In this document: in pieces, positions 1-64,000 of the stretch
How positions within the stretch are numbered: the first letter of the stretch is position 1
How the letters are laid out: each line of letters begins with the position of its first letter
From: Mugil cephalus
Lineage: Eukaryota > Chordata > Actinopteri > Mugiliformes > Mugilidae
DNA length: 64,000 nt
NCBI RefSeq assembly: GCF_022458985.1
Contig: NC_061776.1
Span: forward strand, 11,550,591-11,614,590
Direction of reading: 5' to 3'
Notes under the pieces: generated by a model
The model's database searches: none
What the model saw: the letters and a program-made list of their open reading frames with translations, nothing else
Told to the model about the DNA's origin: nothing
Position numbers and translations under genes: made by a program

Positions 1-2695
1 CTTTAACATAACATCAAAGAAGAATGATGAACTGAAAATATGGTTTATGGTGAAATATTCGTTAAAGTAACTGTCTACAAGCATGGATATTAACCTCTAA
101 AGGTTGAAAAGCGTTCTCATTTTGAAGTCAAATTATGGCCCTGTGAAGTACTCTATATGTTGCAATGGCCAACCTTTACTTGATCTTATCTGGTTTCCCG
201 GCTGTGAGATAGAACTATCTAGGAATAGTAGACACGACATGTTCTTCTTCAGAATGTGAGGTCAAAGAGTTTTCTTAAGCTCAGAAAAGGAGAGAAAAGA
301 CAATGATAATGCCATTTAAATCTTATGAATCATACATTAGGATGTAATTCTCTTGATCTCCAAACAAACCCGTCTGCAATTGATCAAGTTCAAAAGCTGG
401 GAAATTCTATGGTTTAAGTTGGTAAATTGAGTGTATGAAGGTTGTCTAGCACACTTGTTTCGTCATCCAGCAAAATACAGGTGGCATAAATCCACCTCTA
501 TATAAAAGTATCACGTTAGACCCTAAAAGTAACATGTCATCAAAATGGCAGATCAAAGAGTTTTGTTTTTTTTCGGAAACCTTGAAACAAAAGGAGAACA
601 GAATAGATTAAGGAGTGCAAGTATGACAGTGTTATTCAAGTATTTGAACTACATGGTGATGGGTGAGGAACTGATACAGCCATTGGTGTAGAGGGGGAAC
701 AGGAAAGGGCTCAGGACACAACCTTGTGGGGCTCCAGGGTTGGTGCTGGCTGCTGGTTGAGGATGTGAGACTACCCACTCTGACTCATTGTGGTCTGTTA
801 CTGAGGAAAATGTCTACCCAGTGGATGAGAAGTGGGGGGGGTCATTGAGTTTCTTGATCATCTATTGACATTGAATTGTGTTAAAAGCAGATGTGAAGTC
901 AATGAAGATAAGTCTGGCAAAGTCATGGGGGAATTCCAGGTGTTTTAGGAGGCCACAGCCGCCCTTTAGTCTTCATGGTGCTATATTCCTGTTTAAGCTT
1001 TTGAGTTTGGCTTTGGTAATGTCATTCTTTATGAATGTGCGCTTCATAAAGGACAATGGATAGTTTGATACTGCATAGTATGGAAGATGGAGGAGATGTA
1101 GCAGATCTTCTAGGTTAATTCACAGAAAAGCAATGACTGTGCTCCGTCTGGCCATGTTGGTTTGTTGTGCGATATGTGGTTGGAGAGGGGAGTTCCACGG
1201 GTGCTGAAGTTGCCATAGTGATAATTGTAATGGTGAATAATGGAAAATGTGCTTACAGAGACTTTACAGAGCAAAGCACAAATTCAACTTGTTCTCTAAT
1301 GTGTGTCTAATTAAAATGAAATGGAAAATATGCCCAATTAGCAGAAATGCGCACATCTAGTTTTTAGAGTGTGTCCCCTGATTTTCTGTTATGGTCTCTC
1401 TTTTCCTTTCAACCTTTCATATGACCTTCCAGAGCAGAACCATTGGCCCATCAATGGTTTGGGCATATAGAACAAAGGCATCCATCATTATTACCTCTTC
1501 TAGTCTGAATTTTGTTTGTTTGGTTCCATTTATCATTTGCTTGGTCTTTAGTGGCATTCAGCGTACGGTAAAATGTCCTGACTTGAGCTTTACTGGTGGG
1601 ATGGCTTCATACAGGCCTCATGAAAATAGTCATATAGTTTCAGCACAGCACATGAGTAGGAGAGGGAAAAAAGGAGAATAACCAAAGAGGAAGTGAAAAT
1701 ACAAAGTGCTATGATAGATGTTAAGGAAGGGATGGAGAACAAATGATGAACATCTTAACGCCTCTGCCTCAAAACAGGATATTGTGTTGCTACACTCAGG
1801 ATGCACACACTGTTCTTTTCATCTTTAACGTTATATTGCTCTGGCCTCATTACCTCAGACCAAATTGCGCACGTCTTTTCTGTCTGTAACATTTCTAGAA
1901 TGTCTGGGAATGTGTAACTTTCCACCATTTTTCAATAATATACAGTACAGTGTGGCTATTAAAAAAAAATTATGTTTTACCCATATAGTTGTGAATTATG
2001 TGTCAATGTTCGGTGCTTCACAAACACGATAATGAAGAACACAAAACGACGAAAGAAAAGAAGGAGACAAAAACAAGAAAATAGAGATATAAGTATAAAC
2101 AGAGATATAAATTAGAAAAACACAGCTTAACAAACAAATGTCTAACACTGATCGTTGGTCTATCTGTTGTACATATGCAGTAACAAATTCAATCAGACTG
2201 AGGGTCATTTTTAGGTTCTTGTGTTCTAACGTCCACCTTCAGGACTGAATTATACTACGAGTATATAATAATGTCAATATGAATCCATGAGAATGGTGTA
2301 TCAGAGCTGTTGATGGTGACTGCTGTAGTGGAACACTGGTGCTGATTCATGAGTCACGTTTAGTGGGAACATGTTATCTTTTTTTTTTTCTCAATGGACG
2401 GGAAGTGAATGAGGCCGCTTTTTTCTCGCCATCTCTGTAGTTTAACATCCGTGCAAGCGAGAATGTGTGTGTGTTTGTGTGTATGTTGCCCCTACTTCCT
2501 TCCCGACGTCTTTGTCACTAGCTGAATGTTGAAATGTGCCAGTCTGAAACATGACACTTTCTCAATGAAAAGGAGAAAAAAAAAAAGGAGGCCATGTCAG
2601 CACTATTAAGATACCCTCCTTGTCATGTCCATCCTCATAAGTCCCTCGCTTGCAATGCCTGGACGATGTCTGCTGCTCTGAGACTCATCAGAGGA
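1..2695. other. 5' flank of copy A, no gene recognised
   Basis: Apart from a LINE fragment at about 640-1060, I see only AT-rich unique-looking DNA. The last few hundred bases probably include the promoter and 5' UTR of copy A, but I could not place a TATA box or transcription start. Confidence 0.5.
640..1060 (-). mobile_element. Degenerate LINE reverse-transcriptase fragment (L2/CR1/Rex-like)
   Basis: The reverse complement encodes two reverse-transcriptase signatures in the right order: FIDFTSAFNTIQ from about 850-920 and GAPQGCVLSP from about 700-740. The frame is broken by stops and shifts, so this is a dead remnant. Confidence 0.75.
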
Positions 2696-5600
2696 ATGTT
2701 GTCTCCAAGGATAACTCTAGCGGCCTTTGTGCTCTTCATCCCAGCATCGCAATGTTCAGCACCAAATGGTACAGTATAACTTTTTAAGCAACTTTTTCTT
2801 TTTCTTTTTTTTTTGTCATTGCAATGTCTAGGTTTGTCTTGTGAGGGAGTTGTTGTCAGTATATGTTGGTGCTAATTGGTAGCAACAATCCTGAATAGGT
2901 TTAATTTATTATAATGGAAATGATTAAATATAATTTTATCACAGAATGGTATTAAATATTACTCTAATTATGAAATGTGTAAAATGTAAATAACATGATC
3001 AAGTTAATACCTTCACCTTACGTGTATTTATGTTCATTTGAAAAAGTGCTTGTGTTTTGAACAGAGAGGAACTCGAAGCAGAAAACTGAAGTAGTGTTAA
3101 CAATGTATTGTCTTTTGAAATAAAAATCAAACATCTGTCAGTAAACTGAATTCATGACAAAGCTGTAGCTCCCCAGAAAGTCTTACAAACAAGTGCATCA
3201 GATATCCAAAAACACTGAAAGGAGGGCAAGTGAACTTGCAGAGTTTGTCATCCAAGTAGCTTCATCAGCTCTATAGGACTAGTGAGGAGTTGGGGTTTAA
3301 ATGGTCCACAATATATATACAAATGATGCAGCATAATTTAAACAGAGGTTGTTTTTCTACTCTCTCCCTGCAGATTCCTCATTTGTACTCACGAACAAGG
3401 CCACCGGTTTCTGTTTGCTGAAAAAATACAACCGCTGCCTGGACATCCGCTGGACCACCGGCAACCGTCTGTTTGTGACCACGACTAAGAAGTGCCTGGG
3501 AGCGCAGGGCAAAAGCGTGGGCAGTGAAGTGAGCTTCTACGACTGTGACGAGAAAAGTGCCCTCCAAAAGTGGGAATGCCAGAATGACACATTGCTCGCC
3601 CTCAAAGACCAGCCGCTCTACATTGAAATCAAAGCCGATGAATCGGTAGCTCTCTCCAAAACTGTTGGTCCAAATAACCATTTGACAATCACGGGGACAG
3701 CAAGTGGTGCTTGCTCAAGAACATACAGAGGTACAGTATGAAATATCTGCTTTGATAAGGTGGAAAAATACAATACATGAGCATCAGATACTGTATTGTT
3801 TGGATATTGTATATCCCTGCTGGTTGTGAGGATTTAAAATGACTTCTCTTGACAATTACCTATCAACTTTCACAATGATGCTTCTCTTTTATTCTCACAT
3901 GATGTTGCCTCAGTACTCCTGAAGTAAAGTATAAAAAACAGAATTAATCTCTCTTTTCCCCTTTCTAGAGCTTTATACCATTGAGGGAAATGCATTTGGC
4001 AAGATCTGCATGTTCCCCTTCATGTACAAAGACCGGTGGTTTGCAGACTGCACCACATTTGACTCCTCAACGAAGCGTAATTGGTGTGCCATTGAAACGA
4101 AATACGAACATGAACAGTGGGGATACTGCCCGACCTCTTGTGAGTTTGCCTAATTTAAAATACACTATGGTGACTATGTTGCATGTTGCTTAGACACAAT
4201 GAATCAACGTGCAGATGCCAGACTTTCATGCATCTCTTTGAGCACACTTAAATGAAAACCAGCTCTAAACCAGACGTACCGCTAGTCTAGAATATATAAC
4301 TGATGTTAAACACACTGCACATAAACTGAAGCAACACAATGTCATGCGGCAGATCAAAATCTTTCAATGGCTTAACATTTCACATGTTTTGTGTATCTAC
4401 CCTATCTACCTCTAACAGCCACGGATTACTGGAACAGAAACCCCATTACAGGAGCATATTACCAGCTTAACACACAGTCCGCACTAACTTGGTCCCAGGC
4501 TGACACCAGCTGCAAACAGCAGTCTGCCTCTCTGGTCAGCATTATCGACCCCAATGAGAAGGCTTACATCTCAGGTAAGGTGTCACCAGGTGGATGTTTG
4601 CTGGTAGTGCACCCATCATGTTGGTAGCACGTGTTAGAAAATCCAGAAACCTTTTTTTTTTCTTTTTTCAGTGAACTTTTGCAAATGTCAAGACTTCCCA
4701 TGTCAATTTAATCATATTAGGTTAGTTTACCACCAAGCTATAATTTTACATGTGCATATGTAAAACTTTGTAGTCCTGTTTTAGTTTATAAATCATACGC
4801 CAAACAGTAATTTTAATTCATTCCTGTCCACTTAATATATTTGACCAGTGTTGCAATATACACGACAGGCTCTGGGTGTTTAAATCAGTCTTAAAAAATT
4901 ACTAAATAATTTAAATAATAAAGATTATTTCATGCCAAAGTGCTCCAGAAGGTTCCTTACTCTCGGCAAGCCAGTTACTTATTACATACACTTGAGTCAA
5001 CCACTAAACATTTTGAAGCCTGCTACGCTATAGAGATCTTTAGTTATGTTGTAAGATCCATAGGTCCCACAGTCAGCATATTGCTACTCTTGTGTTTTTA
5101 GTCTGTTCCTTTGTGGCTGTTTGACCGTGATTTTAGTTGTTTTTTTTTTTTTTTTTTTTGCAGAACTGTTGTTGAGCAATGAAAAACAGGAACAAAGCCT
5201 TACTCTCTTGCTTTTCTTTTTTTGTCCCCCTCTATCACAAAAACACACATCAACACAGCACTGTTGGCATCAGGGAAAAATAAACTATGGCTGGGGTTAG
5301 TTTTGGACCCAGAACATGGCTGGCAGTGGTCTGATGGGAGGCCATTTCGTTACCTGAGATGGGAAGCTGGTAAGTCTTTGGTGCAAGAATCCTCGAATAT
5401 CTGAGGTAGATTTAAGTGTACCGAAAAGTAAAAATACAGTATGAAGCCCTGCCCTTAAACCATAAACCTGCTTTTGTCAGTATTTTAATATGGATCCTAC
5501 CACTGCATGGATCTGAAGGGTTTCTCATAGTGACCCATAAAGACTCTTTGGGCTGCTTTAGCATCTTTCAGCTAAATGCTTTGGTTTTATGTTGCACAAC

Positions 5601-8600
5601 TTAATGGTTTTGCTTCAGTCTCAGTTATTATCTCCGCCTGTTTTTGGAAAAAAATCTGACAAATCCATTGTGCACGTTCACAATAAACAGCAGACAAACT
5701 TAATGACTAGTTGTTAAAGACAGGTGAGGATTTGATAATTGTATCTGGATATATCCATTAGGGGCTAGTGGAAGCCAAATACAGAGCTAAAAGAAATTGT
5801 ATGGAACTTAAGGATATATCTGGCATAAAACCATACAAATCCTAACAAAAAAATACCACTTGGACTCTGAAGTAATATGTTGGTATTGGTTTCAAATCAA
5901 TACAGATTTGCAGTGCAAAAACAAAAACAAAACTTTGAAGATTTTCTTTTATACTATCATAATTAGTATTTAAATTTTTATCTTTCCATTAATCCCACTT
6001 CCCATGCAGTGGTATTGTATAAAATTACAGACAATGTCAAGTGTTGGGATATTTAATTACCCAGAGCAGTGCTACAAACGCTTGTTATTTTGCCTCATTC
6101 GAATCATGGAAATGTTGATGTGAAACTCTTTGCTCGGGCAGCACAGCTTGAATCTCAAGTTAAAATTATCGTTTTGTTTTAGGACATCCTCTTCCTAATC
6201 CAGGACACAACTGTGCATTTCTCAACACTGTTGGACAGTACTCTTGGCAAAGTTCATCCTGTGCCAAAAAAATGGGCTACATCTGCTACAAAGACGGGGC
6301 CCCGCCAACTCCTCCACAATGTAGAGAAAACTTTCCATTACATTTTATTCCACCCTTGACGGTGTTTGGTATGATTCATTCAGTCCAAATTTTTTTTATC
6401 TTCTTATCATCAGTTGAACAAGGATCTTGCCCAAGCCCCTGGATTCCTTACAATGGCCACTGTTTCCACCTTAACCGTAATCTTCAAACGTGGCTCAATG
6501 CTCAAACAGAGTGCCGCAAGGAAGGAGGGGAGCTTGTGAGCATTCGCAACGTGGAAGACCAAAGTTTTGTGATCTCTCAACTTGGATATGGTATGTGACA
6601 ACTGTCTGCTTGAACTTCTGTTTACACACAACAAACTTACAACAGCACATATGTTTTCAGGGAAATGTAAATGAAAATGACTTCATAATCCATCTCTAGT
6701 ACTACAGTATTATTAGACTTTTATCATAGATATTTTGGTTTGGTTTAATAAAAAAGATTCAAAACCCACCTCTGCTGGGAAACTTTTGGACCTAGCATTC
6801 AAGTGGATGTTACTTAGACATGTACCACCCACCTAGATCAGACCGGACTACTCCAACCCATAGCACTCACACTTCTTGATGGCAGTAGCCATCCCCAACA
6901 GGATGCAGCCTGATACAGACACACACAGGACACCCACAGGACAACCTTCAGAAGGACCATGGCCATTGACTATTTTCTGTGTCTGCAGGCGCCACTGATG
7001 AGCTCTGGATTGGACTGAATGACAGGAATATGGAGGGGCTGTTTGACTGGAGTGACCACTCTACCGTCAGCTTCACTAGCTGGGAGTATGGGAAACCAAC
7101 AGTCTCCACTGAGAACGAAGACTGTGTTCTCATCAGAGGACAGGTTAGGAGCATCAGGCAGATATGAATGTCTACATTTATGTTTCTATACAGTGTACCT
7201 TGACATATCATGGGGGGTCTGATCTATTAACCATTAAGAAAAGCCAAACAGCATTAGAAGTACATGTTGATAACTTCAGGTGACCAGATTTGAGCTTGTG
7301 AAAAAGAGGACCCACAGAGTAAACCTGTTTGAGGCTCTAGTAGAAACTTTAAATTTGTTTCAAAGTTCGATTTTTTAGGTCTCAAAAAGTGGACATGTTT
7401 GTGAAAAAGAGGATGTCTGGTCATCCTGGATAACTAGCAGGTACAAGGATCGCCATCATAGCTTAGCCCATTAGCATGCTAGCATATATCAAAACACAAA
7501 TTACAAGTGAAACTGGAGGGAATCTGTTTAGTTATTGGTATTTGGCCAGAAGCAAAATATTTCATTTTCTTCCTGAGGATGGTGCCATATGAAAGTAAAT
7601 TTCCCCTCTGGAGACCATGAGTGCCTGTTCCAAAAATCATGGCAACCCGCCAAATAGCTCCGTGGATATTAGTAAAATAAAAACACATCAACTTCATGAT
7701 GACACCAACCACCAAAGTCACTACAAAATGTTCTCAGGCTACCACAAATGTCTCAAAATCATCGCTTAGCCATTACCATTAGATAGAGACATACACCTGA
7801 CTAAGCCAAAAGTTTGTTGTAAATGTATGTTTGCTGAGACCAATGAGATTTATGTATTTGCAGTTTTATCCATCTAGTTTTCTTTTTTTTCTTGTAGAAT
7901 GGGAACTGGGCAGATCGCGCATGCGATGAAAAACATGGTTTTATCTGTATGAAGCAAAGTTCCACTGACAGCACGGTAGACGAAGTAACTGAGGACATTG
8001 GCTGTAAAGCTGTGAGTAAAGTGATTAATAACAATATTATACTATTATAAGTTAAAAATGAATGGATGTCAATAATTCTCAAGTTCCATGCTTGTTTTTG
8101 TACAGGGTTGGAAAAGACATGGCTCCTATTGCTACTTTGTAGGGACTGAGACTAAGACTTTTGATGAAGCTAAAGCAGATTGCGAGAGCTCATCTTCATA
8201 TTTAGTTGATGTTTCAAATGGGTGAGAATTTTTATTTATTTTTTATTTTTTTTTAGAAATGTTTTAACAATTTCAGCAAGAAACTGGATAAAAATGTTAT
8301 GACATTATATGTCATGTAATTGAACAAAAAATAAATAGTAATTTGTGTGAATATTTTCAGGGTGGATAACGCCTTCCTTGTCAGCTTGGTGGGTTGGAGA
8401 CCAGAGAAACACTTCTGGCTAGGGCTTTCAAATCAGAAAAATGTTGACGTGTTTGTGTGGACCAACACAGACTCTGTGACATTTACTCACTGGAACGCTC
8501 AAATGCCAGGTAGAAAATTTTTTAATTCTGTCCCCAGAGAAGGGGGATACACACAGCTGCACCAAAATTGACATTTGACTATTGTTTGTCTCAACAACCT

Positions 8601-11600
8601 AAGGTTATGAACGAGGCTGCGTTGCTATGACGAGTGGGATTTTCGCTGGACTGTGGGATGTACTGCCCTGCACCAATAGGGAGAAATACATCTGCAAGTA
8701 CTTGGCAGATGGGGCAACTGTGACTGTACCACCACCAACTGTAACTCCTCCTCAATGTGCGGATGGCTGGAATCGAGTGGGAACAAGAAATGTCTGCGTT
8801 AAGGTACAGGCACAAGTCAAACACTTGTTAATTAGAGCATGTTAGCGGGTAATGCCAACAAAACAGGAGGCCTTCAAACTGTGCAATGTCCTTCCCCAAT
8901 TACCATGGTTTGTCAACTTCAAATAAGGAAATTATAAGGACTAAGTGCAGAAGACCAAACTGTGTGTTTGCACCAATTTTAATGCAAGTGAATGCACTGC
9001 AAAACAGATTGTACTTTAAAGCAGACAAAGTCTATATTGTTTAAAGGATCAATGCATCAAATGACAATGAGAAAGACATGAATCACTTGAATCAACAAAG
9101 GGAGAAGTACGACCTGAATCTCGCCTCCACCAGCTCACCTCGTCTCTTTTTGCTAGATTTTTGCATCAAGAGCTGAGGGAGACAGAAAAAGAGAGTGGTC
9201 ATTGCCCAACTCTAATTATATCCGTTAACAACATCTTGTAAGAGTTATCAGAGTAATCCTGGTAATCCAGTTTGCATGTCTGGTCTTGTGTTGAAGTTTT
9301 TTACAGGGCCTCGTTCATTCGAGAAGACCTGGTTTGAGGCCAGGGATTACTGCAGGGAGATTGGAGGAGATCTGCTCAGCATCCACAATGCTCATGAGCT
9401 AAATGTGGGACGGTATGAACTGCTACAAAAAAAATACAATACTAACACACTGTTGCCAAATATCAGCTTAGCTTGTCACAGTCCTAGAAATTACATTAGA
9501 AAAAAAAGTCAGTAAAATGATTATATAATTGATTTATGGTGACATTACGACTATTCGTTCATTTTAGAGTCAAAATAAGCAGGTTTTGTTAAATTAACAC
9601 GGTATTGTACTTAACACTGTTCATTTTACTCAATGCAACCAGCTGACTTTCAATGGACCCGTGGCATTTTTTGACTCTTCATTGTCAAGTTTAAAGAAAG
9701 ATGAGACATTTACATACGGCCCATTTGTGTTGAATAAATTTAACTCAGTCCCATTAGGTTGGTTCAACCAGTCACTTTAATTTAAATTTAATTTAAAAAT
9801 GTTAAGTCATTTTAACTTCACAATGTAGCATTTACTTCATCGATTAGATTAGCTTAAACAGTGTTTCAATGATTAATTGCTTATTATTTTTCATGTTTAA
9901 ACAACCATGTTTTCTGGGACACATTGTCATAACTACACAACTTCTTTTTTTTGTTGTTAGCACAGTAGCTCTTCTCTGTGGTGGTGGATTTAACTGCACT
10001 GTCTTTGCTGTTCTCCACAGATAATTGCAAATTTAGAAAAAGGTGAAGCTTAAAGCATCAAGGGTTTGAAAACATGGAAAATTAATTTTAGTTCTTTTTT
10101 TACTTTGACAGAAGAGGTGGAAAAGGCTGGATTGGACTTCACGTCCCTGATTCAAACAGTGGTTATGTGTGGAGTGATGGAACCCCGGTTGGTTAACAGA
10201 CTTCTACATTTTGTTTTTTCACATATATATTGACAAGAACAACAAAAACGAAAGTCATTTATTTATTTTCAGCTCAACTTCCAGCACTGGCAGAACGGAG
10301 AACCAAACAATTTTATGAATTCAGAGTCTTGTGCCGAGTTCGTGATACATAACCAGGATGAAGATGGGTCTTGGAACGATGTGCACTGTGAGAGTTACAA
10401 TGACTGGCTGTGTCAGATCCGTGCAGGTACAGTTGGGAAAAAGTCTGTTAGGTACTTTAAAAGCTGACTTCAGCCTGCTTTAACAGTGGAGCCAATGCCT
10501 TCACTGGAGCTACAAAGCCTACGAATTTCAATTAATTGTCTTCCATTGTTCTTCTATGGCTGCAATTTTCTTTTGGAAAAAAAACTGAAACCTGTTTGTG
10601 CTCTTGCAGGAGATACTCCGAAACAACCTCCAAATAATACAGCAACGGGTGAGTTGATACTGATTAGCTAGAAACAACCAGAGTTTAGTTTTGTTACACC
10701 CTCAGAGGGCTTTGAAAATCCTACTTAAAAGAGAGAAAAGACCATTGCACGAGATGTTCACAAGACTCAAATATCAACGCAGCGTGTTTGTATTCTATTC
10801 CAGACTTTAATACCACTTCAGACGGTTGGCTTGTGTGGGGTGGGAATCAGTATTTCATCAACAAAATGTCAAAGCCCATGGAAGAAGCTCGACACTTCTG
10901 TCAGCAGAGACACGGTGAATTGGCGACGGTCAACAGTAAAAAAGAAAATATATTCTTGTGGAAACAGGTTGGTGTTTTTTTTTGTTTGCTTCAAAAAACA
11001 AATTAAATGAAATTATAGTTTATGGGCTAGAGAAGTAGATCTTAAACCTGGTTGGTATTCCTGTGTTTACAGATATCCAGAAGCTATGGGTCATATTTTA
11101 TAGGTTTGTCAGTGGAACTCGATGGGTCATTCTGGTGAGTACAGTGTTACAAATGATATTTTTTTTAGACATTTAATTAATGATGTCTCTTATGGTTGTT
11201 AGAAACATAATTCATTGCAATTCTTAACTTACCATGCAACGAAGCAACAAGAAACAAAAGGCCTAACCTCACTTTACTGAATCACAGATTATAATTTAGC
11301 TTAACTGTGTGTACTTCAAGGTGGATGGATGGTACTCCAGTGTCATATCAAAGATGGGACGAAAATCAACCCAATCTTGAGGCCTATGATGAGAACTGTG
11401 TTGCTGTGTCTTATCACATGGGTGAGTAAAAATAATACACAAAATCAAAGTATCGTTGAGCCCAGATGAGATGTCCAAGGAGAACGTTACTCAGTGAAAC
11501 TTTGGTGTGCTCACAGGCTTCTGGCGCACTACTAACTGTGGAAGAGAACTTCAGTCTATTTGTAAACGCAGTATCTCAGTACCTGCCAACACCACTGCAG

Positions 11601-14600
11601 CCCCGACAGTTCCTCCTAAAGGTGGCTGCCAATTCCCATGGATGAAATTTGGCTCAAAGGTAAGAAATGAGTGGTCAGACCTAAAAAAAAATCTTCAGTT
11701 GAGGTCACAGGTATCGGGTAGATCAGCATGCAATGTCTTGAATATTTTGTATTTCCTTTTTCTCTTGCCACTATTGCGTTGATGCATCTATGAAAATATC
11801 GATACCATACAAAATTTCCAGTGCTGAAGCAGCATTTAGTCCAAAGGACGGTGCACACAAGACATAAAAAAAAGAAAGACACCAAATATATACAATAACA
11901 ACAATACAATAGCTATACAGTCGGCATGTGACCCACTAGGGGCAGGTTTAGATGTACGGCATCACAGCAGCAGGAAGGAAAGCCCAGTTCTGTGTGGAAT
12001 TCATTCTACATCGGAAGATGGCCAATTGTGAAAATAAATGGGGTCCACAAGGTCAACAACAGTGCTCAGGGAAGCTGGACTGTTACCCTATCATCACTAG
12101 CCGCAGCAAAGATTGTGCCTTCACATTTCTGTTTTGCAGTGTGAATATACATTGAAGCTCCTAGATCTGCAGGACTTCAGGATTGGAGCGCTGCTGCATG
12201 GTTGTGTGATTGGATAGTAGCATGCATTAGAAGGTCCAAATAAAGTGCAGGGAGAAAGAAATGACCACAAAGAAAAAGACAAATAAACAAATTTAATGTT
12301 CTGAATGACTGACTGATTTCATCATCTCTCATCTCTTATCTAGTGTTACAATATCATCACTGACAGGAGGACCACTTGGGAAGAAGCACGTCACCAGTGC
12401 GGTGTGATGCGGAGCAAATTAGTCTCTATTACCACAAGAAATGTGCAAGGTTTGTTTTTTAAAGAGCATGTTTTGTTCCATTGTAAGTGTTGTTTTTAGT
12501 TGTTCTTCGTGCGAGTATCTTATTTTATTTTTGGTTATGTATTTTTGGATTTCAAGATTTTAATGTTCAGTTCTATGTTGTGTGTTTTTTTAGCATCATA
12601 CTTAATAATTTTCATAACTTTGACCATACTGTACCTGTACTGTAATGTAATACTGAATTTCTACTATTGTCATTTTCAGCATTTCTGGTCACTAAAATGG
12701 TGGATACACCAGGTGTGAGCCTGTGGATAGGTTTGAACGCTATAAAACAAGATGGATTTTATTGGACTGATGGAAAATCAAGGAAATACACCAACTGGGG
12801 TTATTCTGTAAGTACACACAGCATCCAGTAAAAACGAAGCAAATTCATTGCTACAAGTGCTGTTTTTGTTGACCCCTTAGGGTTTTGATTTTGCTGCAGT
12901 AATGTAGCAGTGTGTTGCTCTTACTGGGAGGTTTTGGTGACAGATGGCATATAGAATACAGGAAATGTTAAAATAAAATTTTTATTCACTACAAATACTT
13001 TGCTCTGCTTGTTAGAAAGTTCAGCGGCGTCCTGGGACCTTTTATCAAAGGTGGAATGAGGTAAGATTGCTTTTACGGTAAACTACTGCTTCAATTAGGC
13101 AAAAAAAAAAAGTATTTTGTTTATTTTACATTTTAATGTCATGCTGAAATTTTCTTTAAAAAAAAAAAAATCCATTCTTGTCATTCTTAACCAGGAAAAC
13201 TGTGTTCTCATGGTGAACAATTATACTTCTGGGATTGGTAAATGGATGGTCAGGAATTGCAATGACAGCTATGGATTTGTCTGTCATAGGAGTCTTGGTG
13301 AGTTTGATTTATTCCTCTTTTCCGTTTTGGAAGTTGTCAAAGGCTTACAGATAAATCATAAAATATTTTTTTTGGAGCACAGCACGTCATGCATATCAAA
13401 GTGAATGTAGTTAACATTGGGCATTCAAAATTGTTGATTCCACTTAAGATTCCAGTTACAGTTCTCCTTCTACAGCAGTAACATAGAGACATCATTTGTA
13501 AATGATAGGCTAGAAAATGAATCTATCCTTACTATTATCAAATATCTGAATGTAATCATCACTTGTTTGACATTCGTCTTGCTCTCAACAGACACAAATA
13601 TCGCCGCTCAGCCTGATTCAATAGATCCTAACATCTATGTACGTATGGGGAATGACAGTATTAAGGTTGTGACTCAAAATCTGACCTGGGATCAAGCCAA
13701 ACAACGTTGTGAAAGTGAGAAGGCCACCCTGGCCAATCTGCGAAATGAGTGGACACATGCCCACGTTGAACTGCTGGCTATCACTCTCCAAACTCCTCTT
13801 TGGATTGGACTTAATAAAGAACAGGTACAAGGCTGCCACAATGTAAATGACTGTGCCAAAGCTCAAAATTTAATTAACCTCTACCAGAAGAGATCAAGGA
13901 AGAAATGACTGCTTAAAATGAACTGCCGTTTCAATAATACGGACGAACTTTCCACATTAAAGGCACTGCTTGGCGCTCATTGGATTGAAACCAATGAAAC
14001 CAATTGCATCACATGCAACAAAATAATATTTGATGAGTAATCAAGAAAAAAGCAAGAAGGTATTCTTAGATTTATCAAAGTAATAAAAAGGTCAATTATG
14101 TCAACAAAGCCCCCAGTTTTTAACCAACGCCCGATGAAGGAAATGTGGACAGAGTTATTGAATGACTCCTTCATCAAAACACATTGCTCGTTGAGCTGAT
14201 GATTCCATATAATGTGCACTTAATCCGTTTACATTTCCCTTTGACAATGGCACGCAAACACTGATGCTGAAATGTGTTATGATCCATCCTTGCTTGCAGA
14301 CTGGAGGCTACTTTCGATACATTGACGGCTGGCATCTGAGCTCAGCCTCGTGGGCTCCATCAGAACCGTTGGCGAACAAACCTTGCGTGTACCTGGACGT
14401 GGATGGGAAATGGAAGACGGCGTTCTGCAACCAGACCATGAACAGCGTTTGTATGCAGACAACAGGTACGACCATTATTATGTTGTATTTAAGTTACTAT
14501 TGCGTAGTCAATTTGAATACGTAGCCCTGATTGTATGTAGCCAACACCTAATTCCCAAAGTGTTACCTTCACAAAGCATCAGTTAAGAGATATTGGAATT

Positions 14601-17436
14601 AAATACATAATTTTTGACTTAATGCCATGCATATCAGCCATGTCTGTAAAGTAAAAATGACACCGCAATTTTCAGGGGTGTTTAAGACTTTTGTTTTGCG
14701 TTTTTTATGCTTCTTGTCACCTAAGAATTATGGAGGATATGCGGTAAATCAAGGTTTGGACAGATGTTACGGTGAAAAGCTGAGATGTCACTGACCCATT
14801 CACCCATCTAGATGGATGAAATCATGAAGTCTAGAGCTGTCAAAATGTGTAAGAATGTGCAGCGGAAAGTAGCAGAAACATAACTATGGATAATGAATTT
14901 GGGCACAGCACAGAGTTTGCTTATCCTGTGCGAATACGCCACATGAAACACAGACAGACGTAGGCGTGGCATTTCTGAATCACATGACGTCTCCAGGTAA
15001 AAGTGTGACATGTGTTTTTCTACCCTTGTGTTGAGATTCCAGTAGTCAGATTACACAGATTTTAATTAGTATTGAATCAAAGTCACACAACACACCTCAT
15101 TCAGGATTTGGATTATAGAAGGAGTCCTAGAATACAAAAGGCTCAATCAAACTTTAATTCATTGTTGTCTCTGTTCTTCACAGATGTGGCTCCGACAGAC
15201 TCCAACATTTACCCTGGACACTGCCCTGAAGATTCGAACTTAGGGTACCATCAGACTTACTCCTGGCTGCCATTTAAGAGTCACTGTTATTTGTTTATCA
15301 CCGATGAAATTGAATGGGCAGACGCAGCAAGCAGCTGTGTGAGACACGGTGAGAGAACCTCCAGAAACGGGCCTCCGGTTGTAATCGAATCTAGATTAGA
15401 TGTGTGGTGTGTAGTGAAGGACAGTATAATATATATAGATTAAACAGCAGGCTGTATGACTTTGTGTTTGATAATTCCTACAACCTGTTTTCTGTCACAC
15501 AGGCGGAACTCTGGCTAGCATTCAAGATGCGTCTGAGCAACAATTCATTAAAAGCAGCTTGGAATCACTTCAGGACAGCCACACGTCTTTCTGGATCGGC
15601 CTGTTTAAAACTCACAAAGGTTTGGCCACTATCTTCGATAAATTGTCCTGTTTTTTTTGTTTGTTTGTTTTTTCCATGTAGCCGCATCATTTTATGAACC
15701 CAATTTTTGTTTGGTTTTAGGGGACTGGTTGTGGTTGGATAAAACTGTCATGGACTACACAAACTGGGGTGTGGATGAGCCTGATTCTGACTATGGCTCA
15801 ATCAGAACCTCAGATGGGTTTTGGAACTCGGGACGCAGATGGCACGACAGAGGATATATCTGTAAAACACCCAAAGGTAAGAAGGCGCTTGTGAGACGAG
15901 GTCCACTGTTTCTTACGAATTACTACTAACGGCAATTTGAGACAGGACAATAATACTTAAGTAATCCAGAAATGATACTCTCAGATTTAGTGTATTACAC
16001 TTTCTAGCAGTGTGGATTCCTCATGTAGGAATCTGTTTTTACAGATGTCACATTTTTAAAGACAGGCATAAGCCAAACATTGGTCAAAATTCTACTATCA
16101 CAGTTTATGTAAAATAAATTAACGACATGGAGTGAGTTTACATGCACAACTTAATCGAGCTATGCTCGAAATTCGACTTTCTTTGTCCTTGTTCACATGC
16201 AGCGGAGAAATAATCGAATAACTGACTGGAACGTGTCTTCCTCCTCCACACTAGGTGGTGATATGCGCCCCCTTTCAGGTTGACCTATTACATCGAATAA
16301 TAAACAAGAGTCATTCATGCGTCAGACCGGCATTTCAAACAACAAGATGGATAATAGTACATTTTTTTAATCTCATATGTAATGTGTGCGCTACTTCTGG
16401 TGCAGATATGTGCTATCCCTCAGACGGTTCTTCTGCCGGCTTTGGCTACCTTCTTCTTCTGCGATTGTTGTAGTCTGATATAGAATAATGTGTTTACATG
16501 CACTTACTGTAAGTTGTCCAGTTAAAGTCCGATTAAGGCAATAATTTTTTTGTTTTTTCCATGTGCGTGTAAACGCACTGATGGCCTTTGTAACCAATGC
16601 CTGCACAGAAGTTTCCAACACAGAAACCTATCCAGGTCTTTTTATAGGTTTTCATAGTGTTAAACAACAATTGAAACACATCGTTAGAGAGACTGTGATT
16701 GGAGGCCGCGTTGTCCAGTTCTTCCCATTGATTGGCCATTAAAAACAAAAGAACACAAGAACTAATAAACAACAGAAAAAAATGTGTCTTTATGTTGGCC
16801 ATTGGGTTCCCAGTGCAGGACGAAAGTAGTTGACTTACAACAACTCCCTGAACCACACACATGTAATCAGCTACCCAAGTCTTAGCTTGCCATCTTAGGT
16901 CATTTATTGTACCTCGTACAGTCTTCTAAGGCCTTAGACGGCAGTCGAGGTGAAAGCAATACAATTCCACATTTATATTTCTGGTAAGAGATTAACTGTC
17001 TTTCCCTTTTCTCATTCCTTGTCACCAGTGTTGTCCCAGGATCCTGAATCAAATCCTGGTAAGTTTGTATCTTTCAAAGCAGGGCAAGTCTTGAATAATT
17101 TAATAATGTATTCCATATACTTAAACATTTACAGCCAAATTAACCATTTGTTCAAAGGTTGTAACTGATCATCTACTATTTGTTCAACCCTTAGACCCTC
17201 ACAGAAGTCGGGATCCTCGCAGTCGTGTCCACACAAGTGTGATAGTTGTGCTGGTCATTGCTGTCGCTTCCATACTGATGGCTGTTGGATTCTTCCTCTA
17301 CAAGAAGAGTCCCCTTCCCTTGCCCACCTTTGAAAACCCTCTCTACTTCAACAGCGAGCAATCGCCGCCCGATGTGGTTGATACCAATAAAATAATAGAG
17401 AACGCGGAAAACCCCGAGCCTATTTTAACTCTGTGA
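2696..17436 (+). CDS. mrc1: Macrophage mannose receptor 1-like, copy A (31 exons, about 1,420 aa, complete)
   Basis: Type I endocytic pattern-recognition receptor of the MRC1 (CD206) family. Coding exons: 2696-2768, 3374-3730, 3969-4139, 4419-4574, 5259-5369, 6183-6320, 6414-6590, 6989-7143, 7898-8011, 8106-8221, 8361-8509, 8604-8803, 9297-9412, 10112-10187, 10273-10426, 10610-10648, 10804-10967, 11073-11134, 11321-11421, 11517-11659, 12344-12449, 12680-12807, 13016-13060, 13195-13297, 13592-13824, 14300-14465, 15184-15348, 15503-15619, 15721-15876, 17029-17058, 17195-17436. They sum to 4,263 nt with matching phases. Domains (approximate residues): signal peptide 1-22, cysteine-rich 25-143, FNII 144-200, CTLD1 201-335, CTLD2 336-484, CTLD3 485-620, CTLD4 621-755, CTLD5 768-905, CTLD6 906-1051, CTLD7 1052-1184, CTLD8 1185-1330, membrane helix about 1355-1377, then a tail with FENPLYF. 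The ATG at 2696 is chosen over in-frame ATGs at 2594 and 2666 because it matches the short signal peptides of copies B and C. Human MRC1 (1,456 aa) has the same layout. It is the copy closest to the mammalian tail. Expression in macrophages or sinusoidal endothelium is inferred from the family. Confidence 0.93.
6771..6940 (+). mobile_element. Tc1-like transposase remnant in copy A intron 7
   Basis: The sequence starting at ctgctgggaaac near 6772 matches the start of the homologous stretch in the Tc1-like element at 43713-44225, including gttacttagacatgta. It is a short internal fragment with no terminal repeats seen. Confidence 0.65.
10112..10426 (+). other. Copy A CTLD4 carbohydrate-recognition exons with EPN and WND
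   Basis: Exons 14 and 15 encode the second half of CTLD4. The translation shows WIGL, then WQNGEPNN, and GSWNDVHCE. EPN and WND are the calcium and mannose/fucose/GlcNAc ligands of C-type lectins, and CTLD4 is the main sugar-binding domain of mammalian MRC1. Mannose-type binding by copy A is therefore expected from sequence. Confidence 0.88.
11800..12260. mobile_element. Probable retroelement-derived segment in copy A intron 20
   Basis: The stretch around 11950-11975 (catcacagcagcaggaagga) resembles the 3' regions of common fish LINEs from memory. It interrupts an intron that is shorter in B and C. Boundaries and family are uncertain. Confidence 0.3.
12680..13297 (+). other. Copy A CTLD6 long loop: a single 15-codon mini-exon
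   Basis: Between the exon ending NWGYS (12680-12807) and the exon starting ENCVLM (13195-13297) lies one phase-0/phase-0 mini-exon, 13016-13060, encoding KVQRRPGTFYQRWNE. It forms the CTLD6 long loop ahead of the second conserved cysteine. This single-exon arrangement is probably ancestral, because B and C have more such exons. Confidence 0.8.
15184..15876 (+). other. Copy A CTLD8 exons, inner disulfide missing
   Basis: Exons 27-29 encode the last lectin-like domain. The outer cysteines remain (HCYLF, SSCVRHG and GYICK). The expected cysteine pair of the inner disulfide is absent: the region after NWGVDEPD reads DYGSIRTSDG and then GRRWHDRGYICK. Human CTLD8 has Cys at both places (from memory of the human sequence). 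The domain fold is otherwise recognisable ([18 protein letters not shown]). Confidence 0.8.
16132..16578. mobile_element. MITE with imperfect terminal inverted repeats, copy A intron 29
   Basis: The left end agtgagtttacatgcaca (from 16131) and the reverse complement of the right end (agtgcgtttacacgcaca, ending about 16579) match at 16 of 18 positions. Subterminal copies of an AATCG-type motif occur on both sides. No coding capacity is seen. Confidence 0.6.
17195..17436 (+). other. Copy A membrane helix and cytoplasmic tail
   Basis: The last coding exon gives a short basic stalk, a hydrophobic helix (VIVVLVIAVASILMAVGFFL), a YKK stop-transfer and a tail of about 45 residues. The tail contains FENPLYF, closely matching FENTLYF of human MRC1, the aromatic internalisation/sorting motif, followed by a VDTN stretch shared by all three copies. 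The stop TGA is at 17434-17436. Confidence 0.88.
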
Positions 17437-17780
17437 TTCATAAAGTGGCAGAATCTAGTCGGACATTAACTTTATCTCAGACTGATGCGAAACACTTTGT
17501 TGCTTCATTGCTTTGTTGTTTACTATATAAAGTATATATTCAGTTATTTAATGTCACTAAGTGTGAGTTTCAGTCGAGTTGGAAATGTCTACCCTCTCAG
17601 AACAGAACAATTTAGGCTCTAGGATGTCTCGATGGGAATGATTAGTACCTGATTTTTTTTTTCTTCACTCATCTATGACTATATGTATATAACTGTCACG
17701 TGTGGTGCTTATGCTCACTAGAAGCTGTTCATTGCTTGTGCCCTTAAAATGTGTAAAAACCTCAATGTGTGTCACTGTTA

Positions 17781-17786
17781 AATAAA
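17781..17786 (+). promoter_or_regulatory. Probable poly(A) signal of copy A
   Basis: AATAAA lies about 345 nt after the stop codon, in an AT-rich 3' flank, with another AATAAA-type site close behind. This is the first canonical hexamer I noticed after the gene. Confidence 0.45.
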
Positions 17787-18899
17787 TATTAAACTTAAAT
17801 AATAAATGTGCTTTTCGTAGTTTTTTTGTATAAAAAAAATGTAAATTCACACATTTCACATAGTTTCTTGAAATTATTTTATTGTTAACTAACATTAATA
17901 TTTTCAAATAATTAAAGCTGCTTAACAAATACCAAGTCAATACATCACATTATCTTTTGAAACGGGCAACTCTGCAACACAATTTAATGTTTTCTATTTG
18001 CATACTTATTGGTCTTTAAGTGTTAACTTACTAATTACTACAACATGTGTTACTTTTAAAGTCTACATCTGCACTTCACCTGCATTTCACTGCATGCATG
18101 CTTAGATATATTCAATACAATAATTAAATATGGCTTATGTATAGATAAGTTGTTCTTGTGTGAAGTTGTATTTGAATGACTTTAGAGCGCCCCCTAGTGG
18201 TGACTGGACTGGAAATGCACAAAGGTCAAATCAAAACAATCCAATAACAGATGAAACTGATGGGAAATGTTATGAGCTATGACTTAGTGTTTTCTTTAAA
18301 ATGGTGACGTATTGTAAAAAAAAAAAAAAAAAAAGCAGACCTAACCTAAAGACATCGTGACTAAGTCTGAACATGCATTATAACACCAATAACTTCAAAC
18401 ACAAGGCAGCGAGGCAGCATTAAAAAAATCTCCTTAGTGTTATCGCAAGTGCAACCAAACTCTTCATATAAATGGAGAGTTACCGATACAGATTTCATTC
18501 CGAATCTGATGAGCAATGGACTGAAACTGATACAGTAAAATATTTAGTAAACCAAATACTCATCAATCAATAGGCTAATTTTACCTGAACTAGCTTGCAG
18601 GTTTATTTTGCATGCCCAGGGCTGTACACTTACTTTTTTTAGGTAAAAAAAAAGGTAAAAACTTTTAGTAGCACAAAGAAAAAATTAGTAGCGCACACAG
18701 GTTAACGTGTTTACTGGCAAAATGAATTTGATACTGATAAGAAATTCAGAAATATGGTTGAACTATCTTTGAAAACACTGTCATGTTCAAATACGCAGGG
18801 CTCTCAAGTATTAAACTTAGCTTGGAGTGGATTTTTTTGGCAGGGGGTGAAAGGGTTAAGTGTGTTTGAAGCTAATGTAATAGTATATTAATTCTCATG

Positions 18900-19262
18900 T
18901 TACTTCCCGGAGGGAGTGTGTCATGGTGACCTGGGTCATACTGACCACAGCACGTCTGTGCCCGGCTTCGGGACTACACCCGTCCCTCAGCGACAAGGAC
19001 AAGGAAATACCATGCGACGCGATCCATGCCACACCACATCACCTTGGACACTGTTTTGCCAACTACTTTTGCATATTTGTTCATAATGCTAATTCTGTAA
19101 ATTTTCTTGATTAGACAGTTGACTTTACTAGATAATAATCATTTTTATTTTACTTTAATCTAATCTTATTTTATTTTATAAAAGCAGTGTTTACTTTTAT
19201 GCACAACGAAGCTACGGTGACCAAGTAATTTCCCTCGTGGATCATTAAAGTCTGTCTAAGTC
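18900..19262 (+). mobile_element. 3' end of an L2/CR1-type LINE
   Basis: The segment ends in aatttccctcgtggatcatt followed by aaagtctgtctaagtctaa, the typical 3' terminus of fish L2/CR1-type LINEs with a short tandem tail. The upstream part is GC-richer and non-coding here. The start is approximate. Confidence 0.6.
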
Positions 19263-19409
19263 TAAATTACAAATTACTTTAAACCAAATAAATGGGTTTA
19301 TTTACGACTTTCAGGACAAAAAAAGGCAACTACAAAAAAGACATTTGGCCAAAAGGGTCTCCTTGGACAGCACCGGTCATTGACTGCATTCACTGGCTCC
19401 TGTGTTTCT

Positions 19410-19560
19410 AGGAAAAGGGTCTTCAACCCCTTGCAGGCCAGGGACCCTATACTACAGGTGTTCTATATTATATACATTATCATTACTCTTATCTTGCATT
19501 CAGAAATTAAGCTTTTTAAATAATAAACATGATAACAGCGCCTCTCCTTCGGATACATAT
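19410..19560 (+). repeat. Fragment of a dispersed repeat also seen at 61175-61590
   Basis: It shares the pattern gtcttcaa, ggcca(g/a)gga, then a poly-AT body with attatcatt, with the longer copy inside the cacnb2 gene. Family unknown; probably a non-autonomous DNA transposon. Confidence 0.45.
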
Positions 19561-20788
19561 TTCTCTTGGCACATAATGCCCTGGTGCCACATTATTACAA
19601 AAAAAAAAAAAAAAAAAGTTTATGATGCCATTTTTTAACGCTACTTCATGTTGCACAACTGTTTTGCCAATAGCGCCACCCTCATTCGAGTAATGTTGAC
19701 CTTTGCTTTTAAACCACCAGTGGGTTAAAAGGAGTGCACCAACACTTGACATATTCCATTAGGAAACTTCCTCTTCTTGAAGATTACTCACCAAGCCAAA
19801 AAACTTATTGTCAGCTCTGATGATCAACACAGACGGGTAGTCTAAAAGTCACTAATAGTTTAGAAGTATAGAACTACTTGCCAACTTTTCGATTAAACTG
19901 AATAAACCACAAAATCAACAGCATTACAAAGTAGAAAAAAAAAAACTAAAATGAATGTTTGATAAATGCACTAATAACCGATATAAATCTAATCCTCTAT
20001 AAATCTACCTCAAAAATGCGCATTAAAACTCCTTCAGAAAATCAGTAACTTTAAAAACGTGTCTTAAAATCCACTTTTATTTATTGGCTTTCAACTCAGC
20101 ATGAGACCCTGTTTGGTGCTATTGGTGTTTTTGTGTGCGTGTGTGTGTTTTTACTGTTTTATGTAATTTTTCCAGCTGTGTTGAGAAAAGGTGATGCCTT
20201 TCTCACTGTAAAATCACACTTGTGCGGGCATCTTTGGACGGTCAGAAGCGAATGCCCTCTCCTTTTCACACGGCATGCCCATAGCTGCATACGTGGAGAA
20301 AACCTTTGGTAGAACAAAAGGAGGAACCATAGTTGATGGCACCACCATGATCGACAGGACTCTATTTTTGATGACAATTCTTGTCAGGAGCACATGTTGT
20401 AAATAAAAGATAGACCAAGACCCCAAGTGTAGCTTGTCAGTCAGTTCACACCAGACATGTCAGTCGAATCAGGAACACTACCAAGCATACGTGTCTTTTG
20501 AGGTCTAATATGGAACAATGTGTCATAAACCTCAGAGTGCTATGATAACAAATCACCAGAACCTGATTAACTCAGAGTTCAATGAACTCTGAGTTATTAT
20601 CATTCTAGGGAGGCTTCAGTGACATACTGAAAGCTTGGTCCCTTACTTGGAGTTACTGCACAATATTATACTCATTTAACAGACCAGGCCCTGTTCTCTA
20701 GAATCCATTTTTAATATGTTGCAGTTTGAGTGACTGCTCCTGTCCGTCTTTCAGGACGTTCTGTAAATCACAGTGTTTCAACAGGGGG

Positions 20789-20806
20789 TTAGGGTTAGGG
20801 TTAGGG
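20789..20806 (+). repeat. Short interstitial telomere-like repeat
   Basis: Three perfect TTAGGG units in tandem, in the A-B intergenic region. It is too short to suggest a chromosome fusion. Confidence 0.7.
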
Positions 20807-21188
20807 TTTTCATCAAAAAATCTAAAGTCATTTTGAAAATTTGCAGAAAATACATCGTTTTCTCGAGCTAAAGTCTGTAAAAAAAACAAATAATCCAACG
20901 GTCTTTCCTGCTTTCAGCAAGTCCTGGCTTTATTTGCCTGCTCTCAGTGTCTTTCAGCCTTGTTTCAGGGAATAAACAACCACCAATATTTTTTTTTATG
21001 TTCCTTATGTTCCCAACCGCACTAAGAATTTCCAATTCATCTACCTCTGTCAGATCCACCATCACAGAACTGCACTGAATCTACCTGTCACCTTTTACTA
21101 CCTGTCACCTTTGCACTTCAAGTATATCTTACATAGTCAAGTACTTATATGCATATACCTACACGATATATCATATTATATCCTATCT

Positions 21189-21198
<10 letters not shown>

Positions 21199-21228
<30 letters not shown>
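21199..21228. repeat. (TA)n microsatellite
   Basis: A run of about 15 TA units preceded by TG units. Confidence 0.9.
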
Positions 21229-21232
<4 letters not shown>

Positions 21233-21429
21233 CAGTACATGCATCAATACATGTTTAAATATTATATATTGTAGTTATGTACGTATACTCACCTTGCACA
21301 TGACACATTTCTATGTGTATATTATTATTATTATTATTACATACTGATGCTGCTGCCATTATTAGTAATATATACTGTTGTTATTATTATTATATATTAT
21401 ATTATATTATATACACCTTACACTACACC

Positions 21430-21430
<1 letters not shown>

Positions 21431-21498
<68 letters not shown>
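21431..21498 (+). repeat. (TATC)n microsatellite
   Basis: About 17 perfect TATC units. Confidence 0.95.
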
Positions 21499-21952
21499 AT
21501 TCTTGAGGATACCTGAAAATCTGTTGTATACAATAATTCATTCAATTTTTGGATTTTTTAGAAGAAAAAAATCAGAGAAATTCAATTTCTGTCTTTCTTT
21601 TTTCTAATCATGTACAGCTTTTAGAAATTGATACATTGCATGGAGATATAATTGAGTAACAGCAGCCTATAGCCCTGTGTGTCCCGAAGCTATGGAGGTG
21701 CAGGACTTCACTGTGCACGGAAAAATGAGACCACAGTGAGTAAAAATGTACGATAAATGACAGATACATAAAATGGGTTGGGATTCTGTAAATCACAGGG
21801 AAGGTAGGAAAGGGTAGGTAGGTAGGAAGGTAGCTATAGATACACTCAGTAATCACAAAAAGACTGAACAGTTTATGCTTTCAATGAGCAACACCTATAC
21901 TGTTTAATGTTACAGGTTATGCATGTGATATTTTCCTCAAAACAAACACTAG

Positions 21953-22350
21953 CTGTGTTTCCATTACAGTTTTTTGAAAGATAAAAGCAATTTTTCTGAA
22001 ATTTTGATAAAGTACACTTTCCACTGAAAGGTGTTTTGCTGTAACTCTCGCGAAATCCCACAATGTCCTTTAACTCTCGCAACGCAAGACTTCACTTTCA
22101 GGAGGAGGGACTTTGAATGAACTGGTCACATGAACCCCTGCATCATTATGGTGACGCAGGATACGGGAAATAAAAAATAAAAAAAAGTGTTTTGTTTGCA
22201 CTTTTGCGCTAAACTTTTATATCAATGTGTCTGAAAAAAAAAAAAAAAACACCTCATGAGAGCGTAAAGGCGTTTCAGTGTTATCTGAGATGTTTTTCAA
22301 AATGTAGGAGTTTCCATTACCAGTTTTTTAATATTGGAATGGAAATGCAG
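21953..22350. mobile_element. MITE-like repeat, copy 1
   Basis: It begins gtgtttccattac and ends with the inverted form (ggaatggaaatgc). The body shares long stretches with the repeat near 46530-46945, for example tgaactggtca, tttgcacttttgcg and tttccattaccagtttttta. Non-coding. Confidence 0.6.
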
Positions 22351-22825
22351 CAAATTAAATATTTCCCTGATACATATTTTAATTACAAGGGCGTTCGAGT
22401 GAAGGAAACTTCAATCATTACAGTTAGCCTTTAGCTGCAGGTGGCAAATCTTCAGATGACTCACACTGAGATTGATTCACCACATCTGATGATCAGAACA
22501 GATTAAGAAATGTCCTGATGCTTATAAATTCTAGTTTTCCTCAAAATCACACTCAACCACACCATCCTCCCACATCCATCATAAAACTTAGTCAGAGTTC
22601 AGTGATGATAGCAGACGGATGGCCAGCGCCATAGTATGTGTTCTTCCCTTTTCCTCAGAAATATAATCATTCTCAGACGTGTTCAGATTAACTTAAAAAA
22701 TATTGCTGATGTGGCAGGATGTGACAAGACTATTAAGATCCCTTCCCTGCACAGTAACACTTTCATATTCTCTGCAAACAATGCAGGGGTGAGGTCTTTG
22801 AGAAGATTTCAGAAGAACGCCAACC

Positions 22826-25800
22826 ATGAGGGCTGCATGCACAGTCTTTGTGCTCCTCTTGAAAACATTACAATGTTTGACTTTAGATGGTAAAGTATCC
22901 CGCCTTTAATCTGAATATTAATTAATATTAATTTAAAGTTTCTGATGTTTTTACTGAACAGGTCATGCGTGTTTCATGATACACTGAGAGGTTGTGTGTT
23001 TTACATCCTGTTTTTTCAGATGTTTAATATTGAGAATTATTTGCAGCATTGTTCTTGCAGCCAAATCTACAGAGAATGTACCATTGATATTTTCATCAAT
23101 GTAGTTCATCGCTAACAAAAATATGTTAATATTCTTTCTCTGCAGATTCCCCCTTTCTGTTAAACAACAAAGAAACAGGTTTTTGTTTGGTTCGAACTTA
23201 TGGCCACTGCAGTACGGTCCGCTGGACAACCGCCGACCGAATTCTACATGGCTGGTCACCTAAGTGCCTGGGAGCCCAGGGGAAAAGTGTGGGGAGTGAA
23301 ATAAGCCTCTACGATTGTGACGAAACCAGTTACCTCCAGAAGTGGGAATGCAAAAATGAAACACTTCTTGCCCTGAAAGGCCAAGACCTTTACATTGAGC
23401 TCACTGCAGACGGCACAGCCGTTCTCTCCAGGACTGTAGGACCCAATAACCACCTCACCATCCAAGGGACGAACCAGGGTGCCTGCACAAGAACGTACAG
23501 AGGTATAACACACAGATGTTTAGAGTAAATAATGAGCATTCTCATGAAATTTAAACTTCAAATGGTTATAAAGATGATAGATTAGGGGTTGTTGTGTGGA
23601 TTTAAATGTTGCACCAGCAACAGAAGGTCAAACTGCTACTCATGCACTGGAAATGAGCACATGCGTGTTCAAACTGATCAGGCTCTCATTTGTCTTGGTC
23701 TTTCAAGAGCTTTACACCATCGGAGGAAATGCAGCTGGGAGGCCTTGCGCGTTTCCTTTTCTGTACAATGACCAGTGGTACTCAGAATGCACTACGAAAG
23801 ACTCTAACCAACTTCTTTGGTGTGCGGTTGAAACTAAATATGAACATCAACTCTGGGGCTACTGCCCAACTAATAGTAAGTACTGCCCGTATGAACCATG
23901 CTTTGCTAAAGTGCAGTGAGAGAAAGACACAAAAATAGAATAATTTGATTTAACCCACTGCAGATTTACATTGGCCTGACATGAAAATATTACACTTCTA
24001 AATGCATGTTTACTTCACAGCTAAAGTAGGCTGGAACAAACACCCCGCAACAGGAGCTGTTTACCAGCTCAACACACAATCAGCTCTGACGTGGGCTCAG
24101 GCTGATGCCAGCTGCAAACAGCAGATTGCTTCCCTGCTCAGTATAACAGATCCTCACGAGCAGGGTTACATTACAGGTAAGGTAACACAGACTCTATATT
24201 GATAGCAAACGGGTGTATACGGACTAAGAAGTGTTTCAAGAATGGCTAAAATCTATTAATCGCCGAACTTCAGTGGTTTACAATTTAATGATAAAGATGC
24301 TACTCAAGTTGATGATTATGTTTTGCAACCTACACATGATCACTTTTTGTTTCCCCACTCCTTTTTTAAACACTCATGAAGCACTACTAGGGGACCAGGG
24401 ATACAAGCTTTGGACTGGACTGACATTGAATCTAGAACATGGCTGGCAGTGGTCTAATGGGAATCCTTACCGTTACCTGAACTGGGACTCGGGTAAGTTT
24501 TCTTTCTGGTTCAGAACTTTGTGAAGATAAGAGGCTAAGATGAATGTGTTTTCTTTGTCTGCATGTCACAAGTATTACCAGTCAGTTGTACAAAAAACAC
24601 TGATGAAAAGCCGAGCAAAGTCCAAGGAACGCAGCCAATATCTCTGGAAGTGGGGGACGTCTGACTGTTCATATTTCAGTCTCACACCACACTAAAATTA
24701 GCTGCTGCTGTTGCCATGAAAATCTTGTCACCTATATGTACAAATTACAGGTGTGCACTTAGACTACCTCTAGATCTTAGCTTAGAACAGTATATAATTT
24801 AAAAAAATAAAATAAACACTGAGATACATGAAGCCTGTGTCATTATATCTCATTTTAACCATCATTTTGTTTTAGGACATCCACTTTCTAACCCAGGAGA
24901 TAACTGTGGTGTCATCGATGGAGAAGTACAGTACTCCTGGCAAAGTTCAAAATGTGATAAGAAGCTGGGTTACATCTGCTACAGTGAAGGAGTTTTGGCT
25001 CCCCCAACTGAAGGTAGAGAGAACTTCTTTTCTCTTCTCATAGTTTACTATGAGGACATTGGTGACTGTACTTCTGTTTCTTCGTCAGCTGCTGAGACAG
25101 GCTTTTGTTCACAACCCTGGATTCCATACAATGGCCACTGCTTCCATCTTAATCGTAGCCAGAAAACATGGTCCGATGCTCGGTTGGCTTGCCGTAAGGA
25201 AGGAGGGGACCTAGTGAGCATCCGAAATTTGGAGGACCAAAGCTTTGTCATTTCTCAGCTTGGATATGGTACGGTACCTAGCAATGTTTGGCACCATCAT
25301 GAGGCAAGACTGAAACATTTCTTTTGACATTCCTATGTGCTAGGTATTCAGTGAGAACTTTGTTCCATCTTTTCCCAACGAACAAGAGCACTGAAATCTA
25401 CAAGAAATTTTCCGATTTAAGTTACTTGAAACTTAAGAAGTATCCTGATTATACATCACTTCACTCCTCTGACAGATTATCTACTATTAAAAATGCAGTC
25501 ATGGCACGCTGATGAAGATTAAACTAGTGTTTACCAGCTTTTTCAGGAAGAAATTCCTTTTCAAAAAAGCTCAAATTGTGTCTGCTGAGTCACGTTTCAG
25601 ATATTGGAATTTTAGTTCAAGTAATTAAAGAGTCATCTTGTGTAGAGCCTTATAAACATTAGCAATATTATTAGAACAAACGCAGAGTAACAATGTTAAA
25701 GTTGCTGCTATTTCAGTGCAGCATCTACCCCCTCCCACGTAAAATCCATGGCTCTGACAAGACCACTGGAGATTTTGGATATCTATATGTTCAGAGCTAA

Positions 25801-28800
25801 AAGGCATGTCCCTTGGGATAATAAATGCTTTGCACTGACACTGACAAATACTAGACACGCATTATAAATTGATGTCGGATGTTTTTTTCCCCCCTGTTCA
25901 CAGCCTCTACTGATGAGCTTTGGATAGGACTGAATGACAGGAAAAGAGAAGGACTGTTTGACTGGAGTGATCACTCTACTGTCAGATTCACTAGCTGGGA
26001 GTATGGGAAACCAGCTATAACCACTGAAAAAGAAGACTGTGTTGTCATTAGAGGGGAGGTAAGGAGCAGCATGGGGGTAGAGTGCATATACCTAAAAACA
26101 AATAAGCTTCCTCCATTGATTTGTAAAAGTAAAAGTCCTGTTTTCCATGAGTGTATTTCTACGCATTTTGCCCACAAATGTTTGTTCTGGGAAAGGCTTT
26201 CATGGTTTAGGCAAGGACCTTTGTTCTAAGCCAGTGAAAAACTGATGACAAAGCACATTACATAAGTGTCACGAATGTGGCAACAGTCTGGGGAAGGTCG
26301 TTTCCTGTTTCAACATAATAACGCTCCTCACAGTGAGGTCAGAAAGACGAGCTTTTTTCCCTCCCCAGTTTCATGTAGAAGAAGTGATATGTCCAAAGCG
26401 TCATCATCCCACCACCTTGTTCTTGGAACTGAATGGGGTATTATCCTTCAGCCAAGTTGAAAAATCTTACAGAAAACCTATAACAGATACCGTTTTTAAT
26501 TTAGATAATCAACTATTACAAATGAGAACAAAGTTTCAGTGTCTACACTTTGGGCTGTTCAGCCTACTTTGCGTACAATTTTTTACAAGGCTATTGTTTG
26601 GTGATATGAACAGGTTTGAGTATCTGTTGTTAAATTACTTTCCACATAGATAAATGTTAAGGTATCTCTTTCTTGCAGAATGGAAACTGGGCCGACCGTA
26701 GGTGCGAGGAGAAACATGGCTTCATTTGTATGAAGACGAGTGCCTCTGAACCATCTGGAGATGAAGTGGAGCAGAATTTAGGCTGCAAAACTGTGAGTGA
26801 ACTTATTGCCTGTCTCTGCTCTAAAAGTATTTCTTTCTTAATCTAAATTCTAAATACTTCGCAGTCAATTGATGTCCACAGACGTTGGGTAGTCAGAGTT
26901 GTCTCTGAATGCTTAATTACACTCCTACCTTGCACAGTTTAAAAGGGACGTAAATTTACTAGATTCCAACAGGGCGCCTAGCAGTGTTACTTTTCATTCG
27001 AGAAGATGAGACTTTGACGCGCTAAAACTAACAGCTGATGATAAAATATTGACTTGACTTGCTTGCTGTAAATATCTGGGGAGTTATGCGTTTGTGTCAT
27101 TGGTCGTTGCCTCAATCACATTGCCACGAAATACAGGTTAGTTCAGACTGTTTATGTATGCTACTTTGCTACAACTCTGTCAGTCTCTTTAATAGTCCCT
27201 GTTCTCTCTATCATCACATCAGTCAGTCCATTATATGACAGCAAGCTAAATAAGTCTTCCCACTTTTGTTTGTCTACAATCCAGGGTTGGAAAAAACATG
27301 GCTCCTACTGCTACTATGTAGGTACTGAGACAAAGACCTTTGATGAAGCGAAAGACCACTGTAAGAGCTCAGGCTCCTACTTGGCTGATGTTTCAACTGG
27401 GTAAAACTTTTATCATATAGCTGCTAAGATTCTGAATGAGCTTAACAGGAACATGCACAATAACGCCACTGTAAAATCTTGTGATCCTACTTGATACTTC
27501 CAGAGTGGATAACGCCTTCCTTGTCAGCTTGGTGGGACTGAGACCAGAGAAGCACTTCTGGCTAGGGCTTTCAAATCAGAAAAACATTGACTTTTTTGTG
27601 TGGACCAACACAGACTCTGTGAGATTTACACACTGGAATGCCCTAATGCCAGGTATTGAAAAGTTTTTATTTCTCTCTGTAAGATGTTTCTGAAAGCAGG
27701 TTAACACATGACAGCTGACAATTTCTTTTACGACGAAAACAAGGCCACCAACAGGGTTGTGTTGCTATGGCAACTGGGAGTTTTGCTGGCCTCTGGGATG
27801 TGCTGCCTTGTACCAGTACGGAGAAGTACATCTGCAAACACCTGGCAGAGGGGGCGGTTTCAACCCCTGTTCCACCAACGGTTCCATCCCCTAAGTGCGC
27901 AGAAGGCTGGAATCCCATGGAAACGAGAAATATCTGCTATAAGGTAAAATCCAATAAAGGTTATTCTGACGCCATCTGGATACTGTGATGGAAAATTACA
28001 TTTTTATTCTTACTTCTCTCATATACGCTGTCTGTATTTGCGTAAGTGACCTTTTAGCCTACATGAGTTCATAACAAGTTAAAATAAGTTCAGCAGAAGT
28101 TCATCGAAAGTTCATAATAAGTGAAACATCACGTCAGATTTTCTATGCGTACATGTGTAGACTGACGACCTGTTACTGTCTTGTTTGACTTCGCTTACAC
28201 TTCCTCTCGATCATATCACCTCCTGTCAAAGGAGAAGTAAGACTCGAGGTCTTAGGTGGAGAGTTCATGGAAAGGATGCGCTCACATTTTCTGTATAATC
28301 ATCATTTTAAGATGTTTGTGCACTGCTATAAAGAGATGTGAATATCGAGGATAGTCAGAGTTGTTTGCTGTTGTACACAGAGCTGCTCTCCTCGGGTAAG
28401 AATAAAACTTGCTTCGCATATAGAACAACTGACTGGACAGCCGTCATTTGAACAACACTTTATAGAGAAAAACAAGAATTACCATCACAATACTGTGAAA
28501 ACACCACATTTAATGCTGATTGAACAACGCATTTGTCAGCCTTAAAAAGCATAGTATGAAAACATACCACACAGACCTCAACTCATGACCAAGAATATGT
28601 AGTATATGCAGGCAATTGTGATATCTTCTCCAGCTCCATCACAATCTTCTCACATGCTTAGCTGGACACATAGGGCAACGCTACCTACACAAAATATCAG
28701 CAGCTTGAAGGAATAATGTTAACGTTTTATTCCTTTTATTGGTGCCGTGTCGTTAGCTACGTTTTAGTTGTGGAACGCAGTCGGAAGCTACCACGGCTCT

Positions 28801-31800
28801 GTGGTGCAGATATGTTTAGTATTAATAACCTTTTAAGAATACACACCTGTTTTTTGACTGTTTTGGACACTGCAAAACAAAATGTGAAAGTGACAACTTC
28901 AGGTTGCCTTAGGTTGCCTTCAGCAGCAGCCAATACTGTAGGTCATGGTGCACTAGTAAAACAACGCTGAAATTATGACAGCCTACATCACTTGTCAGTA
29001 TTTGGGTGAGAGAAGGAGAAATAATCTCAATGATGCGATTTAGGCATTTGTCATATTGATCCAAAGCATAAACTGAATCAAATGAATGCAATATATCACC
29101 TAGTACTTAGTAGGCTTGTGCCAGTTAACAATTATCAGTTTGATAAATGTAAATGTTCATCTCCTTTTCTTACCTAGCAATGCGTATTCATTTTGACAAA
29201 TGCTACTTAATTTAAGATCTGTCATCTATTTTCCATCTAAAAATACAGAACTTCTTGCTTCATGTTTAAGAATTTTATAGAGGGCCCAAAGAAGACGTGG
29301 TATGAGGCTAGGGATTACTGCAGAGCCGTCGGAGGAGATCTCCTTAGCATCCACAGCACAGCTGAGCAACGAATATCAGTGAGGTATAGTATGATCTAGT
29401 TAAATATTTAATATCTTTTCTTTTATAAATGCCCCTTTTTGTAATCTAATCCACATAATTGAATATCATATTGGGTCACAAAATTTATCTGTTAGAGAAC
29501 ATCTTTGTAGTGTGTAGGCAATTGCAAATTGTAAAACTGAGATTCAAGGGAATAAAACTAATCCATACAACAGTTATTATGCAAGAAACAGATTTAAATC
29601 ATGAATATGAAACTGTCTATTACAGCCATCACACTGTCTGGATTGGACTGAGCGCCCCTGACCCAGCCACCGGTTATGAATGGAGTGATGGAACCCCAGT
29701 AGGTTTTCTGTCACTACTTCTGTTACCGTAAACCAGTTGTTGTTTACGCAACACAAATTACAATAAATTATATTAACACATGTATTGTTGGCTTTTATTT
29801 ATAGGTCAACTTCCAACACTGGAGTGATGGAGAGCCAAATAATAGGAACAATGCAGAATCATGTGTTGAAGATATTGGATATTACTGGTGGTCAAGTGGG
29901 TCATGGAATGATGCGCAGTGTGAAGAGTACAACAACTGGGTTTGTCAGATGCGTCCAGGTAAGGCATGGTGAAGTGGTTACTATAGTAACAACTGTTTAA
30001 AGTTGTCTTCTAGTGTGCTCAAATGCTCCCAACTTGTAGCAGCAAAGTTTGTCACTGTCACCTCAACGATGAAATTAATTAATTGTTTCCGTGTCCATAC
30101 AGGTATCACTCCAAAGCCGCCTCCGGACCCTGTTGCACCTGGTAAGTATGACTTTATGGACAAATATGCATGGGATTAGAAGAACTGGTTACTTGATTTT
30201 TTCTGCCACTCAAGTGAAGCAGAGGTAATTGAAATTTATTCTCAAGGTACTCAAACATTACATGTATATGGTCAACAATATGCCCTCCTAGCTTCTTTGG
30301 ATGAACCTGGTAAAAGGCTATTTGGATTACATTATAGGGTGTGTTTCAGCACACATACAGAGAAAAAAAAACCTCTACATGCAATTAGATAGCCTGCAAC
30401 CAATCAGAACCATTTGGTCGTAAACAAATTCAATACCAGGTGACATGACTAATCAGTGTTAGCCTTCTGCCTATCACTGAATAAAGCCTAAAAACCCCTT
30501 GATTGACACTTGGTGGAGCATGAGTTCCCAAGGGAGTGACTCCAGCCCAATTTTCTGCCACAAAACATGTGTGACAGTGGTCAACTACAACTAAAATCCA
30601 TTTCGGAAAGGACTGTCCCAGTCTTGTTACAAAAGACTTTCCTCATAAATGGTTCTTGTAAGGATTATTTCATTATGGAAGACAAAGACAGTTCCAACAT
30701 TTATCTGTTGTTTAAGCATGAGGCAATTCTGAAATTAACAAAATACATGTGTTTAAACACACCATCTGAAATTCCATATACAGTATACTGAAGCTATATT
30801 AACTATTTCTGCACATTTTCAGATTATAACACAACCTCTGATGGGTGGCTAGAATGGAATGGGAATCAGTATTACATTAACAACAATCGAATGGCCATGG
30901 AAGACGCTCGTCACGTATGCCAACAGAAACATGGTGATCTCGTAACCATCAACAGCGTGGCTGAAAGTGTGTTTTTATGGAAACAGGTGAGCGCTTTGAA
31001 AAAGAAAAATATAAATAAATAAAGCACAAAGCATTTTAAAGTACAGTAGGCAAAGCTTTTCACTTCAGCACTAAAAGAATAAAATACATTTATTTCTATA
31101 CATACATTTATTGGCTTTTAACGTAATCATTGTATGTCTGTTTGTAGATATCAAGAAGTTACATAAACGTCTGGATAGGCCTGACGTTAGATCTTGACGG
31201 AACATCTCAGTGAGTATCAATATAATGCAAAAAATAGCACAAATGTATATACACAAATGTCACGTCACCAGTTAATAATACTGCAAAATATGTACAGTAA
31301 AAATGTTAAACAATTTTGGTATGAATGGGATATTTGTTTGATTGCTCATACTGGACTGCTTTGTATATCTCTTTCAGATTTTGCATTTCTACTAAAATTT
31401 AGTTTTTGTTGATGTCTTATTACATTAAGGTGGGTGGATGGTTCTCAAGTGGTGTTTGAAAGATGGGATGAAGGTCAGCCTGATTTCAAGAATTATGATG
31501 AAAACTGTGCAGCTATGATGTATTATGGTGAGTAAACTGAAATATGATTCACTTCCACTAACATATAAATAGTAAATAAAAGTATAAAAAGTGTAATCTT
31601 ACTTTGTCAGAACTAGAAAAAGAAGAGACTGAAGTTGACTAATAAATACACACTGTTTTAATATATATATATGTATGTATATATATATATATGTATATAT
31701 ATATGTATGTATGTGTATATATATATATGTATATATATATGTATGTATGTGTATATATATATATACATACATATATATAAAGCCAATCTCAGATTTCAGG

Positions 31801-34800
31801 CTTTGCACAACACAACAATAGAAACGTGGCCTTTAAATTAAAAATGATTTACAATGTGCTGTGAAAACAGTCACTGGCTTATTTTATAGATTTGTGACAA
31901 GAAATGTCAAGCAGTTCAAACTGAAGATATTGATATAAGGAGTTATTAAGACACGAAGTCTTACAGCTGACAAGGCATAGAGTAAACAATTGATATCAAG
32001 GCTATTAATATTGATAAAAACGGCACTGGATCACACAATTGTACAGCGTCCTGTCAATCACTTGTTCTAAGGTCAACAATTTGTGTCCAAAATACTAAGG
32101 CTAAATACAGTGAAGGAATAATGACTGGATGTGGATACACCGCATGTCTAGAGACCATAAGTCAGATCAAAAATGGGTGTGATTTCATTAATATCTCAGG
32201 GACAATAGCTTGAATCCATATTTGATATTGAAAGAAGTGCAGACTGTGTTGGGTGCTGATTATAATGTACAGTGATTTTCATATCTTGAACTGGTTCACA
32301 GGATTTTGGCACAATCACAACTGCGGTTTGGAGTTCCAGTCTATTTGCAAGCGCAGTGGCTCACCACCTGCTAACACCACAGTGGCACCTACAGTGGCCC
32401 CTAAAGGTGGCTGCCAAGACCCCTGGAAGAAATTCAACTCCAAGGTCAGCCAGTACTTAAGATTCAAAATCATGTAGAATGTAAGGGGTGGGAAGGAAAC
32501 TATGGAATATACATTCTTGGAGCTTGGCACTGTCTTTTAAATATTCATCTTTTAAGGTGTAAGTTTTTTTCTCTGAGATTTTGCATTAAGCGGTTTTGTC
32601 ACATCAAGTGGGATACCGATATTTGGTATATTTTCCAGAGCTGTAATATGCATTGTGTGTTAAAATTCTAGTGTTACAGCATCTTCAACAACCAGAATTT
32701 AACATGGAATGGAGCAAGGAAACAATGCAGAGACATGGGTGGAGACTTGGCCTCTATTGACTCAAGACATGCAGAAGGTTTGCTTCATTTTTCCCACAGA
32801 AAAATAGTCATATTTTCTAAATGTTTTTATGTCCACTTGAAGTAGAATCATGTGATTCAGCTAATGAAACTTCTGTTAGCTTTTACTTTTTTATATAAGG
32901 CCTTTGACAATTGGATGGAGTTCAATACTGACTTAATCACTAATTTTAACCCTTTAAATGATTTATGTTTCAATGCAAAAAAGCTGCTACCGATAAAGTT
33001 TTAGGTTTTAAGCGGACGACTGGTTATGTACTCTTCTTACTTATATCTGAATTTCCAGTGTTTCTGATGTCACAAATGGCTGACGCAAATGCTAGAGACC
33101 TGTGGATTGGTCTCCGTAGTTTCGAAGGTAAGGAGTTTTACTGGACTGATGGGCGACCGAGGTCATATGTCAACTTCGGTTTGGTAAGTGGACACATCTG
33201 GATTAATATCGTGCAGACTGGGTAGCACATTTGTTTAAAAGTGTGACACTTTGTTTCTCCATTGCAGAGGAAGGACAGCGATGATTTTTTTTTGGTAATG
33301 TGGTCAAGTTTCAATATACTTCAGCTATTACTCTGTATAAAAGTGTGCCATGCTTTGTTGGAGTGAAATGCATTTGCATTGTTTATAACCATATCTGTAA
33401 TCTGTGGGTTTCCATTGCAGCCTTTCATGCACTGGTGGCTTAAGAGACAATTTGAGCAAGAGGTCAGTAGTTAATTAAAACTAAAATGTTGGTATAGTAA
33501 AATTATCTTTGCGGGAACCTCTCCATCTCCATCTGTCCATCCTTTTATCCGTATTTTAAATGTTTGCGGACACACATAATCAATTTAATGATCATATTAC
33601 ATTGAAGCTAACTTGGAAAACAAAGTCTATGTATGTCAACTAAGACACAATGCTTATCTTAAAAAAGTTGTGATTATAGTATAGCAGACCCTCACACTGA
33701 ACATCATAACTACTGTATTCCTGCTGGGAAAGCAAACAGCAGGATAATGGGACTTAAGGATAAGAATGAACAGTATTCTCTCTTCATACTGCTTCTTCTG
33801 CTTATCTCAAAGTCTGTTTTCACAGACATTGACAACGTTTTTTTTTTTTTTTTTTTTTTTTAGATTAGAGTCTTTATTGTCATTGCACCGCAGCATATAA
33901 CAATATATACTGCACAACAAAGTTGAGGTACAGCTCTCCCGTCAGTGCAAAAGATAAATATTCAATAAATAACTAAACTAGACAAGGCATGTACAACGAC
34001 AAACTAAAAAGGACACTATATACAAATTAGAATGTAAATAGGACTGGATAATATTGCACTTGTTTGAGGAAAAGGAAAAAACTTGCACAGTCATTTTTTT
34101 CATGAAAGTAAAACGTTGTGGCTCAAATGACATGATTGTGACAGCTGTTTTTATTCAGCAGGGCTATGACCTTGTTGTAGAAACTGTCCCTCAGTCTGTT
34201 TGTCCTTGTTTTCAGCATCCTGAAATGTCACCATACAATAAGTGTGTTGTGATTAACACCAATACTTTGGCTGGTATTGGTAAATGGATACATAAGCCCT
34301 GCAATCAGACCTATGGATTTGTCTGTCTTCGGAATGTTGGTGAGCCCATTTTTGTTTTTTGTTTTTTAAATAAAGCCGTAATTCCTACTGCATATGTCTC
34401 TATTTCATCCCACACATATCTGCCTTTCCGCTACTACGGTTGCAGTACTGCTGTACGGTATCTAATAAATGTATTTCCATTCTTGTTCTAAACAGACACA
34501 ACTTTGCCAGATGTCCCTGAACCACAAACTCCTACCATTTATATCAAAATTCTTAATGACTCCTTCAAGGTTGCACCTCAGCAAATGAATTGGGATGCGT
34601 CCAAGAAGCACTGCGAGGGGGATGGTGCCAACCTAGCTAGCCTGCGGAATGAGTGGGCGCAGGCTTATGTTGAGCTGCAGGCTTTGAATCTCAAGGCTCC
34701 TCTATGGATTGGACTAAACAAAGTGCAGGTACACTGCTGAAAGCCTTTTAAACAGAGCATAACAAAATTAAGTGGCTAACTTGTTCCATATTTTAAAAAT

Positions 34801-37044
34801 AAAAATAAAAAACTGCTAAACCAACTTGTTCCAAATAAGGTCTTTGCCCGCCCACATGGTGTTTAGTTATTATTAGCAAACAATAATCTATTGGTTCTAC
34901 TGTTGTACAGGCCACCTATAAGAAGGTGTAACATTTACCCTCATAGCTTATTAAGTTATAATTGCTAAATAAAACTCAATATATATAAATGCTAAATACT
35001 GTAAACTTACAACAATCTCATTACATTATGAAACGTATGGCAAGTAGGAATCTGACCCACACTTAATCAAATCAACTGTGAGACCATTTGTGCAACCTCA
35101 CTTCTTGAAATTATAACAATGGTGAATTTGATTAATCTTTGCTTTCAGACCAATGGTTACTTCAGATATACTGATGGGTGGCGTATGAGATTTACTCGCT
35201 GGGGTAAAGATGAACCAAGCCCAGATCGAGCTTGTGTCTACATGGATGTGGATGGAAAGTGGAAGACTGCTCACTGCAATGAGACCTTTTGGGGTGTTTG
35301 CATGAAGTCTACTGGTATGACAGAAAACAATAGCAAATGTTCATTTAAATATGCTGACATGAAACTCATCCTAAACTTTAGCATGTCTCGTGCCTTTAAG
35401 TCAATACCCCATAAACTTGAACATCTCCTGCATTTATCTGACTGAAAAAATCTGGACGCAGTATTTTATTGAAGTGTTTTCAATGCACTGGGTTTGTAAG
35501 AATAACACATATAATTAGCTGATTCTAGTGATCTCATCATTGTCTCCCTCATTCACAGATGTGCCACCTACAGAGTCCACTGGTTTTCCAGGAGTCTGCC
35601 CTCAAGACCCAGATACATCAAGCGAAGAGCGCAGTTCTCTCTGGCTGCCATTTAGGGGTTACTGTTATGCATTTTTCACTATGGAAAAAGACTGGTCAGG
35701 AGCATCTGCTAGTTGCGTTAAACATGGTAGGCATTTTCTATGAAAGATTTTTTCATGCAATAAACCACCTGTAATTTGTTTTACTAAAAAAAGGCTGTGT
35801 TCTGTGTAGGTGCAAATCTTGCCAGCATTGAAGATCCCTCTGAGCAAGACTTTATAACAACACATGTGATCACATTCAAAGACAGCTACACATCTTTCTG
35901 GATCGGCCTGTATAAAACTCACAGAGGTATGCTCCTATTTGAAAAGTACTATTGAAGGAGGAAGGATTGTTGTATTGTAGTTTTTTTTTAGATCATAGCA
36001 CAAACGCATGAGTTATTTGCCTATTTGTTTCCAGGGGAGTGGAAGTGGTTGGACAAGACTGTAATGGATTACACAAACTGGGGTGAGGATCAACCGAGTG
36101 GATACATTAATGGAGAAATTAGTACAACTAATGGGACGTGGAGGACAAGCAGGAACGTGTATAACAGACCATACATCTGCAAAACATCCAAAGGTAAAGT
36201 ATTCCATAAATAGCTCAGATGAAACCGGTAAGAGGATATATAATAACACTGTTGTCTCCTGAGATAACTGACAGTCAGGGACTACATCAGTCAGTGAATG
36301 CTATAATAGAAGAACAAAAGGTAAACCAAGGCTATTGACAGAGGTAAACCATCGTATTAACCTAGCTGTCAGCCATCACTCCTAATAAACCACTCGCCAA
36401 ACACCAACAAATAAGGAAGTACTAAAGGTTTTGATTCCTGGAAGCTGCTGCACACTGATCTTCAAAACCGTTCTTCAGGAATCCTCTGGGTGTCACCTAG
36501 GTTAAGTGAACGAATTCATGTAAAATCAATGCTTCATAAGCGCATTAGATGCTGCACTGGTTCGTTTGTTTAATCGCGAGTTAAGACAAGTAGCTACTTT
36601 CTAATTTCTCTCCAATTTCCCTTTACAGTAATACCAACAAAGCCACCGCCACCAACAACAACAACTAGTAAGCAACTCCTCTTATCTTCATTATTTCACT
36701 GTGACATTTGTTACAGCTTTCTATTGTGTGATCATCATCTACTTTTTTTCCTCCCCGTCTGTGCAGATGTTGGATCAGCTCATCATCATCGTGGTTACAT
36801 AATTTCGGCAGTGGTGCTGATCATTGCCGGGATTGCGGTGGGGGCATGCATCGCTTTCTTCCGCTTCAAGAAGATGGGCTATCACATCACATTCCCCCCT
36901 GAGAATTATTCTGCTTTTGAGAACCCAATCTTCTTCGGTAATAAGCAGCTTGATTCAGCCACTGACAAGACCCAGCCTGCTCCGGTCGACACCAATACAC
37001 AAGTAGACAATGCAGACGACACTGAAGTCTTGATAACTATGTAA
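22826..37044 (+). CDS. mrc1: Macrophage mannose receptor 1-like, copy B (32 exons, about 1,445 aa, complete)
   Basis: Second tandem MRC1-family receptor. Coding exons: 22826-22889, 23146-23502, 23708-23875, 24021-24176, 24382-24492, 24876-25013, 25089-25268, 25904-26058, 26679-26792, 27285-27400, 27504-27652, 27744-27943, 29271-29383, 29626-29698, 29805-29958, 30103-30141, 30823-30986, 31148-31209, 31430-31527, 32302-32444, 32672-32777, 33059-33183, 33268-33294, 33421-33462, 34216-34339, 34496-34728, 35149-35314, 35559-35726, 35810-35926, 36035-36193, 36629-36667, 36767-37044. They total 4,338 nt in one frame without a stop. The order is signal peptide ([17 protein letters not shown]), cysteine-rich domain, FNII (one residue shorter than A and C), CTLD1-8, membrane helix and tail. 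CTLD4 keeps EPN and WND. Oddities: two CTLD6 mini-exons instead of one, a probable LINE-derived start to exon 25 (34216), QPD in CTLD5, no inner disulfide in CTLD8, and FENPIFF in the tail. The acceptors at 24382, 27744 and 29271 (each AAG) have weak pyrimidine tracts but are fixed by homology and phase. Confidence 0.92.
26262..26356 (+). mobile_element. DNA transposon (Tc1-like) transposase fragment, copy B intron 8
   Basis: The translation [20 protein letters not shown] matches a transposase segment common in fish genomes (the stretch with QHDNAP). Only about 95 bp is recognisable, so it is a decayed remnant. Confidence 0.6.
27984..28457 (+). mobile_element. Possible solo LTR in copy B intron 12
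   Basis: It starts TG and ends CA, with a TATA-like ctataaagag near 28326 and an AATAAA at about 28402 followed by a short U5-like segment. No internal retroelement sequence or clear target duplication was found, so this is tentative. Confidence 0.3.
29626..29958 (+). other. Copy B CTLD4 carbohydrate-recognition exons with EPN and WND
   Basis: Exons 14 and 15 give [20 protein letters not shown], then [11 protein letters not shown] and [17 protein letters not shown]. The calcium/mannose motifs EPN and WND are intact. A distinctive YYWWSSG insert sits just before WND, in the position where copy A has NQDED, so the edge of the binding site differs between copies. Confidence 0.87.
31662..31778. 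repeat. (TA/TG)n low-complexity tract in copy B intron 19
   Basis: Alternating TATA and TATG units over about 115 bp. It can form alternating purine-pyrimidine structure. Confidence 0.85.
33059..34339 (+). other. Copy B CTLD6 long loop: two mini-exons plus an extended downstream exon
   Basis: After the exon ending VNFGL (33059-33183) come two phase-0 mini-exons: 33268-33294 (RKDSDDFFL, 9 codons) and 33421-33462 ([14 protein letters not shown], 14 codons). The following exon (34216-34339) is 124 nt, against 103 nt in A and C. The extra 21 nt add HPEMSPY ahead of the conserved NKCVVI. All junctions keep frame. Confidence 0.78.
33839..34236 (-). mobile_element. 3' end of an L2-like LINE, antisense, abutting copy B exon 25
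   Basis: A poly(T) tract at 33839-33860, then the reverse complement of gacaataaagactctaatct, marks the 3' end of a fish LINE on the - strand. Further in, the - strand reads [20 protein letters not shown], a pattern typical of the C-terminal end of such elements. That reading continues to about 34228-34236, inside the exon that begins at 34216. Confidence 0.7.
35559..36193 (+). other. Copy B CTLD8 exons, inner disulfide missing
   Basis: Exons 27-29 show [25 protein letters not shown] and PYICK. As in A and C, the two inner cysteines are gone. The stretch after NWGEDQPSG reads [13 protein letters not shown], and the position before YIC is NVYNRP. Confidence 0.78.
36767..37044 (+). other. Copy B membrane helix and cytoplasmic tail
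   Basis: The final exon encodes a His-rich stalk (SAHHHRG), a hydrophobic helix ([20 protein letters not shown]), basic FKK, and the longest tail of the three. The tail has FENPIFF where human MRC1 has FENTLYF, so the motif tyrosine is Phe. Two other tyrosines (MGYHI, ENYSAF) lie closer to the membrane. It ends LITM, with TAA at 37042-37044. Confidence 0.87.
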
Positions 37045-37570
37045 TTTGAAAAACAATCAAAAGAGTCTGATCTGAAATACTATGTTATTAAGGTCCACTG
37101 TTGCTGGCCCATTGGGACAATTCAGTGGTGAAATCATGTTTCATGTATGTTCTTTATGTTTGACCAGAGCAGGCAGTACGGTGATATAACAGCATATTTT
37201 GAATGACAGTGTAAGAGGAATCTCTCCTGCAAGATGAAAATATTGTAATAACCTTTTGACTACATTGTTTTACTACAAAATTCTGTATAGGTTACAGATA
37301 AATATGTACACTTGGTACAGACTGGCCACACTATCACTTCTGTTCACATTTCTGTACTGTATATACCTTGGTTTTTGGGGTGAAAGTTTGGGAAATTGTT
37401 GGAGTTTCATTTTGGGATTTGTTGATAATTCCTTGTTCTCTGATTCTGTTGATGAACTAAATAGTATAGGAATGTACATATATAACAGTGGGCTAATTTC
37501 CCTGTTTCAGTGCATTCATTCTTACATGTTGACATTTTTGTTATACTGCATGTTATGTATAAGAGAATAC

Positions 37571-37576
37571 AATAAA
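37571..37576 (+). promoter_or_regulatory. Probable poly(A) signal of copy B
   Basis: AATAAA lies about 530 nt past the stop codon and just before the Harbinger-like insertion that starts at 37642. It fits the end of a 3' UTR. Confidence 0.45.
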
Positions 37577-37641
37577 AAGGTTGAAATGAAGAAGGTTGTG
37601 ACCAAAAGGCTACAGAAGTTCAGAGTACAGATGGTGATTTA

Positions 37642-38672
37642 GGGTGTGTTCACACCAGGCTCGTTTAGTCCACTTGAAACCCTATGCGAACCTGTTGGAT
37701 AGGTGTGAATACAAATCAGCGGACTCTGGTGCAGACCAAACATGTGAACCGAGACCACCTCTGCAGCTGGGACTCGGTTCACTTGTTTGGTCCGCACCAG
37801 AGTCCGTAACGAACCCTGGTATACTTCGCTTGTCCTGTGAATGCAAGTTCCGAACCAAATGCAAAACCCGAGCGCCTTCTTGGATTAAACGGGCTTCCGT
37901 TTGTAACAACTCACCATACACACAAGGGGGATCTTTTCAGGACAACAGTACCTTTTAATGTAATTAATATCTTACGGAAAAACCGACCCCGCCTTTGAAA
38001 CCACCAATACAACACACAAAAGGCCGACATGAGTGTAGGGTGTCCCGCATTTAATTAACAGAATAATTCCAAATCTAACGAAAAAATTTTAAGTTGCCCT
38101 ATTCAACCCACTCTTAAATGTTTAATGTTTAAATGATATTAAGTTTGTTTAATTTCACGGCATTGGTGGCCGTGAAGTTAAACAAAGGAAAAATAAGCGA
38201 CAGTTTCCTCCATAAAAAACAAGAAAAAAACTAAAATCTGTGATCCATCGCCAACTGGTATACCAGGAACAAAAAAGTTACAAATGTTGTGATCGGTCAT
38301 CGGTCGTTTCATTCATTCACTCGTTTCTATTTAATACCAAGAATGAGCCGTCGGTCAATGTGGGGCACAGAAGAGACGCACTGCCTCAGCATGTATCAGC
38401 TGCTTGACGCACAAAATTGCTGACGTCCAAATCGCCAAGAGAATGTGCGAGGCAGGCTTTACCCAGACTCCGACGCAGTGTCCAAAACTTCGCAAAGATC
38501 TCGCCAATAATTTTTATCCAGTGACTGAGCGGCTACCGGACACACGTGGGTTTGTTTACAATGTTGGTGCGCTTGTCAAAAAATGCAATGTGAATACAAA
38601 CTGAACCAAGTTTTTTTTTTTTTTTTTTAAAGGTCTGCATCAAAGCAAGACTTTCCTGGTGTGAATACACCC
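37642..38672. mobile_element. PIF/Harbinger-type non-autonomous element with TTA target duplication
   Basis: The left end gggtgtgttcacaccagg and the reverse complement of the right end (gggtgtattcacaccagg) match at 17 of 18 positions. The element is flanked by TTA at 37639-37641 and at 38673-38675. Inside, 37723-37807 contains an inverted repeat built on actctggtgc and gcaccagagt. No transposase is recognised. Confidence 0.7.
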
Positions 38673-40379
38673 TTAATCTCCGCAATAAAGCAAAGAGTTT
38701 AGTTAAAGAGGAGACAAATTATTCATTATGGATGACAGAAGAAAGATATGTTTTGCAGGAAGTCTCTCATGCAATTGACACATTTAATGTCAAGTTCTGC
38801 TTTTTGTTACCACGACTATGACCAAACTTGAAAAACTACTTAATCAACTTTGAAAAAATGCAACGACTCAGTTCTTATTCTTTGATTTCATTCACAGAAA
38901 CACGTTGGATTTTCTTAGGTTTTTAGGTTTAGTTGACCATTTTTCCTGTGTGGTTTTCCTGGGTATTGTGACTGCTTCGCTGGTTTGTGATTTGGCACAA
39001 CATGTCATTTTGATGTTGCTCAACTTTTAGACAGTTTGTACTAGCACGTCTCACCTGCTGTTCTTACTCATCACCAGCAGTGACCAACTCTTTGTAAATG
39101 ACATAATCAAGAATAATTATGATTTAGATTACAGTGAGTATTTCAACATCAAATGCCTACTTTAATTAAACTCGTATTATCCTGTCATCCATGTCCATGC
39201 TCATGCAAGCCAAGGGTTATGGGTGTGGACCACAAAGAACAAATGTTCAGCATTTAATCCTCCCACTGACTAACTTGTAATTATGTTTTTTTCTTTTTAG
39301 ATTTTTTTGGCTGTCTTAAACTGATTCTCAACAGCATAGTGTTCAAGCATTTACCTCAGATAATCTAATCTAATATAATCTAATATAATCCCAGGTACAA
39401 TAAGATATTAATATGGTAAGAGACACATGGCATTAAACTTCCACATTTTTGCAGAAAGGGTTCAAGTTTTATGTCTGCCTATTTTACTTGGGATGGGAAG
39501 GAGACAAATTCTGACCGAAGGCTTTTCGGTGACATTTGGCACTCCATTGCTCTGTGCTCCCCAATCTGTAACTAGCTTCTATGCTTTCTGAAAATAAGCT
39601 AAAAAGTGCAAAGTTACAACCAGCCTTTCAGAAACTTTCATGGGAGATTGTATTTTTCTATGTTTAATGTGATACTTCAATCCTTAGAACAATATAATAA
39701 TACAGAAGCGAAAGCCAAGTATTGGTCTTGATTGTGTGAGAAGTACAAGTGTACCTTATACACAGTAACTGAAAATATTCTTATTTTTTCTATTCCTAAG
39801 AATGTCCAATACAAAAATATAAAGTCAGCATTATAGCTTCCTTGTAGTGGATGTTGCACAATGTCTACAGTAAGTTAAAACTAATGTGAATCATGCTTGG
39901 CTGCACCAACCCGCCGACCACAATCTGAATCACATCTGCTTCTCTGTCCCTACATGCATATGTGTCAAAAACAGATTTAAAAAACTGGAAATATATATTC
40001 AAGAATGTTACTATAGAACACATTGCAGTCGCCCTAATGGCCAACAGTGGGTTCTTAATAAGAAACTGAAAAATAAACACACCATCAAAAAGAAAATTGC
40101 TTGCCCTAGTTAATGTGCATGGTATCTGGGCGAATTGTCATTTCACTGGACTACAACACTTCCTGGTTTCCACATCAGTCTGTTTGTTGTGCAATGTTGT
40201 TCGTAAAAGCACTATTCCGGATACAAGTGTGCAAGTGTGTTCCGATTAAAAAAAAAAAAAAAAAAAGGATGTCTCCGTGCTACAAAGACTGCTGTTCAAC
40301 GATCATTCACACAGCTCCTAAATCCTCAGCAAGGATGCATGAATAAAGTCTTTTGCTGTCAGACACAAGTACGCTAACA

Positions 40380-43300
40380 ATGGAAAGGATAACTTGTACT
40401 GCTTTCATGCTCCTCATACAAACATTCCAATGCTTGGCTTCGGATGGTAAAGTATTGTCATTTGTCAAATTTCTATTATTAGTTACCAGTATTATTGTTC
40501 AGGAAATATAACATCTAATTTGACTCTGCAAAAATAATCCTAATGATGAGATCCTGCAAGTGCGTTTATATGAATTCTTTCCCTACAGATTCACCATTTC
40601 AATTAACGAACAAGGCCACAGGTTTTTGTTTGGTGAAAACAAATAACCACTGCAATGACTTACGCTGGACAACCGGCGATCGACTCCTGGTCCAGCAGAG
40701 GAATAAGTGCCTGGGAACCCAGGGGAAAAGTGTGGGGAGTGAAATAAGCCTCTACGACTGTGATGAAACCAGCGAACTCCAAAAGTGGGAATGCAGGAAC
40801 GAAACAGTGCTCGCCCTCAAAGGCCAAGAGCTTTACATTAACCTCACAGCAGATAACACAGCCGTTCTCTCCAAGACGACAGGACCCAATAACCACCTCA
40901 CCATTTCAGGGACGTCCAGCGGTGCTTGCACAAGAACGTACAGAGGTACAGTACTGTGTGACATTAACAGAGTTGTGATGAACTTTACACAAGAACAAAT
41001 CATTTCCAAAAAACTACAAAGCAAAGCTAAAATGATGAAGATTTTTTAGAGGCAGTTTTCAAGTTGAAAGGTTTGAAGTCAAATGTGTTTACATATAACC
41101 TTCACCCATCAGAAAGGCAAATTTATCTCAGTCTGCATTTAAAATGGGGCACATGCACAATTTTCATTAATTTGGCTTTTTACAATAAAAAAAATAAACA
41201 AAAATACAGTTATACAATGAACATGGACTTTGAGTGGAGACTATTTTAATCCAAGGGGATTTAGTAATTATAACTTTGATAATTTCTTCACTCCATTTTC
41301 AGAGTATATAATGAAACATTCGGACAAATTAATATTATTGGGGTAAAAAACACTCGATTGGTTGAGATCAAAATCTCAAATTTGTGCTTTGAGTTGTTGC
41401 CCATGTGTATAGTAAAGCACTGTCCAAACAACTTTCCATATCAATAAACACTAGTCACCCAAAGCCACTGAAAGTCATGCCTACCATTCCCAAGATTTTT
41501 TTTTTCCCACAATCCTGGTGCAGGTTAGAGTCTTCAGTATAAAAAAAAATGTTGTTTGAGAAGTGGCATGGCTTTTTTAGATATTTATTGGCAAAGTCTG
41601 GTCTTTTTATTCTGAGAGGGTTCTCGCTAGGTACGACATGTCACTTGACACATCCAACCAAGGTTCTCTGTCTAAAAAATAAACTCGACAACCAGAATCC
41701 AACTATGAAAAAGATTAACAGCGAGGAGACACACAGAACACCGGTTGTCTGGGTTTGAGCATACAGAAAGAAGAAGAATGTAGACTGGGCGTACGTCATG
41801 CATGCTCTCACTTCCAGTATCTTTGTACCTTAAAGCTGTACGTCATATTTTCTCATGAAAATAAGTGATGCAGATATTCCAATGAACTGCTCAATAACCA
41901 GTCTCTTTTTTTTTGTGCTTGATACCTTTTAGAACTTTTTGCCTTAGGTGGAAATGCAGCTGGAAAGACCTGCATGTTTCCCTTTCTGTACAAAGACCAG
42001 TGGTACTCAAACTGCACTACATTTGACTCGTCAGAAAAGCGCCTCTGGTGTGCGGTTGAGACAAAATATGAAAGTGAACGCTGGGGCTACTGCCCGACTA
42101 CATGTGAGTACTGCCTCACTCAAGTTCAGGTGCTGATCTGGTTTAGGACTAAATTACACTTAAGACAACACTCATGATTAACTGGCAAAAAATACGCACA
42201 TAAGGCTTGTCTTAACGTGAATGAAAGTGTCACTTAACATATATATTTTTTTTGTTTAACAGCCAAAGAACACTGGAATGTAAACCCAATAACAAACGTG
42301 TATTACCAGTTGAACACACAGGCAGCTCTGACTTGGCCGCAGGCAGAAATCAGCTGCAAACAGCAAGGTGCCTCCCTGCTTAGCGTCAATGATCCTCATG
42401 AGCATGCTTATATCACAGGTAAGGAGACAGTGACTCTGTGCTCAATGCAGTGGAAAATGTGGGCACAGACATTAGCAACAGTATGTATCAATATCGATTA
42501 CTGAGAAGATAACTTTCTCTATTCCTGGAGGCTCTATTTACATAGTCAAATCATAATGCTTACAATCAAAATCCAATGACAAAGGGAATGACCATTTTTC
42601 CATTTGTGTTGCCCATGGCCCACACAGCACTACTAGGAAGAGGGGGTAATACACTTTGGATTGGGCTGTTCCTGGATTCAGAGCATGGTTGGAAATGGAG
42701 CAGTGGAAGGCCTTACCGTTATCTGAATTGGGACTCAGGTAGGTTCAACCTCAAATTATGTACGCCATTAAAAATATATTAAACGGAAATGTGTTTAAAG
42801 TCTTTACCAATACTCAATCAAGCTCATAGAGTGGGAAGCTGTGTGGTTACCAGTTGTTTAGCTGAGAAGCAAAATGATACAAACACAAATGTAAGCAAAG
42901 CAACAGGGAAGTGATATGAAGCCTTCTATAATGCTAACAGTAAACATGATTATTGTCTTGTTTTAGGGCATCCACTTCCAAATCCAGGTCACAATTGTGC
43001 AGTTGTTGATCCTTCTGTACAGTACTCCTGGCAAAGTTCATCTTGCAGCAGGAAACTGGGCTATATTTGCTCCAGTAATGGAGCTGAGGAGACTCCCACC
43101 CAAAGTAACAAAAACTATCTCTAGTATTCTAGACATTCCCTTGTTACACTTTAACTATCCTGTATGTCTGTAATTCGGTGCTTAAATAACTTTGTTCTGC
43201 CTCATCAGCTCCTTGGACAGGATTTTGCCCAAGTCCATGGATTCCCTACAATGGCCACTGCTTCCATCTTAACAGAACTGAGAAAACATGGTCTGATGCT

Positions 43301-46300
43301 CAGAAAGGATGCCGTGGGGTAGGAGGGGACCTTGTGAGCATCCGCAATGTGGAGGATCAAAGTTTTGTCATCTCTCAACTTGGATATGGTATGTGCTTAC
43401 ACGCTTACAGCCTTTTATTACTGGCGCCTTTCTTCTATTTGGTTTTCTTTTTTTTTGCAATTTTGCAGCTGAATGAAGTTATCTGACAACTGTTTATGAA
43501 TGTTGGCAGGATCCACAGATGAGCTTTGGATTGGACTAAATGACAAGAAGACAGAGAGGTTATTTGAGTGGAGTGACCACTCCATCGTCAGCTACACTAG
43601 CTGGGAATATGGAAAACCAACTGTTTTGGGGGATATAAAGGACTGTGTTCTCATCAGAGGGGAGGTAAGGTTTGGACCATCGTGTGGTTGTGGTGAACAT
43701 ATTATTTCTATGTACACTGACGAGCCACAACATTAAAACCACTGACAGGAAATGTTAACAACACTGACCATGTTGTAACAATTCAATGTTCTGCTGGGAA
43801 ACCTTTGGACCTGGCATCTGTGTGAATGTTACTTAGACATGTACAACCCACCTAGACTCGACGAAGGCACCCCCACCCCATAGCAATGACATTCCTTGAT
43901 GGCACACACAGGCACACACACAAAAATGGCTTAGGAACAGCACAAGGCTTTGACCTGGCCTCCAGATTCACTAGATCCCAAACCGATCAAGTATCTGCGG
44001 GATGTCTGTGAAGGTTCTCGGTTATCCAAGTCATGGTAATCCATGGATTATCTGTGGGATGCACTGGAACAAGTCTGACGCGCAAAGGCACACACAAACA
44101 ACATTGTGTTGCAAAAAACCACAGGACTCCCTCAGAAGGCCCTTGTCTGAGTCACAACTGTTTGGAGGCACAAGGGAGATTTACACAATGTTAGAAATGT
44201 CATAATGTTAGGCCTGATCAGTATATATGCACAGAAAAATTTGTAGTATATATTTTTGTTTTGTTTGTTTGTATGACATTAAATTTGTATTTATTTTTTT
44301 GGTAACATTGCCTTTTAGACGTAATCTACGCATAAACACGTTTTGGTATTGTGTTGCAGAATGGAAATTGGGCCGACCGCGTGTGTGAGGAGAAACATGG
44401 CTTCATTTGTATGACAACAAGTGTTTCAACACCCACCGGAGATGAAGTAGATCAGGACGTAGGCTGCAAAAAGGTGTGTTGCATTTCCTTGCTGTTATTA
44501 ATTTTGGTTTGCCTTTTTAATAAAGCGTTCATTTTGTGTTCATATTGTATAATTACATGTGGACAGTAACACAGTGCTAAATGAATACTAGTGTCACTAC
44601 TTGATATAATGATATGGTTTTTATTTTTTAACTCATTTTATTTTTTAATAAGTGGTCAAAAAATTATTATGCAGAATTAAACAAAAACTATGACATTATG
44701 AAATTATGTATTACTTAAGGCAGTAATTTAATTTTGTCTGATATGATACCAATTCTGCTAAAATAAGACGCATAAGTGTGACTATGTTGTTTTCAGTCCA
44801 TTCATTGACATTCTCTGTAATATTAAGCAACCACATCAAACTTCTTCACTGTGTTTTCCGCCAATGCAGGGATGGAGGCGTCATGGCTCATACTGCTACT
44901 TCATAGGAAAACAGACCAAAACTTTTGACGAAGCTAAAGACGATTGCAAGAGCTCGGACTCTTATTTAGCTGATGTTTCAACCGGGTGAGAACAATTCCA
45001 ATGAATTCAAGTGTTGTTGGCACACTACATTTACACATGAGATTTAACACATACGTTGAGCAAAACAAGAAGCAAAAAACGTTTAGTTTCACCAGATAAC
45101 CTGTGATCCATGAAAATAATTCCAGGGTGGATAATGCATTCCTTGTGAGTTTGGTTGGGAGCAGACCAGAGAAACATTTCTGGCTAGGGCTCTCAAATCA
45201 GGACAATGCAGAGAAATTTGTATGGACCAACACAGAAACAGTAAGATTTACTCACTGGAATGCTCAAATGCCAGGTACGTTGAAATACTTAAGTCCATCA
45301 TTGACAGGTTGTGAAACAGTAGCTTCACAATTAACAATTCACTATTTCTCTTTTGATAACGTAAGGTCACACACAGGGCTGCGTCGCCATGAAAACTGGG
45401 GTTTTTGCTGGCCTTTGGGACGTACTGCCTTGCACCAATAGGGAAAAATACATCTGTAAGCATCGAGCAGACGGGGCAACTGTAACCCCTGCCCCACCGA
45501 CTGTCAACCCTCCAGACTGTCCACTGGGGTGGACTCCATTAAGATCAAGAAACCAGTGCTATAAGGTACAAACTTGTGGGAGGTACTGCAGCTTAGAGAA
45601 TACTTTAGTTTTGATAGGATTCACCATCATTCACAAACATGTTAACTAGCCAATATCGAAAAACATACCTTTGAGGCCACACATAAATGTCTAAATTATG
45701 CACTTCAGGTTCAATGGTTCACACAATTTGCACCATTAGTCCCAAAACAAAGACTGAGATTACTAGGGTTTCAATGAGAACTTAAAAGGCAATGTTTTTT
45801 TTTAAAAATGTTACCACCTACAGAGACGTTTCCTTGTGAATGGCATGAAGTGATATTATCAAACAATGCTGAACATCTTGTTTGGTTTGCAGTTGTTTGG
45901 AGAGTATTCGGAAACAAAGAGGACCTGGTATGAGGCCAGAAATTACTGCAGAGCTATTGGAGGAGACCTGCTCAGCATCCACAGTGATGCTGAACAACAA
46001 GTTCTACCAGAACGGTACAGTGAGAAATGACAAATTATGTATCATATTTCCAGAGCAGCAGCACATCACTGAGTCTACTAAGTTGGGAAAATTTTTACAA
46101 AAATGTGTTATATTTAAACCATTCATTCAAATTTGTCCATGACAGCTATGAAGTAGTATGGATTGGACTAAGTGCCCCTGATCCCAATGCTGGTTATGTA
46201 TGGAGTGATGAGTCTCCAGTAAGTAAATACTTTTCCGTATAGTTTTTAGTAAGGAACACAAGTATTTACTAATCCACTGTTGTTGTTTTTTTGTATTATT

Positions 46301-49300
46301 TACAGCTGAATTTCCAACACTGGGAGGAAGGAGAACCAAACAATAAAAATAATGTTGAATCTTGTGCGCAAATCAAACTACACCGAGGGTCCCAAAGTGG
46401 ATCTTGGAACGACGTGCACTGTGAGACATTCTTAGGATGGCTCTGCCAGATTCGCTTAGGTAAAACATTGACAAACTGGACAGGTTTTCTTTCACATGAG
46501 CGTGGCCACCTACACTTGATGCATTTCAAATACACTTTTTGCAAAAGCAATATTTCTGAAATTTCAAAAAAGTGCAATTGCTCTTTGCAAGTGTTAGGGT
46601 TAGGGGTTAGGAAAACTGAAAACTGTTTTGTGTCTCATCAGTAAATAACTCTCAAGTGTTGTCTCACAATATCCAACAATTCTTTTAAATTTGCGTGAGA
46701 CTTCACTTTGAGGAAGATGGACTTCAAATGAACTGGTCATATCCTGTATCATATCTGGCGACGGGGAATTGCGAAAAAAAGTGTTTCCTTTGCACTTTTG
46801 CGATAAACTTATATCAATACGTCTGAAAAAACACAAATAGTTTTAGCCACATTTGAGAGGTTTTTTGAAATGTAGGTGTTTCCATTACCAGTTTTTTATT
46901 ACAATATTTAGGTTTTGCGCATTTGTAAGGGTAATGGAAATGCCGCAACTGTCTGAACGTCACCACTGAAGTTTGACTCAAGTGCTGGGTGTCCTCGTCT
47001 ATGACGTTCAAAAGTTGACCGGTTTAAAAAACAGCAAGAATAACAAAAAACATGACTGGTTGACATGTCTCCGTGTCACTGGAGCGTCGAAAAAAGTGAA
47101 TGGAGTGAAGTGATATTATCAAACAATGCAACAACTGTTGGGCATCCCTTGTTTTTTTTTTTTGTTTTGTTTTTTATATTGCCATCTTGAAACATGATCT
47201 ATAGCTTGTAGCTCTTTGAAGGATTCAGCATTTATTCAGACTTTAATTATCTTTTTTCCTAACAGGAGTGACCCCAAGTCCATCTCCAAGCCCAGTGACT
47301 CCAGGTAAGTCATTTCTCAATGTAACCACACAGAAAATGGCAAGATTCAATTTGGCCTCAAAATATTTAATTATACTGCATTCAAACTACACACCAACAT
47401 TTACAGTTTCATTTGTAAGAATAATTTAAATATATTCACTTTAACTGGAAAAAGGTTGGGATTCTATTATGAAATCAAATCTGAATCATGTAACTTCAAG
47501 TATCAAATAAAAACTTGCAACTAATAACTATAACTGAAGTCATAAAATAATTACAAGTGAAAGACCTCCTGCTAGAAGAGGTGGTCAATACTAAAGAGGT
47601 AGCAACTAAATTAACCAACATTAAAACTAATTAAGATCAATGGGGATTTGGGTTTGGAATTTCTGGTGGGGCCATGCAGGAAAATTTTACAATGCAATCC
47701 AGAAATACCATAATAAATACCCTCACAACAAAAACACAAAAGCCAGAATACCCAGAGAAAACCCACGCAAAATGCAATGCATGGCACACGACGCACACCC
47801 AATACACAGCAAGCAATATACAAAGTCACCACACACAATTTACTGTGGCCAAACAGCCATTTCAGTTCCACAGATAGGTAAACAGCTCCGTAAGGTTGTG
47901 CCCCCCCACTCACACACCCACACACGTATTGCTAGTTATGGATTACACAAATTCCATTATAATTGAAACAATATGTAAACTACATTATCGATTCCATTTA
48001 GAATGGTAAATTAGAGTAACCAAGCGACATTTTATGACTGCCTGGTTAACCAAGTTGTCTGTTTAAAAAACTGCTGGTTGAATGACTTAGTTTTGTCTTG
48101 AGAAATTATGTCTTTTGTCTTAAATAAATATAAATTATTTTATCTCCAACTTCTGCTCCAGTCCCAAATCGCACTGGCCAGGTTGTCAACTCGATTTATC
48201 ATGCAGTGAATGAATGAAACATGAATTAGCTATGTTACGTTACATACATTAGCTGAGCTAGCCAGACCTGTGCAGTCCCCGCCCTTGCTTCAAATAAGCC
48301 AATCGGAATCGCTCTGGGGCCCTGAACCTCAGGCTCTACTACGCAAACTGGGTGGCTATGCTCCACCGATCGTAAACAGAGACGCAGCATCAGACACAAC
48401 AAACTGTATTCACCCACAACTACCACTACAAGAAGTGTCTACAGAGGAAACTGTGTTCAAAGACGCCACTGATTAAGGTCACCTAATTAATTTCCACAAC
48501 GTGGACCAATATTTGATCTACTCATAAATTTGGAGAAAACTGATTAAAACACCAGTGACTATGAAAAAATAAATAAATAAAAAAATCAAAAGCTACACTT
48601 GAACAGCACATATAATGACCTGTTTGTGCTGTGTTTTCAGACTACAATAGAACCTCAGATTGGTGGCTAGAATGGAAAGGGAATCAGTATTATTTTAACA
48701 GAGATTCAATGTCCATGGAGGAAGCTCGCCACTTCTGCCAACAGCGGCACGGTGACTTGGCGACTATAAACAGTGAAGCTGAAAGTGTCTTTATCTGGAA
48801 ACAGGTGAGCCACAATGTTACCTTAAACTACGCTACTAACAATCAATCGCCACAGTATTTAAGCTCAGAACATACGGAAATTTAAGTACTGGTAATTTTA
48901 CTGCATTCCTCCCGTCTCTGTGTGCAGATATCTGAAGATTACGGCCAATATTGGATAGGCCTGATCGTAGATCTTGATGGATCATTTGCGTGGGTATTAA
49001 TGAAATAGTGAAGAATGGATTCAAAACTAAATATTAAACAAGAAAATTATGTGAAACTTGTGACACATTTCTGATGTGAACTATGTTGACCTAAATATAT
49101 AAATTTGTTTATGAAAAGTAAATATTACTGTTGCAAAACTAACTTCTTAAACATGACCACAGTAATTAGCAACATACATTTTATAAAATCAGTCAAGATG
49201 AAAGTAAATGAATGAGTCTTTTCTTGTAATTTTGCTTTGCTACAAAAAGGTGGATGGATGATTCACCAGTTGAGTTTGAAAGGTGGAATGAAAATCAACC

Positions 49301-52300
49301 TGATTTCAAGAACAATGATGAGAATTGTGTTGCCATTACTTCTTCAATGGGTGAGTGGCTTTAAATTAATTAATCCTGACTAATCTATGGTGGCTTTTCA
49401 TGTAATTAATGTAATAAAAACATTTTAAAAAACATCATTCAATTTTAACAGCCAAGATGAAAAATGTATTCTAAATTCTGGTTTGGGTCACAGGATTCTG
49501 GCATGATTATAATTGTGGCTTGGACTACAGATCAATTTGTAAACGCAGTGGCTCACCACCCGCCAATGCTACTGTAGCACCAACTGTTCCCCCAAAAGGT
49601 GGCTGCCCACAAAGCTGGAAAAAAATTAATTCAAAGGTAAGAGTTAAGTCTTGTATTACCACCGAGGTGGTAATACAACTGATACAGCACTAATTACATG
49701 TTTAAAATGAGCAACTGCTGATCTAGAAAATATCACACAAAGCTGTTGATTTTTCAACCAGTGTTACAGCATCATTAACAACGAGAAGGAGACGTGGGAG
49801 GGAGCGAGGACAAAATGCAAAAGCATGGGAGGAAATCTGGCCTCAATTACCACAAGACATGTTCAAGGTTTGTTTTATGTTTGATATCGTTAGCCTAGTC
49901 ATAGTCAGATTTGAATGTTTTCGGAAAACAAGAAAAAAAAAACACAATTTTTAGTTGTACAGTTAGTCAAAAAATTACTTAGGCTATTATACTATAGTAT
50001 ATTATAACAATATATAGTACTATGGTCTGCTTTTTTCTTAATTTGTAACATAGAATGTAAATGATAACACCAGCATCATCCCCTGTGCTGTGGGTGGTAC
50101 TGAATATTCAAAATAGTAATAATGAAAATAGCCAGCACCCTTTGGGCTTCAAGTGATTGTCAATAACATTTCAGGTCTATTTAGGCATTCAGACTGGAGA
50201 AAACATCCCCAGACTTGAATATTCTGATCCATAGTCTCACTGGGGTTTAAAACCATAACCCTCTCTCTTCTGTTCGTTTCCCTAAAAATACCATCCAGTG
50301 TTGGCCACAAATGTCAAACTTATATTGGTAAAGAAAAACTTTTCCAAGTCATCAATAAGAAAGGTTTCCACCCCAAGCCTTTAGGATTGTTTGTCAGTGG
50401 TGAACAGACACTACTCATGCTTTGAGCCGACGACTACTACTAAAGCCATGTTTGACAGTCTTTTTACTTACTAGAAAAATTCTGTGCCACTGATAAAATT
50501 GTTCTTCTGTTTCTCAGTGAATCTGAGTGTTGCTTCAATGGAAGGATAAAATTCCAAGGTTAAAAAAAAAAAAAAAAAGAGATTTATTTAAATTTGATTG
50601 ACGATGATGATAGCAAAACACTAGAAAACTTGTTTAAACTGTTGGATTTCTTACACTGCAATGCTTAGGCTGCAATATTAACAAACTTTTGTTTTTTTGC
50701 AATAAACAATAACCAAGTCTTAAATATTTGTTACATTTTTAGTGTTTTTGACAAATAAAATGGTTGAAGCGCCTACTACGAACCTATGGATTGGTTTACA
50801 TAATACGCATGATTCTTCATACTACTGGACTGATGGGCAACCAAGGCGATACAACAATTGGGGGTTTGAAGTAAGTGGACAATGTAATTTCTATATTATG
50901 ATGATAAGTGCTTTAGTTGTGTAGAATCACATTTTAGTGTGTGTTTTAAAAAAAGATTTTTATGTTGTTGTTTTTTTTTAATTATTATTTCTGTTGTTGC
51001 AGCGATACACTTCCCATATCATATATGGCGATACTCAATGGGTAACACATTTATATTTTTCTGTTATAATTTTGGCCATGGCAGCTTAGGATATAGAAAA
51101 ACTGACGTGTGTCAAGTACCAACAATCTTTTTTATAAGTTGCACTTGTTGCTTAACATTGCTAATACCAATTTGCTTTTGCAGAGGCATCCATACGGCCC
51201 CCAAATGACAGATGATCTGGTAAAACACAAGTTATATGAATCTGTATTGTTAATGATGCTGTATATTTTCTTCTTACATTTTTGAAATCCTGATTTTTCA
51301 TTCCAGATGTCTTATCCTCACCTTTTGCATTTGAATGAAGAGGTAATGCTTTACTTGTACTGTAATGTAAAAAATTTCAATTTGCCTTGAAACATTCACA
51401 AGTTCCCCTCTCTTTAGCACAATGTGCTAACAAAAAAATCTTTTCGTCATTATTCTTGTTCTGTGCCTTAAAAGGGAACATGTGTGGCGATGACTACTGA
51501 TCCCAAAATTGGTACTGGGAAATGGATAAAAAGGTCCTGCAATGACACCAATGGATATGTCTGTATGCGAAATGTTGGTGAGTCAACAATTTACATTCAA
51601 ATAATGACTATAATTGCTTTCATTATTGAATAATCTGTTAGTTATTTTTGATCAATCTTCAGATCACCTTGTCTAGAAAAAAAACAGTGTAACTAAACTT
51701 ATCTCCAAATTCCTTCACTTGACAAAATACGATTGAACCAATTAACAGATATTATTTTTCAATTTATTAGAATGTGTTTGTCTGATCTGACAGACAACAT
51801 ACAGCCTGGCTCAGTGTTCTCCAATTAGTTATACTGTATGTCACAAGTAAATAGCCCCTCAAACTACCAATTGTGCTACTTTGTGATTTGTTGTGAGTGC
51901 CCTCTAATTGGCACTACTTTCAAATAATCAACATAAAACACTTTTAACAAAAGTGTGCTTGGTGAATATGTAATTTAATGTTTCTAAGGAAAACATATAG
52001 TAACCCTAAGCATGTGCAGAAGAGAGCTGTTCACCTTAAAATGAAAAGAAATTTGTCTTTTTTTCTAACCACTAATAGATGAAACTTTCCCGGACTCCTC
52101 TGATCCAACTCCTACTGGCTATGTCAGTATATTCAATGACTCCATCAAGGTTGTTACTCAACAAATGAACTGGTATGCAGCCCAGAAGAACTGCGAATAT
52201 GATGGCGCCAACCTGGCAAGTCTGCGTACTGAGGGGGCACAGGTCTATGTCGAGCTGATGGCTTTGGATCTGAAAGCTCCTATGTGGATTGGACTGAACA

Positions 52301-54311
52301 GAAACATGGTAAAATTAAGTGTTTCAGAACGCAAATTTAAAAATACTAGTTAACCTGCTGAAATATTTTGTTGACTATTGTATATGTTGAAAGAAACCCA
52401 TGGCCATAATTAGGGATGTGCCTATCAAGTTCCCTTTCCCCGATTCGATATTAATTGTTATAATGTTTCTCCCCTGGAGATTCCTAAAGGATTTTCTTCT
52501 CTTGTCTTCTCCTGGATTTCAGACCAATAAATAGAGGTGCCAAAGTCAATGTAGTGTGGAAAAGGTAGCTCATAACTTAACTCCAGAAAATCCAGGGCTA
52601 ATATGGTAGACCAAAACTTTGCTCTATTTTTGATCTGCTTGCAGCCCTGGAGCTTATACAATGACACAGTCTGACAGGCCCTCTAGTAATAAAATCAGAA
52701 TGTGACAGGCACGTACATCAGCGTCATTGTGTAAATTAGCGGGTCAACGCGGCATTCCTGTTCACATTGAAAATCCCGGGTTATTCGACCCGAGTCGACA
52801 AAACAAAAAGACAGGGGTGAAGGCAAGTATGCTGTAAAGAGTGACAAGGCAGTCTATTCTGATCAAAAGACTTTAATTTATTTACTTTTTTACAATAAAA
52901 TTACAAAAGATTTCTTGAAAAAAAATATGATTTTTTTTTCTTTTTCAATGAGTGATGCTGAATATATCTACATCCGTGTTTTCAGACTGGTGGATATTTC
53001 AGATATGTTGCTGGTTGGAGTATGACCATATCAAACTGGGATATATTTGAGCCAAGAATGGGCAATCCTTGCGTGTATGTGGATGAGGATGGAAAATGGA
53101 AGACAGCTGACTGCAGTCAGAACATGACCAGTGTTTGCATGAAGTCAGCAGGTATGGCACACATACATTTGAATACATTTTTCTATCTCTTCTTAATTAC
53201 AAAATGTTGGAAAATCCCCTGCCTTCTCCAGTTAGTAACATTGTTTTAGTCCGTTTAAGATTACTGTTCACTACTATGGAGCATGCTGATTTTATGGTGA
53301 CACTTTTGTAATATAGCCAGTTTAGATGTGACATAGTTTAAGTAACCACTGCTTGCTCTTTTATTCACAGATGTCCCTCCAACTCAATCGACTGAGTTCC
53401 CAGGAATCTGCCCTGAAGACACAGAAAGCCCCAGATACGCAATCCAGGAAAATAGCTGGATACCATTTAGGGGTTACTGTTACCTCTTTATTACACAAAG
53501 GATTGAGTGGCCAGATGCATCTGCTAGCTGTGCAAGACACGGTAAGGATTTGTGAATGGTATTATGATAACAACAATAATAATAATTTCACAGCCACTGA
53601 CAGTTTTATTCGGATATTACTAAGAGGCTTTTGTTGTTGTTTTAACTGTATGAAAAGGTGGAACTCTTGCCAGCATTGAAACTCCAGAGGAGCAAAATTT
53701 CATTGAAAGCAATGTGAACATGTATAAAGACAGTCAGCCCACTTTCTGGATTGGCCTGTACAAAACTCACAAAGGTACAGTCCCATTTTCTTTCTTTCCT
53801 CATCAACTACACTTTGTTAAACATAAAGAAGGAAACAGTCTTTGCAAAAACATATTCCCTGAAACTAAAAAGTAAAATAATTACAGAAGTTAAACTATTT
53901 TTTTCATCTGGACAGAGAACTGAAACTATGTCTGGCCAACAACAAGCTGAAAAAAAAACATATAGTTGTATCAATTCATATTTTTATATCAAATAGATGT
54001 GGATTAAATAACTATGGCCTGATAAACATTTGAGAAACTAAAAAAACTAAATATATTTGTAATCTATTTCGCTCATCTCATTGAGAGTTTGCTACACATC
54101 TAACCAAAACATTTTTAAAACAAATACTGTATGTCAGTCTTGTTCCTCTGCTGCCCTCAAGTGGCAACTCCATTTTCAGTTTTGTCATTTAAATTATTCC
54201 TTTTCATAAATTCTTTACAAGTGTTCAGTAAAACAACTGTTTTCTATTGACATGGAAAGAAAGTATGCCAAAGAAGACCTGGTAAAAAAAAAATGAAACT
54301 GTGTTGGAAAA

Positions 54312-54348
<37 letters not shown>

Positions 54349-55072
54349 TTTACATTTCTCTTTGTTCCTAGGCTCGTGGAAATGGTTGGATAAAACAGTC
54401 ATGGACTACAATAACTGGGGTCCAGGTCAGCCTGACAGCAATTATGGAACCTATGCAGCAATTACAACTTTAGACGGAAGATGGAGGATAGGCAACCGTT
54501 GGCATGACAGAGGGTATATTTGTAAAACACACAAAGGTGAGTATATTAAAATTTATTTGATTTATAGGAATGTGTGGCTCATACAACAATGAATCAAAAA
54601 AGAAAGAACTCAAACAATAATTACTGTAAATTATGCTGTCATTTTTATTATAATAAGATACTCAAATAAACATTCTAGTATATTTGTCTTTTTTTCTAGT
54701 GCTAAAACAAATTCCACCAAAGCCTGGTAAGTAGTGGTTCTTTATAATTGTCATGATCGCATCACAATTGTAATTTGTGGCTCATTATCTATGTGTTGAA
54801 TGTGTACAGGGGTTTCTAAGGAGGACTCTCAAACACGTGGCCACATCATTTTGGCTGTGGTACTTGTGATTGCCGTGATTGCTATAGGCACAGTCACCGT
54901 CCTCTTTTTCTTGAAGAAATCGGGAGTCCGAATAGCTATTCCAGAAAAGTTAACAACCTTTGACAACCCACTCTTCTTCAGCAATGAGCGGCACCAGGCT
55001 GGTCAGGTGGACACCAATAAACTGGTCGGAAATGCAGAGGAGGATGACTCTGGCACTGTTAGAACTGTTTAA
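40380..55072 (+). CDS. mrc1: Macrophage mannose receptor 1-like, copy C (33 exons, about 1,452 aa, complete)
   Basis: Third tandem MRC1-family receptor. Coding exons: 40380-40446, 40589-40945, 41933-42103, 42263-42418, 42628-42738, 42967-43104, 43209-43388, 43510-43664, 44360-44473, 44870-44985, 45126-45274, 45366-45565, 45893-46014, 46146-46218, 46306-46459, 47266-47304, 48641-48804, 48928-48989, 49250-49350, 49494-49636, 49762-49867, 50743-50870, 51003-51041, 51184-51219, 51307-51342, 51475-51577, 52079-52308, 52986-53151, 53371-53541, 53658-53774, 54372-54536, 54700-54726, 54810-55072. They total 4,359 nt in frame. The signal peptide begins MERITCTAFMLLIQTFQC; cysteine-rich, FNII, CTLD1-8, helix and tail follow. 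CTLD4 keeps EPN and WND. CTLD6 has three mini-exons in its loop, CTLD5 has QPD, CTLD8 lacks the inner disulfide, and the tail motif is FDNPLFF. Its cysteine-rich exon is much closer to copy B than to copy A. A Tc1-like element sits in intron 8. Confidence 0.92.
43713..44225 (+). mobile_element. Internally deleted Tc1-like transposon, copy C intron 8
   Basis: The left end tacactgacgagccacaaca and the inverted right end (from cctgatcagtata) are related terminal repeats. The interior carries a degraded transposase 3' half (for example caatgttctgctgggaaacc and atcaagtatctgcgggatg). About 1 kb of the autonomous element is missing. Confidence 0.75.
46146..46459 (+). other. Copy C CTLD4 carbohydrate-recognition exons with EPN and WND
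   Basis: Exons 14 and 15 give [20 protein letters not shown], then FQHWEEGEPNN and GSWNDVHCETFLGWLCQ. Both calcium/mannose motifs are intact, so copy C should also bind mannose-type ligands through CTLD4. Confidence 0.87.
46530..46945. mobile_element. MITE-like repeat, copy 2, copy C intron 15
   Basis: Homologous to 21953-22350 in the same orientation (shared cttcactttgagga-like, tgaactggtca and tttccattaccagtttttta segments). It ends gtaatggaaatgc. The left boundary is approximate. Confidence 0.55.
50743..51577 (+). other. Copy C CTLD6 long loop: three tandem mini-exons
   Basis: After NNWGFE (exon 50743-50870) come three phase-0/phase-0 mini-exons: 51003-51041 (RYTSHIIYGDTQW, 13 codons), 51184-51219 (RHPYGPQMTDDL, 12 codons) and 51307-51342 (MSYPHLLHLNEE, 12 codons). 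Then comes GTCVAM (51475-51577). Each has an AG acceptor and a GT donor (gtaaca, gtaaaa, gtaatg), and any subset could be skipped without a frameshift. They resemble neither each other nor the mini-exons of A and B at the protein level. Confidence 0.75.
53371..54536 (+). other. Copy C CTLD8 exons, inner disulfide missing
   Basis: Exons 28-30 of the 33-exon count around CTLD8 (53371-53541, 53658-53774, 54372-54536) show [24 protein letters not shown] and GYICK. The inner cysteine pair is missing: after GPGQPDSNYG the chain reads TYAAITTLDGRW and then NRWHDRGYICK. Confidence 0.77.
54318..54346. repeat. (TA)n microsatellite just upstream of a copy C CTLD8 exon
   Basis: About 14 TA units lie about 26 bases from the acceptor of exon 54372-54536, within the branch-point and pyrimidine-tract zone. 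Length variation could affect splicing. Confidence 0.85.
54810..55072 (+). other. Copy C membrane helix and cytoplasmic tail
   Basis: The final exon encodes a short polar stalk, a helix (HIILAVVLVIAVIAIGTVTV), LKK, and a tail with FDNPLFF in place of the mammalian FENTLYF. VDTNK follows, as in copy A. The tail holds no tyrosine in my translation. Stop TAA ends at 55072. Confidence 0.87.
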
Positions 55073-55269
55073 TGTAAATACACACAGAAAATAGTGTTTC
55101 CTTGTTTGAACATACGGTGAAATGTTTCATTTAACAATAATATGTCAGTCTATGTCTATGAAGAAGAGACAGCGTTGTGTTGGGATTTTTGCATTTGCTC
55201 CATTATTTCAGTTGTACTTGTTGGTTTTAAATAAGGCAAAAATGTAAAAAAAAATTGTAAGATGGAAGA

Positions 55270-55275
55270 ATTAAA
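55270..55275 (+). promoter_or_regulatory. Possible poly(A) signal of copy C
   Basis: ATTAAA lies about 200 nt after the stop codon. A canonical AATAAA at 55794-55799 is an alternative, longer end. Confidence 0.35.
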
Positions 55276-57150
55276 ACTTCTTTATAAAAAGGTGTTCTGA
55301 GTAACACAGTCATGCAATGTGAATGTTACGTTTGGCTTTTGCTTGTGCTAATCTACACTTAGCTTAAAAGGGCATTGCTTCTGGTAGCATCTTGAGTACT
55401 TACACATTTAGTCCACTGCTTTTTTATCCACTACATTTATTTGCTGTTTGTGATTCTACTTATTGTTAAATGACTTACATAATTTCACTTACATGTTAAT
55501 AATTAATTCATTTAGAGAAATATCTAAGTCCAGGCATCGTGAAAAAAAAAAATGCAATAGAAATAATTATATTTTTGGAAACATCCACTCTCTCCTAACC
55601 GCTCTATTTTAAAGGGTATCTTTAGCTTGCTAATTGTGTTACTTGGATGTTAAGTTGATAGGTTGATCATTTGAGAAATGATCTCAGTTATATATCAATA
55701 GCCGCTTTCACAACTTTGTTGTGGCATGTCTGGTGTTGGAGAGGCGTGTTTAACTTGAAAAATTACCATTGAAAGAAACACAGAAATTTAAGAAATAAAG
55801 GACATTGTGATTTACTGAGAAAGCATGTGTTGAGTGTTTCTTCCATGGTAAAATAAGCTTGAAAATATACGAAACATACTGGGGAGCAAAAAAGACAGTA
55901 GAAAGTGTATCTGACTTACGTAGTTCGACGCAAAAGTAGATAATCCTTTACTCTGTGGGGATGATTAGCTTGCTGTGTTGGTAACTCTGGTTCCCGTAAG
56001 CTAGCCAAAACACGTAGCTAACATATCACTAGCACTCTCGAGTTTCGTTCCGTCCCCAGCGCAATACCACCTTTGACCACAGGCTAGAACATTGTCCACC
56101 CGCTGCGTCTAGGGGGGCGCTGTTTCGTACATTTAAAGACATCTAACAACAAATACGGGAGGAGCTTATCATTGAGTCCTGCTTGGGTCGGTCTGTTTCA
56201 CAGAACTACTGCATTTCAGTCTGATCTTTACTGTTCAACTAGTCCACATTTTGCTGTGTTACAGCAGTTGACAAGTCAAATCATTTTAAGCCTAAAAAGT
56301 AACTCAGTGCTTCACAAAGATAGACTTGACTATGACTGCTGACTATGGCCAATATGGCCGCAACGCGTAGGCCCATTTGTTTCTTCTCAGACTTGAATAT
56401 AGCTTCGAACAGCCAGATTTTAGTTGCCATTGCCCCAGGATTTGGCAGAGGTAATTTGCTATTGATTTGGGTAAATAAATGATAAATAATGGAAAATAAA
56501 CTTAGAATAATGATAATCAAATGTGGCCACCAAAAAAGTGCATCAAACTGCTAAGCTATCTTCACTTCAAAAAACATATACATCCTTGTAGAATTTAACC
56601 ATTACATTGTGCATATTCAGGTCTAAAATAAGTAAATCCGTGAATGCACAAGATTAATCCTATTTATCATAGTTATTTTGGCTGCGAAATGCAATTTCCT
56701 AAAGGTAACCGGGGTCTGTATAAACTATTACCATTCTCCTTACACCACATTATTATCAACAAAGTGCAAATTAAGAACCTTGCTGGTCTTAATTCTGAAT
56801 TAGTTTGGGTATATTTACAGTGATACAAGAATTTTAATTCAGTGTCTGTTTAGTGTGTTTATACATTAATCTGAGCTAAACTGAAGCAGCGTCAGATGTG
56901 AGCATGATTAATGCAATTAATGTTTAAATCAAAGTTATGCAAAATTTGTGAAAAACAAAAGGGTTAAGTAAGCAACAATAAAAGTCCATCCACGTTCTAA
57001 TCCACATTCTCATTCTTTAAAATGTATTTTTAATGGACAAACACTGAAACTGAAATGAAATTTAAAAAAATACTAGTTAGTGATATAGATAGTAATAAGA
57101 GACAGAGTTGCTGAATTTTGATTTTTAAATAAAAAATATCCCTTTACATG

Positions 57151-57190
57151 TTATATATATATATATATATAATATATATATTATATATAT

Positions 57191-57222
<32 letters not shown>
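57151..57222. repeat. (TA)n / (TATAA)n tract
   Basis: An interrupted TA repeat of about 70 bp. Confidence 0.85.
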
Positions 57223-57224
<2 letters not shown>

Positions 57225-58616
57225 TACATTTTAATGGTTTTCAACAACTGAATGCATATTTGTCAAAATTAACTTCAGACTTCTGTACAAAACAAAAACC
57301 ATCAAAACAAACCTTGAAAGGAATCAGTCTTCTTACAGCAAATCATACACATAAGTTCAAGTTCTGCCAAACAGTGCAACAGGCTCTCTGGTTGTCCTTA
57401 CATATACCTAACAAGGCATTTATGAAGTATGTACAAATGCATAGAGATTGTATTCAAGCAGTATATTTTATCACAAGAGGATGCATAGAGTATCCAGCAT
57501 GTAGCACAGGTCAGTGTCATCAAAATATTATTCATGCTTCCAGATAAAGCAAATGCAATGTTTCCAGTCAGTAAATATGCTTGAACATTGTTTTCAAAAG
57601 TAGGAAGCAACGTATGATTTCCCTTTGGAATCATGTAGAAAAATAGTTTGACTTTTCATACTCATGTTAGAAATAAATCACTGGCTTTTGAAGGTACACA
57701 GATTTAAACACATGGGGGCAGAGGAAGACGTGACATAGAAACTACACAACCTGTTCCCAGCAATCATTTGAACATTTGTGCAACGTATAAATGTAAAATT
57801 AACACAGCTATTGATTTAGTAGTTTAGTTTTATCTCATGGTCACTTCTGAGATGACCTCTTTTGGGCTACAGCAAATTCATTTTTATTTTATTTTTCTGT
57901 GTGATTATTGATTAACCTTATATTCTCATCAGTCAATTACTTACAGAATACAATTTCGCAAAAGTCAAGGTGTCATCTTCACTTACGTCGTTTAGCCCAC
58001 AGATAAAGTGGAAAATTCATAAATCTGAGATGATGAAACTAAACTATGTTTGTAATGTGCGTTACAGAGAATTTCATTCAATTCATCAAACAATTGTATG
58101 CATTACTTTTTGGGACATGTTGCAAAACAACGTTCTTTTTATTAAAATTGAAAATTTTTATCATGTTATCAGATTAGCATGTAACTACTTTTATAGTTTT
58201 TATTTTTTTTTAATAGTTAGTTTCCCTTTGAATGGAAGTAAAGAGTGTATCTTTTGATTTTAGTCGAAGCCATTTTTTGAGTTGTGATGCGAGACTATGG
58301 AAGCTATAAAAGCCATCTGTCCCTACTGTCTGGTGTTTCATTCACATATGAGTTATAAGGACCATATCAGTGCATTTTACTCTTGTTTGTGCAAAGCACA
58401 CACACAGGATTGGGTGAAAACATGACACACAGAAATGTGTCCTACAAACGCTAAAATACCTTTCGGTAAAGAATAATAAAGAGGAACACTGTGAAAAAAA
58501 AATGGCAAACATGAGGAGAAACACTGTCTACCAAGAAGACACACTCACCCCGACCACAAGTGCATTATAAAATGAGCAGCATACAACCATGCACCAACCC
58601 TCAGTAGAAACAACAG

Positions 58617-59345
58617 TCACTGATGTATATAGGAATCTCTGTGCCACTGTCGTGCATCTCTGTCTCGATCTCTACCATGATCTCTATCTCTGTCCCTTTC
58701 CCTGTCCTTGTGTCTTTCTCTGTCTCTATCTCTGTGTCTGTCTCGGTCTCGGTCTCTGTCCCTGTCTCTGCCGTGGTAGTTGTGATGGTTGTGTACAGGA
58801 TAGTGATCCACGTTGTGTGTCCGTGGTGGAATATGCTGGTGATGCCTGTGCTGCCGGTTGCGTTCATTGTGCGCCTGCTCATAGTCCTCCACGACGTGCG
58901 GCTGGCTGTTCCCACGGTGATGGTGGTGATGGTGGTGGTGGTGGTTGCTGTTATGGTGATGGTGGTTACTGCCCCGGTGGTTATAGTGAGCCTCCTCCTC
59001 GTCCGCTTCCACCACGTCCTCCACCTTGGCGTCCCTCTCCTCGGGCAGGTGCCTTCGGGGGAGCCTCTGGCTGTGATCCCTGCTCGACTGTATGTCCATG
59101 CCGCCGGACGTTTGGCTGTGCTGGGTGTGACTGTGGTGCTCCATCCGGCGGTGGTGGTGGTGGTGGTGTTGGCGGGTGTGCTGGGGTTTCTTTGGTTCGG
59201 TCCTCAGGAGCCGCTCTTCTTCTTCTCTTTGGCCCTCCTCAGCCCCCTCCTCCTGGTCTGGGGCTGAAGGGGGCTCCTGGTCAAGGTGGTTCTCACGGGA
59301 GCCCTTCCTCTTGGGGGCAGCTGACTTTTTACTTTTCTGCTCATC
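58617..59345 (-). other. cacnb2 terminal exon: His-rich and Arg/Asp-repeat tail
   Basis: This exon encodes runs of His (up to nine in a row) around 58920-58950 and a long low-complexity stretch of alternating Arg and Asp near 58670-58770. It ends in a conserved WHRDSYIHQ. The tail is expected to be disordered. The GT/CT-rich DNA also opens long frames on the + strand, which are shadows. Confidence 0.85.
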
Positions 59346-62076
59346 CTGGGAGGAAAAAAAGAAAAGAAAAGAAACAAAAAGCATAATTTAATTTGTCATT
59401 CCCTGCACTATGATACAATGTGTCTTCAAATTGAGGCCACAGAGGATTTATAGAGGGATTGGGGGCGTAAATGGGAGGAAAAATGTTAAATACGGTAAAA
59501 TGGAAACCATTTCAGATCAGAATGAGGAGTTGAATAAGTTAGTATACAGACTTGGGGTTTTAAAATAAGACACCTCACACTGTTCAACCTGTGAAGTTCC
59601 TTTTCTCCTCAGTTTCAACAGTTAAACAGTTAAATCAGCAAACAACAAATATGGCCCCATTAGTCTTTGAGTATTGTTGTTCAATCAGTTATGCAACAGT
59701 CGGGTTCAGTGATCTACTGTAAGCATTTCAGTTTAGAGATTCTCTGTGTGACATTAACATCTCCTTTGTTTGAGAAATACTTTTTAGAGTGTATCTTCAA
59801 AAAGAGACATCCAAAATCCTGGATGTAGCAACATTTGACACTGGTGTGTCAACAAAATTAAGCAAGAATTTTAAAATTTTTGTTCTGGAAATGTATAAAA
59901 ATTAGTGCACATTTAACAGATAAGAAGTTATTTCCATGTCTAAATACAACAACATTGGGAAACGTAGTCCTGTCCTGTCCGTAAAAAAATTAGCTTGTGC
60001 CACAGTCAAACATAACCAAAAGCAGCAGCCTGGAAATCCACATTGGGAGGATTGTAAATTATTCTGATCATTACAGACGTTTCTTTTTTTGAGCAACAGC
60101 AGTTCTGTTAATAAATTGATTGCACCTTTTCAACTGAACAGATGCTCTGGTTTACAACGTAACTCATTTTCCTGCAGGGAATCTAATTCTGTTTCTACGC
60201 TACACTCCTTACTGGAAATGAAATGGTGAAATGGCTCTACAGTAGAATTTGAATGCATCTCACTCACCAGAGATTTCTCTCATTTCTTCGGCTTTCCAGT
60301 GGAGTGGGATGAGAAGACATGAAATGAAAATGTTAGATGAATTCATGGGAAGAAACACTGATGCAGTTCGCGCAGCGTGAAGCTCCACAATAAACAAACA
60401 ATAACAGTCCCGCTGCACTTTAATTAACAGTTACTGCAGCTTTTCCACATTCAGCCGTCGTTCGGTGCTCATGAGATGTGTGGGATGAGATGAGATGAGA
60501 TGAGAAGGAGACTTTAAATTTAATCATTTATTTTGTTGAGGCATGTTTTTTCCCCCAGACGTGTCTGTGTGCTTATTTTAAGTACCGGTATTGCTCTAGG
60601 ACTCATAGGCAGTGTATTCTCAGCCAGCTGCGACACCAGAGCGTTGGCAGGCTCCATCTCTGGTGGATGAGTCGCTCTCCAGTAGGACTCCAGATAATCA
60701 GCAATGTGCTCACAGGCATCTGTTAGCTGGTTCTCATCTAAGATGACATCAAACATTTCCTGCAGGAGATTCGAAATAAGAAACAGCCCAACAGTAAGAA
60801 ACAAACCATCGGTAACTGGGAAATGCCATCTGTGGCACCACTAAAGGTAGGGCAGACATGTGGTAATTAGCCAGGTGAGTCTGTGGTTAGGTGCTGTGAT
60901 TCAGCCAAGGTAGTGAAAGGAAACAAGGCCATCACAAAAACTGACACAATTGTGAACAGTGAAATGAACATATGGTGATTGTTAAAATTTTATTCGCAAC
61001 ATAAAATTCTAGATAACCACATCATGACCTAAAGTAAAGGAACCAGTCTATAGAGATATCACGTTGCTGCGCAAATGAGGAAATGGCCCCACACTCTTTA
61101 GCAGTTCCTGCAGAAAAGTTGGGTTTTACCAGTTTAAATTCAGACCTACATTCTATTCATTCTTCTATTAGGGCCAGGAGTCTTCAATGTTCTTCAGGCC
61201 AAGGACCTCAAACTGATGGGGAGGTTAAGTAGGGACCCCCCATGTTCTATATTAAACTCAATATTTACAAATATACAGCATTATTATCATTTTAAATTCA
61301 ATATTAAGTTTTTCAAATAATACACAAGTTAATTTTTTTTATTTATTTTTTTTTCAAACATGTGCAATAGTAGGATGACGTTTTTCTGACCCCCATTTAT
61401 TTCTTTACTAAAATATGTGGGATTCATGTTAATGTGTATTTAAAGAAATTCTAACTTGTGCAGGAAAATTAAAAAAAAAAAAAAGTACATATATATAGAA
61501 ATGTCTAATCAATAAAAAAAATATGCAACCCCCCTTGCAGTGCCTCAGCGGACCCCCTAGGGGTTGCGGACCCCCTGTTGAAGACCTATATATTAGAGAT
61601 AAAATGTAGTGATATCGTACAGTAACTAACACTGCACCAATTTCTGACAGTTGCCACTAGATGGCACTCACCGGCGGACATTGGGCAAGCTTGTCTGCAG
61701 CCACAAGCTGAACATTGAGGTGTTTGGTCTGAGACTTCCCTCTGGTCTTGATGAGCCTCGTTAACACCTGCACAACAGGAGTTGAGATGAATGAGGATTT
61801 AAAAAGCAGAGTAAAGCAGAAAAGTGGTAGCTGCTGGCATTTCTCAACACAGACGTTCTTCTACACTGATCAGAGCTCAGGATACATTTTATCCAGTAGT
61901 ACAGTTCTCTCTGATGAAGCTTACTTTTGGTGAGGAGATCTTGACGTAGACGAGGATCGGAGCCAGGGAGGTCTTGGACACCTGCAGAGGGTGGTTGACT
62001 GTGTCTGCGTCTAAAACCACCAGCTGCAGGCTGCGGGCGAGCTCGAATATACGCTCCACCTCCCCCTGGATCTGGG
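58617..62076 (-). CDS. cacnb2: Voltage-gated calcium channel beta-2 subunit, 3' part of the gene (last four coding exons)
   Basis: Cytosolic auxiliary subunit of high-voltage-activated calcium channels. It binds the alpha-1 subunit through a guanylate-kinase-like (GK) domain and controls its trafficking and gating. Exons in transcript order: 62076-61925, 61767-61672, 60759-60586, 59345-58617. The first has phase 1 at its start; the others join in phase 0. The first encodes [19 protein letters not shown] and [18 protein letters not shown]. The second encodes [20 protein letters not shown] and ends AQCPP. The third begins [20 protein letters not shown] and includes YWRATHPP. These are hallmark GK sequences of beta subunits. 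The fourth is a 242-residue tail rich in Glu, His and Arg-Asp dipeptides, ending WHRDSYIHQ, close to the WNRDVYIRQ end of mammalian CACNB2. The tail end and the MRC1 neighbourhood favour beta-2 over beta-1, -3 or -4. The 5' part lies beyond the window. The donor after IP at 60586 (gtactt) is weak but keeps frame. Confidence 0.9.
59346..60585 (-). other. cacnb2 intron before the terminal exon
   Basis: No gene or clear repeat is seen, apart from a short (ATGAG)n tract at about 60485-60505. Confidence 0.6.
60760..61671 (-). other. cacnb2 intron carrying a dispersed repeat
   Basis: From about 61175 to 61590 it holds a diverged repeat with GGACCCCC-type inverted ends (tcaggccaaggac and ggaccccctgttgaagac). 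It is related to 19410-19560. Confidence 0.5.
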
Positions 62077-64000
62077 CTGCAAGAGGAGACAGTGAAAACA
62101 AGACAAGTGAGATCCAGAAAATCCACGCACACACTGGATTTCTTTGTTGACATTTAAAACAAGAGGCTGCATCTCAGGTAACTTGTGAAAATGTTGTTTT
62201 GGAGCGTCCTAGACCTGAGGATCCATAGATTTTATTTATTTAATTTTACTGCATATAAAGTAGTAGAAGAAAATAATATATAGCAATATGCTGCAGTGAA
62301 ATCTCCCCCAAAAAGATAAAGTTTACTTAGAAATACATTATTAGCATATAGGCTATCTCATGATCCAGAGCAGGTTGAGTCCCAGAAATGCAAACAAACT
62401 GAATCATATTACTAAATGTCTAATGCAGGAAACAAATCAGTATTGAGGGAAAAGTACAGACCTGTCAGCAATTTACAGAATGAAGAGTTAACGTAAATCA
62501 CAAAACAGATATAAAAAAAAAATAAAAAAAATCTGTGACTGGGCTTGTGCCTGCTTAATGAGGCTGTCTTGTAAAGCGGTATATTTTTATTGTCTTCCTT
62601 CACTAAACCACGGAGTGATTCAAGACGTTACACTCATGGTAGTAATTTAAAGGATGGCCGCTAGAGGGATAGCAGGAAAGGAGAGAGCGAGGAGGAAGCC
62701 GATTCTGCCCTTCAGCAAGTCATACAACTCACAGATGACAGTAAATGGCATTTATCCCACTTCCACAAATCTATCTCCACAAATAATCATCTTAAGAGTG
62801 AAAGAACAGTGGGGGTTGATACAGATGTGAAGCAATGAAAGAAAGAAAGGAAGGGAGGTGGAAAAATAAAAACACAAGGACTACCAGTGCTTTCAGTTAT
62901 ACATACCGGCAGCATCTGGGATGAGAGCAATGAGAGAGACAAGAGTAGAGAAAACCATGTAAATCTTGTCCCCCATTCCAATATCATTTTTTTTTTCTTC
63001 TTCTTCTTAATAAGTGGGGGAGGATTTTGACTGTTCTACTGTGCCGAGGCAAAGAAAGTAATTTCCCAGCAAATATAAAGTGGAAGTGTTGTGATTAGGT
63101 GTATGTTTATTTGATGTTGAAAACTCGCACCAAGAGATGTCAATTTGTGTATTTGATACTTTTGGTTACAACAACTAACAGATGCATCAGTAAAACTGTG
63201 CATACATTCTTGCCCCCTTACACTTTAAACTGTTAAACTCACTTTGTTAATTTGATATTTCCTCTAGTGCTATCATCATCACTGTGACTGCTTTTAATTG
63301 GTCATGACCTCAGCTGTTCTATAGTCTTTTAGTATGCTGACACAATAAACTAAAAACGAACATGCTAAACACTACTTGCTAGATTGTTAGCATTGTCCCG
63401 TGAGCATGTTAGTGATAGCATTTAACACAAAGCCCTGTTGTGCCCAAGTTCGGCCTCACAGCTGCTAGCATTGTTGTCAGTTTTCCCATGTTTCCAGGCT
63501 TGGTCATATAAGATAAGATAAGAAGCTTCAATTCTCATTGTAGTAAATGTTACGACAAGACTGTGAGTTTCCATCAGAACGGTGCTTTAAAACAAATCTA
63601 AAAGTCCAGCACAGTGTATCCTGAATGCAGAACTGTTAATATCAAGGTTGGTTGCACAGTCACAGACTGTTTATTTAAAGGGACCATATGGTCTTGGGAA
63701 AAAGAAACTGTTATACTATAGATACATATACAATAAAATAGCCAAAATAAAAATGCTGTGGCTGCATTTAGTGCACCGACATGAGAATGATATCAATCTC
63801 CTCATCTGATTCTTTTAAAGAAAGCTACTGCCCCAAAACTATTGTCATTGCTGTGGACACAGCAACGTCAGGTAATATCTGTTTATCTATACAACATACA
63901 GCGTACACAAGAAAACCCTGAGAGCGTAAACTAATATTTTAGAGAGATAAAGAAAAAGTAAATTTTCAGACCTGGGTCAGGTTGCATCAGTTTCTTGTTT
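62077..64000 (-). other. Upstream intron of cacnb2, continuing beyond the window
   Basis: No further GK- or SH3-domain exon could be read on the - strand up to position 64000. The next upstream exon must lie outside. No gene or clear mobile element is seen. Confidence 0.5.

Follow-up and report, generated by a model that had tools for sequence, protein, structure and literature searches.

Candidate mini-exons in the CTLD6 long loop of three tandem mrc1-like receptor genes of Mugil cephalus

Three neighbouring tandem mrc1-like receptor genes (A, B and C) lie in the window, the 64,000-nucleotide stretch of Mugil cephalus DNA analysed here, and in all three the long loop of CTLD6 is split by an intron that holds one, two and three candidate mini-exons, respectively. 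The account that we favour, and judge on balance probable from sequence, combines an ancestral gain of this loop intron, one constitutive mini-exon per copy, younger cassette exons and, in B, a repeat-borne acceptor. Under it, an intron would have arisen in the common ancestor of A, B and C within the CTLD6 long loop, one or two residues past NWG/NFG, severing the loop from the WIGL exon onto a small phase-0 exon of its own. At least one mini-exon per copy would be constitutive, most likely the last (A1, B2, C3), and would give a loop of about normal length. The extra mini-exons with weak donors (B1, C1 and C2) would be younger cassettes, present in part of the transcripts and lengthening the loop with the frame intact; B1 probably arose by tandem duplication of an intron-exon unit. 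In copy B, the 3′ splice site of the C-V exon would now be held by a repeat in place of the old one, leaving the exon seven residues longer. The outcome would be three unrelated loop surfaces in a fast-evolving, seemingly non-sugar-binding domain, probably tolerated rather than selected. The exons concerned are as follows (positions in the window).

12680-12807, plus strand: copy A CTLD6 WIGL exon, ending NWGYS, phase 0 donor
13016-13060, plus strand: mini-exon A1 (terminal), peptide KVQRRPGTFYQRWNE, acceptor 3.2, donor 6.3
13195-13297, plus strand: copy A CTLD6 C-V exon (exon model)
33059-33183, plus strand: copy B CTLD6 WIGL exon, ending NFGL
33268-33294, plus strand: mini-exon B1 (extra), peptide RKDSDDFFL, acceptor 6.0, weak donor -0.4
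33421-33462, plus strand: mini-exon B2 (terminal), 14-residue peptide, acceptor 4.0, donor 4.3
34216-34339, plus strand: copy B CTLD6 C-V exon, exceeding those of A and C by 21 nt
50743-50870, plus strand: copy C CTLD6 WIGL exon, ending NWGFE
51003-51041, plus strand: mini-exon C1 (extra), peptide RYTSHIIYGDTQW, acceptor 5.3, weak donor -0.9
51184-51219, plus strand: mini-exon C2 (extra), peptide RHPYGPQMTDDL, acceptor 2.8, weak donor 0.9
51307-51342, plus strand: mini-exon C3 (terminal), peptide MSYPHLLHLNEE, resembling the unsplit loop of the second mrc1-like gene
51475-51577, plus strand: copy C CTLD6 C-V exon (exon model)

The earlier note had placed these six mini-exons correctly: each is preceded by AG and followed by GT, is a multiple of three in length, has an open frame and begins and ends in phase 0. 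Their peptides are unrelated, as had been claimed, the lowest shuffle p among the 15 pairs being 0.050 (C1-C3). The proposal that the long loop was rebuilt copy by copy through exons is supported by this arrangement, and the symmetric phases would allow skipping. Among 78 borders, the donors of A1, B2 and C3 stand at percentiles 78, 62 and 47, and those of B1, C1 and C2 at 8, 6 and 23; the terminal mini-exons should be treated apart from the extra ones. A weak donor alone does not imply a cassette exon, since the loop donors of the second mrc1-like gene (-0.7) and of the mrc2-like gene (-0.3) are also weak.

Elsewhere the copies do share one exon structure, as the earlier note had it. In our exon models each gene has CysR, FNII and eight CTLDs in order, where we take CysR and FNII to be such from general likeness as well as from the paralogues; CTLD6 matches PLA2R, LY75, MRC1 and MRC2 chains, and CTLD4 of all three copies carries GEPNN...SWND. 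Outside the CTLD6 loop, a further 26 exons have one counterpart in each of A, B and C; their lengths are identical in 15 and equal modulo three in 24. A border was set by hand in 4 of the 78 shared-plan exons, and two of those borders lie away from AG/GT, so exons 6 and 12 are provisional. A conserved 39-nt linker exon lies within intron 14 of each copy, and in the modelled parts of the genes exon number was found to differ solely at the CTLD6 loop intron. Leaving out the loop mini-exons, the count is 26 plus the linker exon, or 29 assuming one signal and one terminal exon. In the search for signal peptide and transmembrane exons, similar blocks were found between the copies at 17170, 36736 and 54824; the two that were tried had no Pfam match.

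The split loop is most simply read as derived. The outgroup comparison consisted of three paralogues of the same genome, namely the second mrc1-like gene, pla2r1 and the mrc2-like gene; in all three the CTLD6 loop belongs to the WIGL exon and mini-exons are absent. With borders set by eye (including those of the contig-18 gene), their unsplit loop exons end in phase 0 as ...NWAKGHPMSLPDGRYFIEE, ...NWSPIEPKSYLT and ...NWAPGEPLDNSGPHHNKTP, respectively. As the loop is split in three of three copies and in none of these paralogues, an intron gain common to A, B and C is the simplest explanation. In a tree built without the contig C20 gene, A, B and C cluster against the second mrc1-like gene and pla2r1 (support 99), with B next to C (87). 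The WIGL-exon donor occupies one common position in the three copies, and GTAAGTGGACA is common to B and C. Furthermore, 22 of 36 nt agree between C3 and the unsplit loop in the second mrc1-like gene, where 78 control exon ends average 9.5 and reach at most 16; B2 is weakly alike (16 of 36) and A1 shows no likeness to that loop (6 of 36).

A phase-aware single-rule scan covering 75 introns in the three copies (19.4 kb effective), with thresholds chosen after the six mini-exons were known, returned 10 candidates: the six loop mini-exons, the three linker exons (one per copy), which serve as a positive control, and one isolated stray. At the stray rate of 1 per 17.8 kb, 0.09 candidates are expected in the loop introns, which gives P of about 1e-9 for the six and about 1e-4 for the extras. 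Under a broader background of 0.21-0.25 per kb, which counts both strands and leaves true exons in, P for the three extras is 0.005-0.01. Chance is an unlikely source of B1, C1 and C2, weak though their donors are.

Loop length bears on how many mini-exons may be used. With any single mini-exon the loop has 17-25 residues, against 19-23 in six relatives; with none it has 5, 11 and 5 (A, B and C), and with all of them 20, 34 and 42. The earlier series of one, two and three mini-exons therefore stands insofar as all six candidates are present in the sequence, but as one per copy already gives about the family loop length, it may consist of one constitutive exon and optional ones. Pfam scores, computed for 10 of 14 splice combinations, are nearly the same with one mini-exon as with none (none/one: A 62.8/61.6, B 65.1/66.0, C 70.4/71.4), and C1 alone scores 68.3; we rejected them as a test of which mini-exon belongs, the differences being too small. 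The scores drop as extras join (66.0 to 62.4 in B; 71.4 to 64.4 and 61.0 in C). This drop, the single-exon loop length and the weak donors all suit a reading in which the intron gain is real, each copy has one real mini-exon, and B1, C1 and C2 are decoys, exon-like at their borders but spliced in rarely if at all. We regard that reading as a serious though lesser possibility, because comparable candidates are rare (one stray in 72 other introns, the linker exon set aside) and P for three extras is 1e-4 to 0.016, depending on the rate assumed. It is rather improbable that the loop intron works as a small splice library, from which transcripts of B and C would take one or several mini-exons that came from intron-exon duplication and exon birth. 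If true, each of these vertebrate innate receptor genes would offer alternative CTLD6 loops, in up to four combinations for B and eight for C.

That all mini-exons are always included, with selection for new ligands driving the long loops, is unlikely. Candidates are enriched in the loop introns, and between the copies CTLD6 has the highest point values of dN (0.42) and dN/dS (0.47) among the ten domains (P 0.0025 and 0.004, respectively, against samples of CTLD4, 5, 7 and 8), as such selection might produce. However, the dN/dS is below 1, its interval (0.24-0.70) overlaps that of CTLD7 (0.16-0.48), and CTLD6 and CTLD7 are the CTLDs least conserved against the second mrc1-like gene, so that relaxed constraint accounts for the data no less well than diversification. 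At 34 and 42 residues, the loops would also be longer than those of all six relatives. EPN and WND are sugar-binding motifs, and neither is present in CTLD6 of A, B or C. The earlier view of the CTLD6 loop as a ligand-recognition loop is not upheld: these motifs are kept in CTLD4 and absent from CTLD6, the fastest evolving domain.

Direct joining of the WIGL exon to the C-V exon, with no mini-exon used, would preserve the frame and give about equally good Pfam scores, and yet we think it very improbable, as the loops of all six relatives are longer and C3 still resembles the unsplit one. An ancestral split, later lost in each of the three unsplit paralogues, might be argued from the 30 exons given for mammalian and chicken MRC1 (PMC4229073) against our 29 under the assumptions above, but is scarcely credible, since it requires three separate losses, and MRC1, MRC2 and PLA2R are described as having a common exon structure (PMC4229073) while the fish pla2r1 and mrc2-like genes have no split. 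For similar reasons (three paralogues without the split, and an own count below 30), we discarded the idea that the 30-exon count marks A1 as ancestral.

Returning to the favoured account of intron gain with younger cassettes, the introns flanking B1 bear on its origin:

33184-33267, plus strand: copy B loop intron 1, aligning with intron 2 like a tandem duplicate
33295-33420, plus strand: copy B loop intron 2, the other member of that pair

Their likeness has a z of 4.7 against shuffles (36 pairs tested), a value that none of 340 non-orthologous control intron pairs attains, and short direct repeats are found between them. Orthologous introns are mostly little alike (39 pairs, highest z 4.4). 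Two further likenesses, between the last intron of A and intron 3 of C (z 4.1) and between the last intron of B and intron 2 of C (z 3.1), disagree with a single simple exon-to-exon assignment; the former pair was not equated, being A-rich. Introns 2 and 3 of C share only a 23-nt, 78% AT-rich repeat (intron-level z 0.75). B1 and C2 were considered as orthologues and set aside for weak likeness (intron z 2.3, peptide p 0.17).

The predicted C-V acceptor of copy B lies in a further feature:

33860-34229, no strand assigned: interspersed repeat within the last CTLD6 intron of copy B, overlapping the C-V exon by 14 nt

This repeat, overlooked in the earlier note, has at least 40 other matches; three copies were aligned, and it contains the acceptor together with the first 14 coding nt. 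The repeat-borne acceptor scores 6.9 and the old acceptor place -9.6; other in-frame acceptors score lower than the former (2.1 at 34159, 4.9 at 34162). Copy B borrows its predicted C-V splice site from a mobile repeat. Exonised transposable elements can bear a 3′ splice site, and the copy B repeat is like them in holding an acceptor and the first coding bases; here it would lengthen an exon already present in a tandem immune receptor.

The closest known parallel in layout is the chicken tandem array MRC1L-A to MRC1L-E, reported to have the 30-exon mammalian structure with very similar exon lengths, apart from MRC1L-D, which is without CysR and FNII (PMC4229073). Both arrays consist of tandem mrc1 paralogues with intact frames and a common exon plan, but the fish copies put one loop on exons of its own that vary by copy, which differs from the chicken genes as described there (PMC4229073). 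Several MRC1 paralogues are also known in a teleost from the multiplied mannose receptor genes of Fugu, for which the available text of PMC514892 does not describe loop exons. Vertebrate intron gain has been called very rare (PMC3151243); the melanocortin receptors of ray-finned fish likewise have fish-specific intron gains that are absent in outgroups, although, in what is available of that source, no series of added small exons in one loop is reported, unlike in A, B and C (PMC3151243). As with tandem duplicated mutually exclusive exons (PMC9741552), units lie side by side and one alone would give a product of normal length; unlike those described in that source, the mini-exon peptides here are dissimilar and the frame permits joint inclusion. 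No report of such loop mini-exons was found in the open-access literature searched.

Together with the paralogues, the three genes have 0, 1, 2 and 3 small exons at a single site while being similar elsewhere; in such a graded series the gain of an intron, the birth of exons and splice sites borne by repeats could be traced stepwise in a vertebrate. If the extras are spliced in, the receptor surface would be altered with the rest of the protein untouched. Annotation easily misses exons as short as 27-45 nt.

In the three tandem mrc1-like receptor genes, A, B and C, the long loop of CTLD6 is split onto mini-exons, an arrangement that is real, derived and unusual. The six mini-exons that the earlier note had placed there were all found on reading the three regions, each with AG/GT borders and an open phase-0 frame:

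13016-13060, A1, terminal mini-exon of A
33268-33294, B1, extra mini-exon of B
33421-33462, B2, terminal mini-exon of B
51003-51041, C1, extra mini-exon of C
51184-51219, C2, extra mini-exon of C
51307-51342, C3, terminal mini-exon of C

We derived exon models of the copies from between-copy similarity, and each model comprises CysR, FNII and eight CTLDs. The claim that one exon structure is shared outside the loop was also borne out, since 26 exons pair one-to-one across A, B and C, with identical length in 15 and length equal modulo three in 24. Borders were set by hand in 4 of the 78 modelled exons, and two of these four lie off AG/GT. In A the first CTLD4 exon gives no clean model; its border with the CTLD3/4 exon (8603-9412) did not fit the phase that B and C have, a fault of either the exon model or the gene.

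A protein search of the genome (634.8 Mb in 24 contigs, with the window on contig 7) gave 71 matches, 72 of 346 candidates being scored. Among them are one mrc1-like gene (contig 18) and relatives (contigs 3 and 20); judged by their sequences, these paralogues resemble a second mrc1, pla2r1 with ly75 after it, and an mrc2-like gene. In all three paralogues compared (second mrc1-like, pla2r1 and mrc2-like), the WIGL exon carries the CTLD6 loop without a break, and a phase-0 intron separates it from the C-V exon. No mini-exon candidate came up when the loop introns of pla2r1 and the contig-18 gene were scanned; the mrc2-like gene has a loop intron of 84 nt. A tree puts A, B and C in one group (99) apart from pla2r1 and the contig-18 gene, and within it B and C pair (87); the donor following NWG/NFG is common to A, B and C. 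The simplest history is a single intron gain in their ancestor. The chicken MRC1L paper (PMC4229073) describes a 30-exon structure with conserved phases common to MRC1, MRC2 and PLA2R.

One rule was applied to the 75 introns of the three models (19.4 kb effective): a symmetric exon of 18-60 nt with 60 nt of intron on either side, minimum scores of 2.7 (acceptor), -0.95 (donor) and 3.6 (their sum), and no stop in the frame fixed by the flanking exons. With approximate splice weights and thresholds chosen after the six mini-exons were seen, this yielded 10 candidates: the six, one isolated candidate and, once in each copy, a 39-nt exon in intron 14:

10610-10648, A, phase-1 linker exon between CTLD4 and CTLD5
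30103-30141, B, the same exon
47266-47304, C, the same exon

This is a conserved linker exon missing from our initial models, present also in the contig-18 gene at looser thresholds (GVTPKPEPAIVEE), and it acts as positive control for the scan. The isolated candidate (9966-9983, intron 12 of A) is probably chance. By chance the loop introns would be expected to contain 0.09 candidates by the intron rate, 0.35-0.42 by broader background rates and 0.52 by an upper bound of the intron rate, worked by hand; P for the three extras is 1e-4 to 0.016, depending on the assumed rate. B1, C1 and C2 are candidate exons that may be used in transcripts. Among the 78 modelled borders, including two exons with an off-site border, their donors stand at the 8th, 6th and 23rd percentiles, and those of A1, B2 and C3 at the 78th, 62nd and 47th.

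As to how the extras arose, introns 1 and 2 of B align starting at the donor (z 4.7, 36 pairs tested; highest z 3.85 in 340 non-orthologous control pairs) and have CATTGCAG acceptors in common, which fits tandem duplication of an intron-exon unit. Introns 2 and 3 of C share just one short AT-rich repeat, and intron-level scores are low. The last intron of A resembles C intron 3 (z 4.1) and that of B resembles C intron 2 (z 3.1), likenesses that do not fit one simple assignment.

Over its last 36 nt, C3 matches the contig-18 loop at 22 positions, against a mean of 9.5 and a maximum of 16 for 78 control exon ends; B2 matches at 16 and A1 at 6 (peptide shuffle p 0.023, 0.24 and 0.75, respectively). 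C3 is thus most likely the retained old loop and B2 possibly so; for A1 this is unproven. Counted from the W to the C-V cysteine, the loop is 19-23 residues long in six relatives (the three fish paralogues, PLA2R, the IgY receptor and the best-matching LY75 domain with a loop of like kind).

Loop length of CTLD6 by mini-exons included
No mini-exon: A 5, B 11, C 5
Terminal mini-exon alone: A 20, B 25, C 17
Single extra alone: B1 20, C1 18, C2 17
All mini-exons: A 20, B 34, C 42

The EPN and WND motifs are marks of sugar binding; both are retained in CTLD4 of A, B and C, and neither occurs in their CTLD6. Without its loop, CTLD6 has the top point values among ten domains (dN 0.42, dN/dS 0.47), reached by samples from CTLD4, 5, 7 and 8 in 0.25% and 0.4% of draws, respectively; with synonymous sites near saturation, this comparison is rough. 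CTLD6 and CTLD7 have overlapping dN/dS intervals, and these two domains are the least conserved against the contig-18 gene (37-40% and 35-42%). Relaxed constraint is the simpler reading of CTLD6; the pattern may instead reflect diversification.

Elsewhere in the window, both strands of 58571-59387 carry long open frames, of 271 and 256 aa, with no match in a Pfam search. Stretches 6761-6858 (A) and 43780-43877 (C), on opposite sides of the CTLD2 WIGL exon, are alike (61% and 67% in two frames), probably as a shared repeat fragment. The CTLD6 C-V exon of B, 21 nt longer than its counterparts in A and C, has its acceptor (34216) and 14 coding bases inside 33860-34229, part of an interspersed repeat with at least 40 other matches; among the matches listed, none extends past 34229. 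CCTTGTTTTCAGCAT is identical in three other aligned copies of the repeat, and the former acceptor place in B scores -9.6. Further in-frame acceptors lie within the repeat at 34159 and 34162 (scores 2.1 and 4.9).
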